Translations under genes and position numbers: made by a program
Notes under the pieces: model-generated
The model's database searches: none
What the model was told of the DNA's origin: nothing
What the model saw: only the letters and a program-made list of their open reading frames with translations
Part shown: positions 1 to 64,000 of the stretch, in pieces
Layout of the letters: each line of letters starts with the position of its first letter
How positions within the stretch are numbered: position 1 is the first letter of the stretch
Assembly (NCBI GenBank): GCA_947492825.1
Contig: CANLNT010000001.1
Span: 1,612,001 to 1,676,000, forward strand
Source: an uncultured Paracoccaceae bacterium
Lineage (GTDB): Bacteria > Pseudomonadota > Alphaproteobacteria > Rhodobacterales > Rhodobacteraceae
Direction of reading: 5' to 3'
DNA length: 64,000 nt

Positions 1-184
1 AATCCGGCCCGGTCAGTGCCGGGATGCCATCCTTGGGCGGGCCGCCAGAGAGGATTTCGACCCAGTTTTCAACGGTGGTTTTTTCGAAGTCCGTGTTCGG
101 CCATTCATGGACCCAGAAATCGGGATTGGCATGGGCCGGTGTCATCCACAGCAGCGTGGCGGTCATTAGGGAAATCAAGCGCAT
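1..184 (-). CDS. DUF3179 domain protein, 3' end off window
   Basis: Only the first 61 codons lie in the window; the gene runs off the left edge. The ATG at 184 opens a short hydrophobic signal peptide (MRLISLMTATLLWMTPAHA), then a mature part containing FWVHEWPNTDFEKT and a GGPPKDGIPAL segment. The aromatic start and the 'DGIPAL' motif resemble the N-terminus of DUF3179 proteins, periplasmic proteins of unknown function. The family call rests on these motifs alone and the rest cannot be seen. It is separated from the cyclophilin pair by a strong hairpin, so it is probably a separate transcription unit. Confidence 0.6.
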   Translation of the reverse strand, partial: MRLISLMTATLLWMTPAHANPDFWVHEWPNTDFEKTTVENWVEILSGGPPKDGIPALTGPD

Positions 185-237
185 CAAAGGTCTCCGGGTC
201 GTGGTTGCCTTACCCTGACCTTTCAGGCGCTTGCGGC

Positions 238-269
238 ATAGCCCCCTCGCGCGAACGTGAGGGGGCTAT
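238..269 (-). terminator. Hairpin downstream of cyclophilin pair
   Basis: A perfect 11-bp stem (ATAGCCCCCTC paired with GAGGGGGCTAT) with a 10-nt loop starts 12 nt after the stop of the secreted cyclophilin. No T-tract follows on the minus strand, so it may be a weak intrinsic terminator or an mRNA 3' stabiliser. Confidence 0.55.
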
Positions 270-281
270 GAAAAAGAAGTG

Positions 282-827
282 TTAGTCCGTGACCCGGACC
301 GCAGACATCATGTCGGGTTCGCCGATCACCGCGCCGTTTGGACCGTCGCCGCGTTTGATTGCATCGACCACATCCATGCCCGAGGTCACCTCGCCCACGA
401 TCGTGTACTGACCGTTCAGGAAGAGACCCGGTTCAAACATGATGAAGAATTGGCTGTTGGCCGAATTCGGATTTTGCGCCCGGGCCATGCCCACGACACC
501 ACGCTCAAAGCTAAGTTCAGAGAATTCGGCCGGAATGTCAGGCAGGCTGGACCCGCCGGTGCCAGCACGCCGCATGTCGCCGCCGGCCTTGCCAAACTCA
601 ACATCGCCGGTCTGGGCCATGAAGCCATCAATCACCCGGTGAAAGACCACACCATCATATGCCCCATCCGCGGCGATCGAGGTGATCTGGGCCACGTGCA
701 AAGGTGCAACATCTTCGAACAGATCAACGACGATTGTGCCGTTCGCCTCGCCCGCGATGTCGATCTCAAGCCCGGTTGCCTGCGCTGTCCCGGCGCACAG
801 CGCCAGTGGGATGATCCACTTAAACAT
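282..827 (-). CDS. Secreted cyclophilin-type peptidyl-prolyl isomerase
   Basis: This 181-residue protein catalyses cis-trans isomerisation of X-Pro bonds, here in the periplasm. The start at 827 gives a clear signal peptide (MFKWIIPLALCAGTAQA). The cyclophilin core follows, with FHRVIDGFMAQTGD (catalytic Arg region), GMARAQNPNSANSQFFI (the NSAxSQFFI signature) and FLNGQYTIVGEV. The frame is open upstream to 896, but the signal peptide supports 827. The ATG overlaps the stop of the upstream cyclophilin gene by 8 nt, so translation is probably coupled. A periplasmic plus cytoplasmic pair of this kind probably arose by tandem duplication. Confidence 0.9.
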   Translation of the reverse strand: MFKWIIPLALCAGTAQATGLEIDIAGEANGTIVVDLFEDVAPLHVAQITSIAADGAYDGVVFHRVIDGFMAQTGDVEFGKAGGDMRRAGTGGSSLPDIPAEFSELSFERGVVGMARAQNPNSANSQFFIMFEPGLFLNGQYTIVGEVTSGMDVVDAIKRGDGPNGAVIGEPDMMSAVRVTD

Positions 828-1326
828 CGGCGGCAACCTTGACGCTGACCATCCGGTCAGGGTTCGCAGGCGGCTCGCCCTTGGCGATGGCGTCAACGTG
901 TTCCATGCCTGAAATCACCTGCCCATAGACCGTGTATTGACCGTTCAAGAAGTCATTGTCTTTGAAGTTGATAAAGAACTGGCTGTTGGCAGAATTCGGG
1001 TTGGCCGAACGTGCCGCACCCAGCGAACCGCGTGCGTGCGGGATTTTAGAGAATTCCGCGGGCAGATCAGGCATGTCCGACCCGCCGGTTCCGGCACGGC
1101 CCGGGTTATAGTTGTTTTCCATATTGGCATGTTCGACATCGCCCGTCTGGGCCATGAACCCATCAATAACCCGGTGAAAGGCCACGTTGTCATATTTGCC
1201 AGCGCGGGCCAGTTCCTTCATCCGTTCAACGTGCTTGGGCGCCACATCGGGCAGCAGTTGAATGGTCACATCACCATCCTTGAGGGTCATGATGATTGTG
1301 TTTTCGGGGTCTTTGATGTCGGCCAT
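820..1326 (-). CDS. Cytoplasmic cyclophilin-type peptidyl-prolyl isomerase
   Basis: A 168-residue cyclophilin without a signal peptide, so a cytoplasmic protein-folding catalyst. It carries FHRVIDGFMAQTGD, the NPNSANSQFFINF signature and FLNGQYTVYGQVISGM, as expected for a bacterial PpiB-type enzyme. A ribosome binding site (AGGAG) lies about 6 nt before the ATG at 1326. It is the first gene of a two-gene unit whose second member is the secreted paralogue. The pair is divergent from pgk, with about 130 bp between starts for promoters in both directions. Confidence 0.92.
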   Translation of the reverse strand: MADIKDPENTIIMTLKDGDVTIQLLPDVAPKHVERMKELARAGKYDNVAFHRVIDGFMAQTGDVEHANMENNYNPGRAGTGGSDMPDLPAEFSKIPHARGSLGAARSANPNSANSQFFINFKDNDFLNGQYTVYGQVISGMEHVDAIAKGEPPANPDRMVSVKVAADV

Positions 1327-1454
1327 GCCGTTCTCCTACACTTGTTTGTTGGGGCCAGACATATGGCCCAACGGCGCAATTGCCAAGCACGCGCTGTTGA
1401 CGTTCACGCATCCTTGCCGCATCTGAGCGTCACGTTGACCCAAAGGAGCGTGAA

Positions 1455-2633
1455 ATGGCCTGGAAAACCCTTGATGAGATGGATCTGAACAAGAAACGGG
1501 TCCTTGTACGGGTCGATATCAATGTTCCGATGGAAAACGGCGAAGTGACAGATGCCACACGGATCGAGCGCATTGTGCCGACGGTGGACCATATCCAGCA
1601 CGCAGGTGGCACGGTGATCCTGATGGCGCATTTCGGTCGCCCCAAGGGCAAGGTCGTACCAGAGATGTCGCTGGAGCATATTGCGGGAACAGTTGCTGAG
1701 GTGCTGGGCTGGCCTGTGGTTTGGGCGAATGCGGATTACCGCGATGCGGTCAAAGAGCTGGAAGGCGACGAGATTTTGCTGCTGGAAAACCTGCGCTTCA
1801 ATCCCGGCGAAGAAGCCAATGACCCGGCCTTTGCCAAGCGTCTTGCCTCACTCGCCGATATCTACGTCAATGACGCCTTTTCCGCCGCCCACCGCGCCCA
1901 TGCCAGCACAGAGGCGATTGCCCACCTGTTGCCCGCCTGCGCTGGCCGACTGATGGAAGAGGAGTTGCGCGCGCTGGAAAACGCGCTGGAGACACCAAAG
2001 CGCCCTGTCACGGCAGTGGTTGGCGGCGCAAAGGTGTCAACCAAGCTGGATCTGCTGGGCAATCTGGTTGCGAAAGTCGACAAACTTGTGATCGGTGGCG
2101 GCATGGCCAACACCTTTCTTGCCGCGCTAGGCATCGACGTTGGCAAGTCGCTCTGCGAACACGATCTGGCAGAGACCGCCCGCGACATCCTTGCCAAGGC
2201 AGAGGCTGCCGGATGCAAGATCATGTTGCCCGAAGACGTTGTTGTCGCCCGTGAATTCAAGGCTGGAGCCGCCCATGAAACGGTCAACGCGGATGCTTGT
2301 CCTGCAGATGCAATGATCCTGGATGCGGGTCCCAACGCCGTTGCCGCGATTGCAGCCGCTTTGGAGGCAAGCGAAACGCTTGTCTGGAACGGCCCACTTG
2401 GTGCGTTCGAGATCGAGCCGTTCGATGCGGCCACCAATGCTGCCGCGAAAAAGGCGGCGGAACTGTCGAAGGCAGGCAAGCTGACCTCTGTTGCCGGAGG
2501 TGGTGACACGGTGGCTGCGTTGAACAAGGCCGGTGCGGCGGACGACTTCACCTATATTTCGACTGCTGGTGGTGCCTTTCTGGAGTGGCTGGAAGGCAAA
2601 GAGCTGCCTGGTGTTGCCGCTCTGCAAGGCTAA
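1455..2633 (+). CDS. pgk: Phosphoglycerate kinase
   Basis: A 392-residue enzyme that interconverts 1,3-bisphosphoglycerate and ADP with 3-phosphoglycerate and ATP in glycolysis and gluconeogenesis. The N-domain substrate motifs are present ([47 protein letters not shown]). So are the C-domain nucleotide-binding motifs ([42 protein letters not shown]). The length is normal for the family. AAAGGAG sits 6 nt before the ATG. The class I aldolase gene follows about 110 bp downstream on the same strand, forming a small glycolysis/gluconeogenesis block. Confidence 0.98.
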
Positions 2634-2744
2634 TCGCACCTGATAGCGCCAGCGTTAGCGCCACCAGAATTGTAAGCCTGCCAGCCCTGCCCTAAGCACA
2701 AGCCAAGGGACATCACCCTTGGAAATTGAAGGCGGAGATTGAAA

Positions 2745-3635
2745 GTGCATCAGGACATGGCAGCGCAAGTGCGCAACGGGAACGGGTTTATTGCGGCACT
2801 GGATCAAAGCGGCGGCTCAACCCCCAAAGCGTTGCGGCTTTATGGCGTTGATGAAAATGCCTATGCCAACGATGCCGAAATGTTTGATCAGATCCATGCG
2901 ATGCGCGCGCGCATTGCCGACGCCCCCGCTTTTACTGGTGCCAAGGTAGTTGGTGCCATTTTGTTTGAGATGACGATGGACCGCGAATTTGGCGGCCAAC
3001 CCGCGGCCAAATACCTGTGGAACGAACGTCGCGTGGTGCCTTTCTTGAAGATCGACAAGGGGTTAGAGGCTGACGATAACGGCGTTCAATTGCTCAAGCC
3101 GATGCCGGGGCTTGATGCCCTTTTGGCGCGCGCCAAGGACAAGGGCATTTTTGGCACCAAGGAACGGTCTGTCATCAATGCAGCATCCGAAAGCGGGATC
3201 GAAGCCATCGTCACGCAGCAGTTCGATGTGGGGTTTCGCGTGCTGGAGCATGGGCTGATGCCAATCCTTGAGCCTGAAATCAATATCAACATGGCCGACA
3301 AAGAGACGGCAGAAAAGATGTTGTGCGACGCGATCCTGCGGCATCTGGCACGGATTCCCGACGGGCAGGAAATCATGTTGAAGCTGACTTTGCCGGAACA
3401 GGCTAACATCTATCAGCCGCTGGTGGACCACCCCAAGGTCATGCGGGTCGTGGCCTTGTCAGGTGGCTATGATCGGGCCGAGGCCAATGCTCGTTTGTCA
3501 CAGAACAAAGGTGTCATTGCCAGCTTCTCGCGCGCGCTGACCGAAGGCTTATCAGCACAGCAAAGCGACGCAGATTTCAACCAAATGCTGAGCGAAACGA
3601 TTGAGGACATCTTCGCCGCCTCTGTCGCCGGATAA
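2745..3635 (+). CDS. Class I fructose-bisphosphate aldolase
   Basis: A protein of about 296 residues resembling the bacterial class I (Schiff-base, metal-independent) fructose-1,6-bisphosphate aldolases. It begins with an N-terminal segment containing FIAALDQSGGSTPKAL, followed by WNERRVVPFLKIDKGL (conserved Lys near the active site), EPEININ and the phosphate-binding ALSGGYDRAEA segment near the C-terminus. The best start is the GTG at 2745, because GGAG lies 7 nt upstream. A TTG at 2739 is in frame but too close to that site. It lies downstream of pgk and probably serves the same pathway. Confidence 0.9.
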   Translation: MHQDMAAQVRNGNGFIAALDQSGGSTPKALRLYGVDENAYANDAEMFDQIHAMRARIADAPAFTGAKVVGAILFEMTMDREFGGQPAAKYLWNERRVVPFLKIDKGLEADDNGVQLLKPMPGLDALLARAKDKGIFGTKERSVINAASESGIEAIVTQQFDVGFRVLEHGLMPILEPEININMADKETAEKMLCDAILRHLARIPDGQEIMLKLTLPEQANIYQPLVDHPKVMRVVALSGGYDRAEANARLSQNKGVIASFSRALTEGLSAQQSDADFNQMLSETIEDIFAASVAG

Positions 3636-3728
3636 AATCTGCGCATCGCACCATTAAAGGGATTCACAAGGCGATTCGTTTGTGCGATTCTACCAAAACG
3701 CAGCCAACAAGAGCTGCAGGAGAGGCAG

Positions 3729-4028
3729 ATGAACCGGCGTACCTTACCCCCGATGGGCCCCCTTTTGTATTTTCTTGGTGCGCTGATGTTGTGCCTCTAT
3801 TTCACCTTTGCCGCCGTGCAGGGCGACTATGGCGTGTTCAAGCGCGCCGAAGTGAATGCAGAAGCGCGCGATTTGCAGGCAGAGCTTGTCATGCTGCGTG
3901 CCGAGGTCTCGCGAATGGAAAACCTGACGACCCGTCTGTCGGACACTTTTCTGGACCTCGATCTGCTGGATGAGCAGGCCCGCGACGTGCTGGGCCTGAT
4001 CCGCGCAGACGAGCTTGTTATCCGCTGA
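3729..4028 (+). CDS. FtsB/DivIC-like septum formation initiator
   Basis: A 99-residue bitopic protein. It has a short cytoplasmic tail, one membrane helix at about residues 10-31 (GPLLYFLGALMLCLYFTFAAV), then a predicted periplasmic coiled coil (EARDLQAELVMLRAEVSRMENLTTRL). This size and architecture match FtsB-type divisome proteins, which link FtsL and FtsQ during septation. A ribosome binding site (GGAGAGGC) precedes the ATG. It stands immediately upstream of the pdh operon, an arrangement that I believe recurs in Rhodobacteraceae. The functional call is by architecture, since these proteins share little sequence identity. Confidence 0.8.
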   Translation: MNRRTLPPMGPLLYFLGALMLCLYFTFAAVQGDYGVFKRAEVNAEARDLQAELVMLRAEVSRMENLTTRLSDTFLDLDLLDEQARDVLGLIRADELVIR

Positions 4029-4105
4029 ACGCAACACGGGGTTGTCCTGAGGTGTTGACCTAGGGGCGCATTGCGTCTCGCTTTGGTCCCGGCTATGCTG
4101 TAGCG

Positions 4106-4125
4106 ATAGTTTAACGCTAAACTAT
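4106..4125. promoter_or_regulatory. Perfect palindromic operator candidate before pdhA
   Basis: An 8-bp perfect inverted repeat (ATAGTTTA and TAAACTAT) flanks ACGC, with a CG at the exact centre. It lies 25 bp before the pdhA start and just upstream of its ribosome binding site. A central CG in an AT-rich palindrome is typical of LacI-family operators. A carbon-metabolism regulator is therefore plausible, but the protein that binds here is unknown. Confidence 0.5.
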
Positions 4126-4150
4126 TCTGTCGCCACCAGGGAGGACACCT

Positions 4151-5152
4151 ATGCCACCGAAGAAAGCGGCCAAGAAGCCGAATGTTTCTGCCGAGGAATT
4201 GCTGGGCCATTATCGTGAAATGTTGTTGATCCGCCGGTTCGAGGAAAAGGCCGGTCAGCTCTACGGAATGGGCCTGATTGGTGGCTTCTGCCACCTCTAC
4301 ATCGGACAAGAGGCCGTTGTTGTTGGCCTGGAGGCTGCTGCAGAAGACGGCGACAAGCGCATTACATCATACCGCGACCACGGCCATATGCTGGCCTGCG
4401 GCATGGACCCCAAAGGTGTCATGGCAGAGCTAACCGGACGTGAGGGCGGCTATTCCAAAGGCAAGGGCGGCTCTATGCATATGTTCAGCAAAGAGAAGCA
4501 TTTCTACGGCGGTCACGGAATTGTCGCCGCACAGGTGCCACTGGGTGCCGGTCTGGCCTTTGCTGACAAATATCTCGACAACGGCCGGGTGACCTTCACC
4601 TATTTTGGTGACGGGGCTGCAAACCAGGGCCAAGTCTATGAAACTTACAACATGGCCGAGCTGTGGGATCTGCCGGTCGTATTCGTTATCGAAAATAACC
4701 AATACGCCATGGGCACAAGCGTCCAGCGCTCAACCAAGTCTCCCAGCCTGTGGGAGCGTGGTGCCGCCTACGGCATCCCCGGCGAAGAAGTGGACGGCAT
4801 GAGCGTTCTGGCCGTCAAAGAGGCCGGTGAACGTGCCGTTGCCCACTGCCGCGCGGGCAAAGGCCCCTACATTCTGGAAGTGAAGACCTACCGGTATCGT
4901 GGACATTCCATGTCGGACCCCGCGAAATACCGGACCCGCGAAGAAGTGCAAAAGATGCGCGACGAGCGTGACCCGATTGAGCAGGTCCGTGACATGCTGC
5001 TGACCGGCAAGCACGCCACAGAGGATGATCTCAAGGCGATTGATAAGGAAATCAAAGGCATCGTGAATGACGCCGCCGAATTCTCTAAAGAAAGCCCAGA
5101 GCCTGCATTGGAAGAACTTTGGACCGACATTTACGCGAAAGAGGAGGTGTAA
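4151..5152 (+). CDS. pdhA: Pyruvate dehydrogenase E1 alpha subunit
   Basis: A 333-residue TPP-dependent subunit that decarboxylates pyruvate and, with E1 beta, reductively acetylates the lipoyl groups of the complex. The thiamine-diphosphate motif is visible at about residues 155-180 (GDGAANQGQVYETYNMAELW, ending in NN). The phosphorylation-loop-like stretch YRGHSMSDPAKYRT and an N-terminal 'RRFEEKAGQLYGMG' also match bacterial PdhA. The first dozen residues are Lys-rich. It begins the pdhA-pdhB-pdhC operon, with the pdhB start only 3 nt after its stop. The inverted repeat upstream suggests transcriptional control by carbon source. Confidence 0.97.
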   Translation: MPPKKAAKKPNVSAEELLGHYREMLLIRRFEEKAGQLYGMGLIGGFCHLYIGQEAVVVGLEAAAEDGDKRITSYRDHGHMLACGMDPKGVMAELTGREGGYSKGKGGSMHMFSKEKHFYGGHGIVAAQVPLGAGLAFADKYLDNGRVTFTYFGDGAANQGQVYETYNMAELWDLPVVFVIENNQYAMGTSVQRSTKSPSLWERGAAYGIPGEEVDGMSVLAVKEAGERAVAHCRAGKGPYILEVKTYRYRGHSMSDPAKYRTREEVQKMRDERDPIEQVRDMLLTGKHATEDDLKAIDKEIKGIVNDAAEFSKESPEPALEELWTDIYAKEEV

Positions 5153-5155
5153 ATC

Positions 5156-6520
5156 ATGGCAACCGAGATCCTGATGCCCGCCCTGTCGCCGACAATGGAA
5201 GAAGGTACGCTGGCCAAATGGTTGGTCAAAGAAGGTGACACCGTATCAAGCGGTGACATCATGGCCGAGATTGAAACCGACAAGGCCACGATGGAGTTCG
5301 AAGCCGTCGATGAAGGCATTGTCGGCAAAATCCTGATCGCCGAAGGCACCGAAGGCGTCAAAGTGAACACTGCGATTGCGATCCTTGTCGAAGAAGGCGA
5401 AGACGTGCCTGCCGAAGGTGCCGCCCCTGCCCCCGCAGCGGCTGCAGCCCCAGCCGAGGCCGCACCGGCACCGGCTGAAGCAGCGGCGCCAGTCGCCGCA
5501 CCGGCAGATCAATCGCCTGATTGGCCTGAAGGGACAGACGTCAAATCGACAACTGTGCGCGAAGCATTGCGTGACGCCATGGCCGAAGAGATGCGCCGTG
5601 ACGACCACGTTTTCCTGATGGGTGAAGAGGTTGCAGAGTACCAAGGTGCCTACAAGATCTCTCAGGGTCTGCTGGACGAATTCGGCGCGAAACGCGTGAT
5701 CGACACGCCGATCACAGAGCATGGTTTTGCAGGGATTGGGGTCGGTGCGGCCTTTGGAGGCCTGCGCCCGATTGTTGAGTTCATGACGTTTAACTTCGCC
5801 ATGCAAGCCATTGACCATATTATAAACTCTGCTGCCAAGACGCTCTATATGTCGGGCGGACAGATGGGCGCGCCGATGGTGTTTCGCGGGCCAAATGGTG
5901 CGGCTGCACGGGTTGGCGCACAGCACAGCCAGGACTATGCCGCATGGTACATGCAGATCCCGGGACTGAAAGTTGTGATGCCTTATTCGGCCTCAGATGC
6001 CAAAGGCCTGATGAAGACGGCGATCCGCGACAACAATCCCGTCATTTTCCTTGAGAATGAGATTCTGTACGGGCGGTCGTTTGATGTGCCGGTCATGGAT
6101 GACTTCACGATCCCATTCGGCAAGGCCAAGATTGAACGCGCCGGTGATGACGTCACGATCGTATCGTTCGGGATCGGTATGACATATGCACTCGAGGCCG
6201 CAGAAAAGCTGGCAGAAGAGGGTGTGAATGCGGAAGTGATCAACTTGCGCAGCCTGCGCCCGATGGACATGCCCGCCATTCTGGAATCGGTGCGCAAGAC
6301 AAACCGGCTGGTCACCGTCGAAGAAGGTTGGCCGCAAGGCAGTGTCGGCGGCTATATCGCCAGCACCGTGATGCAAGAGGCGTTCGACTATCTAGATGCC
6401 CCGGTCATCACCTGCACCGGTAAAGATGTGCCCATGCCTTATGCTGCCAATCTTGAAAAGCACGCGCTTGTGACGACCGCAGAGGTCATCGAAGCCGTCA
6501 AAAAAGTCACCTACCGTTAA
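5156..6520 (+). CDS. pdhB: Pyruvate dehydrogenase E1 beta with N-terminal lipoyl domain
   Basis: A 454-residue E1 beta subunit made of three parts. A lipoyl domain occupies residues 1-80 (ETDKATM, lipoyl lysine K43). An Ala/Pro-rich linker follows at about 85-120. The transketolase-like body then runs from [14 protein letters not shown] to the end, with [14 protein letters not shown] and HSQDYAAWY. Ordinary E1 beta proteins lack the lipoyl domain; this extended form is known from several alphaproteobacteria. Its lipoyl domain differs from that of PdhC at only 11 of the first 82 residues, so the two were duplicated or homogenised recently. It sits 12 nt upstream of pdhC. Confidence 0.97.
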
Positions 6521-6532
6521 GGAGAACGCGCG

Positions 6533-7822
6533 ATGCCGACAGAAATTCTGATGCCCGCACTGTCCCCGACAATGGAAGAAGGGACCTTGGCGAAATGGCT
6601 GGTCAAAGAAGGCGACACCGTATCCAGCGGTGACGTCATGGCCGAGATTGAAACCGACAAGGCCACGATGGAATTTGAAGCCGTCGATGAAGGCGTGATT
6701 GGCAAGATCGTCGTGGCTGAGGGCACCGAGGGTGTGAAGGTCAACGATGTGATCGCCGTGCTTCTTGAAGACGGTGAAAGTGCCGACGACATCGAAGACA
6801 CGACCGCAGCAGCAGCGGCCCCTGCCCCTGCAACCGCACCAGAGGCGGCACCCGCTGCGCCATCGTCCGCGCCTGCGCCTGCAGCACCTGCGAAAGATGG
6901 CAACCGGGTCTTCGCATCTCCGCTTGCGCGGCGTATCGCGGCTGACAAAGGTTTGGACCTTACTGCGATCAAGGGCTCTGGCCCGCATGGCCGCATCGTC
7001 AAAGCCGACGTCGAAAACGCGCAACCCGGTACCAAACCTGCAGCGGCACCTGCGGCCAAAGCGGACGCCGCACCGGCAGCACTTGCGGCTGGTCCATCGA
7101 CCGATGTCGTAATCAAGACCTACGAAGGTCGCCCGTTTGAAGAGGTCAAACTGGATGGCATGCGCAAGACCATCGCAGCCCGTCTGACAGAGGCTAAGCA
7201 GTCGGTGCCGCATTTCTACCTGCGGCGTGACATTCAGCTTGATGCGCTGATGAAGTTCCGCAGCCAGCTGAACAAACAGCTTGAGCCGCGCGGCGTGAAA
7301 TTGTCGGTCAACGACTTCATCATCAAGGCCTGCGCGCTTGCTTTGCAGCAAGTCCCAGAGGCGAATGCTGTCTGGGCCGGTGATCGGACGCTGAAATTCG
7401 AAAAGTCGGATGTGGCCGTTGCCGTTGCCATCGAAGGTGGGTTGTTTACTCCGGTGTTGAAGGACGCCGAGATGAAGTCTCTGTCCGCCCTGTCCGCGGA
7501 GATGAAGGACCTTGCAGGCCGCGCCCGTGACCGCAAATTGGCGCCACATGAGTATCAAGGCGGCAGCTTTGCGATTTCCAACCTTGGGATGTTCGGGATC
7601 GACAACTTTGATGCCATCATCAATCCGCCCCATGCTGCCATTCTGGCCGTTGGTGCGGGCGTCAAAAAGCCGATTGTCGGGACCGATGGCGAATTGACAG
7701 TAGGGATTGTGATGTCAGTCACGTTGTCCGTCGATCACCGTGTGATCGACGGGGCTTTGGGTGCAAATCTGCTGCAGGTAATCAAGGACAACCTTGAAAA
7801 TCCTATGACGATGCTCGCCTGA
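6533..7822 (+). CDS. pdhC: Dihydrolipoamide acetyltransferase (PDH E2)
   Basis: A 429-residue E2 core that transfers the acetyl group from lipoamide to CoA. Domains in order: one lipoyl domain (residues 1-80, K43 in ETDKATM), an Ala/Pro linker, the peripheral subunit-binding domain ([31 protein letters not shown]), a second Ala-rich linker, and the catalytic domain ending in [14 protein letters not shown] with the active-site His and Asp. GGAG precedes the ATG. It ends the operon at a good terminator. No E3 (lpd) follows, so dihydrolipoamide dehydrogenase must be encoded elsewhere. Confidence 0.97.
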
Positions 7823-7844
7823 TATCTGCTTGAAAACAAAAGAT

Positions 7845-7875
7845 AACGCCGGGCGATGCCCGGCGTTTCTGATTC
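7845..7875 (+). terminator. Intrinsic terminator of pdh operon
   Basis: A 10-bp GC-rich stem (AACGCCGGGC / GCCCGGCGTT) with a 3-nt loop is followed by TCTGATTCTT. It lies between the convergent pdhC and cysE genes and could act in both directions. Confidence 0.8.
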
Positions 7876-7881
7876 TTGGGC

Positions 7882-8691
7882 TTAGTCCAGAATGCCGAGA
7901 CCCTGATCCATCGTGATCGATGGTTGGGCGCATCCCGCCTCTCCCACGATTTTGGCTGGAACACCTGCCACGGTCTTCATCGGAGGCACATCTTGCAATA
8001 CCACAGACCCAGCCGCGATCCGGCTGCAGTGGCCCACCGAGATATTGCCAAGCACTTTTGCACCTGCCCCGATCAGAACGCCGTCACCAATTGTCGGATG
8101 ACGAATCTCTTCTTCTTTGCCGGTCCCGCCCAATGTCACCGAATGCAGCATTGAGACATTGTCGCCCACGACAGCCGTTTCGCCGATCACGATGGAATGG
8201 GCATGGTCAATCATGATGCCTTTGCCGATGCGCGCGGCGGGGTGAATATCGACGCCAAACACCTCTGACACGCGCATTTGCACGAAATAGGCCAGATCGT
8301 GTTGCCCGTTGATGAACAGATGGTGCCCAAGGCGATATGCCTGCACAGCCTGATACCCTTTGAAGAACATCAGCGGCTGCATCAGCCGGTGGCAGGCAGG
8401 ATCACGATCATAAGTCGCCACCAGATCAGCGCGCGCGTCCTGCACGATGTCTTCGTTTGCGGTATAGGCCATACGCGCAATTTCGCTGATTGTCTGCGCT
8501 GACATCTCGGTCGAAGCGAGTTTCATCGCGAGCCGATAGCCCAATGCAACCTTGAATTCGGAATGCTGCAAGATGCCATCATGCACCAAGGACCCGACCA
8601 AAGGTTCGCGTGTAACGCTATCCTGCGCGTCCTGACAGATGCGTTGCCAAACAGGATCAATTTCGCGCAGATGTGTACGAGCTTCGGCCAT
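7882..8691 (-). CDS. cysE: Serine O-acetyltransferase
   Basis: A 269-residue enzyme that acetylates L-serine with acetyl-CoA, the first committed step of cysteine synthesis. The N-terminal helical domain (DPVWQRICQDAQDSV) is followed by a left-handed beta-helix of hexapeptide repeats. These include DIHPAARIGKGIMIDHAHSI, with the catalytic Asp-His region, and GDNVSMLHSVTLGGTGKE. The C-terminal tail after the helix (VGEAGCAQPS...) is where cysteine feedback inhibition acts in the family. It lies just downstream of the GTA cluster on the same strand, 77 bp after the small GTA-coupled gene, but has its own ribosome binding site. Confidence 0.96.
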   Translation of the reverse strand: MAEARTHLREIDPVWQRICQDAQDSVTREPLVGSLVHDGILQHSEFKVALGYRLAMKLASTEMSAQTISEIARMAYTANEDIVQDARADLVATYDRDPACHRLMQPLMFFKGYQAVQAYRLGHHLFINGQHDLAYFVQMRVSEVFGVDIHPAARIGKGIMIDHAHSIVIGETAVVGDNVSMLHSVTLGGTGKEEEIRHPTIGDGVLIGAGAKVLGNISVGHCSRIAAGSVVLQDVPPMKTVAGVPAKIVGEAGCAQPSITMDQGLGILD

Positions 8692-8768
8692 AACGCCACT
8701 CCTTTGTTCAGCTTTTGCTTATCCCAGATAGGCAACGTTCGCAAAGAACAAAGGTTTGATGGGCGAAA

Positions 8769-9062
8769 TCACGTGGTGTGATGTGGGGATTTGACCAATT
8801 GCGCCTCCAGTACAATCGACAGGCAGTGCAGGTAGTCTGCATCACAATGTCGAGGCAATTTTCCACGTGGAAAACTGCGCGCCGCATCACCCAGCGACCC
8901 TTGTCCATATTCGGGGTGAGGTCGGTGATGGTGCTTGCTATAGCGGTCCGCGATATCTGCGCGCCAGAGTATGGCGCGCGCAAGTTGTCGTCGTTCGGCA
9001 TCGGGCGCGGGCATCAAGGCCCTTGCTGCGTCCTGCAAGTCACTTGGATAGACTGGGCGCAT
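8769..9062 (-). CDS. Conserved small protein coupled to GTA g15
   Basis: A 97-residue basic, His-rich protein (MRPVYPSDLQDAARALM..., RYSKHHHRPHPEYGQGSLGDAA). Its ATG shares one base with the g15 stop codon (TGATG), so it is probably translated by reinitiation and belongs to the GTA transcription unit. I recall similar small proteins next to GTA genes in other Rhodobacteraceae. No function is known and no catalytic motif, signal peptide or membrane segment is seen. It could be a small virion or maturation factor, or an unrelated passenger. Confidence 0.7.
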   Translation of the reverse strand: MRPVYPSDLQDAARALMPAPDAERRQLARAILWRADIADRYSKHHHRPHPEYGQGSLGDAARSFPRGKLPRHCDADYLHCLSIVLEAQLVKSPHHTT

Positions 9063-12000
9063 CAGGGTTGCTCGATCACGACGCTGCGGAATGGCCCCGG
9101 CCCGTACCTGTCTGATACCTGGGCAACATGAATGGTAAAATCATTGCCGTTTGTCTCGGACGTCATGTTGGCGGCGCTATAGCTCCAATTGGGGGCCAAC
9201 CGTGTCACTTCGCGCAAGATCGCGTTACCCTGTCGCACCTGCACCACATAGGCCTCGCTGGTCTCGCCGAGTGGCACATCCCCCGCACCCCACATATCGC
9301 CGTCAATCCGGGTCCGCCTGATCCAGTTCACATCCAGACCGCTGCCGACTGGCAATGCCTGAAGGTGGGAGACTGGATAGGGTCGATAGCCATTGCCTTT
9401 GAACCTCAGCTCAAGATGGCGATAGCTGCGGTCACTGACGGGCCGTTTTACCGGTCCATAGCGGTAGTGACGGGGATTGCCGCGTGACGCGGTCGGGATC
9501 GTGATTTGTTCAGGCCGCCCGTTCAGCAGCACAACCTTGGAACCAACAGGCCAGACGTTGGGCATTATGCCATCTGACCCGGATTGGCCGCGCAGAAGGC
9601 CTGTCAATTCGTAGGTCCTGGGCTCAACAAGGGTGGCATCTGAAAACTGCAGGACTTCCCAGTTGTCGGTCGTGCCATCGCCTATTGCAAGGGTATTGGC
9701 GCCCGAGAACAGCACCTCAGGCGTTACCGATTGCAGCGAACCGCTGACAAGCTTCACGCGAAAACCGCGGCGATCCCAGATCCCCAATGGACCGTCATGC
9801 AGGGCTGTCTGCGTGATCCCTACGGTACTGCGATACCGCATGATATCTTGCAGGATATAGTTGCTGTCCTGCGGTGACGAATAAAGCGCCACCCCGCCCG
9901 ACCAGGGGCTTGCTGTCAGCGCCAGATGCGGCTCGTGCGGCACCTCATTTCCCGTCAACAGTGGGAGATCAAGAAAGATCGCCTCGACCGGGGTAGGCGC
10001 GACAAAGGGTTTCAGTCGCGCGCCCTCTTCGATCTGCGGTTGCGGCAGATAGACTTCATGGTCCACGCGTGTCGCCTCTGCCAGCACCATTCCGGCGTCA
10101 TCGGTGCGGTCGATACGGTAGTGCCCTTGATGGCCGGTATCGCGTAGGTCGACGATGTCACCCGCACCCAAGCCGGACTGCGACAGGGGTAAAGCAAAGG
10201 TTACGCTATCTTTTGCCACCCGCGCCTCGTGGGTCCAGCGCGCTGCAATTCGCGCGCCTTCGGCCCGCGTCAGGACCAGCGGGAATTCTGACCGCGCGAT
10301 CGTTGTGGTCTGTTCGTCTGGATGGATCGTTTCGCTCACGGCAACGTCGTAGTCGGCTTCGGCATCCAGAAACCCGATCTGAACCCGTCCAGCGACTTCA
10401 ACCGACGGCGCCCGTGTATGAACGGCTGCGGCGTCTTTTTCAGGATCAAGCGCCAGATCATCCTGCCTCAGCACCGCATCGGAAAGACCATCGCGGTTGA
10501 AGAAGACCAGCATTCCTTCGCGTTCCACTGCATCAAAGCCATACGCCAGCATCAAAGGTTGCAGGGCGGCCCGCGCACTTCCCACATCCGACACCGCATA
10601 GCCCCGCACCAGTCCGTAAAGCTTGCTGACATCGTAGTCCGCCAGCCCAGCCCGTTCACAGATTTCCGCAACAACGCTTGCCAAAGTCCGAGATGAGCTA
10701 CGGCCATTCAACCAATGCCCGCGCGCGTAGTTGTCGCCGTCCGACCAAAGCGCGGCGTTTGACGGAAAGAACGGAAATGGCCGCGCGTCCCAGGCCCAAA
10801 CATGGGCGCGGGACATGTCCAGCATGCGACCGGTATATTCCACCTCCGTATAAGGGTTGTTGGCACCATTGGCATAGTGACCATAAAACGCACGCAGATA
10901 TTGCATCTGCATGAAGTCGTCCCGCATCCCGTTCGAGAAATACGGCAACAGGGATTCCGACGATTTCGGATCAAGAAACTTGTTGGGCTGGTTTGTGCCC
11001 TTATCAATTGCTGCACATCCAAATTCGGTGAACCAAAACGGTTTAGACTTGGGGACCCAGCTTGTCGGCGTCGCCTGCCGCTGCCCGTTTATCCGATTGT
11101 GGTGGGTGTGCGACCACCACCCCGGCAAATCCTTGTAGCGCCAGACCCAGGGTTCACCATCACCGTCGGTGATGGGTGTTCTGATCTGCGCCGCCCGTGC
11201 CTCGGGAGAGTGATAGAACCAGTCATACCCTTCCCCGCCGGTGACATTAGACTGCAAGTAGGACAGATTGTAGATTGATCCCCAATCAGCGTCCGTATGA
11301 TCAGAGCCATCCCGCCAATCTGACAGCGGCATATAATTGTCGATACCAATGAAGTCGATATTCGGATCAGACCACAACGGATCAAGGTGGAACAGCTTGT
11401 CGCTTGTCCCGACCGGTTGATAGCCGTGGTACTCCGACCAATCAGCGGCATAGCTGATTTTGCAATCTGGCCCCAAAATCGCGCGACATTCGGATGCCAA
11501 CTGCCGCAGCGCCGCGACGGCCGGAAATTGCCCCCCCGCGGCACGGATCTGGGTGAGCGCAACCATTTCCGAGCCGATACAGAACGCGGATACGCCACCA
11601 GCCGCTGCACACAGATGCGCATAATGCAGAATAAAACGGCGATATTTCCATTCCTCAGGCCCAGTATATCGCACCACTTCACCATCTATCTGAAAGTCAG
11701 ACGGTTGCGCGGTCCCGAAGAAGTCTGCGACCTCCGCAGCAGCGCCTGCGGTTTGGTCAGGAGTGCCTTGCTGACCCGGCGCTTTTGAGGTCGTGATACG
11801 CCCACGCCACGGCAGTTTGGGTTGACCGACCTCACCCGTCCACGGGTCGGGCAGCGTATTTCCCCCCATCTGCTCCATCAAAATGAACGGATAAAACATT
11901 GGGCGCTGGCTGCGCGCCCGCAACGCCTTGATCGCATCTACAACAGAGGCATCGGACGGCGTGCCACCATAGACGGGCCGCCCATCCAATTGGGGAACGA

Positions 12001-12976
12001 CACCCGCACTTGACCGCGTCGCGCCTGCAACGCCCCAAACCATCGGTTCGCCTTCGGCAGTCTTCTGCTCGACTTTAGGGGCTACCTCGCAATCTGCACA
12101 GCGCAAGTCAGACCCGAACCACGAGACGACAAGCGACACCGACCGACAGGCAGGCAGTTCATCAGCCAGTGCTGTGGTCGATGTGATGAAATCGCTTTGC
12201 CCCGAAGGCGCGTTTTCGTTGATCGCAACTTGCTCACCAAAATCACCGCTCAAATAGACCGGGTCTTTGGCCAACGAAAACTCCCCGGTGCCGGGGATCA
12301 TCGCGACCCCTTTGACCTGCCGCGCTATGTCCGCGCGCGGACGTGGCTCATCTGGTTCTGACGGGCGCATGACTTCAAACGTAAGCTGCGGCACGCGGTT
12401 GCCAAACTGGTCCAACTGCAAGTCTTCCAGCACCACATACGCGACACCGCGATATGCCGGCGCATTTCCGTTCCCCTCAACCGCGACAATTTTGGGATCA
12501 GGTTGCTGTAGCCGGTCGCCCTTGTAGACCCGCATGTTCAAGGCTTGCGGCGAAATCTCTGTCCCATCCGCCCAGACTCGGCCGACGCGAGTAATCTCGC
12601 CCTCGCACAACGCGATGGCAAGGCTCAACGAATAGCTGAATTCTGTCACAGTGGGCTGTGGGCCTGCGCCCTTTCCCCCACCAGAGGTGGTTTCTGTTTC
12701 GACAAACTGCGTGGCCCAAATGACCTGACCGGGCACGCGCATGCGGCCAAATACCGACTGAACAGCCATGCCCTCGCTTGCGCCGGTCAGGCGAAAACGA
12801 TCAACACGACCGACCTCGACCGGTTCAGATCCTGCGCCCAGGATGCGCTGGTCGATCGCACGGCCAAGAACAGCGCCCGCCGCGCGCCCAATCGTTGCCA
12901 TCGACAACCCAAGTACTGAACCGCCAATAGATCCGCCGAGTGCCATTCCGGCTGCAGATAGGACAATCGTTGCCAT
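9062..12976 (-). CDS. orfg15: GTA g15: tail-tip / host-specificity protein
   Basis: At 1304 residues this is the largest GTA protein, the baseplate/tail-tip megatron that contacts the recipient cell. The N-terminus has Gly-rich hydrophobic segments (GMALGGSIGGSVLGLS). The middle, about residues 430-740, is the GTA TIM-barrel-like glycosidase domain (ISYAADWSEYHGYQPV, FIGIDNYMPLSDWRDG, KPFWFTEFGCAAID). The C-terminal part carries phage-tail and receptor-binding-like beta-rich domains. It starts 6 nt after g14 and ends in overlap with the small gene at 8769. The length is as expected for RcGTA g15 and no frame break is seen. Confidence 0.95.
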   Translation of the reverse strand: MATIVLSAAGMALGGSIGGSVLGLSMATIGRAAGAVLGRAIDQRILGAGSEPVEVGRVDRFRLTGASEGMAVQSVFGRMRVPGQVIWATQFVETETTSGGGKGAGPQPTVTEFSYSLSLAIALCEGEITRVGRVWADGTEISPQALNMRVYKGDRLQQPDPKIVAVEGNGNAPAYRGVAYVVLEDLQLDQFGNRVPQLTFEVMRPSEPDEPRPRADIARQVKGVAMIPGTGEFSLAKDPVYLSGDFGEQVAINENAPSGQSDFITSTTALADELPACRSVSLVVSWFGSDLRCADCEVAPKVEQKTAEGEPMVWGVAGATRSSAGVVPQLDGRPVYGGTPSDASVVDAIKALRARSQRPMFYPFILMEQMGGNTLPDPWTGEVGQPKLPWRGRITTSKAPGQQGTPDQTAGAAAEVADFFGTAQPSDFQIDGEVVRYTGPEEWKYRRFILHYAHLCAAAGGVSAFCIGSEMVALTQIRAAGGQFPAVAALRQLASECRAILGPDCKISYAADWSEYHGYQPVGTSDKLFHLDPLWSDPNIDFIGIDNYMPLSDWRDGSDHTDADWGSIYNLSYLQSNVTGGEGYDWFYHSPEARAAQIRTPITDGDGEPWVWRYKDLPGWWSHTHHNRINGQRQATPTSWVPKSKPFWFTEFGCAAIDKGTNQPNKFLDPKSSESLLPYFSNGMRDDFMQMQYLRAFYGHYANGANNPYTEVEYTGRMLDMSRAHVWAWDARPFPFFPSNAALWSDGDNYARGHWLNGRSSSRTLASVVAEICERAGLADYDVSKLYGLVRGYAVSDVGSARAALQPLMLAYGFDAVEREGMLVFFNRDGLSDAVLRQDDLALDPEKDAAAVHTRAPSVEVAGRVQIGFLDAEADYDVAVSETIHPDEQTTTIARSEFPLVLTRAEGARIAARWTHEARVAKDSVTFALPLSQSGLGAGDIVDLRDTGHQGHYRIDRTDDAGMVLAEATRVDHEVYLPQPQIEEGARLKPFVAPTPVEAIFLDLPLLTGNEVPHEPHLALTASPWSGGVALYSSPQDSNYILQDIMRYRSTVGITQTALHDGPLGIWDRRGFRVKLVSGSLQSVTPEVLFSGANTLAIGDGTTDNWEVLQFSDATLVEPRTYELTGLLRGQSGSDGIMPNVWPVGSKVVLLNGRPEQITIPTASRGNPRHYRYGPVKRPVSDRSYRHLELRFKGNGYRPYPVSHLQALPVGSGLDVNWIRRTRIDGDMWGAGDVPLGETSEAYVVQVRQGNAILREVTRLAPNWSYSAANMTSETNGNDFTIHVAQVSDRYGPGPFRSVVIEQP

Positions 12977-12982
12977 GTGCGG

Positions 12983-13414
12983 TTACCTCTTCTGAAATTC
13001 AAAACGCGCCGCGATACGGCGGCGCCATGGGTCTGTCAGCGGGCTTTCAACCACACCATGTCGCGCATAGGCGTGCACAAAACATGGGTCGGGTTCAGCT
13101 TGACTGAGAATGCCCAGATGCTTGGCAATACTGCCTTCGCGCATCCGAAACAGCAGGATCTGGCCTAGGGTCCAATCGTCTACATCGGCACATTGCGCCA
13201 TATGTCGCGACGCGGCTTGCCACAGTAGCTCTTCGCCCTGCGGCTCGCCCCAATCGGGGGAATAATGCGGCGCCTGTTCAGGCTCGGCACCGTGAACTTG
13301 CCGCCAGACACCCCGGATCAGGCCAAGGCAATCGCACCCTGCCCCCCGGACAGAGGCCTGATGCACATAGGGCGTTCCAATCCAACGATAGGCTTCGGCG
13401 ACGATCTCGCTCAA
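12983..13414 (-). CDS. orfg14: GTA g14: NlpC/P60-family tail peptidase
   Basis: A 143-residue cell-wall peptidase of the NlpC/P60 fold, thought to help the tail cross the recipient's peptidoglycan. The catalytic cysteine lies in GAGCDCLGLIRGVW at about residue 28, and the partner His is probably in KHLGIL at about residue 97. The start overlaps the g13 stop by 4 nt (ATGA). The gene position matches RcGTA g14 exactly. Confidence 0.93.
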   Translation of the reverse strand: MSEIVAEAYRWIGTPYVHQASVRGAGCDCLGLIRGVWRQVHGAEPEQAPHYSPDWGEPQGEELLWQAASRHMAQCADVDDWTLGQILLFRMREGSIAKHLGILSQAEPDPCFVHAYARHGVVESPLTDPWRRRIAARFEFQKR

Positions 13415-14292
13415 CGAACAAGGCTCCCGCCATCGCTGTCATCAGAAGACCGCGGCACCGACATCAGCCAGTCTTCACCGGGCATGTCCGGAAAGCCCTG
13501 AAAGTTGATAAAATTGTCGAATTTGACCCTACAAGTCTCTGCGCGCTTGTCGCATCCGGCGTCGATCCGCAGTGTATCCCCGACCGCAACCTCTGCGCGG
13601 ATTGGATGCCACAGTGTGATCCTGTGGCGGTTCCCCTCCTTGCGGTCGTGCTTGATGGCACCGGTCAGGTCGGATGCCTCGCCCGTCATCACTGTCAAGA
13701 TGCCTTGCTCAAACCAACGGTCCACATAAGGTCCGGCGTTCACAAGGAATGTGCGATTTTCCACTACGTCAAGAACGTCAGCCGTCAACCGAAAAGCGGC
13801 AGCGTTAAGGTTGAAACCACAGGCCGCATCACCCAAAACCGCCGAACAGCGGCGTAGATAAGACCGTCCTTGTGGCTGGTTTAGCGCCTCGGTCAGCCCG
13901 CGCAGCTCTGCTTCGAATTGGCCTGATTTGCGTGTGATCTCGCCAATCGTGCCTGCAAAGCGGACCTGCCGGTTGTCCACCGCATCCCATTGCACAAGCC
14001 ACGTCTTGACAGCCGCCCCATCGAAACGGCCCGCGACAATATCGGCCTCTTTGATGACATCCGACTGCAAAAGCCCCATCGCGTCCGTGTTGTTCACAGA
14101 CAATCCGGTGCTGGCAGCAAGCGCCTTGGCGCTCATACCGCTGTCGGCCAGAAAGGTGATGCCATCAAACGTCAGCGGATTATCATGGTCGGTGAAGCCA
14201 AACGTCACACCGTCCTTACGGGTGATGGCCCAACACTGACACACATGGGTCTGCCCGGTTTTGAGATGATCCAGAAGCCCCTGCACACTCAT
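13411..14292 (-). CDS. orfg13: GTA g13: DUF2163 baseplate hub protein
   Basis: A 293-residue protein of the DUF2163/phage BR0599 type, a baseplate component in the RcGTA particle. Recognisable segments are CQCWAITRKDGVTFGFTDHD near the start, GLSVNNTDAMGLL, and a Cys-containing YLRRCSAVLGDAACGFNL. The C-terminus has 'DAGCDKRAETCRVKF' followed by INFQGFPDMPGED. These cysteines fit the iron-sulphur cluster binding reported for the RcGTA hub, which is knowledge of the family and not shown here. It overlaps both neighbours by 4 nt. Confidence 0.93.
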   Translation of the reverse strand: MSVQGLLDHLKTGQTHVCQCWAITRKDGVTFGFTDHDNPLTFDGITFLADSGMSAKALAASTGLSVNNTDAMGLLQSDVIKEADIVAGRFDGAAVKTWLVQWDAVDNRQVRFAGTIGEITRKSGQFEAELRGLTEALNQPQGRSYLRRCSAVLGDAACGFNLNAAAFRLTADVLDVVENRTFLVNAGPYVDRWFEQGILTVMTGEASDLTGAIKHDRKEGNRHRITLWHPIRAEVAVGDTLRIDAGCDKRAETCRVKFDNFINFQGFPDMPGEDWLMSVPRSSDDSDGGSLVR

Positions 14293-14921
14293 ATCCGCAC
14301 CTCGACCACTGGGACGGACGGCGCCTGACCGGCCTGAAAACTGGCAACCGCAGTGGCGATCCGATCTGAATCAAATCGGACGGGTACGTCAAATTCATAA
14401 CCTGCACGCACAATTGCCCCTAGATCAGGCGGATGCGTGAATGTCACAATCCCGGTTTTGACATCTACTGTGTAGTCAATTCCGTCCTGCTTCTCGTCAC
14501 CGCCGACCGAAATTCGTACAGTGCCTTCCACCGGCTTGCGAATGGGGCGTTCATAGCTTTGTCTGCCCGACACATAGGTCTTGATCAGCTGCACCTTTCG
14601 GGTCGTCTCATCGCCGGTAAAGATGATCTGATCCTGCGATGAAGCGTCCTCTGACGGGCATGACGATTTGTAGTCGCCCCAGTCTTTCCAGCGAAATGCA
14701 AAAAGCTGACCTTGGCGAGCTTCAAAGAACGACACCAACTGCTCTACATCATCTAGCGACCGCAAACCCATTCCGGCGTCATAGCGCCTGCGGGAATGGG
14801 CCCAAGGTGTGTTACGCTCTTCAAAGCCATTGGCAAGGGTGACAACCTCGGTCCGGCGCTCAGGCCCGCCAATCGCGCCAAAGCTGAGGTTTGCCGGAAA
14901 TCGGACTTCGTGGAATGACAT
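14289..14921 (-). CDS. orfg12: GTA g12: DUF2460 distal tail protein
   Basis: A 210-residue protein of the DUF2460 family, the distal tail component in RcGTA. It starts MSFHEVRFPANLSFGAIGGP and contains SRRRYDAGMGLRSLDDVEQLVSFFEARQGQLFAFRWKDW in two adjoining stretches, all typical of the family. The length is standard. The start is 11 nt after the g11 stop and the 3' end overlaps g13 by 4 nt. Confidence 0.94.
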   Translation of the reverse strand: MSFHEVRFPANLSFGAIGGPERRTEVVTLANGFEERNTPWAHSRRRYDAGMGLRSLDDVEQLVSFFEARQGQLFAFRWKDWGDYKSSCPSEDASSQDQIIFTGDETTRKVQLIKTYVSGRQSYERPIRKPVEGTVRISVGGDEKQDGIDYTVDVKTGIVTFTHPPDLGAIVRAGYEFDVPVRFDSDRIATAVASFQAGQAPSVPVVEVRI

Positions 14922-14932
14922 TTTTGTCCCCT

Positions 14933-15592
14933 TCAGCGGTTACGTTGACCACGTCCGAGGACGCGCGCCATTTGTGCAGCGATTTGCCCCTGTGAACGCT
15001 GAAACGACTGCGCATCCGGGGTTGAGATGTTCATGGTGACATTGACGGAGCCGCCTGCGCCGCCACGTACACCCAGCTTTCCGTCAGAGCCGCGTGCGAG
15101 CGGCATGATTGCCTCTGGCCCGGCTTCACCCATCAGCCCGGTGCCGCCACGCATTGGAAACGTCGTGGCGCTGGACACCACACCACCGTTGGCAAAGGGC
15201 ATCACCCTGCCCTGACTGAATGGCGCACCGTTCGCATAAGGCATCAGCCCCGAAACAGCGGCATTGATACCGTTAGATAGCATGCCGCCCAAATGATCCG
15301 TGATCGGGGAAATCGCCGCTGAATAGGCCGTATCAATCATCGATTGCGCGACCGAGTTCAGGGCGTCCGTCAACTTCATGCCGTCAAACACCAAACCATC
15401 AAAGGCCTTGCGCAACCCGCCAGCGAACCCGCGTTCCAGGTTTCCCAAATCGCGCGTTGTTTCGCCCAACGTCACCTGAACAGCGCGCAGTTCACTGTCA
15501 AAGCTCGCCGTCAAGGCAGAAGCATCGCCTAACGTTTGCTCAAGCGCGCTCACATTGGCCTCTAGGTCGTCGAACCGTTCGAAATCATCCAT
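14933..15592 (-). CDS. orfg11: GTA g11: tail tape-measure protein
   Basis: A 219-residue short tape-measure protein that sets tail length. It has an N-terminal helical stretch (DLEANVSALEQTLGDASALT), a conserved AFDGLVFDGMKLTDALNSVAQ segment, and a Gly-rich hydrophobic C-terminal half with FANGGVVSSATTFPMRGGTG. The short size matches the short GTA tail. The ATG at 15592 is preferred over 15601, because AGGA lies 8 nt before the former and abuts the latter. It overlaps g10.1 by 8 nt. Confidence 0.92.
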   Translation of the reverse strand: MDDFERFDDLEANVSALEQTLGDASALTASFDSELRAVQVTLGETTRDLGNLERGFAGGLRKAFDGLVFDGMKLTDALNSVAQSMIDTAYSAAISPITDHLGGMLSNGINAAVSGLMPYANGAPFSQGRVMPFANGGVVSSATTFPMRGGTGLMGEAGPEAIMPLARGSDGKLGVRGGAGGSVNVTMNISTPDAQSFQRSQGQIAAQMARVLGRGQRNR

Positions 15593-15785
15593 GTGTTTCA
15601 TCCTTCTTGCCCGGCGTGTCGGGATAGCTTTGCAACAGCGCGTTCAGGCGTTCCCGGTTCAACGGTTGGTGACGCGCACCACCGCCCAGCATCATCGACA
15701 GTTCAGCCGGGCTTAGCCGCCAGAACGCATCGGGATGCAGGTGCAAATGGTGCAGGCCTGCATGCATCAAGGCTTGCCAATCCAT
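15585..15785 (-). CDS. orfg10.1: GTA g10.1: small tail assembly chaperone
   Basis: A 66-residue protein (MDWQALMHAGLHHLHLHPDAF, then WRLSPAELSMMLGG). The 'FWRLSPAELSMML' motif marks the GTA/phage TIGR02216 family, regarded as tail assembly chaperones. It lies 3 nt after g10 and overlaps g11. Together with g10 it occupies the position of the paired chaperones that precede the tape measure in siphophages. Confidence 0.88.
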   Translation of the reverse strand: MDWQALMHAGLHHLHLHPDAFWRLSPAELSMMLGGGARHQPLNRERLNALLQSYPDTPGKKDETHG

Positions 15786-15788
15786 CCG

Positions 15789-16103
15789 TCATCCCATCGG
15801 CGCAAATGCACGCGCAAGAAGCGTCGCTGCCAGGCGCGCGGCTTCAATCGGCCCACCGCCAATATCTGCTGACAACAAATCCTCGGACCGGCCAGACCAG
15901 CCACCACCACGCAGCCCAGCCACGATCAGCGCCATGACATCCCGGCTTGCATAGCGCTGCTGCTCAAACCGTTGGACAAGCGCTACGAGGCTCTCTTCGT
16001 CCAACGCGTCCTCAAGTTCAGCCAGTGCGCCCAATGTCAGCTTTGCGACATGAGGCACACCATCAATGGTGATCGACACCTCCCCTGCCAATGGGTTCAC
16101 CAT
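15789..16103 (-). CDS. orfg10: GTA g10: tail tube-associated / assembly chaperone protein
   Basis: A 104-residue GTA gp10 homologue. It has a beta-rich N-terminus (MVNPLAGEVSITIDGVPHVAKLTLGAL, shown here as one N-terminal region) and a C-terminal helix set ending in ARLAATLLARAFAPMG. The start codon shares bases with the g9 stop, so the two are coupled. The family annotation alternates between tail chaperone and 'gene transfer agent family protein'; its place between major tail protein and tape measure favours an assembly role. Confidence 0.9.
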   Translation of the reverse strand: MVNPLAGEVSITIDGVPHVAKLTLGALAELEDALDEESLVALVQRFEQQRYASRDVMALIVAGLRGGGWSGRSEDLLSADIGGGPIEAARLAATLLARAFAPMG

Positions 16104-16519
16104 CAGACCAGCGCAACAAACGTTAGTTCACCGGCAGACGCCAATGACATCTCAAACGTGGCCTCTCCGTCATGCGTTCCCGCATACTCGAGGGATGAGA
16201 TCTGGAACGCCCCCTCGACCGTGCCAAAGTCTGGGATGACGACCTGAAAGTCTGGCGTTTCGCCATCAAAAAAGACCTGACGCACCCGCTCATCCGTCGT
16301 GGCGTCCTTGAAAATTCCGGACCCGGAAATTGATGCCGTCTTGACACCGGCACCTGCCAAAAGCTCGCGCCAGCCGCCCGCGCTTTCCAGACTGGTCACG
16401 TCCACGCTCTCTGCGTTGAAACTGATGCGCGATGCCCGCAACCCCGCGGCGCTTTCAAACAGGCCGTCACCCGTCATATCAATCTTGATCAAAAGGTCTT
16501 TGCCGTTTTGCGCAGCCAT
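16103..16519 (-). CDS. orfg9: GTA g9: major tail tube protein
   Basis: A 138-residue tail tube subunit of the phage TP901-1 major tail protein type. It starts MAAQNGKDLLIKIDMTGDGL and contains ISFNAESVDVTSLESAGGW, the conserved 'VDVTS.ESAGGWRELL' block, followed by SGSGIFKD and FQISSLEYAGTHDGE. The length equals that of other GTA gp9 proteins. It is preceded by AGGAGTGACATT. It is probably one of the most abundant virion proteins after the capsid. Confidence 0.94.
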   Translation of the reverse strand: MAAQNGKDLLIKIDMTGDGLFESAAGLRASRISFNAESVDVTSLESAGGWRELLAGAGVKTASISGSGIFKDATTDERVRQVFFDGETPDFQVVIPDFGTVEGAFQISSLEYAGTHDGEATFEMSLASAGELTFVALV

Positions 16520-16549
16520 AATGTCACTCCTTGACTGTAAGAATTGGCG

Positions 16550-16960
16550 CTACGTGTCGGAAACACGAGCGCGGAAAACCATATCGATACGGCGCATGTC
16601 GCCTGTTCCTACCCGCGCAGCCGTAGCGCGGCGAAAGCGCAACCCGATCAGCGTGCCGCGTGTCAGCACCAGGTCGGCATCCACGAGGGCGTCGGAAATA
16701 ATACCCGCAGCCTCTTTCGCTTGCGCAAAACCGGGGCTTTCGCTCACGACAGAGATGGTAAACTCATGCCATGCGCCATGGGCCAGATTGTCGGATGCAT
16801 CCCGCACCTTCTCTGGCCCAAGGGCCACATAGATGGCTGGGACCGACCCACTTGGGATCGCATCAAAGATGTTGCCGCTGACAAGGGCCACCAACGCAGC
16901 ATCATTCGAAAGGCGCTGAAACACCGCCGCCTGCAACGCCGAAGAAATCGCATAGCTCAT
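16550..16960 (-). CDS. orfg8: GTA g8: DUF3168 tail terminator
   Basis: A 136-residue DUF3168 protein, the tail-terminator role in phages and RcGTA. The true start is the ATG at 16960 (MSYAISSALQAAVFQRL), although the frame is open farther upstream in antisense-free sequence. AIPSGSVPAIYVALGPEKVRD and ATAARVGTGDMRRIDMVFRAR fit the family. The start overlaps the g7 stop by 4 nt. Confidence 0.92.
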   Translation of the reverse strand: MSYAISSALQAAVFQRLSNDAALVALVSGNIFDAIPSGSVPAIYVALGPEKVRDASDNLAHGAWHEFTISVVSESPGFAQAKEAAGIISDALVDADLVLTRGTLIGLRFRRATAARVGTGDMRRIDMVFRARVSDT

Positions 16961-17295
16961 ACTGCCACCTCTTCCTGCGCCTGACACAGCAGGTACCGGC
17001 CTTCGCTGTCTTGTTCCGTGACTGCATTGATTGAGAAGATGCGCGAACCTTCGCGAAACCGCTGCCCCGCATGGGGCCGCGAGGGCGCACCAACGGGTGC
17101 TGCACGCACGGTCACCTTGTATGGTACACGTGACAAGGGCAATGCGTTCACTGCCTGCTCGCGACCGGTACCTGCAATGACTTGTGCCCAAAGCTGCCCC
17201 AGCGGTTGCCATTCGGTGGTAAAACCACCAGCGTTGTCTGGCACGCGGTAACTGTCTTCCAGCGTCAGCTGGCGATTTAGAACCGGTGCTTTCAT
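16957..17295 (-). CDS. orfg7: GTA g7: head-tail adaptor (stopper)
   Basis: A 112-residue phage head-closure/head-tail adaptor protein. It starts MKAPVLNRQLTLEDSYRVPD and contains GGFTTEWQPLGQLWAQV and the conserved RPHAGQRFREGSRIFSINAV. The length is standard. It overlaps both g6 and g8 by 4 nt, which supports stoichiometric coupling of the connector proteins. Confidence 0.92.
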   Translation of the reverse strand: MKAPVLNRQLTLEDSYRVPDNAGGFTTEWQPLGQLWAQVIAGTGREQAVNALPLSRVPYKVTVRAAPVGAPSRPHAGQRFREGSRIFSINAVTEQDSEGRYLLCQAQEEVAV

Positions 17296-17891
17296 TGGCC
17301 GCTTCCCATGAACAGCCGCACCGTGCGGTAACGATCAATCAGGGCAGATACGCCAAACGGCATTGTTCCTCCGTGCAGCGCCGCCTCATGCCGATATTCG
17401 TAGAAGTGCGCTGCCAACATCATCACAGCCTGCCGCAGATCAATCGGCAGATCCGTCCAATCAGCGCCATAGCCTGCAACAACTTCGACCTTCAGGCTTC
17501 CGCCCGTGGGGATACTCGGCAAACAGCTTGACGTTGCCAGAACAGAGGGGCGCTGGTCGTCCTTTTCCAATTGATACCGGTGGTCGGGGATCAGGATCTC
17601 GCTCCCGTCGCGCGCAATCAGCACCATTCGGATGATCGCGTGCACCGGTGCCAGCGGCAGCGGCTGGCGTTGTTCGTCGCGCCAACCTGTGATGGTCCAG
17701 GAAAAGTCGCGCGTCACCAAAATCTTGCCGGTCCGGGCTTCAATAGCCGCGAGCGCTGCGCGCAGGAAACCTTCAAGCATCTCGTCCTGCAGCCCATCGT
17801 CAGAAAAGCCAGAGCCCAAGCGCAGGTGGTTCTTGAATTGGGACACCGGCAACACAGTTGGTGGCACGGTCGTCAGCTCGGTTAACATCAT
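17292..17891 (-). CDS. orfg6: GTA g6: head-tail connector
   Basis: A 199-residue connector of the phage phiE125 gp8 type. It starts MMLTELTTVPPTVLPVSQFK and contains HLRLGSGFSDDGLQDEMLEG, then GKILVTRDFSWTITGW. GGAGACG precedes two tandem ATGs, so the second (17888) may also be used. The gap of 161 bp to g5 holds no convincing gene; the longest open frame I see there has 18 codons. Confidence 0.92.
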   Translation of the reverse strand: MMLTELTTVPPTVLPVSQFKNHLRLGSGFSDDGLQDEMLEGFLRAALAAIEARTGKILVTRDFSWTITGWRDEQRQPLPLAPVHAIIRMVLIARDGSEILIPDHRYQLEKDDQRPSVLATSSCLPSIPTGGSLKVEVVAGYGADWTDLPIDLRQAVMMLAAHFYEYRHEAALHGGTMPFGVSALIDRYRTVRLFMGSGQ

Positions 17892-18052
17892 CGAAACGTC
17901 TCCGCAGGGTGCTATTTCATCGGACGGTGGTCCCGAAGGCGCGGCGACTCCCGACGTTGCTCGGACGGATCAGAGCAGTGGGACAACGCCAGGTGAAACA
18001 ACGCCTTCGGGATAAGCCGCGAACATCTCTGCCCGCGCCTTACGCTTGCGGT

Positions 18053-19234
18053 TTAGCTGGTGCCAAACTTCAACAACTTGATGGCGGCAAAATCGCTCAC
18101 CGCACCACCAACGCGCTTAGTGGCGTAAAACAGCACATGTGGCTTGGCCGAGAACGGATCACGCAGAACGCGCAGATCGGGACGCTCTGCAACGGTATAG
18201 CCTGCGGCAAAGTCACCAAAGGCGATCGGCGTGGCATCGGACGCTGCATCAGGCATGTCTTCCGCGATCAGCACCGGATAGCCCAGCAATCGCGCAGGTT
18301 CACCCGCAGCAAGTCCGTCAGACCACAAGAACCGCCCGTCTGCGTCTTTCAACTTGCGAACCAGGCCAGCAGTGCGGCTATTCATCACAAAGGCAGCCCC
18401 GGCACGGTATTCGGCGCCCAATGCATAGACCAGATCAATAACCGCATCCGCATCGCCAATGCCACCGTCCACGCCAGTTGGCACATAGCCAAGATTGCCC
18501 CAGGCCCAGACGCCATTGTCGACAGTTGGATAAGTCATGATGCCCATTGGCTTGTCGACACCGTCACCGTTCACGAATGCATCGGCTTCGGACCGGGCAA
18601 ACTTGTCTGCAATCCGACCGGCCAGCCATCCCTCAATATCAAAGGCGCTGTCATCAAGCAGGCGCTGGCTCGCTTTTGGCAAGGCGGACAATTCATGCAG
18701 CGGGATGGTGATCCGGTCGATCTGCGGGCTGTCTGTCTCAGCCGTCGGGTCGGTTTCGGTGGCCCATCCAGCACCCATTTCAGTGTGATCAACCAGCACA
18801 TCGTAGGATGTCGCATCGACATTCACGACGCTGGCAATGGACCGGATCGATGCCGTGCTGCTCAGCGTGCTTTGAATGGCGTCCGCTGTCTGCGGATCAA
18901 CCAGATAACCGCCGTCTGCTGCCACGGCAGAGCTCATCGCCTTGCCTTCCAGGCTTAGCCCGCGCAGGCCTTCGTCGTCGCCGGACCGCAAGTAGGCTGC
19001 AAAAGCCTTCTGGTGCGGTGCTTCCTCTGCAGCAGCCATCGCCAAAGCGGGGCGGCCTGCCATCATCGTCTTACGGTCAAGCTTGTTCATGCGGTCTTCC
19101 TGTTTTTGCATCTTGGCGTCAATGCCGGTTGAGAATGTCTTGAATTCGCTGACAAACCCGCTGATCGCGGTACGCAGCTCCTCGGCCGGAGACAGATCTT
19201 CCCCGGTCCGAGACTTGGTCTCGGTCTGTGTCAT
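18053..19234 (-). CDS. orfg5: GTA g5: major capsid protein, HK97 family
   Basis: A 393-residue HK97-fold capsid precursor. The first 100 or so residues are a charged helical scaffold (FVSEFKTFSTGIDAKMQKQE, MNKLDRKTMMAGRPAL) that the prohead protease g4 should remove. The mature shell then starts near LSLEGKAMSSAVAADGGYLV. The E-loop and P-domain segments are followed by the C-terminal SDFAAIKLLKFGTS. RcGTA g5 is the marker gene used to detect GTAs and this copy looks intact, with GAGG before the ATG. Confidence 0.96.
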   Translation of the reverse strand: MTQTETKSRTGEDLSPAEELRTAISGFVSEFKTFSTGIDAKMQKQEDRMNKLDRKTMMAGRPALAMAAAEEAPHQKAFAAYLRSGDDEGLRGLSLEGKAMSSAVAADGGYLVDPQTADAIQSTLSSTASIRSIASVVNVDATSYDVLVDHTEMGAGWATETDPTAETDSPQIDRITIPLHELSALPKASQRLLDDSAFDIEGWLAGRIADKFARSEADAFVNGDGVDKPMGIMTYPTVDNGVWAWGNLGYVPTGVDGGIGDADAVIDLVYALGAEYRAGAAFVMNSRTAGLVRKLKDADGRFLWSDGLAAGEPARLLGYPVLIAEDMPDAASDATPIAFGDFAAGYTVAERPDLRVLRDPFSAKPHVLFYATKRVGGAVSDFAAIKLLKFGTS

Positions 19235-19263
19235 CTTGGTCCTCTTGTCGTGGGTGGCGCTAA

Positions 19264-19812
19264 TCAGGTGTCGGTTCTGACCAGCTCGGATCGGGCGGCA
19301 CTAAAAACGGCCGCCAATTCGCGCAATGTGGCATCAGCGGGATCGTCCGCCTTGGCCGCCACCCGCGCATCGGGCAACATGGGAAACGTCACAAGTGAGA
19401 CCTCCCACAATTCAAGCTCTGACAGCACGCGGCCGCCATTGGTGTCTTTGGTGGCGCGCACCGTGCGGTATCCGATGGACAAACCGTCAATTGCGCCTGC
19501 CGTGATAAGTGCTGCAGCCTCTCGTCCTTTCGCCACATCCTGCAGGATGCGTCCTTTGACCCACAGCCCCTTGCCGTCCTCGCGGATTTCGTCCCAAACG
19601 CCGATGGGTTGCGCCGGGTCGTGCTGCCACAGCATTTTGACCGTGCTGCCTTTGTCCTTCAGCGCCTTGAGCGCTGCGACATAGGCCCCTTTGCTCACGA
19701 CATCACCACCTTGGTCTGTTTTTCCAAACAGCGAGGCGTAACCCGAAATTTCGGCACCATCGGTGACAGTCAGGCCGGCATCCATCTGACAGAACTTGTG
19801 CTCAAGTGTCAT
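19264..19812 (-). CDS. orfg4: GTA g4: prohead protease
   Basis: A 182-residue HK97-family prohead serine protease that cleaves the scaffold domain of g5 during head maturation. It contains GYASLFGKTDQGGDVVSKGAY, KMLWQHDPAQPIGVWDEI (catalytic His) and GAIDGLSIGYRT (catalytic Ser). Spacing to g5 is 29 nt, and AGGAG precedes the start. It is full length and not fused to the capsid gene. Confidence 0.95.
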   Translation of the reverse strand: MTLEHKFCQMDAGLTVTDGAEISGYASLFGKTDQGGDVVSKGAYVAALKALKDKGSTVKMLWQHDPAQPIGVWDEIREDGKGLWVKGRILQDVAKGREAAALITAGAIDGLSIGYRTVRATKDTNGGRVLSELELWEVSLVTFPMLPDARVAAKADDPADATLRELAAVFSAARSELVRTDT

Positions 19813-19830
19813 GTCGTCTCCTTTTTCGCG

Positions 19831-20040
19831 TTAGCTCTGCGGTGAAAATGTTTGAATGATTTCAAAAAGAAGCAGCGCAGCGGTGCCGCAAACCAGCATC
19901 AAGATCTGCCATTCCAGCTTCTGAATGATGCTCTCGATCCGCGTCAGACGTGCATCAACCTGAGCGAACCAGAAGTCTGTAACAGGCAGCGGTGTAGACC
20001 TGCGGCCTTTGGCTGAAATCTCGACAATATTATCCTTCAT
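19831..20040 (-). CDS. orfg3.5: GTA g3.5: head formation protein
   Basis: A 69-residue bitopic protein. It starts at the ATG at 20040 (MKDNIVEISAKGRRSTPLPV), has a charged helical middle and ends in one membrane helix (LEWQILMLVCGTAALLLFEII). It overlaps the portal stop by 11 nt. It matches the small gene between portal and protease in RcGTA, known from genetics as a head-formation factor. A longer frame to 20067 exists but its first codons lie inside the portal gene and lack a ribosome site. Confidence 0.88.
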   Translation of the reverse strand: MKDNIVEISAKGRRSTPLPVTDFWFAQVDARLTRIESIIQKLEWQILMLVCGTAALLLFEIIQTFSPQS

Positions 20041-21214
20041 TGCCCACCTCCTGCACCGGCAGCCCAAGAAGTGCGCGCTTCTCCGATGCGGTCAGAAAAC
20101 TCGCCTCTGCAATGCGCCGCCATTGCGCATCGCGCTCAATCGACAGGGCTGGAATTTGGTCCAGATCAGGGCGTAGCTCGACGACCTCTGCAGTATAATC
20201 CGAAAGCCAGTCAGCAATCGCACCACTGACCCGCGTCACCAGCGGCAAGACCGTCAGACGATAGAATGCCCGGTTGGCTTCCTGGTAGTTGGCGTAGGTG
20301 GCGTCGCCCGTAATCCCCAGCAGCATCGGTGGCACACCAAAGGCAACAGCAATCTCGCGGGCGGCCGCCTCTTTGGTCTTTTGGAACTCCATGTCCGAAG
20401 GCGAAAAGCCCATCGGCTTCCAGTCCAACCCACCTTCAAGCAACATCGGTCGACCAGCATTGCGCGCGCCCTGATGGTGGCTCTCCATCTCGCTCAGCAA
20501 GCGGTCATATTGATCAGATGATAGCTGTGCCTGCCCTTCGGCCCCTTTGTAGACAATCGCACCGGATGGTCGCGCGGCATTGTCCAAAAGGGCTTTGGAC
20601 CAGCTGGAAGCCGCATTGTGGACATCAATCGCGCCTGCAGCGGCCTGCATGGCTGACAAGCCGTAGTGGTCGTCTTGTGGATGGAACGATTTGATATGAC
20701 ACACCGGGCTCGCACCACCTTGCAAGGTAAAGCGATGCTTACGACCGTTGACGTTGTATTCATATGCAACCGGCCAGCCATCCGCACCAGGGACAAGGCT
20801 CATCCGGTCAGAGCGCAGCACATGCAACTCACCGGGCAAACCTTCATCACCAACGGCCTCGATATAGGCGTTGCCAGTCAAAAGGAGCTGCCCAAACAGG
20901 TTCTCCAGCAATTCGGCGCGCCCTTGCCCCGCATTCGGACGCGAAAGAAGCTCTAGAATGGGGTGAACATCATAGCGCTGTTTTTGATCTTGCAGGACCA
21001 ACGGTACTGCGGCGGCAGCTTCTGCAATCAGCTTCACGGCGCGGAACCCAATCGGGTTGGACGCAAAACCGGTCTTGGTCAGTGACACGGTGTCGCGTGC
21101 CGACCAGGCAACGCGGCCTTGCGTCGACCATGCGATCACACGGCCCGCAGCCGAGGCTTTTGTTTCCGCAACCGCCGCAGCCGTCGCGTCGCCCTTGCCA
21201 AAAAACTGGAACAT
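20030..21214 (-). CDS. orfg3: GTA g3: portal protein
   Basis: A 394-residue HK97-type portal through which DNA is packaged and ejected. The start at 21214 (MFQFFGKGDATAAAVAETKA) follows AAGGAGAAGTGG. Diagnostic segments are GFASNPIGFRAVKLIAEAAA, LLLTGNAYIEAVGDEG and the C-terminal AVAFGVPPMLLGITGDATYA with NYQEANRAFYRLTVLPL. The frame remains open to 21346, but that extension overlaps g2 and has no ribosome site. It has standard GTA length and is intact. Confidence 0.95.
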   Translation of the reverse strand: MFQFFGKGDATAAAVAETKASAAGRVIAWSTQGRVAWSARDTVSLTKTGFASNPIGFRAVKLIAEAAAAVPLVLQDQKQRYDVHPILELLSRPNAGQGRAELLENLFGQLLLTGNAYIEAVGDEGLPGELHVLRSDRMSLVPGADGWPVAYEYNVNGRKHRFTLQGGASPVCHIKSFHPQDDHYGLSAMQAAAGAIDVHNAASSWSKALLDNAARPSGAIVYKGAEGQAQLSSDQYDRLLSEMESHHQGARNAGRPMLLEGGLDWKPMGFSPSDMEFQKTKEAAAREIAVAFGVPPMLLGITGDATYANYQEANRAFYRLTVLPLVTRVSGAIADWLSDYTAEVVELRPDLDQIPALSIERDAQWRRIAEASFLTASEKRALLGLPVQEVGNEG

Positions 21215-21335
21215 CCACTTCTCCTTGCTGGCACCACATCCTGGCGCGCCGTCTTGTTCGTTCGAGCAATCTGCCCGTAAAGTATTGAAAGTTTCGATGA
21301 GCACCGCACGGTGCCCGGCACTCCAGAGAATCCAG

Positions 21336-22736
21336 CTACAATCCACGCACTTGCGGTGCCGCCCATGACTTGGCGGGGATCAGCATCAGCTCTGTCAACG
21401 CCCAGACAAGCGCGTCAACACGGTCGGGCGATCCTTTTCCCTCAAATCCCAGCAGCGTCATCTGGCCCATCTCAGCCTCAAGGTCTTGCAGCCCTCTGAC
21501 ATGGGCTACCCTGCCCTGCGCGTACAGCGCCGCCACAGGTTCTGCGCGTGCGGCTTTCCCGCGCGAGGCGTGCAAGCCTTTCACAGGTACCAATGGATCA
21601 ACGCTGCGGATGACTGTCTCAACCAAATCACCGCCTTGGTTCACCTCCGCGACCAAGCGGTCTGCCTGGTGCCGGTGCAAGGCGGCTACGGCCGCTTTGG
21701 CCCAAGTCAGCGGCGCTGCCGCCGCAACACTTGCGTCCTCCAGCACATAAGCTCGCCATTCATATGGCGGCCCTTTCATCACGACACCCGCCACAATGAT
21801 TCCGCAGGCATCCGACCGGGCATGTCCGCTGACCGGCGGATCGACTGCCACGACAATGCGATCCATTTCAGGTGCTGTGCTGACAACCTGCCGCGCGACA
21901 TCATCCATGTCCCACAGGCCCCCTTGCACATCCGTCAACAAAGCACCGTCCAGTTCTTGCCGACCCAGCCGTGTCCCAGCATAGCGGCCCTGCACTTCCT
22001 TTAGAAAACTGGGCGCAAGGTTCGCGGCATTGTCGAATGTCGTCGCACGTGTCATCCGCGTGCTGTCAGTTTCCAACAACCTCCGCAACAACGGAACGTT
22101 GCGCGGCGTCGTCGTGACCGTCGCGCGCGGCGCCTCACCCAACCGCAACCCAAATTGCAACATATCCCAGGCTTCGTCGGGATGCGGCCATTTTGCCAAT
22201 TCATCCACCCATGCCCCATCAAACTGCGGTCCGCGCAGGCTTTCTGGATCAAAAGCAGAGAATAACTGCGCTGTTGCCCCGTTTTCCCATTGCAGCATTT
22301 TGCGGCCGGCGACCCAATTAGGACGAAATGCAGGTGGCGACATCGCAAGGATCCCGCTTTCACCAAAGATCATGACCTCGCGGGCCTGCTCAATCGTCTC
22401 GCCCACCAGTGCGATGCGCTGTGCCTGTCCTTGCAAGGTCTGCGTTGGCCCTTCGACCATCGTGCGCACCCATTCGGCCCCGGCGCGGGTCTTACCCGCG
22501 CCGCGCCCACCCAAGATGACCCAGGTCCGCCAATCCCCCTCCGGTGCCAGTTGATGCGGCATCGCCCAAAAGGCAAAGAGGTAGGGCAGCATTTCCAGTT
22601 CAGCTGGCGTCAGGGTCTTCAGAAACCGCCTTTGCACCGAGCGTGGCGCGGAGGCGATCAAGCCTGCGCCCAATTTGATCCCGGATTGTTTCAAGATCGA
22701 TGGGCTCATCAGTTTCTGCGTTTTTGATTTGGTCAT
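21336..22736 (-). CDS. orfg2: GTA g2: large terminase subunit
   Basis: A 466-residue packaging ATPase/nuclease. Walker A is GGRGAGKTRAGAEWVRTM, and the probable Walker B/acidic site is GAWVDELAKW. The C-terminal RNase H-like nuclease includes RIVVAVDPPVSGHARSDACG and the Asp in DRVDALVWALTE. The preferred start at 22736 has GAGG 6 nt upstream, and it gives a 137-nt overlap with g1. An ATG at 22709 is an alternative. GTA terminases package host DNA by headful cutting and not from a pac site. Confidence 0.94.
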   Translation of the reverse strand: MTKSKTQKLMSPSILKQSGIKLGAGLIASAPRSVQRRFLKTLTPAELEMLPYLFAFWAMPHQLAPEGDWRTWVILGGRGAGKTRAGAEWVRTMVEGPTQTLQGQAQRIALVGETIEQAREVMIFGESGILAMSPPAFRPNWVAGRKMLQWENGATAQLFSAFDPESLRGPQFDGAWVDELAKWPHPDEAWDMLQFGLRLGEAPRATVTTTPRNVPLLRRLLETDSTRMTRATTFDNAANLAPSFLKEVQGRYAGTRLGRQELDGALLTDVQGGLWDMDDVARQVVSTAPEMDRIVVAVDPPVSGHARSDACGIIVAGVVMKGPPYEWRAYVLEDASVAAAAPLTWAKAAVAALHRHQADRLVAEVNQGGDLVETVIRSVDPLVPVKGLHASRGKAARAEPVAALYAQGRVAHVRGLQDLEAEMGQMTLLGFEGKGSPDRVDALVWALTELMLIPAKSWAAPQVRGL

Positions 22737-22953
22737 ATAGGGCCTCTTCGGCTTTGAGCAGAAGAGCCTGCAACCTTTGCAGCTCATTCAACTTGCGTTT
22801 GACAACCTGCCCGGTCAGCACTTCTTTGCGACTCGTATGGCTGCCGTAGAAGGCCATCATCCGCCTGATTTCGCGGAACATCTCGCGATATTCCGCAAAG
22901 CGTCTGTGCACCTGCGCGTGCTTAACGCGCGGTGGATCTGTCGTTGATGTCAT
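22600..22953 (-). CDS. orfg1: GTA g1: small terminase subunit
   Basis: A 117-residue helical protein in the position of RcGTA g1, the small terminase that recruits DNA to the large subunit. It is rich in basic residues (RRFAEYREMFREIRRMMAFY) and heptad-like helices (RKLNELQRLQALLLKAEEAL), compatible with an oligomeric TerS. The start at 22953 is chosen by homology-like length; 23013 is also in frame. The 3' half overlaps g2 in another frame. It is the first gene of the GTA unit, so its promoter should lie within 22954-23055. Confidence 0.85.
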   Translation of the reverse strand: MTSTTDPPRVKHAQVHRRFAEYREMFREIRRMMAFYGSHTSRKEVLTGQVVKRKLNELQRLQALLLKAEEALYDQIKNAETDEPIDLETIRDQIGRRLDRLRATLGAKAVSEDPDAS

Positions 22954-23054
22954 TGGTCGCGCCTGTACTGGTTCCCGTCCGATACAGTCCGCAAAACGAT
23001 GCCTTCCCCGCACCTTTTTGCAATCCCGACGCTACAGCAATCGCAGGCACATGG

Positions 23055-23088
23055 CAAAAAGGCGGGCAACACTACCGTGCGCCCGCCT
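23055..23088 (-). terminator. Terminator between mltG and GTA cluster
   Basis: A hairpin with arms AGGCGGGC and GCCCGCCT is followed on the minus strand by TTTTTGCC. It lies 28 nt after the mltG stop, so the GTA genes probably need their own promoter downstream of it. Confidence 0.85.
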
Positions 23089-23115
23089 CAGCATTTCGTT
23101 TACCAAGATTGCAGT

Positions 23116-24276
23116 TTAGCCGTCGTTGTTGGCAGCCCGATCAGCCTCAATCTCACGCCACCGCGCGACATTGCGGTTGTGGTCTTCCAGATTGGTTGCA
23201 AAGGCATGACCTCCGGTTCCGTCGGCCACAAAGAAGATGAAATCTGTCGTATCAGGATCAAGTGCGGCCAGAATGCTCTCGCGGCCCGGGTTTGCGATCG
23301 GCGTCGGCGGAAGCGCTGGAATAACATAGGTATTCCAAGGGGTTTCGCGCCGCAACTCAGACTGCCGCAAGCCACGCCCCAACACACCTTCACCCTTGGT
23401 AACACCATAAATGACTGTCGGGTCAGTCTGTAGTTTCATCCCTTGGTTCAAACGGTTCACAAACACGCTCGCAACCTGCCGTCGTTCTTCCGGTACGCCG
23501 GTTTCTTTCTCAACGATGCTTGCAAGGATCAATGCTTCTTCAGGTGATTGCAGCGGCAGCCCATCCGTCCGGCCCGCCCATGCCTCGGCCAAGAACGCCG
23601 TCTGCGCTGCGGTCATTTGCGCGATCAGGTCATTGGGGTTGTCGCCAGGCCGAAACTCATAGTTGTCGGGTGCCAGACTTCCTTCGGGCGGAATGTCGTC
23701 AATCGTACCTTCCAGCACATTCAGATTATTCAGCGCCTCGCGTACCTGCCAACTTGTGACGCCTTCGGCCAAAACCACGTTATAGCTGGTGTCGCTATCC
23801 TCGCGCGCGGCCTGATACGCCTCAGGCTCTGCCTCACTTGGATCAAAGCGTGCCAGATCAACAAACCGATTGCTGGCCGGGTCAAGCTCTCGAACCTGCA
23901 CCTGCTGCGAATTCACACCGACACGGTAAATGATCTCTGTCCCGCAGGTGTTTTGCCCACCACGCGTGATGATATCGGCGATCTCTTCCATCGAGGCGCC
24001 CTCGGCCACGCGGAAACTCCCTGCTTTCAGATCACCGGACTTGCCTGCATAATCCACACCCATCCGAAAAATGGCGGGCGAAGAGACAGCACCTTGCGCC
24101 TCAAGCGTCTCAGCGACGCGGCGCATGTTGCTCCCGCTTTCAACCCGCAGACACATCGCTTGTGCCAAAGGTCCCGGTGCCGTGTACTGACTGCTACCCC
24201 AAGCAATCACGCCACCCGCAAGGAACAGCGCAACCACAAAGAACGTCAGTGCATTAGACGCGATATGTCGCCACAT
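23116..24276 (-). CDS. mltG: Endolytic murein transglycosylase
   Basis: A 386-residue inner-membrane lytic transglycosylase that cleaves nascent glycan strands and helps end peptidoglycan polymerisation. It has an N-terminal membrane anchor (ALTFFVVALFLAGGVIAWGS), a LysM-like region, then the YceG domain with the catalytic Glu in EALILASIVEKETGVPEER and the conserved LQTDPTVIYG. Its ATG shares one base with the fabF stop (TGATG), so the two are coupled. A fabF-mltG arrangement is common in bacteria. Confidence 0.96.
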   Translation of the reverse strand: MWRHIASNALTFFVVALFLAGGVIAWGSSQYTAPGPLAQAMCLRVESGSNMRRVAETLEAQGAVSSPAIFRMGVDYAGKSGDLKAGSFRVAEGASMEEIADIITRGGQNTCGTEIIYRVGVNSQQVQVRELDPASNRFVDLARFDPSEAEPEAYQAAREDSDTSYNVVLAEGVTSWQVREALNNLNVLEGTIDDIPPEGSLAPDNYEFRPGDNPNDLIAQMTAAQTAFLAEAWAGRTDGLPLQSPEEALILASIVEKETGVPEERRQVASVFVNRLNQGMKLQTDPTVIYGVTKGEGVLGRGLRQSELRRETPWNTYVIPALPPTPIANPGRESILAALDPDTTDFIFFVADGTGGHAFATNLEDHNRNVARWREIEADRAANNDG

Positions 24277-25538
24277 CAGGTGACTTTCCCCAAGACAAGG
24301 CTTGCGTTGGTGCCGCCAAATCCAAAGGAGTTTGACAAAGCCACATCAATCCGGCGCGGACGCTTTTCGTTTGCACAAAGATCAACTTTGGTATCCGCCG
24401 CAATCGTATCGAGGTTGATGGTCGGCGGTGCGACCTGATCGCGGATCGCCAGGATAGAGAAAATCGCCTCAATCGCGCCTGCCGCACCCAACAAGTGCCC
24501 GGTCATCGACTTGGTAGATGACATTGTCAACTTTGCCGCTGCAGCCTCACCAACCAAACGTTCAACTGCGCCAAGTTCGATGGTATCGGCCATCGTGGAC
24601 GTGCCATGTGCGTTCACGTAGTCAATCTTCTCCGGTGCAATGCCCGCATTGCGGCAAGCCGCGCGCATAGCGCGTTCCGCGCCCTCGTGATCTGGCGGCG
24701 GGGCGGTAATGTGATGGGCATCGCCTGACAGGCCATAGCCCAAAATCTCGGCATAAATCTTGGCGCCGCGGGCTTTGGCGTGCTCGTAGTCTTCCAGCAC
24801 AACAATCCCCGCACCTTCACCCATCACAAACCCATCGCGGTCTGCATCCCATGGACGGCTGGCCTTGGTTGGATCTTCAGCATGCGCTGTGCTCAATGCC
24901 TTGCAAGCGTTGAAACCCGCGATGCCCAAACGGCAGATTGCTGCCTCTGCACCACCGGCAATCATCACATCGGCATCGCCATGCTGGATCAAACGGCTTG
25001 CATCGCCGATTGCATGAGCACCGGTCGAACAAGCCGTTACCACCGAATGGTTCGGCCCCTTGAACCCATACCGGATCGAGACTTGACCAGAGATCAGGTT
25101 GATCAACGCGCCCGGTACAAAGAACGGCGACACACGACGTGGACCTTTTTCTTCCATCATCACAGCGGTGTCCGCGATAGAGTTCAGACCACCTATGCCT
25201 GACCCGATCAGAACGCCGGTCCGCTCAAGGCTTTCAGCGTCGTCTGGCATCCAGCCCGCATCTTCAATGGCTTGCTGGGCGGCAGCCATCCCGAACAGAA
25301 TAAAGGTATCGACCTTTCTCTGTTCCTTGGGCTCCATGTATTTGGCAGCGTCGAATGTACCATCTGTACCGTCACCAAACGGGACTTCGCAGGCATAGGT
25401 CGTGGTCAGACCCGTGGTATCAAAACGGCTGATCGCTCCAGCTCCGGACTGACCGTCCAAGATCCTGCTCCAGCTGGCCTCGACCCCGTCAGCCAATGGC
25501 GTGACCAGACCCAGTCCCGTGACAACTACGCGGCGCAT
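24276..25538 (-). CDS. fabF: 3-oxoacyl-ACP synthase II
   Basis: A 420-residue condensing enzyme that elongates acyl-ACP with malonyl-ACP. The catalytic triad is clear: Cys in VTACSTGAHAIGDASRL, His in VNAHGTSTMADT and His in GHLLGAAGAIEAIFS. It starts MRRVVVTGLGLVTPLADGVE, as usual. It belongs to the fabD-fabG-acpP-fabF-mltG fatty-acid cluster, although a convergent PilZ gene separates it from acpP. Confidence 0.97.
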   Translation of the reverse strand: MRRVVVTGLGLVTPLADGVEASWSRILDGQSGAGAISRFDTTGLTTTYACEVPFGDGTDGTFDAAKYMEPKEQRKVDTFILFGMAAAQQAIEDAGWMPDDAESLERTGVLIGSGIGGLNSIADTAVMMEEKGPRRVSPFFVPGALINLISGQVSIRYGFKGPNHSVVTACSTGAHAIGDASRLIQHGDADVMIAGGAEAAICRLGIAGFNACKALSTAHAEDPTKASRPWDADRDGFVMGEGAGIVVLEDYEHAKARGAKIYAEILGYGLSGDAHHITAPPPDHEGAERAMRAACRNAGIAPEKIDYVNAHGTSTMADTIELGAVERLVGEAAAAKLTMSSTKSMTGHLLGAAGAIEAIFSILAIRDQVAPPTINLDTIAADTKVDLCANEKRPRRIDVALSNSFGFGGTNASLVLGKVT

Positions 25539-25666
25539 GTTTTGCCCTCACCTCTGATTAATTGGCCCCTGATACCGCAGCCCTTTGGGCGGGGGCAAGG
25601 GCCGAGGATATAAACCGCAACTTCATGCTTAAACGCCCTTTAACCATACTCGAGTTAACACAGCAC

Positions 25667-26623
25667 ATGTTCAACAAAACGCCATTCAAATCTTCTGTCC
25701 TTGCCCTCGTTGCAGCACTGGCCATGCCACATGCCGCAAAAGCCGCGGTGGACTGTGACGCAATCAACGCGTTGTCCCGTATTTCGGACACGGTGACGTC
25801 CCATAACAACTGGCCCGTAGATCAGGTGCTTCCAAACGGATTGCGTCGCGATTTTGCGCGTTTCAACCAATCCAACATCCGGCATCTGTTTGAAGAATAT
25901 CCGGATGCGCAGGCCATTCAAACCCTTGAAAATTTTGGACAAACAGCGCAAAGGATCGCGCAGCTTGCGCGCAGCAATCGTGGTGCGGACATCCATCTTT
26001 TGCTGCAATCACCTGCGATTGTTACGCTCTTTGATGACGCCAAAGATGTGCTTGATCAACTGGGCTGCAATGGCCCTCGGGCCGCGGCAAAAACGCAGCC
26101 AGACACCGTTTCAAATGCCTCGGCCCAAGGGGGCGCATCAGATGGTTTGACAGAGGTCTCAACAGGCTTGGGGCTCGTGGTTTCGTCACGACCGATTCTG
26201 CTGATAATTTGCTTTTTGGTACTGGTCGCCGTCTGTTTTGCCAGCATTCTGATACGTCAGCGCAGCGTGGCAGTGCGGCGCAAAAGACGCCGCTTTGTGC
26301 TGAACCAATCGGTGGAGTTTTGCTGTGATGGGCCGCCGTTGAATGGCAGGATTTTGGATATCAGCTGCTTTGGCACCAAACTGCACCATTACGGCCAATT
26401 ACCGACCGACGACCAGTTCGCGATTCAGATCCTACTGAATAACAAATGGCGGGATGCAACGGTCAAATGGGCCAATGATCACTATGCGGGGCTGGCATTT
26501 GACACGCCACTTTCCCGGGCCAGTGTGTTCCAAATCCTTAAGTCAAAACAAAAGGATAAAGCTCCACCCGCAAAAAAAACGACGCCCGCACGGGCGCCGT
26601 CTTTAGAAAGCACTGATCTTTGA
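25667..26623 (+). CDS. Membrane PilZ-domain protein with periplasmic helical domain
   Basis: A protein of about 318 residues. It has a signal peptide (FKSSVLALVAALAMPHAAKA), then a helical periplasmic region of about 140 residues with two Cys (VDCDAIN, QLGCNGPR). One membrane helix follows (ILLIICFLVLVAVCFASILI), then a cytoplasmic PilZ domain. The cyclic-di-GMP motifs are visible: an Arg-rich RRKRRRF and DISCFG (the D/NxSxxG motif). It may transmit c-di-GMP signals to the envelope; the partner is unknown. The start at 25667 is chosen for the signal peptide; 25625 is also in frame. Its 3' end contains the acpP terminator. Confidence 0.82.
   Translation: MFNKTPFKSSVLALVAALAMPHAAKAAVDCDAINALSRISDTVTSHNNWPVDQVLPNGLRRDFARFNQSNIRHLFEEYPDAQAIQTLENFGQTAQRIAQLARSNRGADIHLLLQSPAIVTLFDDAKDVLDQLGCNGPRAAAKTQPDTVSNASAQGGASDGLTEVSTGLGLVVSSRPILLIICFLVLVAVCFASILIRQRSVAVRRKRRRFVLNQSVEFCCDGPPLNGRILDISCFGTKLHHYGQLPTDDQFAIQILLNNKWRDATVKWANDHYAGLAFDTPLSRASVFQILKSKQKDKAPPAKKTTPARAPSLESTDL
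26572..26601 (-). terminator. acpP terminator inside convergent PilZ gene
   Basis: On the minus strand a GC hairpin (GCGCCCG-TG-CGGGCGT) is followed by eight T. It starts 24 nt after the acpP stop and lies wholly within the last 18 codons of the PilZ gene on the other strand. Confidence 0.85.
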
Positions 26624-26624
26624 C

Positions 26625-26858
26625 TTACTTGGAGTCAGAGATGAACTTCACCGCGTCACCAAACGATTGAATCGTTTCGGCGGCGTCATCAGGAATTTCG
26701 ATGCCAAATTCTTCTTCGAACGCCATCACCAGTTCGACCGTATCAAGGCTGTCTGCGCCCAGATCATCAATAAAAGATGCACCCTCGACAACTTTGTCTT
26801 CTTCCACACCAAGATGCTCTACAACAATCTTGCGTACGCGGTCTGCGACGTCGCTCAT
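26625..26858 (-). CDS. acpP: Acyl carrier protein
   Basis: A 77-residue acidic carrier of fatty acyl intermediates. The phosphopantetheine serine is in [19 protein letters not shown], the standard DSL motif. The protein starts [20 protein letters not shown]. It has its own good terminator and a plausible promoter upstream, consistent with ACP being expressed more strongly than neighbouring fab genes. It lies 135 bp downstream of fabG. Confidence 0.98.
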
Positions 26859-26935
26859 GGCTATTCCTCACGTTCTGCTGGGCATTTGCCCGGTTTTTGG
26901 GGCCCTTGGCGGGTCGCCCGTCTCAATCTTCGTGG

Positions 26936-26964
26936 CCTATAGCAGAGATTTTGTTTAGCGCAAA
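26936..26964 (-). promoter_or_regulatory. Candidate acpP promoter
   Basis: Minus-strand TTTGCG and TATAGG hexamers are 17 nt apart, and the -10 ends 77 nt before the acpP start. A GTTT-AGCGC-AAAC imperfect palindrome overlaps the -35 region. The call is by pattern only. Confidence 0.4.
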
Positions 26965-26993
26965 CGCTTTCCGGCATCCCCGCCACAGCATCG

Positions 26994-27731
26994 TCAGAAC
27001 ATGGCCATTCCGCCGTTCACATGCAAGGTGGCCCCGGTGACATAGCCTGCTTCGGCACTGGACAGGTAGGCGACCGCCCCCGCAATCTCGGCCGCGCTGC
27101 CCATCCGACCTGCAGGAATTTGTCCAAGGATTCCAGACTTTTGATCGTCGTTCAGCTTGTCCGTCATCGCGGTTTCAATAAAGCCAGGCGCGACACAGTT
27201 CACGGTGATGCCACGGCTTGCGACCTCGTAGGCGATCGACTTTGACAGGCCGACCATCCCTGCCTTGGAGGCAGCATAATTCGCCTGCCCGGGATTGCCG
27301 GTGGCACCTACCACACTGGAAATATTGATAATTCTGCCCCAACGACTTTTCATCATCCCGCGAATGACGCCCTTGCAAAGCCGCATGGTCGAGGTCAGGT
27401 TCACCTCAAGCACGCTGGCCCATTCCTCATCTGACATGCGCATAAAGATGTTGTCGCGGGTGATACCGGCGTTGTTGACCAGAATGTCGACGCCTCCCAT
27501 CGCCTCAACCGCTTGTTTTGGCAGGTTATTTACAGCATCTGCATCTGACAGATTGCAGGGCAGCACATGCACCCGATCCCCCATCTCTGCGGCCAAAGCC
27601 GTCAAAGGATCGACCCGGGTGCCAGAGATACCAACGGTGGCGCCTGCGGCATGCAATGCCTTTGCAATCTCGCCGCCGATACCGCCGGACGCGCCGGTGA
27701 CTAGCGCATTTTTTCCTGTCAGATCAAACAT
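26994..27731 (-). CDS. fabG: 3-oxoacyl-ACP reductase
   Basis: A 245-residue short-chain dehydrogenase that reduces 3-oxoacyl-ACP with NADPH. It has the nucleotide motif TGASGGIGGEIA, the NNAG motif (LVNNAGITRDNI), and the catalytic residues Ser in IINISSVVG and Tyr-Lys in NYAASKAG. The start at 27731 (MFDLTGKNALVTG) is preceded by GGAAG, and the upstream in-frame ATG at 27749 is less suitable. It follows fabD by 22 nt. Confidence 0.97.
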   Translation of the reverse strand: MFDLTGKNALVTGASGGIGGEIAKALHAAGATVGISGTRVDPLTALAAEMGDRVHVLPCNLSDADAVNNLPKQAVEAMGGVDILVNNAGITRDNIFMRMSDEEWASVLEVNLTSTMRLCKGVIRGMMKSRWGRIINISSVVGATGNPGQANYAASKAGMVGLSKSIAYEVASRGITVNCVAPGFIETAMTDKLNDDQKSGILGQIPAGRMGSAAEIAGAVAYLSSAEAGYVTGATLHVNGGMAMF

Positions 27732-27753
27732 CTGTGCTTCCTTCCTCAAGTAT

Positions 27754-28689
27754 TTATTCTGTGCTGTTCATCACGGCATTGACGTCTTCAGGCGTGCCAA
27801 TATTGCGGGTCCCGACGTCGCGATTGATCCGCCGGATCATGCCCGACAAGGCCTTGCCAGAGCCGATTTCCCACATTTCGGTCACACCTTGCGCAGCCAT
27901 CCAGTCAACAGAAGCCCGCCAACGCACGCGACCTGTGACCTGTTTGACCAGTAAGCTCCTGATTTCATTGGGGTCTGTCACACTTTGCGCGGTGACGTTC
28001 GCCACCAGCGGGACGGCAGGTGCGGTGATGTCGACCGCGGCCAGCGCCTCTTGCATGCGGGTGGCTGCGGGCGACATGAGGGAACAATGGAATGGGGCTG
28101 AGACCGGCAGCATCACCGCACGTTTTGCGCCGGCTTCCTTGGCCAGGTCTACCGCCCGTTCGACGGCGTTTTTATCACCAGAAACAACGGTTTGCGCAGG
28201 ATCGTTTTCATTCGCGACCTCGCAGACATCGCCTTGTGCTGCCGCTTCAGCGACGGTCCCTACAGCATCAATGTCCAAGCCCAGAATGGCGGCCATTGCA
28301 CCCTGACCTGCAGGGACGGCGGCTTGCATGGCGTCGCCACGGATGCGCAAGAGCCGCGCGGTGTCGGCGATGCTGATGGACCCAGCGGCGGCGAGGGCGG
28401 CATATTCGCCCAACGAATGGCCCGCGACGAACCCGGCGTCAGTGATGCTAAGCCCTTCTGATTGCAAGGCTTTCATGGCTGCAAGCGATGTTGCCATCAG
28501 GGCGGGCTGCGCATTGGCCGTCAGCGTCAACGTCTCAATCTCGCCTTCCCAGATCAGGGTTGAAAGCGCTTGCCCGAGGGCATCGTCGACTTCTTGAAAA
28601 ACTGCTTTCGCATCAGGGTATTGGGCGGCGAGCGCCTGTCCCATTCCGATGGTTTGTGCCCCCTGCCCGGGAAAAATGAATGCCCGCAT
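27754..28689 (-). CDS. fabD: Malonyl-CoA:ACP transacylase
   Basis: A 311-residue enzyme that loads malonate onto ACP. The active-site Ser is in VAGHSLGEYAALAAAG, the N-terminus is AFIFPGQGAQTIGMGQ, and the catalytic His is in APFHCSLM. The length is standard. AAAGGA precedes the ATG. It begins the fabD-fabG unit and is divergent from the cytochrome b561-YceI gene. Confidence 0.97.
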   Translation of the reverse strand: MRAFIFPGQGAQTIGMGQALAAQYPDAKAVFQEVDDALGQALSTLIWEGEIETLTLTANAQPALMATSLAAMKALQSEGLSITDAGFVAGHSLGEYAALAAAGSISIADTARLLRIRGDAMQAAVPAGQGAMAAILGLDIDAVGTVAEAAAQGDVCEVANENDPAQTVVSGDKNAVERAVDLAKEAGAKRAVMLPVSAPFHCSLMSPAATRMQEALAAVDITAPAVPLVANVTAQSVTDPNEIRSLLVKQVTGRVRWRASVDWMAAQGVTEMWEIGSGKALSGMIRRINRDVGTRNIGTPEDVNAVMNSTE

Positions 28690-28865
28690 TGTGCCGTCCT
28701 TTTCTTGATCGCGTTTTTACGACTAGCCGTTCATCCGCTTATGCACAATCCATACACATCGCGGCAACAACCCATGTGTATCGCGCACAGAATCTGAGCG
28801 CTGGTGCTGAATTGCGCCGCCATAGCTGCGTGTTAGTGTGCCCTTGCACAGAACTGGAGCGCCAC

Positions 28866-30062
28866 ATGACTGCCACCCCCCCTGCTGTTTATGGATCTTT
28901 AACCAAGGTTTTTCACTGGCTGACGGCCGCACTGATTTTGGCGATTATTCCGCTAGGTTTGGTTGCCAATAAGTTACCGTTTGAGACGAGCGCAGAGCTG
29001 GCGTTCAAGGCGCAGGTCTTTTCCTGGCACAAGACATTGGGGGTGGCGGTTTTCCTTGTCGCGCTGCTGCGAATCCTTTGGGCGATCACGCAAGCCAAGC
29101 CCGGACCGCTGCATCCGGAACGCAAGGCGGAGACGTTCCTGGCCGAGACCGTGCATTGGCTGCTTTATGGGTCGCTGGTGATCGCGCCGCTGACGGGGTG
29201 GATTCACCATGCGGCGACCGCGGGGTTTGCGCCAATCTGGTGGCCGTTCGGGCAGAACCTGCCGCTGGTGCCCAAGGATGAGGGGATCGCACATGTGTTT
29301 GGCAGCCTGCATTGGGTGCTGACCAAGGTGATGGCGGCTTCGATCCTTTTGCATATTGCGGGCGCCCTGAAGCATCAGTTTGTAGACCGCGATGCAACGC
29401 TGGGCCGGATGTGGTTCGGTCGCCGTGATATTGCCGCCGTTCCTGCCCACCGCGCCCCGGCGGCAGCGCCTTTGGCAGCCATTGTGGTTTTTGCAGCGGC
29501 GAGTGCGGGTGCTGTGGCGATGTCAGGCGGTGGCCATGACGGCCCGGAAGCTGCGGCATTGGCAGAGGTGCAATCCGGTTGGGTCGTGCAGGACGGTGGC
29601 ACAATGGCGATCACCATCACCCAACTTGGCAGTGAGGTGACAGGCACATTTGCGGACTGGACGGCGGATATCACCTTTGACGCCGATGCAGGCCCCGACT
29701 TTGGCGATGTCACCGCGCAGATTGCGATTGGGTCGCTGACGCTGGGGTCGGTCACAGATCAGGCGATGGGGCCGGATTATTTTGATGCCACGGCCTTTCC
29801 CACAGCCACGTTTGCCGGGCCGATCACATCAGATGGTGGGGCGACCTACCGTGTGGATGGGGAATTGGAGCTGAAGGGGGTCACAGCACCCGTGACACTG
29901 CTGTTTGATCTGCAGGATCAGGGGGATGGCAGTGTGCTGATGCAGGGGTCAGCGGTGATTGATCGGATGACGTTTGATATTGGCGCGGGCCAGAATGATG
30001 AAGGCACGCTGGGGTTTGAGGTGATCCTGAACCTCGACTTTGTCGCCAGACCTGCGGAATAG
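28866..30062 (+). CDS. Cytochrome b561 fused to YceI domain
   Basis: A 398-residue two-part protein. Residues 1-180 form a four-helix cytochrome b561 with haem-ligand histidines in KVFHWLTAAL, SWHKTLGVAVF, ASILLHIAGALKHQF and others. After a linker membrane helix (AAIVVFAAASAGAVAM) comes a YceI-type lipocalin-like domain of about 175 residues, which would face the periplasm and can bind polyprenyl or quinone-like lipids in the family. The combination suggests electron exchange between a quinone-type ligand and the b-haem. It is full length, and the ATG at 28866 follows GGAG by 7 nt. A free YceI gene lies convergent just downstream. Confidence 0.88.
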   Translation: MTATPPAVYGSLTKVFHWLTAALILAIIPLGLVANKLPFETSAELAFKAQVFSWHKTLGVAVFLVALLRILWAITQAKPGPLHPERKAETFLAETVHWLLYGSLVIAPLTGWIHHAATAGFAPIWWPFGQNLPLVPKDEGIAHVFGSLHWVLTKVMAASILLHIAGALKHQFVDRDATLGRMWFGRRDIAAVPAHRAPAAAPLAAIVVFAAASAGAVAMSGGGHDGPEAAALAEVQSGWVVQDGGTMAITITQLGSEVTGTFADWTADITFDADAGPDFGDVTAQIAIGSLTLGSVTDQAMGPDYFDATAFPTATFAGPITSDGGATYRVDGELELKGVTAPVTLLFDLQDQGDGSVLMQGSAVIDRMTFDIGAGQNDEGTLGFEVILNLDFVARPAE

Positions 30063-30067
30063 AAAAA

Positions 30068-30092
30068 GGGCCGCAGGTTGCCCCTGCGGCCC
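30068..30092. terminator. Bidirectional terminator between YceI genes
   Basis: A 10-bp stem (GGGCCGCAGG / CCTGCGGCCC) with a 5-nt loop is preceded by AAAAA, giving TTTTT on the minus strand. It serves the convergent fusion gene and the stand-alone yceI. Confidence 0.8.
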
Positions 30093-30115
30093 GATCTTCG
30101 TGTCGATAGGACGGG

Positions 30116-30688
30116 TTATTCGGCTTTCATCGCCTCGACCGAGATCATCACTTCGACCTCGTCGCTGACGAAGGGCGCGAAGTTGCCGACGTTGAAGTCA
30201 GACCGCAGCAGGGTCGTGGTGGCGTCAAACCCGGCCCACGGCTTTTCGGCCATCGGGTGGTCGCCAACCTGGTTCAGTGTGGCGTCGAGCACGACGGATT
30301 TGGTGACATCGTTCAACGTCAGATCGCCCGTGATCAACGCGGTGTTGTCGCCTGTCACTTCGATTGCGGTTGAGGTGAATGTCACCATCTCATCATCGGA
30401 GGCATCGAAGAAGTCGCCGGACATGAAATGTTCAAAGCGTGCTTCCCAACCGGTCATCATGGACCGGACAGGGAAGGAAACAGAAACGGAAGAGGCGGCA
30501 GGATCTTCCTGATCAAAGCTGATTTCACCTTCAAAGCCCGAGAACATGCCAAAGTTTGTAGAATAGCCAAGGTGGTCGTAGCTGAACACGATCTGGCTGT
30601 GGCTTGAGTCGAGGACATAGACCTCTGGTGCGGCGACGGCGGGTGCGGCCAGCAGGGCCAGAAGGGCTGTGGTGGTGGCAAGTTTCAT
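30116..30688 (-). CDS. Periplasmic YceI-family protein
   Basis: A 190-residue secreted lipocalin-like protein. The signal peptide is MKLATTTALLALLAAPAVAA. The YceI core includes YVLDSSHSQIVFSYDHLGYS, TGDLTLNDVTKSVVLDATLN and the C-terminal GNFAPFVSDEVEVMISVEA. Family members bind isoprenoid or quinone-type lipids; the ligand here is unknown. It is convergent with the b561-YceI fusion, so the two encode related domains but are expressed separately. Confidence 0.92.
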   Translation of the reverse strand: MKLATTTALLALLAAPAVAAPEVYVLDSSHSQIVFSYDHLGYSTNFGMFSGFEGEISFDQEDPAASSVSVSFPVRSMMTGWEARFEHFMSGDFFDASDDEMVTFTSTAIEVTGDNTALITGDLTLNDVTKSVVLDATLNQVGDHPMAEKPWAGFDATTTLLRSDFNVGNFAPFVSDEVEVMISVEAMKAE

Positions 30689-30781
30689 TGATCTCTCCAA
30701 TGGTGTGTGAATCTGTCGGGACAATGTGATGGCGCACCGGTGCGAGGCAATTACGCAAATCTGAACATATTGTGTTCGCGC

Positions 30782-30809
30782 AAAAAAGCGCCCCGGACGG
30801 GACGCTTTT
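30782..30809 (-). terminator. Terminator of the 206-residue membrane protein gene
   Basis: On the minus strand, AAAAGCGTCCCG pairs with CGGGGCGCTTTT (one mismatch), followed by more T. It lies 26 nt after the stop at 30836. Confidence 0.8.
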
Positions 30810-30835
30810 GGCAGCATTACGCTGATGTGTTTGGA

Positions 30836-31456
30836 TCAGAGTGCGGTTGGCACAATCGTCTTTTCGGCGCGCCGTGGGACGGCGTCCATCATCATGTCGC
30901 GGCCCAACCGGTCACGCAGTGGTTCCAACGCGTCAATGCGGCCACCCACCACGGGCAGCGTCTGGGCGGTGTTGCGGTAGCGCAGGACCAGCACCGCCTG
31001 ATTGCGCGGCGCATTGGCGCGGTCGAGGAAGACGCCACCGATACTGTCAAAGCCGTAGCGACCAATCAGCGTCGAGCGGCCAGCGCGGTTGCGCACAACT
31101 TCGCGGACTTCGCCCAGCGAGGTATCAATTTGCAGTTCGGATTCGGTGCCACGGCTGGCGAACCAAAGCAGGTAAGCGGCCAAACCGAAGAAGATGACAG
31201 CGGCCATCGCACGGATCGTGAGATCAACCGCCCCTGCCAGCACCTCTGGCAGCAACAGCAGGCCAAGGCCCGCGGCCACAAACGCGGCGCCAAAGAACAT
31301 TGAGGCGGCCTGCAGCACGACCGTCCCGATCTTGGGGCCTTCGGTGTTGCGGATGATATAGCCCCAGTAGGTTTCGTCCACGGCGAAGGATTTCTTACGG
31401 GGCGCCAACTCGGCATCAATCGTAATCGGACGCACAACGTTTGACACATCTGACAT
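30836..31456 (-). CDS. Two-helix membrane protein of unknown function
   Basis: A 206-residue protein. About 45 soluble residues (with AVDETYWGYIIRNTEGPKIG) precede two membrane helices (QAASMFFGAAFVAAGLGLLL and AMAAVIFFGLAAYLLWFAS). A cytoplasmic beta-rich C-terminal domain follows (ELQIDTSLGEVREVVRNRAG, GRYGFDSIGGVFLDR). The ATG at 31456 has GGAG 9 nt upstream. I do not recognise a named family; similar proteins are, to my knowledge, common in roseobacters. It has its own terminator and is divergent from the ribosomal operon. Confidence 0.75.
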   Translation of the reverse strand: MSDVSNVVRPITIDAELAPRKKSFAVDETYWGYIIRNTEGPKIGTVVLQAASMFFGAAFVAAGLGLLLLPEVLAGAVDLTIRAMAAVIFFGLAAYLLWFASRGTESELQIDTSLGEVREVVRNRAGRSTLIGRYGFDSIGGVFLDRANAPRNQAVLVLRYRNTAQTLPVVGGRIDALEPLRDRLGRDMMMDAVPRRAEKTIVPTAL

Positions 31457-31581
31457 TGCTGCATTCTCCAATAGGTATCGATCAAAATCTGATCCTAAAC
31501 TGGGGCAAGAAATGGGCAGGCACGTGACGCTGTTAAGGTTTTGTTAACTTACGTTAAGGAAACCCGAGACATGCAAATGGG

Positions 31582-31610
31582 CTTGCGTGGACAGGCGATC
31601 GCTGTATAAG
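31582..31610 (+). promoter_or_regulatory. Candidate promoter of rpsF-rpsR-rplI
   Basis: CTTGCG and TATAAG are separated by exactly 17 nt, 109 bp before rpsF. Transcription would start near 31617, at the foot of the leader hairpin. Confidence 0.5.
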
Positions 31611-31618
31611 CCCGCTAC

Positions 31619-31670
31619 CTTCCGCGAGCTTTTATGAACTGCGCAGTCTCTCGTGGGTTGGGTGCGGAAG
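31619..31670 (+). promoter_or_regulatory. Structured 5' leader of ribosomal operon, possible S6:S18 site
   Basis: A stem of CTTCCGC / GCGGAAG continues through CGAG / CTCG, with a one-sided G-rich bulge of about 10 nt. It sits between the candidate transcription start and rpsF. S6-S18 autoregulatory leaders are asymmetric hairpins at this place in many bacteria, but the consensus CCG bulge was not found, so the assignment is tentative. Confidence 0.35.
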
Positions 31671-31719
31671 CGACAACGCCCATCCCTATGAAATGCGCCG
31701 AGAAATGAATGGAGCCCAC

Positions 31720-32073
31720 ATGCCGCTTTATGAGCATGTTATGATTGCGCGTCAGGACCTGTCCAACACGCAAGCCGAAAGCCTGATCGAACACTTCAGC
31801 ACCGTCCTTGCGGACAACGGCGGAAAAGTCGTTGAAAACGAGTACTGGGGCGTGAAGACGATGGCCTACAAGATCAACAAGAACCGCAAGGGCCATTATG
31901 CCTATCTGCGTTCCGATGCACCGGCACCTGCCGTGCAGGAAATGGAACGTCTGATGCGTTTGCATGATGATGTGATGCGTGTGCTGACCATCAAGGTGGA
32001 TGCACACGAAGAAGGCCCCAGCGTTCAGATGCAGAAACGTGATGAGCGCGACAGCCGTCGCGAGCGTCGCTAA
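31720..32073 (+). CDS. rpsF: 30S ribosomal protein S6
   Basis: A 117-residue small-subunit protein that binds the 16S rRNA central domain together with S18. The true start is the ATG at 31720 (MPLYEHVMIARQDLS), with TGGAG upstream; an in-frame ATG at 31693 precedes it. The motif YWGVKTMAYKINKNRKGHY is typical. A basic C-terminal tail (RDERDSRRERR) extends the fold. It is the first gene of the rpsF-rpsR-rplI operon. Confidence 0.98.
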   Translation: MPLYEHVMIARQDLSNTQAESLIEHFSTVLADNGGKVVENEYWGVKTMAYKINKNRKGHYAYLRSDAPAPAVQEMERLMRLHDDVMRVLTIKVDAHEEGPSVQMQKRDERDSRRERR

Positions 32074-32100
32074 TCGTTGATCAGGAAAGGACCATAACTC

Positions 32101-32328
32101 ATGGCTACTAAACCGTTTTTCCGCCGTCGTAAGTCTGATCCGTTTGAGGGCGACAACGCCCCCAAGATCGACTACAAGGACACACGTCTGCTGCAGCGCT
32201 ACATCTCTGAGCGCGGCAAGATCGTCCCTGCCCGTATCACCGCTGTTGGTGCCAAGAACCAGCGTAAGCTTGCCCAGGCAATCAAGCGCGCGCGTTTCCT
32301 GGCCCTGCTGCCCTACGCTGTGAAGTAA
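32101..32328 (+). CDS. rpsR: 30S ribosomal protein S18
   Basis: A 75-residue basic protein that partners S6. It has the motifs [29 protein letters not shown] and [20 protein letters not shown], all characteristic. A good ribosome site (GGAAAGGA) precedes it by 27 nt after rpsF. The S6-S18-L9 order is the normal one. Confidence 0.98.
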
Positions 32329-32340
32329 GGAGACACCGCT

Positions 32341-32985
32341 ATGGAAATCATCCTGCTTGAACGCGTCGCCAAGCTTGGCCAGATGGGCGAAGTTGTGTCG
32401 GTCAAAGAAGGTTACGCCCGTAACTTCCTGTTGCCACAGGGCAAGGCGCTGCGCGTCAATGCCGCCAACATGGCCCGGTTCGAGGCCGAGAAGGCCCAGT
32501 TGGAAGCGCGCAACCTTGAGACCAAGAAAGAAGCTGAAAGCCTCGCTGAAAAGCTGGACGGTCAGCAGTTCATCGTGATTCGCTCTGCCTCTGACGCGGG
32601 TTCGCTTTACGGGTCTGTCACGCCCCGTGACGCCGCTGATGCAGCCACTGCCGAAGGGTTCACCGTGGACAAGAAGCAGATCGTGCTGACCGGCCCGATC
32701 AAAGAGCTTGGCCTGCACGACATGGACGTGAACCTGCACCCCGAAGTTGCAGCCAAGATTACGCTGAACGTCGCACGTTCCGCGGAAGAGGCTGAACTGC
32801 AGGCGGCTGGCAAGTCGATCCAGGAACTGGCCGCGGAAGAAGAAGCCGCTGCAGAGTTCGAGATTCAGGAACTCTTTGACGATATCGGTGCTGCGGCATC
32901 CGAAGACGAAGAGTTGGCTGAAACCGCTGGTGTTGAGGTGGCCGAAGAGGCAGCCGACGACGCGGGCGACGACGACAACAGCTAA
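32341..32985 (+). CDS. rplI: 50S ribosomal protein L9
   Basis: A 214-residue L9, longer than the 148-150 residues of E. coli. The N-terminal domain ([31 protein letters not shown]) and the central helix are standard. The extension is an acidic C-terminal tail ([14 protein letters not shown]..., [16 protein letters not shown]) of about 60 residues. Such tails are seen in related alphaproteobacteria. It ends at a very strong terminator. Confidence 0.97.
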
Positions 32986-33004
32986 GGCGTTCTGCCAAAA
33001 TTGC

Positions 33005-33040
33005 AAAGGGCCGCGTCAGGTATGACGCGGCCCTTTTGCG
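33005..33040 (+). terminator. Terminator of ribosomal operon
   Basis: A 14-bp stem (AAAGGGCCGCGTCA and its complement) with a 4-nt loop is followed by TTTTGCG, 20 nt after the rplI stop. Confidence 0.9.
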
Positions 33041-33106
33041 TGGGCGGCACGAAAACTGCCTGCCACGGTCGCAACCCTGCCATTTTTGAATGGTGCAAGG
33101 GCTACC

Positions 33107-34255
33107 ATGACGGTGATGCAAGACATTCAGGCCGACCCACGCGCGTTGCAAATCCTGTATCAGGGGCGCGACCTAGAGGTGCTGTATCTGCCAGGGCGCG
33201 CAGCCTATGCGCTGGTCAGCTTTGACATCATGCATGCCCGCGCCAATGGTCGCACGGGGTTCGCGCTGAAGCTGGCGCGCAAGAATGACATTCCGCTGTT
33301 TGCTGTCGTACCGCGCCGCCCCCACTGGTACCCCCGAGCCGAAGCCGAAGTGGCGGCCAAGCTGATTGCTGCCGCCAAGGACCGTCCCACGATTGGCTAT
33401 GGTGCTTCGATGGGCGGATATGGTGTGTTGAAATACGGGCGGCTGTTGAACACGGACGCAACGCTGGCCTTTTCGCCGCAGATCAGCATCGACCCTGGCG
33501 TTACCGGCGCGCAGGACCGGCGCTATGGCCGGTTTTATGATGCGGCCGCCAACGGTGAGATGGCCGTAACACCCAGCGACGTGGCACCAAACAGTCGGAT
33601 CATCTATGATCCGATCTTTGCGCCGGACCGCTATCAGCAAGGGTTGCTTGCCCCGGATGTCGCAACCCGGATCGGTCTGCCGCACATGGGGCATCGGGCA
33701 ATTGCGACGATGGCGGGGTCCGACAATGCGATGGCGGTTTTTGCAGCGGCCCTTGCCGGTGACGACGCCACGATCCGCAATGTGCTGCGTCGCAACCGCA
33801 GCCAGACGCGCGACTATTACCAAGGGCTTGCCGGCGCTGTTCTGGCCCGTGGACGGCCCCAGCTGGCGCTGTCGATCCTGCAAAAGGGCGCGGCCCTGTC
33901 CGACATGGCGCAAGACACGCGTCTGATGCGAGCCCGGATCTACAGCCAATTGGGACAGGCTGAACGGGCCATTGCGCTGGTTGAACCCCTGATCGCCGAA
34001 CAGCCCCATCAGGTGATGTTCAAGCGGGTGCTGGTTGATGTGTTGGAACAGGCCGGGCAGACCAAACAGGCCATCGCGGTGCTGCAAGAGGCGCTGGCAC
34101 AGTCACCCAACGCGGTGCTGGCGATCCGGTTGTCACGGCTGCTGCACCAGACCAACCCGCGCAAGGCCAAGGCATTTGACGTCACGGCCCGTGCCACATG
34201 GCCCGCGCATGCCGACCATTTTGCCGGACAGGTCGCGCGCGCACCCCTTGCCTGA
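33107..34255 (+). CDS. Alpha/beta-hydrolase-like protein with C-terminal TPR
   Basis: A 382-residue cytoplasmic protein. The first half resembles an alpha/beta hydrolase, with the nucleophile elbow [16 protein letters not shown] (GxSxG) near residue 105 and a likely His in [10 protein letters not shown] near residue 196. The second half contains tetratricopeptide-like helices ([40 protein letters not shown]). There is no signal peptide. Start 33107 is supported by AAGGG 6 nt upstream. The substrate is unknown; the TPR part suggests a protein partner or a tethered role. Similar architecture is known, to my memory, near surface polysaccharide genes, but no such genes are here. Confidence 0.75.
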
Positions 34256-34395
34256 CCCCGGTCCAAGACAAGAATTGCGCGGTGGGCCCGATCCACGCTA
34301 GGCTGAACCTGTCCGGCGCTGTCGCCTTGCATATCCCTGTTACAAGTTCCTGCCAGACAGACGTCTGCCAACACCTTTGCCAAGGGGGATTACCT

Positions 34396-36354
34396 ATGAC
34401 TTTTCGCTTGAACCGCCGCCATTTCCTTGCCGGCTCTGCCGGGATGATCGCGATGCATCCATTTTCGGTGAATGCCGCGGGCAATCAGGCGCATTTGCGT
34501 CTGATGGAGACCACAGATTTGCATGTGCATGTTTTTCCCTACGATTATTACGGCGACCGGCCGGTGGACACCGTAGGGCTGGCCCGCACTGCCAGCCTGA
34601 TCGAAGAAGTTCGCGCGGAAAGCACCAATGCGCTGTTGTTGGACAACGGGGATTTCCTGCAAGGCAATCCGATGGGAGATTACATCGCCTATGAGCGCGG
34701 CATGAAAGAGGGTGACATGCACCCGGTGATCACCGCGATGAATACGCTTGGGTTTGATGCCTCGACCCTGGGCAATCACGAATTCAACTATGGTATTTCG
34801 TTCCTGATGAAGTCGGTGTCGGGTGCTGCTTTCCCGGTGGTGAGCGCCAATGTGGTCAAGGAAATGGGGGCCACCCCGCGCGAGGACACCACGCTGGTGC
34901 CGCCTTATGCGATCCTTGACCGGATGCTGACCGACGGCAACGGCGCGGAGCATCCGATCAAGATCGGGCTGATCGGCTTTGTGCCGCCGCAGATCATGAA
35001 TTGGGACCGCAAGCATTTGGAAGGCAGTGTGCAGGCGCGCGATATCGTGGCCGCAGCACAGGCATATGTGCCGCAGATGAAGGAACAGGGCTGCGATCTG
35101 ATTGTGGCGCTGTGTCATTCGGGGATCGGGGCGGCCACGGCCGAAGACGGGATGGAGAACGCGGCGATTCCGCTGGCGGCTGTCGACGGGATTGATGCGA
35201 TCCTGACCGGGCACAGCCACCTTGTCTTCCCCTCGTCCACCTATGACGACTGGGCGGGCGTGGATACAGGTGCCGGCACCATTGGCGGCAAGCCCGGTGT
35301 GATGGGCGGGTTCTGGGGCAGCCATATGGGGCTGCTTGATCTGATGCTGGAGCGTGACGGCAATGGCTGGCGCGTGCTGAGCCATACCGCAGAAGCCCGG
35401 CCGATTTCGCAGCGCGAAGAGGATCGCAGCATCACGCCGTTGGTCGACAGTTTCCAGCCGGTGCTGGATGCGGTGCAGGCCGATCATGATGCCACGCTCG
35501 CCTATGTGCGCACGGCGGTGGGCAAGACCGATGCGCCGCTTCACAGCTATTTCGCGCTGGTGGCGGATGATCCATCGGTGCAAATCGTGTCGAATGCACA
35601 AGTATGGTACATCAAGGACCAACTTGTCGGGACCGAGCATGAAGGCTTGCCGATCCTGTCAGCCGCCGCCCCGTTCAAGGCCGGTGGCCGCGGCGGGCCA
35701 GAGTATTTCACCGATGTGCCCGCCGGTGATGTGGCGATCAAGAACGTGGCGGATCTGTACCTTTATCCCAATACCGTGCGTGCGGTGCGGGTGAATGGGG
35801 CCACGGTGAAAGAGTGGCTGGAACGAAGCGCGGGCATGTTCAATCAGGTTGAGAGCGGGTCCGAGGATGCGGTGCTGCTGAACCCTGATTTCCCCAGCTA
35901 CAACTTTGATGTGATCGACGGGGTGACCTATCAGATCGACCTGACCCAGCCGATGAAGTTCAACCGCGATGGTGAAGTGATCAACCCCGATACCAATCGG
36001 ATCGTGAACCTGATGTTTAACGGGGCGCCGATTGATCCCGATCAGGAGTTTATCATTGCCACCAACAATTATCGCGCATCAGGTGGCGGCAGCTTCCCCG
36101 GTGCCGATGGATCCACGGTGATCTTTGAAGGCCCCGATACCAACCGCGACGTGATCGTGCGGTACATTGTTGAGCAAGGCACGGTCAGCCCCAAGGCGGA
36201 CAGCAACTGGTCCTTCGTACCAATGGACAAAACATCGGTGTTGTTTGAAACCGGCCCAGCGGCAGAGGCTTATGCAAATGATGTCTCGGGCGTCAAACTG
36301 GCCCCGGCAGGCACCAACGACGAAGGCTTTGTCCAGTTCCGCATGGCTTGGTGA
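34396..36354 (+). CDS. cpdB: Periplasmic 2',3'-cyclic-nucleotide phosphodiesterase / 3'-nucleotidase
   Basis: A 652-residue bifunctional enzyme that releases nucleosides and phosphate from 2',3'-cyclic nucleotides and 3'-nucleotides in the periplasm. The Tat-type signal ([15 protein letters not shown]) fits a metalloenzyme folded before export. Metal-binding motifs of the calcineurin-like domain are in order: [50 protein letters not shown] and [10 protein letters not shown]. The 5'-nucleotidase C-terminal domain follows ([20 protein letters not shown]). Start 34396 is preceded by AAGGGGG. The frame is open upstream to 34198. Confidence 0.95.
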
Positions 36355-36360
36355 TTTGAG

Positions 36361-36388
36361 ATGGGGGCCGCCTGTTTGCGGCCTCCAT
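36361..36388 (+). terminator. Hairpin after cpdB
   Basis: An 11-bp stem with one G-U pair (ATGGGGGCCGC / GCGGCCTCCAT) and a 6-nt loop starts 7 nt after the cpdB stop. There is no T-tract. Confidence 0.5.
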
Positions 36389-36398
36389 CTGCCTGAGC

Positions 36399-36458
36399 GG
36401 GGCAAAATCCTTGGAAAGGATTTTGACAAGACCTTTTGAAAAGGTCTTGTTCCGCCCC
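36399..36458. repeat. Three-way-junction palindromic element
   Basis: An outer GGGGC / GCCCC pair encloses two adjoining hairpins. These are AAAATCCTT / AAGGATTTT (loop GGA) and CAAGACCTT / AAGGTCTTG (loop of 5 nt). The two hairpins resemble each other. It ends at the stop of the convergent secreted-protein gene and may serve as a bidirectional terminator or a REP-like repeat. Confidence 0.65.
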
Positions 36459-36925
36459 TAGTAGGTTTGAAGCGTCAGCACTGCATCACAGACGTCACCG
36501 TCATAGGTGCCGACCCAGACATCCAGATAACCATCAGAGGGGCGTGTGAGCGTGATTTTGGGATCATAGTTGCCGTTGTCGTCGTCGTCATAATACCAGT
36601 TGGCGGCTGAGGTATTGATCAGCAGGGCCGCGTCACATTGGCTCACGACGCTGACTGCGAGGCGACTGCCGCCCATGCCGGACAGAAGAAACGTGAAATC
36701 CGGGCGCGAGGTGAAATACCCTGCCCCGCGATCTGTTCCGGGCTGCACATTGGGGCAGTTCCACACAAGGCTGTTGCCGCCTGCCTGTACGCCATAGGAT
36801 ACGCCTTTGCGCATCTGGGCTGCACTGAGTTCCGCGCCGGGGCCGCTTTGATTGAAATCGGGACAGGCAACTGCCCCTCCGGCGAGACCAGCAAGAACAA
36901 CTGCCAAACCAAAAATACGTTTCAT
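36458..36925 (-). CDS. Secreted Cys-containing beta-rich protein
   Basis: A 155-residue exported protein. The signal peptide is MKRIFGLAVVLAGLAGGAVA, ending before CPDFNQSG. The mature part has RPDFTFLLSGMGGSRLAVSV, SQCDAALLINTSAANWYYDD, DDNGNYDPKITLTRPSDGYL and DVWVGTYDGDVCDAVLTL. The pattern 'CDA.L.....W...DD' and 'D.WVG....C.A.L' recurs in pre-peptidase C-terminal-like beta-sandwich domains of alphaproteobacteria, some of which are attached to trypsin-like proteases. No catalytic residues are seen, so it may act as an inhibitor, adhesin or accessory domain. AGGAG lies 7 nt before the ATG. Confidence 0.75.
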   Translation of the reverse strand: MKRIFGLAVVLAGLAGGAVACPDFNQSGPGAELSAAQMRKGVSYGVQAGGNSLVWNCPNVQPGTDRGAGYFTSRPDFTFLLSGMGGSRLAVSVVSQCDAALLINTSAANWYYDDDDNGNYDPKITLTRPSDGYLDVWVGTYDGDVCDAVLTLQTY

Positions 36926-37017
36926 TAAAAAACTCCTTTTACCTTCCAAAACCAGATTAGGGTGACAGGTGCGGTTTTGCCAAGCTGGCCTTTTGGTTTT
37001 TTTTGGAAAGGTGCGTC

Positions 37018-37482
37018 TTAGCGGAATATACTGTCCCAGGTTTCATTCAGCGCCTCGCCCGGGGACAAGGGACAGCCCGGACCGGGGCAGTCGCCGCCGA
37101 CGCCAACGGTACGTGGTTGACCGACGCGCGGGGTCCGGGGGCCTTGCGCCGGGGTCGCGGGATCACGCGGGGTCTGTGCCGCGGTACGCACCTGGCAGCG
37201 CAGCCCGCTGGTTTCCACGGCGCTGCGGTTTTCGGGGGTTGGCTGCAGCGCATCTGCCGCCAGCGTTTGGCCCGATTGCCGCTCTAGGATCAGCGCCAGC
37301 GCGCCGCGCGAGGCCGGCCCCCAGATGCCATCCACACGGGCCCTGTAGCAGCCCTTGTCCGCGAGTATCTGTTGCAGGGCCACGGCATCCGCGCGGGTTT
37401 GGGCCTGAGCCGGGGTGATCAGGATCAGCGCCCCGGCGATTGCAAGACCCGCGAGACGCGGGCACGCAAACGATCTTCCCAT
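37018..37482 (-). CDS. Exported peptidoglycan-binding-domain-like protein
   Basis: A 154-residue exported protein. After the signal peptide (LAGLAIAGALILITPAQAQ) comes a short peptidoglycan-binding-like helical unit (AVALQQILADKGCYRARVDG followed by IWGPASRGALALI). A Pro/Arg-rich low-complexity tail of about 60 residues then ends in GPGCPLSPGEALNETWDSIF. Four Cys are present. Start 37482 has GGAG 8 nt upstream; a GTG at 37491 is possible. The 5' end overlaps the 3' end of the upstream membrane-protein gene by 58 nt in a different frame. Its role is unknown beyond probable cell-wall contact. Confidence 0.7.
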   Translation of the reverse strand: MGRSFACPRLAGLAIAGALILITPAQAQTRADAVALQQILADKGCYRARVDGIWGPASRGALALILERQSGQTLAADALQPTPENRSAVETSGLRCQVRTAAQTPRDPATPAQGPRTPRVGQPRTVGVGGDCPGPGCPLSPGEALNETWDSIFR

Positions 37483-37967
37483 TCTCGCCACTCCTTTATG
37501 TCTGGCAGCTGTTCCAGCCGCTTTTGGCTTTGCGATTCATCCCAGGCGATGAAGGCGTCGATCTGGGTCCGGTCGGCGCTGCGGCAATAGAGCATGAACC
37601 GGCTGAGTGCGGCCATCAACGCATCACGGGCGGTGCTGCGTTTGGCGGCCAGCGTTCTGATCTGATCCTCTTGCGCGGCTTTGTCATCCGGTTCCGCCTT
37701 ATCTGTGGCGGCCAGATAGGCGGCGGCTTCGATCAGGCGGCGCCAACTGACCACATAAGCGTTCATCAGGGCCACGATGTCTTCGCCAAGTGCCGAGCGG
37801 CGTTCGGTCAGCGCCTTGCGTCGCAGGAAGCTGTCCTGCCAGCGCGGATAAAGGATGTGGGCCGTGACCCCACCCACCAGCAAAAGCACGAGAGGAAACA
37901 GCAGATACCGCAGGATCGTATAAGCCCCGCCGCTGTCGTCAGCAAAGGCTGCCAGAAAGTCATCCAT
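37425..37967 (-). CDS. Single-helix membrane protein with charged helical domain
   Basis: A 180-residue protein. A short N-terminus precedes one membrane helix (ILRYLLFPLVLLLVGGVTAHIL). A long charged alpha-helical domain follows (FLRRKALTERRSALGEDIVA, RTLAAKRSTARDALMAALSR, QKRLEQLPDIKEWREWEDRL). No family is recognised. The protein encoded by 47167-47628 has the same plan, membrane helix plus charged helices. Start 37967 is chosen because the in-frame ATG at 38006 adds a non-hydrophobic leader without a ribosome site. It is co-transcribed with the exported protein gene at 37018. Confidence 0.7.
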   Translation of the reverse strand: MDDFLAAFADDSGGAYTILRYLLFPLVLLLVGGVTAHILYPRWQDSFLRRKALTERRSALGEDIVALMNAYVVSWRRLIEAAAYLAATDKAEPDDKAAQEDQIRTLAAKRSTARDALMAALSRFMLYCRSADRTQIDAFIAWDESQSQKRLEQLPDIKEWREWEDRLRARVSRVLQSPGR

Positions 37968-38143
37968 GATAAGGCTCGCCGCAAAATTCGACGGGTAACA
38001 GTGCAACTTGAAATGTGGCCATGATGCCCAAAACAGCCTTCCAAGTCGAGTGTTGGGGCGGGTCAGCCTTTCCTGACTTGAGCCGCACAGGGGCGTCGTG
38101 CGTTGATAGCGGCATTTCGATAGATCATTTCAAGGAGGCCCCG

Positions 38144-38629
38144 ATGCCACTGACAGCATTTTTGAAGATTGACGATATCCCTGGTGAATCGCACAGCACC
38201 GGGCACGAGGAAGAGATTGACGTCCACGCCCTGCGCTGGGGTGTCGAGCACACGGTGCGCGCGCAGGTCGGGCGCGGCCGGGCGCGTGCGCGGGCGGATG
38301 TGGATCAGCTGGCGCTACACAAATTCTATGATGCCGCGTCGCCCTATCTGTTTCTGGCCTGTGCACAGGGCAAATCCTTTGCCGAGATGACGCTGGCGGT
38401 GCGCAAGGATTCAGGAGAGGCACATCTGGATTACCTGATCATCACGATGGAAAACGTCGTCATTGCCGATGTCGAGATGTCCAACACCGACGATTCCGAG
38501 ACCGAAGAGATCCATGAAGTGGTCAAACTGGCATTTGAGAACGTCACAATAAAATACATCACGCTATCGGATGACCATTCCGCAGGGGATGAGCACGAAA
38601 TCACTTACGACATCGCTGCTGGTGTCTGA
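38144..38629 (+). CDS. Hcp1-family type VI secretion tube-like protein
   Basis: A 161-residue Hcp-fold protein. Diagnostic segments are FLKIDDIPGESHSTGHEEEI, DVHALRWGVEHTV, DQLALHKFYDAASPYLFLAC and ITMENVVIADVEMS. In type VI secretion, Hcp hexamers form the injected tube. No other T6SS gene (tssB, tssC, clpV, vgrG) is in the window, so this is an orphan copy. It could be an effector-type Hcp serving a distant locus, or a protein with another role. AAGGAGG precedes the ATG. A strong terminator follows directly. Confidence 0.88.
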   Translation: MPLTAFLKIDDIPGESHSTGHEEEIDVHALRWGVEHTVRAQVGRGRARARADVDQLALHKFYDAASPYLFLACAQGKSFAEMTLAVRKDSGEAHLDYLIITMENVVIADVEMSNTDDSETEEIHEVVKLAFENVTIKYITLSDDHSAGDEHEITYDIAAGV

Positions 38630-38636
38630 ATGCAAA

Positions 38637-38663
38637 AAGGGCGCCGCAACGGGCGCCCTTTTC
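38637..38663. terminator. Bidirectional terminator between hcp and tig
   Basis: A 9-bp stem (AAGGGCGCC / GGCGCCCTT) with a 6-nt loop, flanked by AAAAA on the left and TTTTC on the right. It serves both convergent genes. Confidence 0.85.
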
Positions 38664-38683
38664 GACCGGTCCGGTGGACAGGC

Positions 38684-40015
38684 TTATTCGTCTTCGAGCG
38701 CTTCGACCGCCTTTTGCAGGTCTTCCTTGCTGACCTCTTTGTCCTTCACAGTGGCCGCTTCGAAGATGTGGTCAACAACCTTGTCTTCGAACAGCGGTGC
38801 CTGAAGCTGCTGACGGAACTGGGCGTTCTGCTGCACAAATTCAAAGAATTCGCGTTCCTGACCCGGATATTGACGCGCCTGGTTCATGATGGCTTGCGTC
38901 ATCTCTTGATCTGAGACTTTCACCTCGGCCTTTTCACCGATGTCAGCCAGAAGCAGGCCCAGCTTTACCCGACGCTCTGCCAGTTTGGTGTGCTCTTTGG
39001 TCGGCTCGATCTCGGGGTGATCGTGGCCTTCGACGTCCGGGTTTTCTTCGTGCCACAGCTGATGGGCGATTTGACCCGCTTCGGCCGATACAAGGCTTTC
39101 GGGCAGATCAAACTTGATCTGCTTGTCGAGCGCATCCAGCAGCGCACGTTTCGCAACCGCGCGCGATGCGCCGGTGTATTCGGCTTCCAGACGTTCAGTG
39201 ATCTGGGCCTTCAGACCGGCAAGGTCTTCGGCACCGAACTTCTTGGCCAGCTCATCGTCGATTTTCGGCGCTTTGGGGGCGCGGACTTCTTTGACGGTGA
39301 CGCTGAACACAGCCTCTTTGCCGGCCAGATGTTCGGCCTGATAGTCGGCGGGGAAGTTGACGGTCACGTCTTTTTCGTCGCCCGCTTTGACCTTGAGCAG
39401 GCCATCTTCAAAACCGGGGATGAAAGAGTTGGAGCCCAGTACCAGCGGGTAGTCTTCGGCTGAACCGCCTTCAAAGGCCTCGCCGTCGATCTTGCCGACA
39501 AAGTCGATCAGGACCTGATCGTCGTTCTTTGCTTGGGTCTTCTTGGCCTCGTAGTTCACAGCCTGGGGGCTTGCAGCGAGGTTATCAAGCGCCTCTTGCA
39601 CGGCGGCGTCGTCGGCTTTGACGACCATGCGTTCAAGCTTGATCTTCTTGAAATCGGCTTCGGGCACGGGCGGCAGGTTTTCGTAGTCGACGTCGACGAC
39701 GACATCGTCGCCTTCTTTCCAGTCTTCGTTGGTCATCTTCATGCCGGGCTGACCGGCAGGACGGTCACCGGACTTTTCCAGATGTTCTTTCATGGCGTTG
39801 TCGATGCTTTCCTGCATCGCTTCGCCCATCAGGCGCTGGCCGAACTGTTTGCGCAACAGCGCCATCGGCACCTTGCCCTTGCGAAAGCCCTTCATCTCGA
39901 CTTCGGGCTGGGCTTCTTTCAGCTTGCCTTCGACGGTCGCATCCAGCTCTGCCGCGGTGACGGTGATCTGATAGCCGCGCTTGAGGCCTTCGTTCAGGGT
40001 CTCTTTGACCTGCAT
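38684..40015 (-). CDS. tig: Trigger factor chaperone
   Basis: A 443-residue ribosome-associated chaperone and prolyl isomerase that meets nascent chains. The N-terminal ribosome-binding signature is [17 protein letters not shown]. The FKBP-type domain includes [20 protein letters not shown] and [20 protein letters not shown]. The C-terminal arms run to the end. An acidic/Lys tail ([15 protein letters not shown]) closes the protein. The start is the ATG at 40015. The tRNA-Leu gene lies 25 bp upstream on the same strand. Confidence 0.98.
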
Positions 40016-40040
40016 GAGATGTCCTTCTTCTCAACTAATC

Positions 40041-40125
40041 TGGTGCGGGTGAAGGGACTTGAACCCCCACGCCTTGCGGCGCCAGAACCTAAATCTGGTG
40101 CGTCTACCAATTCCGCCACACCCGC
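40041..40125 (-). tRNA. tRNA-Leu (anticodon UAG)
   Basis: An 85-nt class II tRNA. The acceptor stem GCGGGTG / CACCCGC closes, followed by discriminator A and an encoded CCA. The anticodon arm is CCAGA-TTTAGGT-TCTGG, giving UAG, which reads CUA and related leucine codons. The variable arm (CGCCGCAAGGCG) is long as leucine requires, and the T-loop GTTCAAGTC is standard. It lies just upstream of tig. No integrated element uses it as an attachment site. Confidence 0.97.
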
Positions 40126-40399
40126 ATGTAAAAAGGGGGTAGTGTAACCACCCCCCGACTTGGGCCGCTCAATAGCAAAGGTTATGCGGGGATGCGAGTA
40201 GAAAAAGCAGGGGTTCCGGGGTCAATCCATGCGGATTTGTGGCCTGCGCGCCGCAAGTGGCAGGAAAATCCGCAGAATCAGCAAAAGCCGCAACATGGTC
40301 ACGCCAGTTTCTTTTAATGAGCACGACTTGGGCCACATTTCGCCACATTTGGGTCCGAAGCATGGTGTCATCAAACAAAGCAAGAGCGGGATACACGCC

Positions 40400-40867
40400 A
40401 TGCAACTGGGAATGAAAGAATTTGAAGCCGATGTGCGCGTCGCAGAGACGCAGACAGCCGGCATCTGTGCGGGGACCACGATCATGACGCTGGACGGTGA
40501 AATGCCGGTCGAGCATCTGAACGCCGGGGACCGCGTGATCACACGTGACAGCGGCATGGCCATCCTGCGCGACATCAAGGTCACAACCGTCAAGGCACAT
40601 GCCATTCGCATCAAGGCCGGGTCTTTGGGTCACACACGCCCTGACCGCGACATGATGGTGATGCCGGGCACCCAGCTTCACATCCGCGACTGGCGCGCTG
40701 AGGCGCTGTTTGGTCAGCCTGCCGCATTGGTCGCCGCAAGCCGGTTGGTCGATGGCGAATATCTGGCCGAAACCAACCTGCGCGAAGTCAACGTTTACGA
40801 ACTGACCTTTGATCGCCAGCACATCCTTTATGCCGACGGCATGGAAGTTGCATCTGCGGCAGTCTAA
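40400..40867 (+). CDS. Small Hint-domain (hedgehog/intein) protein
   Basis: A protein of about 155 residues that consists almost entirely of a Hint-type module. It shows 'TAGICAGTTIMTLDGEMPVE' (block A with the nucleophilic Cys candidate), 'HLNAGDRVITRDSGM', and a C-terminal 'NVYELTFDRQHILYADGMEV' resembling Hint block F/G. No extein or secretion domain is present. Family members in roseobacters are often C-terminal parts of larger extracellular proteins, so self-cleavage is possible but unproven here. The start is uncertain: ATGs at 40295 and 40412 are also in frame. The 270 bp upstream back to tRNA-Leu hold no other gene I can support. Confidence 0.75.
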   Translation: MQLGMKEFEADVRVAETQTAGICAGTTIMTLDGEMPVEHLNAGDRVITRDSGMAILRDIKVTTVKAHAIRIKAGSLGHTRPDRDMMVMPGTQLHIRDWRAEALFGQPAALVAASRLVDGEYLAETNLREVNVYELTFDRQHILYADGMEVASAAV

Positions 40868-40903
40868 CGACCGGGCACACCCTCACACACACACACCTGC
40901 CCC

Positions 40904-40936
40904 AAAGGGTGCGCGATCTGCTCGCGCACCCTTTTG
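40904..40936 (+). terminator. Terminator between Hint gene and nnrD/nnrE
   Basis: A 13-bp stem (AAAGGGTGCGCGA and complement) with a 5-nt loop and TTTT. It lies between two convergent genes and may serve both. Confidence 0.9.
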
Positions 40937-40955
40937 CGTTGTCAAAGGAATGGCG

Positions 40956-42500
40956 TCAGAGCCCCAGCGCGCGAAAGACCTTTGGGAGCGCCTCGGGCAG
41001 GTCTTCGGCAATCAGGCCGGGGCCAAAGCTGCGCGCGGCTTCAGTATGCAGCCAAGCGCCAGTTTTTGCCGCCTGCTGCGGGGCAAAGCCACGCGCAAGC
41101 AGCCCGGTGATGAAGCCTGCCAGCACATCGCCCGACCCGGCCGTGGCCAGCCACGGGGCCGCGCGGTCATAGGCTGAGGCGTTGATGGCGCAACGGCCAT
41201 CGGGATGCGCGATCACCGTGTCGGCCCCTTTGAACAGCACCACGCAGCCTGCACGTTTGGCGGCGTCGCGTGTGGCATCGACCTTGGAATAGGCGGGTCC
41301 TGTGGTGGCAGGTTCCGCCAGTTCGGCGGCGATATCGGGGAAGAGCCGCGCAAATTCGCCGCCGTGCGGGGTCAGAACGCAGCGGTCGTGCAGCAGGCCG
41401 AAGAGGTCTGAATTCTGGCTGAGCAGGGTTAAGGCGTCAGCGTCCAAGACGGTGGCCCGATCACTGGCAAGCGCGGATTTGATGAGATCGCGTTTCTGGT
41501 CACTCAGGCCCAGACCAGGCCCGAGGCAAAGCGCGGTGATACGCAGGTCGGCCAGAATGGCATCGAGTGCTGCGGCGTCCGGCACCTTGCGGGTCATCAC
41601 CGCATCCAGCGCCATGGCGTTTTCCAAGATTGCCGCAGGCGGGCAGCCAAGTGTCACGACCCCTGCCCCGATCCGCAAAGCGCCCCGCGCCGCAAGCCGC
41701 GCCGCACCGCCCTGTCCGACACCGCCCGACAGAACCAGCGCGTGGCCGTGGCTGAATTTGTGTTGCCCGTCTTTTCCAATCCGGTGAGCAACCCACGTGC
41801 CGGTGAGCGCAACGCCCGGCAGACCCAAGTTTGAGTGCTTGTTCGGCAAACCGATTTCGACCACCCGAAGCGCATGGGCCGACGTGATCCTCCCACCCTC
41901 AGACAGAATGTGACCGGGTTTTTTTGCGTGAAATGTCACTGTCAGCGCGGGTTCCCAAACAGGTCCTAACCAACGTCCACTTTCCGCACACAGTCCACTA
42001 GCGATATCGATGGCCACGCTCCTGTTTGCGAATTGGGCCAGGTCTTCCTCAATGTAGTCGAACATTTCTGCAATCTGACCGCTCATCGGGCGGGTCAAAC
42101 CGATCCCAAAGACAGCGTCAATCAACAGGCCGAACGGCCTTGCTGCCATGACGTTGCTTAGGGAGAGCGGCTCTACCGCGCCCATCTCATACCACCGCTC
42201 ATAATTCACCCGCGCATCGGGTGGCAGTTTGTTGGGGTCGCCATAGAGGAACACTGCGACCGTCCAGCCCTTTTCGGCCAAGAGCCGTGCGACGACGAAG
42301 CCGTCGCCGCCGTTGTTGCCCGGACCGCAGAGCACGACGGCCCGCCCACCGGCGCGATCAAGCTCAGGCCATTCCGCGAAAATGGCCTGCACCACGCCCT
42401 GGCCTGCACGTTCCATCAGGTCCAGGCCAGTCACCTCGCCACTGGCAATGGCGGCCTTTTCAACAGCGCGCATTTGGGCAGAGGTCAGCAGTTTGGTCAT
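40956..42500 (-). CDS. nnr: Bifunctional NAD(P)HX epimerase / dehydratase
   Basis: A 514-residue repair enzyme for hydrated NAD(P)H. The N-terminal epimerase half has VLCGPGNNGGDGFVVARLLA. The C-terminal ADP-dependent dehydratase half has LCLGPGLGLSDQKR, VLDADALTLL, VLTPHGGEFARLFPD and the conserved WLATAGSGDVLAGFITGLLA. Fusion of the two activities is the rule in bacteria. Start 42500 (MTKLLTSAQMRAVEKAA) has AAGGA upstream; a longer frame reaches 42533. It is divergent from glnB. Confidence 0.95.
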   Translation of the reverse strand: MTKLLTSAQMRAVEKAAIASGEVTGLDLMERAGQGVVQAIFAEWPELDRAGGRAVVLCGPGNNGGDGFVVARLLAEKGWTVAVFLYGDPNKLPPDARVNYERWYEMGAVEPLSLSNVMAARPFGLLIDAVFGIGLTRPMSGQIAEMFDYIEEDLAQFANRSVAIDIASGLCAESGRWLGPVWEPALTVTFHAKKPGHILSEGGRITSAHALRVVEIGLPNKHSNLGLPGVALTGTWVAHRIGKDGQHKFSHGHALVLSGGVGQGGAARLAARGALRIGAGVVTLGCPPAAILENAMALDAVMTRKVPDAAALDAILADLRITALCLGPGLGLSDQKRDLIKSALASDRATVLDADALTLLSQNSDLFGLLHDRCVLTPHGGEFARLFPDIAAELAEPATTGPAYSKVDATRDAAKRAGCVVLFKGADTVIAHPDGRCAINASAYDRAAPWLATAGSGDVLAGFITGLLARGFAPQQAAKTGAWLHTEAARSFGPGLIAEDLPEALPKVFRALGL

Positions 42501-42651
42501 TGGGTCTTGTCCTTGCGATTCAATTCTGCGCAATTTGCATGCGCACCGCCTAATTTTTAAGCAAACATATTCAATTCGCCGAAGCGGGCCACCGGCAATG
42601 GCGCGCGCGAATTGTCCCTGTGCAACGAAGATGGTCTGACCCCCCTAGTAA

Positions 42652-43011
<360 letters not shown>

Positions 43012-43060
43012 CCGCATAGACACCACACATCCAAATACCTGCTAAAAAAGGACCATCCTG

Positions 43061-44467
43061 ATGAGCAACAAAGACGTTCTGAAACTGATGAAGGACGAGG
43101 AAGTCGAATATGTCGACATCCGTTTCACCGACCCGCGCGGCAAGCTGCAGCACGTGACAGTCGTGGCCGATCTGGTCGACGAGGACTTTCTGGAAGAAGG
43201 TTTCATGTTCGACGGCTCATCCATTGCTGGCTGGAAGTCCATCGACCAGTCCGACATGAAGCTGATGCCACAGGCCGACAGCGCCTATGTTGACCCTTTC
43301 TATGCCGAAAAGACAATTTGCCTGCACTGTAACGTGGTCGAGCCCGACACCGGGGAAGCCTATGACCGTGACCCGCGCGGCACGGCAGTGAAAGCAGAGG
43401 CTTATCTGAAGTCTTCTGGCATTGGTGATGCGGCCTATTTCGGCCCTGAGGCTGAATTCTTCATCTTTGACGATGTGCGGTTCGCCGTGTCGATGAACAA
43501 AGTGTCCTACGAAGTCGACGCAATTGACGGCGCGTGGAACTCTGACACCGAATACGAGATGGGCAACACTGGCCATCGTCCGGGCATCAAGGGCGGCTAT
43601 TTCCCTGTCAACCCGATTGACGACGCACAGGACATGCGCGGCGAGATGCTGAGCACCATGAAGCGCATGGGCATGAAAGTGGACAAGCACCACCACGAGG
43701 TTGCGTCTTGCCAGCACGAATTGGGCCTGATCTTTGGTTCGCTGACGCATCAGGCGGACGAGATCCAGAAGTATAAGTATGTGATCCACAACGTCGCCCA
43801 ATCCTATGGCAAGTCGGCGACCTTCATGCCCAAGCCGATCGCAGGCGATAACGGCACAGGCATGCACGTGAACATGTCAGTCTGGAAAGACGGCAAGCCG
43901 CTGTTTGCGGGCGACAAATACGCCGATCTGAGCCAGGAAGCGCTGTATTTCATCGGTGGTATCCTGAAGCACGCCAAGGCGCTGAACGCGATCACCAACC
44001 CGTCGACCAACAGCTACAAGCGTCTGATCCCGGGCTTTGAAGCGCCTGTACTGCGCGCCTATTCCGCCCGCAACCGGTCGGGATGCGTGCGTATTCCATG
44101 GGCCGAAAGCCCCAAGGCCAAGCGCGTCGAGGCCCGTTTCCCCGATCCAAGCGCCAACCCTTATCTGTGCTTTGCAGCACTGCTGATGGCTGGCCTTGAC
44201 GGGATCAAGAACAAGATTGATCCGGGCCCCTCGTCCGACAAAGACCTGTATGATCTGCCGCCGGAAGAGCTGGCTGCGATCCCAACGGTCTGCGGGTCCT
44301 TGCGTGAAGCGCTGGAAGCACTGGAAGCCGATCACGACTTCCTGCTGGCCGGTGACGTGTTCACCAAAGATCAGCTGGAAGGCTACATGGAGCTGAAGTG
44401 GGAAGAGGTTTACGCCTACGAGCACACGCCGCACCCGATGGAATACAAGCTGTACTACAGCTGCTAA
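43061..44467 (+). CDS. glnA: Glutamine synthetase type I
   Basis: A 468-residue enzyme that forms glutamine from glutamate, ammonia and ATP. Visible motifs are [39 protein letters not shown]-like '[19 protein letters not shown]', [18 protein letters not shown] (ATP and glutamate site) and the adenylylation site Tyr in [14 protein letters not shown]. The adenylylation site implies control by GlnE, in keeping with the adjacent glnB. It ends at a hairpin terminator. Confidence 0.98.
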
Positions 44468-44499
44468 ATCTGGCGGGCAAATTGCCCACCTACAAGATC

Positions 44500-44527
44500 A
44501 GGGCGTCCCGCATCGGGGCGCCCTTTT
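44500..44527 (+). terminator. Terminator of glnBA
   Basis: A 10-bp stem (AGGGCGTCCC / GGGGCGCCCT, one G-U) with a 5-nt loop is followed by TTTTC, 33 nt after the glnA stop. Confidence 0.8.
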
Positions 44528-44591
44528 CGCTGTCAGGGCCTTGCCCCAGCCTTGCCTTGACCCTGCCAGATTGACCTGATCAATCTGGGAC

Positions 44592-44990
44592 ATGGCGAAG
44601 AAACTTCATCCCCTCGACGTGCGCTACAAGGGCCCGTCAACCGCGTTTACCGGGAAATCCCGTGCCACCCGAACTGGCCCGGCTGATCCTGTTGCGCGAT
44701 CCGATGAGCGGCTCGTCCCAGCGACACCACCGCCACCGCCGTTGCCGAACACCAGCCCGACGGCACCTGTCGCCAGCCCATGGGGGACGTTGGACCCGCC
44801 ACCGCCACATCCCGCTTTGCCGCCCTTGCCGGTGCCAAAGCGCAAGCCAAAGTCCCGGCGCAGCGTGATCCGCGTGCTGATCGGGTTGGCCATCATGGGA
44901 CTGATCGTGGGCGGCAACATCATCGCCACACGCGGCTACAACGGTGCCTTGTTTGACTTGCAAACCGAGATCAACGCCGTCGACCTTTAG
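44592..44990 (+). CDS. Proline-rich single-helix membrane protein, hypothetical
   Basis: A 132-residue protein. The N-terminal 90 residues are hydrophilic with Pro-rich stretches (ATPPPPPLPNTSPTAP, DPPPPHPALPPLPVPKRKPK). One membrane helix follows (VIRVLIGLAIMGLIVGGNII), then a short acidic tail. The Lys/Arg cluster before the helix puts the long proline-rich part in the cytoplasm. No family is recognised. The start (MAKKLHPLDVRYKG) is convincing, but no domain supports a function. Its stop overlaps that of the convergent demethylase gene by 3 nt. Confidence 0.6.
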   Translation: MAKKLHPLDVRYKGPSTAFTGKSRATRTGPADPVARSDERLVPATPPPPPLPNTSPTAPVASPWGTLDPPPPHPALPPLPVPKRKPKSRRSVIRVLIGLAIMGLIVGGNIIATRGYNGALFDLQTEINAVDL

Positions 44991-45739
44991 CGCCGCGTCA
45001 CCGTGGTGTGGATCGTAAAGGCCACAGCATCCGAATCCGGCAGGCGCAGAAGCGTTTGGCGCTCACTGCGCAGATAACGGCTTTGGCCGTCGCCTACGGG
45101 ACGCGGGTCCGCTTCGGTGCGGGGTTGGAACAGGGTTGGGTCTTCATAGGCCAGCAGATTAGCGCGCCAAAGCGGCTGGTCTGTGCGCAGATTGTCAAAC
45201 AACCGGGTCACACGCGCTGTCATCTCTGCCCCGAATCCGGGCACGGGGGCATGGATCGGGCCAAGCGGTTTGCCGATTTTCTCGGCCAGCATCCAACTTG
45301 CCGGAAAGCACAAAAGGGCGGCTGTCAGCACATATGAACCGCCGTGTTTCTGCAGAATGCAAATGTCTTCCTGCAGCAGTTGCGCAAGGGTCAGGAGAGG
45401 ATCCGTGCTGTCGCGCGTCACACTGCGGCCATCGGGACAGGTCACGGCGTCATCATTGACCGTAAAGCCCGGCAACTGGCTGAGGTCTTTGGCGGTCACC
45501 TCTAACATTTCTGCGCAGGCATCCTGTGCCCGGGGCAGCACGGCGAGAACCGCTGCCCGCCGGGTCTGCAAGAGATCTCGTTTGGTTGCGATCTGGGCGG
45601 CATAGGCATCATCCACCGTGATCCAGCCGCCCTGCACCGGTTGCATCCCCGGCAAGCGCCGCGCCGCAAGCGCCTGCTGCGCGGGGTCAAGGGCAGATTG
45701 CAAAACTGGCCCGGATCCTCGTATTTTGCCTGTTTGCAC
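44987..45739 (-). CDS. Haem-dependent oxidative N-demethylase-like protein (DUF3445)
   Basis: A protein of about 250 residues of the DUF3445/HODM alpha-like family, related to the dimethylamine monooxygenase subunit. It contains LPGMQPVQGGWITVDDAYAA, LLQEDICILQKHGGSYVLTA, CFPASWMLAEKIGKPLGPIH, PVPGFGAEMTARVTRLFDNL and the C-terminal 'RLPDSDAVAFTIHTTV'. In this family the protein binds haem and oxidises N-methyl groups. The reductase partners seen in the dmm operon are absent. The start is probably a non-ATG codon: GTG at 45739, or TTG at 45703 which would begin at LQSALDP. It is divergent from dddP, with an 87-bp shared promoter region. Confidence 0.8.
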   Translation of the reverse strand: MQTGKIRGSGPVLQSALDPAQQALAARRLPGMQPVQGGWITVDDAYAAQIATKRDLLQTRRAAVLAVLPRAQDACAEMLEVTAKDLSQLPGFTVNDDAVTCPDGRSVTRDSTDPLLTLAQLLQEDICILQKHGGSYVLTAALLCFPASWMLAEKIGKPLGPIHAPVPGFGAEMTARVTRLFDNLRTDQPLWRANLLAYEDPTLFQPRTEADPRPVGDGQSRYLRSERQTLLRLPDSDAVAFTIHTTVTRR

Positions 45740-45826
45740 CGATTTGCCCCATGCGCGATGTCGGAAATGGGCGATCTTTGCCCCCTTCCCCGCGCCATGC
45801 TGCGCTTTATGGCGGCGGAGGACAAG

Positions 45827-47170
45827 ATGAACACCCACTATCGCGACACCCGCAAGATTGACCCCACGCGCGGGGCAACGCTGGGCGACGGCACCCCAAA
45901 TGATCAGGACCGGGTCGAGATCGGGCCAACGCAATTGGCCTTTGCCGAATGGGCCGCCGCTGGCCTGCAATTGCCCGATCTTCCGGCAATGCGGGCCTAT
46001 CGCCATCAGCGGCTGGTGGATGCCGTCAATCAGCGCGAATGGGGTGGTATTTTGATGACCGACCCGCTGAACATTCGCTACGCGACCGACAGCACCAACA
46101 TGCAGCTGTGGAATACCCACAACCCGTTCCGGGCGCTTTTGGTGTGTGCGGACGGCTATATGGTGATGTGGGACTACAAAAACGGCATGTTCCTGTCCAA
46201 GTTCAACCCCTTGGTGCGCGAACAGCGCACCGGTGCGGACCTGTTCTATTTTGATCGCGGGGATCAGATCAAACCCGCAGCCGACGATCTGACTGCGCAA
46301 ATCCGGGATCTGTTGGTGGAACATGCGGGCGGTAATCTGACACTGGGTGTCGACAAGATCATGATCCACGGGTTGCGCAGTCTGGAAGACCGCGGAATGA
46401 CCGTGATGCCGGGCGAAGAGCTGACGGAACATGCCCGGTCGATCAAGGGGCCGGACGAGATTTTGGCGATGCGCTGTGCGTCACATGCCTGCGAGACCGC
46501 GTGTTACGCGATGGAGGACGCCGCCCGTGCCGGTGTACCGGGCGGCACGATGTCTGAGGATGACATTTGGGCGGTGCTGCACGCGGAAAACATCCGGCGC
46601 GGCGGTGAATGGATCGAAACCCGGCTGTTGTCGTCAGGGCCTCGCACGAACCCGTGGTTTCAGGAATGCGGGGGCCGGATTGTGCAGAACAATGAGATCG
46701 TGGCCTTTGATACCGATCTGGTGGGCGCTTATGGGATCTGCGTCGATATCAGTCGCACCTGGTGGATCGGTGATCAAAAGCCCCGCCCTGACATGATTGA
46801 AGCGATGAAATGGGGTGTCGCGCATATCCAGACCAATATGGAGATGCTGCGCCCCGGCGTGACCATCCCGGAACTGACCGCGAATTGCCATCAACTGCCA
46901 GACAAATACTGGAAGCAGAAATACGGCTGCCTGATGCATGGCGTGGGCCTTTGCGATGAATGGCCGCTGGTGGCCTATTCCGACAAGGCCGTCGAGGGCG
47001 CATTTGACTATGCGCTGCAACCGGGCATGACGTTGTGTGTTGAGGCGCTGATCTCACCCGAGGGGGGAGATTTCTCAATCAAGCTGGAAGATCAGGTGCT
47101 GATCACTGAGGACGGGTATGAGAACCTGACGCAATACCCCTTTGACCCACGCCTTACCGGCGAGGCTTAA
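45827..47170 (+). CDS. dddP: DMSP lyase DddP (M24 peptidase family)
   Basis: A 447-residue enzyme that cleaves dimethylsulfoniopropionate to dimethyl sulfide and acrylate. It has the creatinase/M24 fold and the length of DddP (about 446 residues). The published metal-ligand positions of Ruegeria DddP are all present at identical numbering: D295 and D297 (FDTD), D307 (CVDIS), H371 (LMHGVGLCDEWP), E406 (CVEA) and E421 (KLEDQ). The catalytic D377 and Y366 are also conserved. The family hallmarks STNMQLWNTHNPFRA and WIETRLLSSGPRTNPWFQEC are intact. GGAGG lies 5 nt before the ATG. It is not in a larger ddd operon; the divergent neighbour is a demethylase-like gene. Confidence 0.95.
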   Translation: MNTHYRDTRKIDPTRGATLGDGTPNDQDRVEIGPTQLAFAEWAAAGLQLPDLPAMRAYRHQRLVDAVNQREWGGILMTDPLNIRYATDSTNMQLWNTHNPFRALLVCADGYMVMWDYKNGMFLSKFNPLVREQRTGADLFYFDRGDQIKPAADDLTAQIRDLLVEHAGGNLTLGVDKIMIHGLRSLEDRGMTVMPGEELTEHARSIKGPDEILAMRCASHACETACYAMEDAARAGVPGGTMSEDDIWAVLHAENIRRGGEWIETRLLSSGPRTNPWFQECGGRIVQNNEIVAFDTDLVGAYGICVDISRTWWIGDQKPRPDMIEAMKWGVAHIQTNMEMLRPGVTIPELTANCHQLPDKYWKQKYGCLMHGVGLCDEWPLVAYSDKAVEGAFDYALQPGMTLCVEALISPEGGDFSIKLEDQVLITEDGYENLTQYPFDPRLTGEA

Positions 47171-47628
47171 GGAGTAGGTGCGCGCGCCTCTGCCGCCGAA
47201 TAGATCAGCAGGTCCCGCTTGAGCTGCGTGCGGAAGGCTGAAAAGGCGTCGCGCAGTGTGGCTTCGGTGACAGGTTTGCCTGCGTTTCTGCGGCGAAGCA
47301 GATCCTTGGCCTTCGACAGTTTCTTCATCGCGTCAAAGCTAAGATACATCGCACCACCTTGGGCGAAATAGACCGTGTTCAGCTTTGCAAGTGCCGCTGA
47401 TGCGGCATCTGGCGTCAACTCTGGCGGCTCTGTCTTGCGGAAGGGCTCGCTCGCCGCCCAAAAGCAGGCGTAAGCCTCTGCGCGTTTGGTCGCGATTTCC
47501 TGCACCAGATCGGCGCGCGCCTTGCTGCGTTGTAGCAAGTAATTCAGGCCCGCCACCGCAATGACAATCAGAAGGGCCAGCGCGCCCTTGTCCAACAGGA
47601 TGAGTTTGATTTCGTCCGAAAAATGCAT
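47167..47628 (-). CDS. Single-helix membrane protein of unknown function
   Basis: A 153-residue protein. It has an N-terminal membrane helix (GALALLIVIAVAGLNYLL) and then a charged helical cytoplasmic domain (EIATKRAEAYACFWAASEPF, FDAMKKLSKAKDLLRRRNAG). The start 47628 (MHFSDEIKLI) has AGGGG 6 nt upstream; 47658 is also in frame. The stop overlaps the dddP stop, so the genes are convergent. The architecture resembles that of the protein at 37425-37967, but without clear sequence identity. No function is assigned. Confidence 0.7.
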   Translation of the reverse strand: MHFSDEIKLILLDKGALALLIVIAVAGLNYLLQRSKARADLVQEIATKRAEAYACFWAASEPFRKTEPPELTPDAASAALAKLNTVYFAQGGAMYLSFDAMKKLSKAKDLLRRRNAGKPVTEATLRDAFSAFRTQLKRDLLIYSAAEARAPTP

Positions 47629-47783
47629 CTTTGGCCCCTCTCCGAAAACCTCTAACATAGCGGCAACCCACCGGATCAGGCAAACCCGCGCCAGACTTCA
47701 ATCTGTCACCACCCCGTGAACCCCCTTTCAGGACGCGCGCCCAATGCCTACCCTTGGGCAACCCAATTCAAAGGACGCGCCCT

Positions 47784-48992
47784 ATGCCAACCGAACGCTT
47801 CACTTTTCCCGGTCATGCCGGTCACCAATTGGCCGCACGGCTGGATCTGCCCGACGGGCCGCATCTGGCGACAGCCCTTTTTGCCCATTGCTTTACCTGT
47901 TCCAAGGATATCACTGCCGCACGACGTATTGCCGCGCGCCTTTCAGCGATGGGCATTGCTGTGCTGCGGTTTGACTTCACCGGTCTGGGCCACTCCGAGG
48001 GTGAATTTGCAAATACCTCGTTCACTTCAAACGTGGATGACCTGCACGCCGCCTGTCGGGCGCTGGATGCCCGCGGGATGCCACCTGCACTGCTGGTGGG
48101 GCATTCGCTGGGCGGGGCCGCGGTGCTGCGCGCGGCTTCTGAAATGGACCAGATCAAGGCGGTCGTGACCATCGGCGCGCCCGCTGACCCCGGCCATGTG
48201 ACCCACAACTTTGCCGAGGCCTTGCCCACCATTCTGGCCAATGGTCAGGCAGAGGTCACGCTGGGCGGACGGCCATTTACCATCGGCAAGGACTTTGTCG
48301 AGGACGTCGAGATGGCCAATCTGACCAAATCACTTGGCAAGCTGAACGCGGCGCTGCTGGTCATGCATGCCCCGCGTGACACGACAGTGGGCATTGAAAA
48401 CGCCGCAGAGATTTTCACCGCAGCGCGCCACCCCAAAAGCTTTGTCACCCTTGATAACGCAGACCATCTGATGACCGACGCCGCTGACGCGGAATACGCC
48501 GCTGACACCATCGCCACATGGGCGGGGCGCTACATTGACCTGACCGCGCCTGCAACGCCGTCCGATCTGCCCGAAGGCGTGCTGCGCGTGACAGAGGCAG
48601 ATGCCGCAGGGTTTCTGCAAGACATCCAGTCAGGCCCGCATCACATTGCCGCCGATGAACCCGCCAGCTATGGCGGCACCAACAAAGGTCTGACACCCTA
48701 CGGGCTGGTCTCCGCAGGTCTGGGCGCCTGCACAAGCATGACGATCCGCATGTATGCCCGGCGAAAGAAATGGCCCCTAACGGGCGTGCATGTGGACATC
48801 AGCCACAACAAATCGCATGCCACCGATGCCGGCAGCGACACGCCCACGAAAATCGACACCTTCACTCGCACCATCACATTGCAGGGCGATCTGGATGCCG
48901 ACCAACGCCAGCGCTTGTTGGAAATTGCGGACAAATGCCCGGTGCACCGCACACTGGAACAAAGCAGCCACATCACCACCGCGCTGGCCTGA
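47784..48992 (+). CDS. Alpha/beta hydrolase fused to OsmC peroxiredoxin-like domain
   Basis: A 402-residue bifunctional protein. The N-terminal 260 residues form an alpha/beta hydrolase with a nucleophile elbow LLVGHSLGGAAVLRAAS and a likely catalytic His in LDNADHLMTDAA. The last 140 residues are an OsmC/Ohr domain with the paired cysteines in AGLGACTSMTIRMYARRKKW and ADKCPVHRTLEQ. OsmC domains reduce organic hydroperoxides. The fusion is known in many proteobacteria, and its physiological substrate is unsettled. AAAGGA precedes the ATG. It is convergent with bioY. Confidence 0.93.
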   Translation: MPTERFTFPGHAGHQLAARLDLPDGPHLATALFAHCFTCSKDITAARRIAARLSAMGIAVLRFDFTGLGHSEGEFANTSFTSNVDDLHAACRALDARGMPPALLVGHSLGGAAVLRAASEMDQIKAVVTIGAPADPGHVTHNFAEALPTILANGQAEVTLGGRPFTIGKDFVEDVEMANLTKSLGKLNAALLVMHAPRDTTVGIENAAEIFTAARHPKSFVTLDNADHLMTDAADAEYAADTIATWAGRYIDLTAPATPSDLPEGVLRVTEADAAGFLQDIQSGPHHIAADEPASYGGTNKGLTPYGLVSAGLGACTSMTIRMYARRKKWPLTGVHVDISHNKSHATDAGSDTPTKIDTFTRTITLQGDLDADQRQRLLEIADKCPVHRTLEQSSHITTALA

Positions 48993-49054
48993 TCTTTCTT
49001 TTGAAAGAAAATATGCCCGCCGGAGGCTCCCGCCCCGCGCACCCCGGCGGACCA
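48993..49054. repeat. Palindrome-rich tail after hydrolase-OsmC gene
   Basis: A short AT-rich palindrome (TTTCTTTTGAAAGAAA) is followed by CCGCCGG ... CCGGCGG arms about 20 nt apart. Similar 3'-end sequences recur in roseobacter genomes as far as I recall. It could act as a terminator for the plus-strand gene. Confidence 0.45.
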
Positions 49055-49099
49055 TCTGTCAAAAAGGCGGGCCCGCATAACCAGGCGCCAGAATGAAGA

Positions 49100-49124
49100 A
49101 AGGCGCAGCCAACGGCTGCGCCTT
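49100..49124 (-). terminator. Terminator of bioY
   Basis: An 11-bp stem (AAGGCGCAGCC / GGCTGCGCCTT) with a 3-nt loop, followed on the minus strand by TCTTC. It lies 24 nt after the bioY stop. Confidence 0.8.
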
Positions 49125-49148
49125 GCAATTTAACAGGTGGCGGTTGGG

Positions 49149-49748
49149 TCAGGCGCGAGCGTTGCCCAAAAGCTTCCACAGGCCCGGCACCAGAAGTGCG
49201 GCCAGCACCAGCTTTATGCCATCACCGATCAGGAACGGCCACAGGCCCCAAGCCAGGATCGGCTGGTCCCAGCCATAAAGCACACCCAGCCAGGCCACAC
49301 CCGGCAGGTAGATCAGCGCGTTGCCGATCAGCATCGCAGCCCCCATCAACAGGATCGAGCGGTCCCAGCCCGCGCGCGCAGCAAATCCCAGCGCCAGCGT
49401 GGCAATCACATACCCTACCAGATAGCCGCCGGTGCCGCCCATCATGTACTCAAGGCCAAACTTTTCCGCCGAAGACCCGGCAAAGACGTCAAAACCCAGC
49501 GCGCCGACGATCATGTAGCCCAGGATCGTCGCCAGACCCAGACGCGGGCCATAGGCCGCACCGATGGTCAGGACCGCAAAGGTGCCCATGGTCACCGGAA
49601 CGGGCCACATTGGCACCTTGATCTTGGCAAAAATCGCCAGTGCCACGATCCCCAGAACCACCATCGCCGCTTGCTTGACCCGGAGTGCTGTGCCTTCAGT
49701 TGGTCCAAAGGCTTCGGTCAGAACTTTATCGTTGAGTGCGAGTGCCAT
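49149..49748 (-). CDS. bioY: Biotin transporter BioY (S component)
   Basis: A 199-residue membrane protein with about six helices, the biotin-binding S component of an ECF transporter. Typical motifs are KVPMWPVPVTMGTFAVLTIG, YGPRLGLATILGYMIVGALG, GGTGGYLVGYVIATLALGF and WPFLIGDGIKLVLAALLVPG. The ATPase and T components (BioM, BioN) are not adjacent; BioY alone can work in some bacteria. It carries a non-hydrophobic N-terminal extension of about 20 residues. No BioR box was recognised upstream. Confidence 0.95.
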   Translation of the reverse strand: MALALNDKVLTEAFGPTEGTALRVKQAAMVVLGIVALAIFAKIKVPMWPVPVTMGTFAVLTIGAAYGPRLGLATILGYMIVGALGFDVFAGSSAEKFGLEYMMGGTGGYLVGYVIATLALGFAARAGWDRSILLMGAAMLIGNALIYLPGVAWLGVLYGWDQPILAWGLWPFLIGDGIKLVLAALLVPGLWKLLGNARA

Positions 49749-49823
49749 CGGCGCTCCCCCTTTATTTCGTTGCTTTCCCCTTCTTTACGTACCTGCGGCG
49801 TAACCGCAAGACTGCTTGCGCAA

Positions 49824-50243
49824 TCAGTCGCGGTTGTAGCGGGCAAAAGACACATAGTCCTTGCGCGGGCCAGTGACGGTCCAGCGGGCCGTCCAGACCG
49901 GCCACCCGCCAAAGTCATAGCGCACGTCATAGGTGTCAGCGCCGCAAAGATGGCGGATATCATCGCTTTGGCCCGTGGGCACAAAGTCATGAAAGGCACG
50001 ACCATCATCAAACAGCATCTGCACGCCGTCCTCATCAAAGACCCAAAGATACCGACGCTCAGCCTGAAGCCGGGCGCCGCTGTGTAATTGAAACGTACCG
50101 GTTTCATGATAGTCGAGCCGCCCTGCCCCGGCATCCGTCAGGGTGGCCCTGCCCTCAAACTGGCCGCTTTGCTGGCCCAGATGATCGGTGATCTGCCGCT
50201 GCAATTGCCAGACACCGGCAAACGCCGCAGGCCCAAGCGTCAT
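49824..50243 (-). CDS. DUF6314 family protein
   Basis: A 139-residue soluble protein, probably a small lipocalin-like beta barrel. Segments such as GVWQLQRQITDHLGQQSGQF, GRLDYHETGTFQ, RYLWVFDEDGVQMLFDDGRA, FHDF and the closing WTVTGPRKDYVSFARY match DUF6314 proteins. The biochemical function is unknown. The start overlaps the stop of the gene at 50240 by 4 nt (ATGA), so the two are a unit. Confidence 0.8.
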   Translation of the reverse strand: MTLGPAAFAGVWQLQRQITDHLGQQSGQFEGRATLTDAGAGRLDYHETGTFQLHSGARLQAERRYLWVFDEDGVQMLFDDGRAFHDFVPTGQSDDIRHLCGADTYDVRYDFGGWPVWTARWTVTGPRKDYVSFARYNRD

Positions 50244-50572
50244 TTCAGGATGGTTCCCTGACTGACGCTGCGGTCGGAGCCGATGAACTGCACCAGATCG
50301 CCAGCGAGATAAAAGTCATAGCAGGTCCAGGTGTCAGAAGGCGGCCAGACAGAGCAATACTGCCCAGCCCGCGTGGCCCAGCGACCGTCCGCGGCGCGTT
50401 CGGTGATATATTGGGTGTCGCCTGCCTTGCTGAAGTGCTGGATCGTATAGGCGTCATACCGCACGGTTTTGCCGCCAAGGGCCGCCATAATGCCCGCGTC
50501 ATCCTGCCGGACCCAGTCTTGTGCCGCGGCCATGCCCGGCAAACACATCAAAACAACTGCCAATGCGCGCAT
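50240..50572 (-). CDS. Small exported protein, unknown function
   Basis: A 110-residue protein with a signal peptide (MRALAVVLMCLPGMAAAQ). The mature part of about 90 residues contains LGGKTVRYDAYTIQHFSKAG and YCSVWPPSDTWTCYDFYLAG, with two Cys that may pair. It lies upstream of, and coupled to, the DUF6314 gene. I do not recognise the family. Divergent from purB, with about 85 bp between starts. Confidence 0.75.
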   Translation of the reverse strand: MRALAVVLMCLPGMAAAQDWVRQDDAGIMAALGGKTVRYDAYTIQHFSKAGDTQYITERAADGRWATRAGQYCSVWPPSDTWTCYDFYLAGDLVQFIGSDRSVSQGTILK

Positions 50573-50656
50573 CTGGCCGCCTCCTGTCTTGTGACCCTAC
50601 GCCGCACACCTTATGACGCCCGCGACGGCTCTGCCATTCACAAAAAGGCCAAATCC

Positions 50657-51964
50657 ATGATCCCACGCTATGCCCGCCCCGAGATGACTGCCATTTGGGA
50701 CCCTGCCACCAAATTCCGCATTTGGTACGAAATCGAGGCGCACGCCTGTGACGCCATGGCCGATCTGGGCGTGATCCCGCGCGAAAACGCGGACGCGGTG
50801 TGGAAGGCCAAGGACGTGGAGTTCGACGTGGCCCGCATTGACGAGATCGAGGCGGTCACCAAGCACGATGTCATCGCCTTTCTGACCCATCTGGCGGAAC
50901 ATGTGGGCAGTGACGAGGCACGGTTTGTGCATCAGGGCATGACCAGCTCTGACGTGCTGGACACCTGTTTGAACGTGCAGCTGGTCCGGGCGGCCGACAT
51001 TCTGATTGCCGATCTTGATGCGTTGCTGGCCGCGCTGAAAAAGCGGGCGATGGAACACAAGATGGATGTGCGCGTCGGCCGCAGCCACGGCATCCACGCA
51101 GAGCCCACCACGATGGGCCTGACCTTTGCCCGCTTCTATGCCGAGATGGACCGCAACCGCGCCCGCATGGTCGCCGCGCGCGACGAGATCGCAACCGGGG
51201 CCATTTCGGGCGCTGTGGGCACATTTGCCAACATCGACCCTGCGGTCGAAGAACATGTCTGCGCCAAGCTGGGTCTCGCGCCAGAGCCGATCAGCACGCA
51301 GGTGATCCCGCGCGACCGCCACGCGATGTTTTTCGCAGTGCTTGGGGTGATCGCCTCTTCCATTGAAAATGTCGCCATTGAAATCCGCCACATGCAGCGC
51401 ACTGAGGTGCTGGAGGGGGCCGAATTTTTCTCGATGGGTCAAAAGGGATCTTCGGCGATGCCGCACAAGAAGAACCCTGTGCTGACCGAAAACCTGACCG
51501 GTCTGGCGCGTCTTGTGCGCATGACCGTGATCCCGGCGATGGAAAACGTGGCCCTGTGGCACGAGCGCGATATTTCGCATTCCTCTGTCGAGCGTGGCAT
51601 CGGGCCGGACGCGACGATCACGCTTGATTTTGCGCTGAACCGGCTGACCGGTGTGATCGACAAGATGCTGATCTTCCCCGATAACATGCTGGACAACATG
51701 AATAAATTCCCCGGGCTGGTGATGTCGCAACGGGTGTTGCTGGCGCTGACGCAAGCCGGTGTCAGCCGCGAAGATGCCTATGCGATGGTGCAGCGCAACG
51801 CGCTGAAGGTCTGGGAAGAGCGGACAGATTTCCGCGAAGAACTGCTGGCCGACAACGATGTGGTCGCGGCATTGGGCGAAGAGGCGATTAACGCAAACTT
51901 CAACCTCGACTATCACACCAAGCACGTCGAGACGATCTTTGCGCGGGTGTTTGGCGACAGCTAA
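50657..51964 (+). CDS. purB: Adenylosuccinate lyase
   Basis: A 435-residue enzyme that releases fumarate from SAICAR and adenylosuccinate in purine synthesis. The fumarase/aspartase-superfamily signature is GSSAMPHKKNPVLTENL. The substrate motifs MTSSDVLDTCLNVQL and GRSHGIHAEPTTMGL are also clear. The start is the ATG at 50657 (MIPRYARPEMTAIW); the open frame extends to 50411 without support. AAGG precedes the ATG. Confidence 0.97.
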   Translation: MIPRYARPEMTAIWDPATKFRIWYEIEAHACDAMADLGVIPRENADAVWKAKDVEFDVARIDEIEAVTKHDVIAFLTHLAEHVGSDEARFVHQGMTSSDVLDTCLNVQLVRAADILIADLDALLAALKKRAMEHKMDVRVGRSHGIHAEPTTMGLTFARFYAEMDRNRARMVAARDEIATGAISGAVGTFANIDPAVEEHVCAKLGLAPEPISTQVIPRDRHAMFFAVLGVIASSIENVAIEIRHMQRTEVLEGAEFFSMGQKGSSAMPHKKNPVLTENLTGLARLVRMTVIPAMENVALWHERDISHSSVERGIGPDATITLDFALNRLTGVIDKMLIFPDNMLDNMNKFPGLVMSQRVLLALTQAGVSREDAYAMVQRNALKVWEERTDFREELLADNDVVAALGEEAINANFNLDYHTKHVETIFARVFGDS

Positions 51965-52044
51965 GAGGTGCTGACAGAAACGTGAGGCATGACTTTTGCC
52001 GCGTCTGTGCTAGCTTTTGGTCACGAAACCAAACGGAGGCCAAG

Positions 52045-52218
52045 ATGAAGATCAAGACCACGTTTGCTGCATTGATCCTGACTGTAATGCCCGGGCTTGC
52101 ATTTGCCCAAGGGTGCCACGGCGGGGCCATGCACGAAAACACAACGGCCATGTCCTGCGCAGAAGGGTCGATGATCGACCCTGAAACCGGGACTTGCGTG
52201 CCGCTTGTAACCGGCTAA
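52045..52218 (+). CDS. Small secreted Cys-containing protein
   Basis: A 57-residue protein with a signal peptide (MKIKTTFAALILTVMPGLAFA). The short mature part of about 36 residues contains QGCHGGAMHENTTAMSCAEG and TGTCVPLVTG, with three Cys. GGAGG precedes the ATG. Similar very small secreted proteins follow purB in other roseobacters, as far as I recall. No function is known. It ends at a strong hairpin. Confidence 0.75.
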   Translation: MKIKTTFAALILTVMPGLAFAQGCHGGAMHENTTAMSCAEGSMIDPETGTCVPLVTG

Positions 52219-52226
52219 GGCCGCGT

Positions 52227-52249
52227 AGGGTGGGCAGTTTGCCCACCCT
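52227..52249. terminator. GC-rich hairpin between small gene and luxI
   Basis: A perfect 10-bp stem (AGGGTGGGCA / TGCCCACCCT) with loop GTT. There is no T-tract, but it lies between two convergent genes. A related GGCGGGCAAATTGCCCACC palindrome lies after glnA at 44472-44490. Confidence 0.6.
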
Positions 52250-52258
52250 CACCCGACA

Positions 52259-52909
52259 TCAGACCGACGGCGCGTGAACGACCGCAGGCTGTGGACGGTG
52301 CGTAGCTGCAGGCGGGATCGGTGTGCTGCGTTCCACCGGCATCGCCAGCACGGCATAGCGCCGCCCGTCACCTTCGTTCAGGTATGGGTCGCCAATGCGC
52401 TCTGCCCCGAACCCAAGTTGACGCAGCGCGCGCATCAGCGCCAGTGGCGAAAGTGACATCAACCTGTTGGCCCCTTCGTCGGCGGCAACGTCGATCAGCC
52501 CCTGCACAATCAACGAAAGGCAGGTGCTGCGCGCGGCGTGGGTGTTGACATCATCCGACATGACAAGGCGTGTGCATTCCCAGACATCCGGGGTGCAGAC
52601 ATCGGCCTGCATCACGCTGGGTGGGATGTCGATCAGCTTCCCCCTGAGTGCATCCCGCAGCATATAGCTGTGGCTGCCCCATTTGGTTGTGGTGGCCATG
52701 GCGCGCGCGCCACCCACAACTTCACCGTCCTTCAGGACCAACGAATACCACGCCCTAGGGTTGTCATACTGGTCCATTTCGACGTCGTCATCATGCGGGA
52801 TGTCCCACCCCAGCGTGTCGACAAAGAATCGTTTCCGCAGTGCGAGGAAATCGAAGAAGGCAGACCCGTGAATGTGCATTTGTGCCAGATTGAATGTGAT
52901 GTTTTCCAT
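52259..52909 (-). CDS. luxI: LuxI-type acyl-homoserine lactone synthase
   Basis: A 216-residue acyltransferase-fold enzyme predicted to make AHL signals from S-adenosylmethionine and acyl-ACP. The invariant LuxI residues are visible: R25 (LRKRFF), F28-29, W35 (LGWDIP), D46 and D49 (EMDQYDNP), R69 (GGARAM), and E111 with R114 (WECTRLVMSDD). The C-terminal 25 residues are Pro-rich and unlike the core. The acyl chain made cannot be read from sequence. It lies 120 bp downstream of luxR on the same strand. AGGAG precedes the ATG. Confidence 0.93.
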   Translation of the reverse strand: MENITFNLAQMHIHGSAFFDFLALRKRFFVDTLGWDIPHDDDVEMDQYDNPRAWYSLVLKDGEVVGGARAMATTTKWGSHSYMLRDALRGKLIDIPPSVMQADVCTPDVWECTRLVMSDDVNTHAARSTCLSLIVQGLIDVAADEGANRLMSLSPLALMRALRQLGFGAERIGDPYLNEGDGRRYAVLAMPVERSTPIPPAATHRPQPAVVHAPSV

Positions 52910-53031
52910 GTACCCTACTCCTTTTAAGTGCTTTTGAGGGTATCATCACAACGTCTGGTTGCGCCATAGAGTCAGCAACAAACCCACCAAAAAAGGGGAA
53001 TTGACCAAAGATCGGAAACAGTGGAACGGCG

Positions 53032-53640
53032 TCAGATGATGCCGTATTGCGCGGCCATTGTCGCGGCCTGCGTACTGGTCTTGGCGCCCAGCTTGCCCTT
53101 GGCATTTTTCAGCCGTTGTTTGACCGCACCTTCGGTCACGTCGAGTTCGAATGCGATCTGTTTCAGGCGCATCCCTTCCTTGACCATCCGCAGGGCCGAA
53201 AGCTCTGCCTCGGTCAGGTTAGTGGGCGGGGCCATTTCGCGGTGACGTCGATGAACAAAGGCCTCTAACAATTTGATTTCCATATCAATAAATGGCCTGT
53301 CACTACGGGAAAACGACCCAAAGGATCGCTGGCCTTCGGCATTGCCATCAAAGACGGAGATCGTAATTCCGTGGTGCAGCCCGTGTTCACGGGCACGGTC
53401 CAAAATACCCTTGGGGTCATCCCCGGACAGGTCATTCCAATGCACGACACCGGTATGGGCGTAGGCCCAGCGCACGACCGGATCAAACAGCATGTAACGC
53501 TGGCGGGTGTAGTGTTCGACCCAAGCCGGAGGGAGCGCGTTCACCTCTTCCATGGGGAAGGCGAATCCAATGCGCAATGCAATGAAGTAACCCGCCGGAG
53601 CCAACTGTCCGACATCTTCAAGGCTAAGCACTGTCGACAT
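53032..53640 (-). CDS. luxR: LuxR-type quorum-sensing regulator
   Basis: A 202-residue regulator with an autoinducer-binding domain and a C-terminal helix-turn-helix. The ligand-pocket residues known from TraR are conserved: W40 and Y44 (PAWVEHYTRQRY), D53 and P54 (FDPVVRWAY), W68 and G91 (HGITISVF). The HTH is at residues 140-200 (LTEAELSALRMVKEGMRLKQ, then EGAVKQRLKNAKGKLGAKT). At 202 residues it is slightly shorter than typical LuxR proteins (about 235-250). It is upstream of luxI on the minus strand and divergent from the HTH-less homologue at 53774. Confidence 0.93.
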   Translation of the reverse strand: MSTVLSLEDVGQLAPAGYFIALRIGFAFPMEEVNALPPAWVEHYTRQRYMLFDPVVRWAYAHTGVVHWNDLSGDDPKGILDRAREHGLHHGITISVFDGNAEGQRSFGSFSRSDRPFIDMEIKLLEAFVHRRHREMAPPTNLTEAELSALRMVKEGMRLKQIAFELDVTEGAVKQRLKNAKGKLGAKTSTQAATMAAQYGII

Positions 53641-53773
53641 GAACGTCCCTTTTCACGGGTGACACGACTTTCGCCGTCAGAACGATCCAGATAGGATTTG
53701 CCTAGAACCGAACGCCCATAGACTATTTCCTGGCGTGTCACATTGGCAACCTCAAAGCGAGTAGCAGGACAGA

Positions 53774-54268
53774 ATGACGATAGACGACAACATCAGCCAA
53801 ACCTTGTCCGCGCTGAAAGAAAAGGCCCCGGTTGGATATGCGCTGGCGTTTCACATTCGCTTTACGACGCCGACGTTCCTGTTTCAAAGCTATCCTAAGG
53901 CCTGGACGGATTATTATTCGCAAAACGGGCTGGTCATGTCCGACCCAACTGTGGCCTGGGGATTTGAAAACCTTGGGACAAAGCGCTGGTCGGAACTGGC
54001 GGAAAACGATCCAGCTGATGTGATGGGCAAGGCGGCAGAGCATGGGCTTGCCTATGGTGTCACGATCGCGGTTGAGGCGGACGAGAGCCGGTCGCTGTCC
54101 AGTTTTGCGCGCGGTGACCGCGAATTTGACGCGGTTGAAACCGCAGCACTTGAGGCTGACGTGCGGCGCTTGCACGAGATGACAGCGCAAATCAGTGCGC
54201 TGTCCCCCGATCTGGCGCAAGAGCTGCGGAAAATGTCTGTCATCGTCGCAGCGGGCGGCGAGGCGTAA
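53774..54268 (+). CDS. Autoinducer-binding-domain protein lacking HTH
   Basis: A 164-residue protein homologous to the N-terminal domain of the neighbouring LuxR. All five pocket residues are kept: W44 and Y47 (KAWTDYYSQ), D57-P58 (MSDPTVAWGF), W72 and G95 (HGLAYGVTIAV). The C-terminus ends after a helical EADVRRLHEMTAQISALSPD stretch and has no DNA-binding HTH. It is not a frameshift remnant, because the frame ends cleanly with its own stop and coding pattern. It could bind AHL and heterodimerise with LuxR as an anti-activator, or act as a signal sink. That role is inference. It is divergent from luxR with 133 bp between. Confidence 0.85.
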   Translation: MTIDDNISQTLSALKEKAPVGYALAFHIRFTTPTFLFQSYPKAWTDYYSQNGLVMSDPTVAWGFENLGTKRWSELAENDPADVMGKAAEHGLAYGVTIAVEADESRSLSSFARGDREFDAVETAALEADVRRLHEMTAQISALSPDLAQELRKMSVIVAAGGEA

Positions 54269-54303
54269 CGGTTCTTTAGGGATGTGTCGCGTAGAGATGC
54301 GCC

Positions 54304-55374
54304 ATGTCAGTCAGTCCCGCGCCCGTCCCCGCAGCGCCTTCGCCGCTTGCCCATCTGACCCGCCGCCGCAAGGCCGCGCTGGTGGTGCAATTGCTGATCA
54401 GCGATGGCAATAAATTGGCCCTCTCATCCTTGCCAGAGGCTGTGCAAGCCGAATTGGCGCAAGAATTGGGCAAGATCAGGTTGGTCGACCGCGACACGGT
54501 CAACGCAGTGGCAGAGGAGTTTGCAGGTATCCTTGCCTCAATCGGGTTGTCTGCACCGGGCGGTGCCAGTGCGGCGCTTGCTGCCTTGTCCGAACATATC
54601 TCACCCGCTTTGGCGCGCAAATTGCAAGCGGAGCTTGACGCCCAGAAAGGCAGCGATCCCTGGCCGCGCATCGCCAGTCTTGAGCTGGACCAACTTTTGC
54701 CGATTTTTCAGGCCGAAAGTGTTGAGGTGGGGGCGATTGTGCTGTCGAAACTGACAGTTGAACGCGCAGCAGAGGTGTTGGGCGGATTGCCCGGTGATCA
54801 GGCGCGGCGGATTACTTTTGCGGTCAGTCAGACTGAAACAGCGACCCCCAGCGCCATCGCCCGGATCGGAGAGGCGCTGGTGCAGGATTATTGCCAGACG
54901 AAAGAAGTGGCGTTTGAAAAGCCGCCTGTTGACCGGATTGGCGCGATCCTCAATTCCAGCCCAGCGTCAACGCGCGACGATCTGCTGGACGGGCTCGAAG
55001 GCAGCGATGCGGATCTTGCCAAATCGGTGCGCAAAGCGATCTTTACATTTGCCGATATCCCGGCGCGGATGCAGCCCACGGATATACCGGCGGCCCTGCG
55101 CAGTGTTGACCCTGATGACCTGAATACTGCGATTGCCTTTGCGCTCGCCTCTGATGGACCGTTGAACGACTCCGCGGAGCATGTGTTGGCCAATATCTCG
55201 CAACGGATGGCCGGGCAGATGCGCGAAGATGCAGAAGAGATGGGCAAGGTCAGCACCAAGGTCGGGGAGGCCGCGATGAACAAGGTCACCGCGGCTATCC
55301 GTGCCCTTGCAGATGCAGGCACGATCAAACTGATGTCCCCCGATGAAGAAGGCGACGAGGCAGAGGCGGCCTAA
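54304..55374 (+). CDS. fliG: Flagellar motor switch protein FliG, solitary
   Basis: A 356-residue FliG-family protein. The N-terminal region (HLTRRRKAALVVQLLISDG) and the middle ARM-like part are followed by the C-terminal motor domain (DDLLDGLEGSDADLAKSVRK, IFTFADIPARM, RSVDPDDLNTAIAF). The EHPQ motif of the middle domain is replaced by ESVE (at AESVEVGAIVLSK). No other flagellar gene is in the window. A separate fliG is, as I recall, normal for roseobacters, so it may serve a distant flagellar cluster. It starts 35 nt after the HTH-less AHL-binding protein and could be co-transcribed with it. Confidence 0.87.
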   Translation: MSVSPAPVPAAPSPLAHLTRRRKAALVVQLLISDGNKLALSSLPEAVQAELAQELGKIRLVDRDTVNAVAEEFAGILASIGLSAPGGASAALAALSEHISPALARKLQAELDAQKGSDPWPRIASLELDQLLPIFQAESVEVGAIVLSKLTVERAAEVLGGLPGDQARRITFAVSQTETATPSAIARIGEALVQDYCQTKEVAFEKPPVDRIGAILNSSPASTRDDLLDGLEGSDADLAKSVRKAIFTFADIPARMQPTDIPAALRSVDPDDLNTAIAFALASDGPLNDSAEHVLANISQRMAGQMREDAEEMGKVSTKVGEAAMNKVTAAIRALADAGTIKLMSPDEEGDEAEAA

Positions 55375-55543
55375 GGCCGGTTTGATACCTTGGGATGCAG
55401 TGAGACCCGCGCATTTCTGTGACCGCTCAGCGGTTTGTGGCGCGTTGACGTCGGCGTTCGGCTTTCGAAGTTGGTGCCGGAGGGGCTGGACTGTGATGCC
55501 GGAGGGTCTGGACCCTGACGGTCAGAGCGCCTAGCTTGCGGGC

Positions 55544-55894
55544 ATGGCAGAGACATCTTTCACAGGCCGCCGCTGGCACGACATGGGCGGCGATGCGGCG
55601 GGTCCGGTACCTTCGGATCAACATGACTTTTCCCTGTGGGAAAAACGCGTGGATGCGCTGATGGTGCTGTGTTCCGGCAAAGGGCTGTTCACCGTCGACG
55701 GGCTGCGCCGCGTGCTGGAAGACATGGGGCCGGACAGCTTTGAAACGATGAGCTATTATGAGCGTTGGATCGCTTCGGTGAACCAGAACCTGATCGAAGC
55801 GGGGGCCTATTCGACAGCAGAGCTGGCCGCCAAGATGGCCGAGGTGCAGGCGCGCGGCACAACCTATGGCGAGGCCGCGGATGCAACGCGTTAG
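55544..55894 (+). CDS. Nitrile hydratase beta N-terminal half / ScnB-like
   Basis: A 116-residue protein matching only the N-terminal helical half of nitrile hydratase beta. DMGGDAAGPVPSDQHDFSLW corresponds to the family's DxGG...GPV start. MSYYERWIASVNQNLIEAG corresponds to the TYYEHWL...N-L-E-G segment. The SH3-like C-terminal half is in the next gene, which overlaps this one by 14 nt. This split is the hallmark of thiocyanate hydrolase (ScnB) and toyocamycin nitrile hydratase, and most NHases have one beta gene. It may also act like an NHase accessory protein, which shares this fold. Confidence 0.87.
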   Translation: MAETSFTGRRWHDMGGDAAGPVPSDQHDFSLWEKRVDALMVLCSGKGLFTVDGLRRVLEDMGPDSFETMSYYERWIASVNQNLIEAGAYSTAELAAKMAEVQARGTTYGEAADATR

Positions 55895-56150
55895 AGTCCG
55901 CGCCGATATGCCCCCCGGTCATGTCCGCACCCCCGCCTATCTGCGCGGCAAGACAGGCGTGACAGAGCGGATTCTGGGCCCCTTCCCCAACCCCGAAGAC
56001 CTGGCCTATCGCCGCGCGGGCACGCCGCTTAACCTGTACCGGGTGCGGTTTCGAATGGGTGATCTGTGGGGTGCTGGCGCAGAGCGGCCTGAAGACACGC
56101 TTGAGGCCGAAATTTATGCCCATTGGCTGGAGCCCGCAGATGCCCCATGA
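55881..56150 (+). CDS. Nitrile hydratase beta C-terminal half / ScnA-like
   Basis: An 89-residue SH3-like barrel matching the C-terminal half of nitrile hydratase beta. Conserved segments are MQRVRVRADMPPGHVRTPAY, LRGKTGVTERILGPFPNPED, LYRVRFRMGDLWG and AEIYAHWLEPA. It begins 14 nt inside the first gene and overlaps the alpha-like gene by 11 nt. GAGG lies 6 nt upstream of the ATG at 55881; an upstream ATG at 55866 is less well placed. It contacts the alpha-type subunit and shapes the active-site cover in the family. Confidence 0.9.
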   Translation: MQRVRVRADMPPGHVRTPAYLRGKTGVTERILGPFPNPEDLAYRRAGTPLNLYRVRFRMGDLWGAGAERPEDTLEAEIYAHWLEPADAP

Positions 56151-56775
56151 CCACCACGATCATTTGTCACCGTCAGGCCATCCCTATCGGCCGGATGACG
56201 ACCATCCGCTGACCTATTGGCAAACGCTGGAAATCGCTGTGCGCGAATTGCTGGTGGAAAAAGGCGTCACCACAGCGACCGAGATTGCAGGCCAAATTGA
56301 TGCGATGGATGCGCGCAACCCGGCGATGGGGGCCGCAGTTGTTGCCCGCTTCTGGACGGACCCGAATTTTGCAAAGGCGCTGCTTGCCGATGGGTCAAAG
56401 GCCACGGCAGAGATGGGTTATGACATTGGTCCGATGAAGCTGATCGCGCTGCCCAACACGCCCAAACTGCACAATGTGGTCGTGTGTACCTTGTGTTCGT
56501 GCTACCCGCGCAACCTGCTGGGGTTACCGCCTGATTGGTATAAATCGCGCGCCTACCGGTCCCGCACGGTGCGTGAACCGCGCCGGGTGCTCGCCGAATT
56601 TGGCGTCACCTTGCCCGACACGGTCGAAGTGCGGGTGCACGACAGCACCGCCGATATGCGCTATATCGTGATCCCAAACCGGCCAGCAGGCACCGAGGGT
56701 TGGGGAACAGATGATCTGGCCGCACTGGTCACGCGCGACAGCATGATCGGCACCGGGCTTGCCCGCACGCCATGA
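56140..56775 (+). CDS. Nitrile hydratase alpha / ScnC-like, cobalt-type
   Basis: A 211-residue metal-binding catalytic subunit. The metal site is VVCTLCSCYPRN, with C116, C119, S120 and C121; a Thr after the first Cys marks the cobalt type, against Ser in iron-type enzymes. Downstream motifs are LGLPPDWYKSRAYRSRTVRE and EVRVHDSTADMRYIVIPNRP. The N-terminus is unusually His/Asp-rich (MPHDHHDHLSPSGH), and thiocyanate hydrolase gamma has a similar His-rich start. The substrate may be a nitrile or thiocyanate; sequence alone does not decide. It overlaps the lipid acyltransferase gene by 4 nt. Confidence 0.93.
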   Translation: MPHDHHDHLSPSGHPYRPDDDHPLTYWQTLEIAVRELLVEKGVTTATEIAGQIDAMDARNPAMGAAVVARFWTDPNFAKALLADGSKATAEMGYDIGPMKLIALPNTPKLHNVVVCTLCSCYPRNLLGLPPDWYKSRAYRSRTVREPRRVLAEFGVTLPDTVEVRVHDSTADMRYIVIPNRPAGTEGWGTDDLAALVTRDSMIGTGLARTP

Positions 56776-57644
56776 CGGACCGCACCGATTGGCTGGCTGA
56801 TCGCGCGCTGCGCGGGCTGATCGGCAGCGTGATGCGCCTGCCCTACGCCAGCCGCGTGCCGATGATGGGCAGCACATTGCGCCGCGGGATTGGCCCGCTG
56901 GCGGGCTATCGGCGTCGGGCGATGCGCAATCTGGCGCTGATCTATCCCGACATGCCAGACGTCAAACGCCGCCAGATTGCCGGGGCGGTTTGTGACAATT
57001 TTGGTCGGACGCTGATCGAAAACTATTCCCATCAGGACTTTGCCCGGCATTTGCGAGGGACCGAACCCACCGGTGACGGGATGCTTGCCCTCGCGGAGGC
57101 TGCAGCCAAGGCGCGGCCCGTGATTTTTGTGACGGGGCATTTTGGCAATCACGAAGCCCCCCGGCAGGTGTTGACCCGGTTGGGGCACACCATTGGCGGG
57201 CTGTATCGTCCAATGGCGAATGCCTATTTCAACGCACATTACGCCAAGACCATGACATCCTGGGGCGGTCCGGTGTTTGCACAGGGGTCAAAGGGCACCA
57301 TCGGCTTTGCGCGGCACCTCAAATCAGGTGGGATGGGCACGCTGCTGTTTGACGTCAACAGTGATGCAGGTGAACCGATTGAATTCATGGGACGGACCGC
57401 GATGACGGCGACCTCGGCGGCGGATATGGCGCTGAAATTCGATGCGCTGGTGCTGCCCTATTTTGGCACGCGCAAAGCGGACGGATTGCACTTTGACATC
57501 GTGGTTGAAGCACCGATTGCCCTAAGTGACCCGATCACCATGACAGCAGAAATGAACGCCCGGCTGGCCGCACGCGTGCATCAGACGCCAGAACAATGGT
57601 TCTGGGTGCATCGCCGTTGGAAAAACAAGCAGGGTAGGATTTAG
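56772..57644 (+). CDS. LpxL/HtrB-type lysophospholipid or lipid A acyltransferase
   Basis: A 290-residue membrane-associated acyltransferase. The HX4(D/E) motif is visible as GHFGNHEAPR at about residue 116. The conserved block GMGTLLFDVNSDAGEPIEFMG (in two adjoining parts) and the C-terminal PEQWFWVHRRWKNKQ are family signatures of late acyltransferases that add secondary acyl chains to lipid A. Its ATG overlaps the hydratase alpha stop by 4 nt, an unexpected partner for a nitrile or thiocyanate operon. It is convergent with the DUF1223 gene, with a 4-nt overlap. Confidence 0.92.
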   Translation: MTDRTDWLADRALRGLIGSVMRLPYASRVPMMGSTLRRGIGPLAGYRRRAMRNLALIYPDMPDVKRRQIAGAVCDNFGRTLIENYSHQDFARHLRGTEPTGDGMLALAEAAAKARPVIFVTGHFGNHEAPRQVLTRLGHTIGGLYRPMANAYFNAHYAKTMTSWGGPVFAQGSKGTIGFARHLKSGGMGTLLFDVNSDAGEPIEFMGRTAMTATSAADMALKFDALVLPYFGTRKADGLHFDIVVEAPIALSDPITMTAEMNARLAARVHQTPEQWFWVHRRWKNKQGRI

Positions 57645-58330
57645 CGCAGGCGTGCGGCCCCGAGGATCGGGCCAGAGGTGCCGTCCTGGATGATCACCAC
57701 AACCGGTTCTGCACCTGTGACCTGCGCCTGCATGGACAGCGGCTGTTGCGGGTTCCAGCGGCCCGCGACCTGCCAAGAGGTTACAGTATTTGTGTATGTG
57801 ATTGTCTTGCCGGCGTTCTCGCCGCGCTTAATGTCGCGGGTGACGGCAGGCACATAGCGTACGACCTGCACGACAGCTTCGCGCGGCAAGGCGCCGCGAC
57901 CGGTCGCGTTGATTTGCAGTCGGTCGCCCGACCGCGACAGGGTGACGGACACCCGATCAGCGGCGGCATTATGAGCCTGGATTGCATCCATCACCTGCAT
58001 CGGGCGCGAGCCGATCACATGGTCCACCCCACCGATCACCATTTGAGGCGTGTAGACTGTGGCAGAGCCTGCAGCCTCGGCAAAGCCCTTTTGGCGGCGG
58101 GTGAACGCAGGGCTGGCAAGGTCATCCTTCCACCCCAGATAGTCCCAGTAATCGACATGCAGCGCCAGTGGAATGACGTCCCCCCGCGTCGCAAGCTGCG
58201 CCAGCATCGCGTCAGCAGGCGGACAGCTGGAACAGCCTTGCGAGGTATAAAGCTCGATCACCGTGTCCGCAGACGCGGCACCACCGGTCAGGGTGGTTGT
58301 CAGGGCAAGGGCAGCAAGCAGTCGGCGCAT
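57641..58330 (-). CDS. DUF1223 secreted thioredoxin-fold protein
   Basis: A 229-residue exported protein of the DUF1223 family. The signal peptide is MRRLLAALALTTTLTGGAASA. The thioredoxin-like CxxC lies in ELYTSQGCSSCPPADAML, and LALHVDYWDYLGWKDDLASP follows in the conserved position. YTPQMVIGGVDHVIGSRP continues the family pattern. It is probably a periplasmic redox or carrier protein. The substrate is unknown. Confidence 0.9.
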   Translation of the reverse strand: MRRLLAALALTTTLTGGAASADTVIELYTSQGCSSCPPADAMLAQLATRGDVIPLALHVDYWDYLGWKDDLASPAFTRRQKGFAEAAGSATVYTPQMVIGGVDHVIGSRPMQVMDAIQAHNAAADRVSVTLSRSGDRLQINATGRGALPREAVVQVVRYVPAVTRDIKRGENAGKTITYTNTVTSWQVAGRWNPQQPLSMQAQVTGAEPVVVIIQDGTSGPILGAARLR

Positions 58331-58395
58331 ATCGAATCCCGTTCATTTTCGTGTACAAGATCGGTCTATCGGCCAAGGACTGTAATGACCAATCA

Positions 58396-58415
58396 ACCAA
58401 TTGCGACGTATTGGT
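58396..58415. promoter_or_regulatory. Inverted repeat upstream of acnA
   Basis: ACCAAT and ATTGGT are separated by 8 bp, 125 bp before acnA. It is a possible operator for a dimeric regulator. It might occur by chance in 200 bp. Confidence 0.3.
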
Positions 58416-58539
58416 GAGGGATGTTTCAAGGCCACAATAGAAATGTATGCAATTGTATGCCGAAAATACTTGAACCTGTCCGCGCCTTGGGGCAAAAGCG
58501 CCTCAACAGCCAAAATTCCATAGCCAAAAGGGGAAAATC

Positions 58540-61227
58540 ATGACCGTCACAGTCGGCATTGATACCGCAAAGACCCGTAAAACCCTGACTGTAGGCGACC
58601 AGTCGGTTGCCTATTATTCCATTGCTGCGGCAGAAGCTGCAGGCCTGGGCGATTTTTCCAAGCTGCCTGCCGCGCTGAAAGTGGTGTTGGAAAACATGCT
58701 GCGGTTTGAGGACGGCAAGACTGTCACCACCGACGACATCAAGGCGTTTTCGGACTGGGCCACCAAGGGCGGTCAAAACCCGCGCGAGATTGCGTACCGC
58801 CCTGCCCGCGTGCTGATGCAGGACTTCACCGGCGTGCCTGCCGTGGTCGACCTTGCCGCGATGCGTGACGGGATTGTGGCGCTTGGCGGTGACGCCCAGC
58901 AGATCAACCCGCTGAACCCGGTGGATCTGGTCATCGACCACTCGGTCATGATTGACGAGTTCGGCAACCCGCGTGCGTTCCAGATGAACGTGGACCGCGA
59001 GTATGAGCGCAACATGGAACGCTATCAGTTCCTGAAATGGGGCCAGTCGGCGTTCAACAATTTCCGCGTGGTGCCCCCGGGCACAGGCATTTGCCATCAG
59101 GTGAACCTGGAATATCTGGCGCAGACCGTCTGGACCGACACTGACCAGAACGGTGAGGAGGTCGCTTATCCCGATACGCTGGTCGGCACCGACAGCCACA
59201 CCACGATGGTCAACGGTCTGGCCGTCCTTGGATGGGGTGTTGGCGGGATCGAGGCAGAGGCCGCGATGCTGGGTCAGCCGATTTCCATGCTGATCCCCGA
59301 AGTTGTGGGCTTTGAGCTGACAGGCGAGATGATGGAAGGCACGACCGGTACGGACCTTGTGCTGAAAGTGGTCGAGATGCTGCGCGAACACGGTGTTGTG
59401 TCGAAGTTCGTGGAATTCTTTGGCGACGGTCTGGACCGCCTGCCACTGGCCGACCGGGCGACAATCGCCAACATGGCACCGGAATATGGTGCGACTTGCG
59501 GTTTCTTCCCGATTGACGGCGAAACTCTGCGCTATCTGCGCAACACGGGCCGGGACGAAGACCGGATCGCGCTGGTCGAGGCTTATGCCAAGGAAAACGG
59601 GTTCTGGCGTGATGCCGATTATGCGCCTGTCTATTCCTCGACGTTGAAGCTGGACATGGGCACGATTGTGCCCGCGATTTCCGGGCCGAAGCGGCCGCAG
59701 GACTATGTGGCCCTGACGGACGCCAAGTCAGCTTTCGCCAAGGAAATGGCAGAGACCTTCAAGCGCCCGATGGGCAAGGAAGTTGCCGTCGCGGGCGAGG
59801 ATTACACGCTGGAAAGCGGCAAGGTGGTGATCGCCTCTATCACGTCCTGCACCAATACCTCGAACCCATATGTGATGATCGGCGCAGGCCTTGTGGCCCG
59901 CAAGGCGGCGGCCTTGGGTCTGGACCGCAAGCCGTGGGTCAAGACATCGCTGGCGCCGGGTAGCCAGGTTGTGAGCGAATATCTGGAGGCTGCGGGCCTG
60001 CAAGAGGATCTGGACAAGATCGGGTTCAACCTTGTGGGCTATGGCTGCACGACCTGCATCGGCAACTCTGGTCCGATCCAGAAAGAGCTGTCAGAGGCCA
60101 TCGCAGAAGGCGATTTGGTGGCCACATCAGTTCTGTCAGGCAACCGGAACTTTGAAGGGCGCATCAGCCCGGATGTGCGGGCCAACTACCTCGCCTCTCC
60201 GCCCTTGGTGGTGGCCTATGCGCTGGCCGGGACGATGGACATTAATCTGGCGACGGACCCCATCGCGCAGGACAAGGACGGCAATGACGTCTATCTGAAA
60301 GACATCTGGCCAACCTCTGCAGAGATCAATGCGCTTGTTGAAAAGACAGTCACCCGCGAAGCGTTCCAGAAGAAATACGCGGATGTCTTCAAGGGCGATG
60401 AAAAGTGGCAGTCGGTTGAGGTGACGGATTCCGAGACTTACGACTGGCCCGCGACCTCGACCTATGTGCAAAACCCGCCATACTTTCAGGGCATGGCCAA
60501 GGAACCCGGCACGATCAGCAACCTGAAGGATGCCAAGGTGCTCGCGATCCTGGGTGATATGATTACAACCGACCACATCAGCCCGGCGGGTGCATTCAAG
60601 GACACGACGCCCGCGGGCAAGTATCTGATCGAACGGCAGGTGCCGGTGCGCGAGTTCAACTCTTACGGGTCGCGCCGCGGCAACCACGAGGTGATGATGC
60701 GCGGCACTTTTGCCAACATCCGCATCAAGAATGAGATACTGGATGGTGTTGAAGGCGGCTATACCAAGGGCCCCGATGGCGCGCAGACCTCGATCTTTGA
60801 GGCCGCGATGGCGCATCAGGCCAATGGCACACCGCTGGTGATCTTTGGCGGCGAGCAGTATGGGGCTGGATCGTCGCGCGACTGGGCAGCGAAGGGCACG
60901 AACCTGCTGGGCGTGAAGGCCGTGATCGCGGAGAGCTTTGAGCGGATTCACCGCTCCAACCTTGTTGGCATGGGCGTGATCCCGTTCGAGTTCACCGGCG
61001 GCGACACCCGAAAGACGCTGGGCCTGACCGGCGACGAGGTGGTCAGCATTGACGGATTGGACAGTGTCTCACCGTTGGACCTGGTTGATGCGCATATCAC
61101 GATGGCAGACGGGTCGACCAAGTCGATCAAGGTCAAGTGCCGCATCGATACCGCGATCGAAGTTGAATACATCGAACACGGCGGCGTGCTGCACTACGTG
61201 CTGCGGAACTTGGCTGCGGCGGCTTAA
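58540..61227 (+). CDS. acnA: Aconitate hydratase A
   Basis: An 895-residue TCA-cycle enzyme converting citrate to isocitrate through a [4Fe-4S] cluster. Cluster cysteines lie in TSCTNTSNP and in GCTTCIGNSGP. The LGTDSHTTMVNGLAVLGWGV and AGSSRDWAAKGTNLLGVKAV motifs are typical of AcnA/IRP1-type aconitases, and the C-terminal swivelling domain is present. It ends at a strong terminator. The 200-bp upstream region holds a direct repeat TGTATGC-AAT-TGTATGC at about 58445-58460 and no gene. Confidence 0.98.
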   Translation: MTVTVGIDTAKTRKTLTVGDQSVAYYSIAAAEAAGLGDFSKLPAALKVVLENMLRFEDGKTVTTDDIKAFSDWATKGGQNPREIAYRPARVLMQDFTGVPAVVDLAAMRDGIVALGGDAQQINPLNPVDLVIDHSVMIDEFGNPRAFQMNVDREYERNMERYQFLKWGQSAFNNFRVVPPGTGICHQVNLEYLAQTVWTDTDQNGEEVAYPDTLVGTDSHTTMVNGLAVLGWGVGGIEAEAAMLGQPISMLIPEVVGFELTGEMMEGTTGTDLVLKVVEMLREHGVVSKFVEFFGDGLDRLPLADRATIANMAPEYGATCGFFPIDGETLRYLRNTGRDEDRIALVEAYAKENGFWRDADYAPVYSSTLKLDMGTIVPAISGPKRPQDYVALTDAKSAFAKEMAETFKRPMGKEVAVAGEDYTLESGKVVIASITSCTNTSNPYVMIGAGLVARKAAALGLDRKPWVKTSLAPGSQVVSEYLEAAGLQEDLDKIGFNLVGYGCTTCIGNSGPIQKELSEAIAEGDLVATSVLSGNRNFEGRISPDVRANYLASPPLVVAYALAGTMDINLATDPIAQDKDGNDVYLKDIWPTSAEINALVEKTVTREAFQKKYADVFKGDEKWQSVEVTDSETYDWPATSTYVQNPPYFQGMAKEPGTISNLKDAKVLAILGDMITTDHISPAGAFKDTTPAGKYLIERQVPVREFNSYGSRRGNHEVMMRGTFANIRIKNEILDGVEGGYTKGPDGAQTSIFEAAMAHQANGTPLVIFGGEQYGAGSSRDWAAKGTNLLGVKAVIAESFERIHRSNLVGMGVIPFEFTGGDTRKTLGLTGDEVVSIDGLDSVSPLDLVDAHITMADGSTKSIKVKCRIDTAIEVEYIEHGGVLHYVLRNLAAAA

Positions 61228-61248
61228 GCAGCCCACTGTCTGACATGC

Positions 61249-61275
61249 AAAGCCCCGCTTTTGCGGGGCTTTTTT
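61249..61275 (+). terminator. Terminator of acnA
   Basis: A 10-bp stem (AAAGCCCCGC / GCGGGGCTTT) with a TTTT loop, followed by TTT. Twenty-one nt after the stop. Confidence 0.92.
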
Positions 61276-61314
61276 GTTTGGATGGCTGAATTGCGTCCTG
61301 AGCAACATAAGGCC

Positions 61315-61450
61315 AAGTCCGGGCACTGCCCGACCTGGAGGGCATCCGCAACAGTCCCGTGCGGTTGGGCATCGCCACAGGTCTGACGTCGTTCTGCTTG
61401 AAAGGTTGTAAAACTGCCCTCCTGGGGGAGGTCGGGCAGTGCCCGGACTT
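61315..61450. repeat. Long inverted-repeat element downstream of acnA
   Basis: Two perfect 22-bp inverted arms lie at 61315-61336 and 61429-61450. They are extended inward by GGAGGGCA (61337-61344) and TGCCCTCC (61415-61422) across a short bulge. Each arm contains its own inner palindrome GGGCA-C-TGCCC. The 70-nt loop has no open frame of note. It may be a REP/BIME-type or MITE-like unit, or a transcribed structured RNA. No flanking target-site duplication is obvious. Confidence 0.8.
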
Positions 61451-61521
61451 GCGCCGGGCGGTTGCGCTTGGATGGTTCTGTCTCGCGTTAGGTGGACGGT
61501 GGTTTGGTCCGCATTTTGCCC

Positions 61522-61881
61522 CTACCCATCCTGCATGTCGCACCACGCCTTTACCACGCCCACCAGTTGGTCCCGTTTGGCTGCGAGGTCGTCGGCATCG
61601 GCGAACTTCATCGAGCGGCCTTCGGCGGCGTCGCCTTCCAGGGCGGGCCAGTTGCCGGGGATGGTGGCGCCTTTGTGGAACATCAGTGAGGCGTGTTTTT
61701 TGGCCTTGGGAAAGAACGACGCGATGTTGCCCTTGTAGACGAAGGTGGGCGCCTGCCATTTGATACATTCGGTCACGCGGTCATCGGCGGCCAGAATGGC
61801 CTCTCGGACGGCGGCAACAAGGTCTTTCTGTGGGTTGTCGTAGGCGGCGAGCCATGCATCTACTTCGGGAGATGTGTTCAT
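61522..61881 (-). CDS. DUF1801 family protein
   Basis: A 119-residue protein of the DUF1801/YdhG type. ADDRVTECIKWQAPTFVYKG, IASFFPKAKKHASLMFHKGA and IPGNWPALEGDAAEGRSMKF match the family. It is a small cytoplasmic alpha/beta protein with no established reaction. Its start overlaps the stop of the NTF2-like gene by 4 nt, so they form a unit. Confidence 0.9.
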   Translation of the reverse strand: MNTSPEVDAWLAAYDNPQKDLVAAVREAILAADDRVTECIKWQAPTFVYKGNIASFFPKAKKHASLMFHKGATIPGNWPALEGDAAEGRSMKFADADDLAAKRDQLVGVVKAWCDMQDG

Positions 61882-62243
61882 GGTTTCGGTCCTTCCAATG
61901 TTGTCACCAGTTCCGCGATCAAGCCGTCGCGCATCACATAGCGGTTGTGACCGCGCCCCTGCCCGCCGGGGATGGCGGGTGAAAAACAGGTCCAGTCGAG
62001 GTCGATCACGGCACCATTCGTTTCAACCCGGTCCACATTGATACGCATGTCGGGCATCGGGTTGTCCCAACCCAGCGCCATCGCCTGCATGACCGCGTCG
62101 CGGCCGGTGTGGCGGCGGGTTTCACCGGTAAAGGGTTCTTCATAGACCGCATCTTCGGCAAAATGGGCGGCCAGAGCCTCTGCCCCGGCCTTCCCGGCTT
62201 GCATGGCCAGAAAGAAGTTCGCAATCTGGGTGGGTAGCATCAA
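61878..62243 (-). CDS. NTF2/SnoaL-like protein
   Basis: A 121-residue cone-shaped NTF2-fold protein. The pattern LAAHFAEDAVYEEPFTGETR and GRDAVMQAMALGWDN, followed by NRYVMRDGLIAELVTTLEG, fits SnoaL-like polyketide cyclase/NTF2 proteins. Such folds bind small hydrophobic molecules or catalyse isomerisations, and the specific role is unknown. It is divergent from the HTH gene, with only 11 bp between start codons. Confidence 0.88.
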   Translation of the reverse strand: MMLPTQIANFFLAMQAGKAGAEALAAHFAEDAVYEEPFTGETRRHTGRDAVMQAMALGWDNPMPDMRINVDRVETNGAVIDLDWTCFSPAIPGGQGRGHNRYVMRDGLIAELVTTLEGPKP

Positions 62244-62254
62244 AGGGGTCCTTT

Positions 62255-62638
62255 ATGTTGACGGAAGACGAAAAGGCGCATCTGGGCCGGGCGCTTGCGG
62301 CGCTGGGGCAGGATGATGCGCCGTGGCAATCGGTGGCCGCTTTGGCGCAGTTGGCGCAGGCAGGCACGGATGTCAGTGTGGATTTCAGCACAACCGAAAC
62401 GCTGGGCGCACCGGTCATCATCGCGCAGCGCAGTGCGCCGCCCCTGCCCGAGGGGCTGACGCCGCGCCAGCAAGAGGTCTGCGCCCTTGTGGCCCAAGGC
62501 CTGTCGAACAAGGCGATTGCGCGGGCGTTGGACATCAGCCCGGCCACGGTCAAGGACCATGTCCACGCGATCCTGACTGCGCTGAACCTGCGGAGCCGTA
62601 GCGAAGTGGTATCGTATCTGCATCACGGCAAAGTCTAG
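62255..62638 (+). CDS. LuxR-type HTH protein without sensor domain
   Basis: A 127-residue DNA-binding protein. Residues 1-60 form a short helical/linker region (DEKAHLGRALAALGQ). The C-terminal GerE-type HTH is complete: GLTPRQQEVCALVAQGLSNK, IARALDISPATVKDHVHAIL and LNLRSRSEVVSYLHH. There is no receiver or autoinducer domain. It is divergent from the NTF2-DUF1801 pair, which it may regulate. AAAGG precedes the ATG. Confidence 0.88.
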   Translation: MLTEDEKAHLGRALAALGQDDAPWQSVAALAQLAQAGTDVSVDFSTTETLGAPVIIAQRSAPPLPEGLTPRQQEVCALVAQGLSNKAIARALDISPATVKDHVHAILTALNLRSRSEVVSYLHHGKV

Positions 62639-62659
62639 GCCAGCCCGGCCACTCTGCCT

Positions 62660-62677
62660 ATCCATCCAAAGATGGAT
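62660..62677. terminator. Short hairpin between HTH gene and ccmG
   Basis: A 7-bp stem ATCCATC / GATGGAT with a 4-nt loop lies between two convergent genes. There is no T-tract. Confidence 0.35.
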
Positions 62678-62678
62678 G

Positions 62679-63218
62679 TCAGCGCGCCAATGCTTTTTCC
62701 AGTTCGGGCAGGAACCGCTGTTCATAGTCCGAGGCGACAAGCGGCCCAATGTAACGGAAGAGCACGGTGCCGTCGCCATCGACGATAAAGGTCTCTGGCG
62801 GTGCGGTCACACCCCAGTCAATTGCGATGCGCCCGCGCGGATCAAAGCCGGTGGCGAAGAACGGGTTTTCGTCCTCGATCAGATAGGCGCTGGCATCATC
62901 GGCGGCATCCCGGAAATTCACGCCTGCGATGCGCACCCCATCCGCCTGCAAGGCCAGCAAGTTGGGGTGTTCGGCGCGGCACGGCGGACACCATGAGGCC
63001 CAGAAGTTGACCAGCGTGACCTCGCCACTGCGCAAATCTGCATCCGTCAATTGGGTGGTGCCCGGCACAGCCTCTGCCGGGACACCGGGGGCTTGTTGGC
63101 CCACCAGGGTCGAGGGGATCTCTCCTGCGTTGTCGCGCATCAGGCCAGCAAAGAAGAGCCCGGCAAGGGCTGCAAAGACCACCGGGGGGATTACAAGAAG
63201 TGGCGAGACCTTAGCCAT
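62679..63218 (-). CDS. ccmG: Cytochrome c biogenesis thiol-disulfide protein
   Basis: A 179-residue membrane-anchored thioredoxin that reduces apocytochrome c haem-binding cysteines. The N-terminal anchor is LLVIPPVVFAALAGLFFAGL. The active site is NFWASWCPPCRAEHPNL. The CcmG groove motif appears as WGVTAPPETFIVDGDG. It overlaps ccmD by 8 nt and belongs to a ccmC-ccmD-ccmG unit. Confidence 0.95.
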   Translation of the reverse strand: MAKVSPLLVIPPVVFAALAGLFFAGLMRDNAGEIPSTLVGQQAPGVPAEAVPGTTQLTDADLRSGEVTLVNFWASWCPPCRAEHPNLLALQADGVRIAGVNFRDAADDASAYLIEDENPFFATGFDPRGRIAIDWGVTAPPETFIVDGDGTVLFRYIGPLVASDYEQRFLPELEKALAR

Positions 63219-63351
63219 GTTCCACCTTTTCCAATGCCGCTTTGACAGCGCGCGACCGACGCACGGACAACCAAACGATCAGGACCAAAAGGGTCAGGCT
63301 GACACCGTAGGCGGCCAGCACTTCGACGGCGTATTTTCCCAGATCAGGCAC
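63211..63351 (-). CDS. ccmD: Haem exporter protein CcmD
   Basis: A 46-residue protein translated from a GTG start at 63351. It begins PDLGKYAVEVLAAYGVSLTL after the initiator, with one membrane helix (SLTLLVLIVWLSV) and then a basic region RRSRAVKAALEKVEHG. This is the normal CcmD plan, where it helps release holo-CcmE. It overlaps ccmC by 8 nt and ccmG by 8 nt. The gene is short and has a GTG start, so it is easily missed. Confidence 0.9.
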   Translation of the reverse strand: MPDLGKYAVEVLAAYGVSLTLLVLIVWLSVRRSRAVKAALEKVEHG

Positions 63352-64000
63352 GCGCGGCCCTCGCCATCAGGGCCTTGATCCGGCGGGCGCGGATTTCAGT
63401 GCGTGTGCGCAGCAAGACAAGGGCGATGAACAACAGAACGAAGCCTGCGATGCAGACCAGCAGCGGGATCCAGAAGACGTCAGCCACGTTTTCCTCGGCG
63501 TCGAGCGACAGGGATGCGCCTTGGTGCAGGCCCTGGTTCCAGAAGTTCACCGCATAGCGCGACAGAATCGCAAAGACAGAGCCGACGATGCACAGAATTG
63601 ACGTCAGGTCTGCGGCGGTATCTGCATCCTCGATCGCGGCCCAGAGGGCAACGTAGCCCAGATAGAACAGGAACAGGATCAAAAAAGAGGTCAGGCGCGG
63701 ATCCCACGCCCAATAGGTGCCCCACATCGGCTGGCCCCAGATTGCGCCGGTGAACAGCGCCATAAGCGTCATGACAATGCCGACCGGGGCCGCCGCTTTG
63801 GCCGCGAGGGCCGAGACGTGGTGCCGCCGGATCAGCCAGATCAGTGAGGCGACCAGCATCATGAACCACGTGTTGATCGCCATCAGCGCCGATGGCACGT
63901 GCAGGTAGATGATTTTGACGGTTGAGCCCTGCCGGAAGTCATCGGGTGTGAAGAAAAAGCCCCAGATCAGCCCGATGCCAAGGCAGAGTGCCGCACCACC
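63344..64000 (-). CDS. ccmC: Haem export protein CcmC, 5' end off window
   Basis: At least 218 residues of CcmC, the membrane protein that loads haem onto CcmE. The WAWD tryptophan-rich periplasmic motif is in MWGTYWAWDPRLTSFLILFL, and one of the haem-ligating His is in IIYLHVPSA. Six hydrophobic helices are expected and several are visible. The start codon is outside the window. It is the upstream partner of ccmD and ccmG. Confidence 0.95.
   Translation of the reverse strand, partial: GGAALCLGIGLIWGFFFTPDDFRQGSTVKIIYLHVPSALMAINTWFMMLVASLIWLIRRHHVSALAAKAAAPVGIVMTLMALFTGAIWGQPMWGTYWAWDPRLTSFLILFLFYLGYVALWAAIEDADTAADLTSILCIVGSVFAILSRYAVNFWNQGLHQGASLSLDAEENVADVFWIPLLVCIAGFVLLFIALVLLRTRTEIRARRIKALMARAARA

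Follow-up and report, generated by a model that had tools for sequence, protein, structure and literature searches.

The analysed window, a stretch of 64,000 nucleotides from an uncultured bacterium of the Paracoccaceae, carries at 45827–47170 (+) an open frame of 447 codons followed by a stop. Its product of 447 aa has the M24 fold, and we assigned it as a predicted DMSP lyase and named the gene dddP on the basis of the NCBIfam model NF043017, a gap-free match to the solved structures 4RZY and 4B28 and a clade shared with both. The motif GGAGGA at 45817–45822 (+), seen by inspection of the sequence four bases upstream of the ATG at 45827, is the likely ribosome-binding site, and this ATG agrees with the N-termini of the solved DddPs in the phmmer match; the mechanical list of open reading frames gives an earlier start, a TTG at 45641. 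Four pairwise comparisons gave dN values of 0.05–0.20 against dS values of 1.2–2.3, the latter being near saturation, and the gene is under purifying selection. No second close dddP was found in its own genome, where the next match is an M24 protein of 24% identity.

On one side dddP is flanked by a divergent HODM_asu-like gene (PF11927; 44987–45703, −) with a TTG start at a distance of 123 bases, which on present evidence does not belong to the lyase system, and then, going outward, by a 132-codon ORF, glnA, glnB and nnr. This HODM_asu-like gene is the sole PF11927 match in its genome and seemingly has no paralogue. On the other side follow an ORF of 163 aa matching no family (47167–47658, −), which overlaps the dddP stop by four bases, an alpha/beta hydrolase-OsmC fusion (47754–48992, +), bioY, a DUF6314 gene, a short ORF and purB. 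As the sequence-only reading had stated, no ddd operon surrounds the gene: a scan of the neighbours from 40956 to 53640, which are those named above together with unnamed ORFs, recognised no gene of the ddd, dmd or acu types. The window also holds genes of other kinds. A gene-transfer-agent-like cluster at 9062–22787 (−) shows GTA TIM-barrel and tail protein, baseplate hub, DUF2460, capsid, portal and terminase families in order, and at 52259–53640 (−) a LuxI-type autoinducer synthase (49.4 bits, cut-off 24) adjoins a LuxR-type regulator. Within 55544–56775 a nitrile hydratase alpha-chain gene (56059–56775, +) is preceded by two short overlapping ORFs (55544–55894 and 55866–56150), which may represent a putative split beta chain.

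The protein had been described as a close DddP homologue, and scores, structures and phylogeny all bear this out. It reaches 881.3 bits with the NCBI DddP equivalog NF043017.1, 281 bits above the cut-off of 600, and the next family follows at 43.2 bits. The model has no sharp edge, as two relatives of the class of about 50% identity score 629.6 and 591 bits on either side of its cut-off. Against the PDB the match is far beyond chance (phmmer, E = 1e-240), with four distinct sequences (4RZY/4RZZ, 4S01, 4S00 and 4B28) aligning to residues 1–445 without gaps, and direct counting gave 337/445 identical residues for 4RZY and 331/445 for 4B28, both gap-free. The PDB search labels these entries merely as Peptidase M24 or metallopeptidase. 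We take 4RZY, 4RZZ, 4S00 and 4S01 to be the DddP of Ruegeria lacuscaerulensis, which fits passages of PMC10686828 and PMC5395565, and 4B28 to be the Roseobacter denitrificans enzyme (RdDddP), which fits passages of PMC4108388. Entry 4S01 is cited as DddP-acrylate in PMC10686828. Our tree of 65 rows places the window protein in a Rhodobacterales clade of 18 rows together with both solved DddPs (support 100/100, stem 0.69), with an uncultured Rhodobacteraceae sequence (94% identical) and Yoonia sp. F2084L as its nearest neighbours. A placement outside the DddP clade, named by the sequence-only reading as evidence against its assignment, was thus looked for in this tree and not found. Furthermore, the protein exceeds the mark of 68% identity to a ratified enzyme that a passage of PMC6309047 gives for a functional Ddd.

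All eight residues that had been listed at Ruegeria numbers (D295, D297, D307, H371, E406, E421, D377 and Y366) are found at exactly these positions, as they are in 4RZY and 4B28. The published list concerns the R. denitrificans enzyme, to which the numbering of the Ruegeria enzyme is identical in our alignment. According to PMC4108388, D295, D297, D307, H371, E406 and E421 are metal ligands while Y366 and D377 line the tunnel, D377 being favoured as the base. Numbered from the ATG at 45827, codons 295–297 with D295 and D297 lie at 46709–46717 (+), and codons 366–377 with Y366, the ligand H371 and the proposed base D377 lie at 46922–46957 (+). Positions 366 and 377 are changed in the PDB variants 4S00 and 4S01 relative to 4RZY, and alanine changes of the metal ligands of DddP are reported to abolish activity (PMC5395565). 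The eight residues are kept in 81 of 81 sequences comprising the window protein and the 80 best loci.

From the sequence, the residues, the clade and the gene complement, which were observed directly, we infer the activity, metal, substrate, uptake and flux of the window protein. It very probably is a DddP-family protein of 447 residues predicted to cleave DMSP into dimethyl sulfide (DMS) and acrylate, likely at a two-iron site. By homology, a metal of this site would hold the carboxylate of DMSP, D377 would abstract the alpha proton, and beta-elimination would cleave the C–S bond to release DMS and acrylate. A two-metal, mainly iron, site binding the DMSP carboxylate, D377 as base and beta-elimination are described in passages of PMC4108388, PMC10686828 and PMC5395565, and the two-iron centre and the homodimer have been measured for RdDddP (PMC4108388).

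Other genes for DMSP use are present elsewhere in the genome, where a dmdA-acuI-BCCT cluster lies about 750 kb from dddP on the same contig. The dmdA-acuI pair is found at C1:907098–909268, with DmdA scoring 648.6 bits (cut-off 410) and the AcuI-type reductase scoring above the cut-off of the acrylyl-CoA reductase family (440.4 against 297.25) and just under that of the AcuI equivalog (420.9 against 440). The gene for a BCCT transporter, for the substrate of which no NCBIfam model scored above cut-off, lies 421 bp downstream of acuI on the same strand. The three genes are consecutive on one strand (C1:907098–911366, L152), and a cysteine desulfurase-like gene comes after them. The best PrpE-like ligase (C1:359290–361158) stays under the PrpE cut-offs. 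The cupin DMSP-lyase family PF16867 has no match in this genome, a result without a true positive control as 14 control genomes also gave none over the cut-off. For Roseobacters, PMC3338564 reports in the passages considered that acuI is mostly 3' of dmdA, that dddP occurs in 24 of 37 genomes and that a tight acuI-dddP linkage occurs in none of them. The present genome fits this picture, so that having no ddd operon is the usual state for a Roseobacter. Acrylate would likely be activated by a PrpE-like ligase and then reduced by the AcuI-type enzyme encoded beside dmdA, while the BCCT transporter encoded downstream of acuI would be the likely route of DMSP uptake. The cell could either demethylate DMSP by DmdA or cleave it by DddP. 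Both demethylation and cleavage of DMSP are known from Ruegeria pomeroyi.

How much DMS would be released is a different matter. It is possible, if somewhat doubtful, that DMSP is mainly demethylated by DmdA in this strain and that DddP, while being a lyase, adds little DMS, a reading that limits the amount and does not conflict with the predicted activity. The gene dmdA is found in this genome and in 6 of 6 genomes of the genus (this one included), DMS production by a DmdA- mutant of R. pomeroyi was raised about 5-fold (PMC3338564), and dddP of Rhodobacterales was hardly labelled in 13C-DMSP incubations (PMC9327192). However, a dddP mutant of R. nubinhibens retained just 10% of the wild-type DMS (PMC5395565), which speaks against a minor role of the lyase. 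A large DMS output is disfavoured since an isolate with dddP as the sole listed lyase of its reference genome made little DMS (6 ± 2 compared to 648 and 558 for isolates with dddL and dddW, PMC9327192). That the protein is a working lyase whose main cellular substrate is DMSOP, giving DMSO and acrylate instead of DMS, appears improbable. DddP enzymes cleave DMSOP too, and the one from R. nubinhibens slightly favoured it in E. coli, but most DddPs favoured DMSP and DddP is among the enzymes described as 3–13.3-fold more efficient on DMSP (PMC10686828); the sequence of the window protein gives no indication of DMSOP.

A mis-annotated M24 peptidase or hydrolase without lyase activity would fit the Pfam result, which recognises just the general Peptidase_M24 domain, and the names Xaa-Pro aminopeptidase or dipeptidase given by some sources to close homologues, but it was rejected on the NF043017 score, the identity and the clade, and has hardly any probability left. 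The models for aminopeptidase P, Xaa-Pro dipeptidase and ectoine hydrolase score far too low (DoeA 43.2 against a cut-off of 575, PRK09795 37.3 against 393 and PepQ 31.8 against 630 bits). According to PMC5395565, Asp and Phe take the place of two peptidase histidines in DddP, and we took positions 278 and 377 as these two exchanged places from that description and our alignment. The M24 outgroups L146 and L147 show His-Pro at 277–278 and His at 377, whereas the window protein carries F278 and D377 and thus lacks both conserved peptidase histidines. In addition, a passage of PMC5395565 reports no Val-Pro activity for the DddP of R. lacuscaerulensis.

We also compared the position of the dddP gene among relatives. 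Of 80 close dddP loci, 51 have the HODM-like gene as their divergent neighbour. Of the 70 close loci that extend 9 kb or more upstream, 55 carry glnA (56 of 70 if a 32% glnA match in L081, left out of this count, is included), and the alpha/beta hydrolase-OsmC fusion forms a conserved flank in 61 of the 67 loci with at least 9 kb downstream. A search of 120 genomes of the family found a close dddP (E up to 1e-180) in 63, the HODM-like gene in 81 and both in 51. In 47 of these 51 genomes, and so in 47 of the 63 dddP-positive ones, the two genes lie side by side in divergent orientation, and 43 of the 47 gaps measure 115–267 bases. Their co-occurrence gave p = 0.0016 in Fisher's test on the 120 genomes, a value not corrected for kinship. 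The HODM-like gene occurs without a close dddP in 30 genomes, and in the 20 of them that were examined it lies beside glnA in 16, with glnA and at least one downstream flank gene being kept in 13; dddP was found in none of these 20 stretches. For comparison, glnA was present in 13 of 18 dddP-positive stretches. The close relative L011 carries dddP without the HODM-like gene. A functional pair of dddP and the HODM_asu-like gene was therefore rejected, as 16 of 20 dddP-less genomes keep the latter at the same glnA backbone and L011 lacks it, and the linkage is likely positional, not functional, because of this retention next to glnA.

The glnA flank is still there in 16 of the 20 dddP-less relatives sampled, which suggests an old inheritance of dddP with repeated loss; the simplest reading is an old site that has lost dddP many times. 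There is about an even chance that dddP was gained only once in the family, at a single glnA-purB site beside the HODM-like gene, so that its patchiness reflects repeated loss and not repeated transfer while the empty site persists. Against a single gain stands that the HODM adjacency is missing in 16 of the 63 dddP-positive genomes, and dddP could also arrive at this place by exchange through the conserved flanks. A recent horizontal gain is not supported, as the GC content of dddP (59.3%) is close to that of the window (59.0%), dddP is present in 6 of 6 genomes of the genus (this one included) and the site is conserved. Among the matches listed in the open PMC literature, nothing was found on this dddP site.

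DddP is a widespread source of DMS, a climate-active gas, and about 65% of the ddd genes in a Tara Oceans survey were dddP (PMC10686828). The present genome adds one more of the Roseobacter type that is likely able both to demethylate and to cleave DMSP, judged from its gene content, and the conserved site offers a simple way to score the loss of dddP in relatives.

A comparison with more distant proteins shows what the catalytic residues can and cannot distinguish. Our residue table contains the window protein and 62 relatives, namely proteins from 12 of the 80 close loci, from 49 places in genomes of the class and from L093; the 49 places comprise 29 of 30 loci (L001, the window's own gene, being excluded) and 20 further ones chosen by hand from the remaining list. 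The eight residues are complete in 16 of 16 sequences of at least 74% identity (window included), in 13 of 13 at 43–54% and in 26 of 26 at 34–42%, but in 0 of 8 below 34%, where position 377 is Gly in four, His in two and Asn and Ser in one each. The view that positional agreement supports a genuine lyase is therefore upheld in its conclusion, by score, identity and clade, but not in its argument: the DddP-like M24 proteins of other alphaproteobacteria (L102–L140) keep all eight residues in 39 of 39 sampled rows at 34–54% identity and yet, unlike the window protein, fall outside the 18-row Rhodobacterales clade. As the residues are also kept at this distance, it is identity and tree position that carry the case for DddP. 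The eight residues separate DddP-like from ordinary M24 proteins, not proven lyases from other DddP-like ones, and a check of catalytic residues alone cannot tell the latter two apart. Low identity is nevertheless compatible with activity, because fungal DddPs that are 50% and 32% identical to RdDddP produced DMS when present in E. coli (PMC4108388). Four alphaproteobacterial DddP-like proteins of 31–33% identity (L141, L142, L143 and L144) keep the six metal ligands and Y366 and have Gly at 377; they would be predicted not to be DMSP lyases since Gly replaces the proposed base. The second M24 protein of the same genome (L093:1833–3203), which is 24% identical to the window protein over residues 204–442, retains three of the eight residues (Y366, H371 and E406) and scores far under the cut-off of every family.

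In summary the dddP described here is an ordinary member of a known family, of the Roseobacter type, already named and not new in kind. RdDddP (4B28), called a putative lyase by its own paper, in which its metal content was measured (PMC4108388), has the same metal and tunnel residues as the window protein. The DddP of R. lacuscaerulensis (4RZY) carries the eight residues at identical numbers and differs only by ordinary species-level substitutions. The best public match, from Yoonia sp. R2331 (P0002), is 99% identical over the full length. This match and those in genomes of the genus make Yoonia the likely genus of the host, and the R2331 protein, already named DddP, is essentially the same protein as that of the window.
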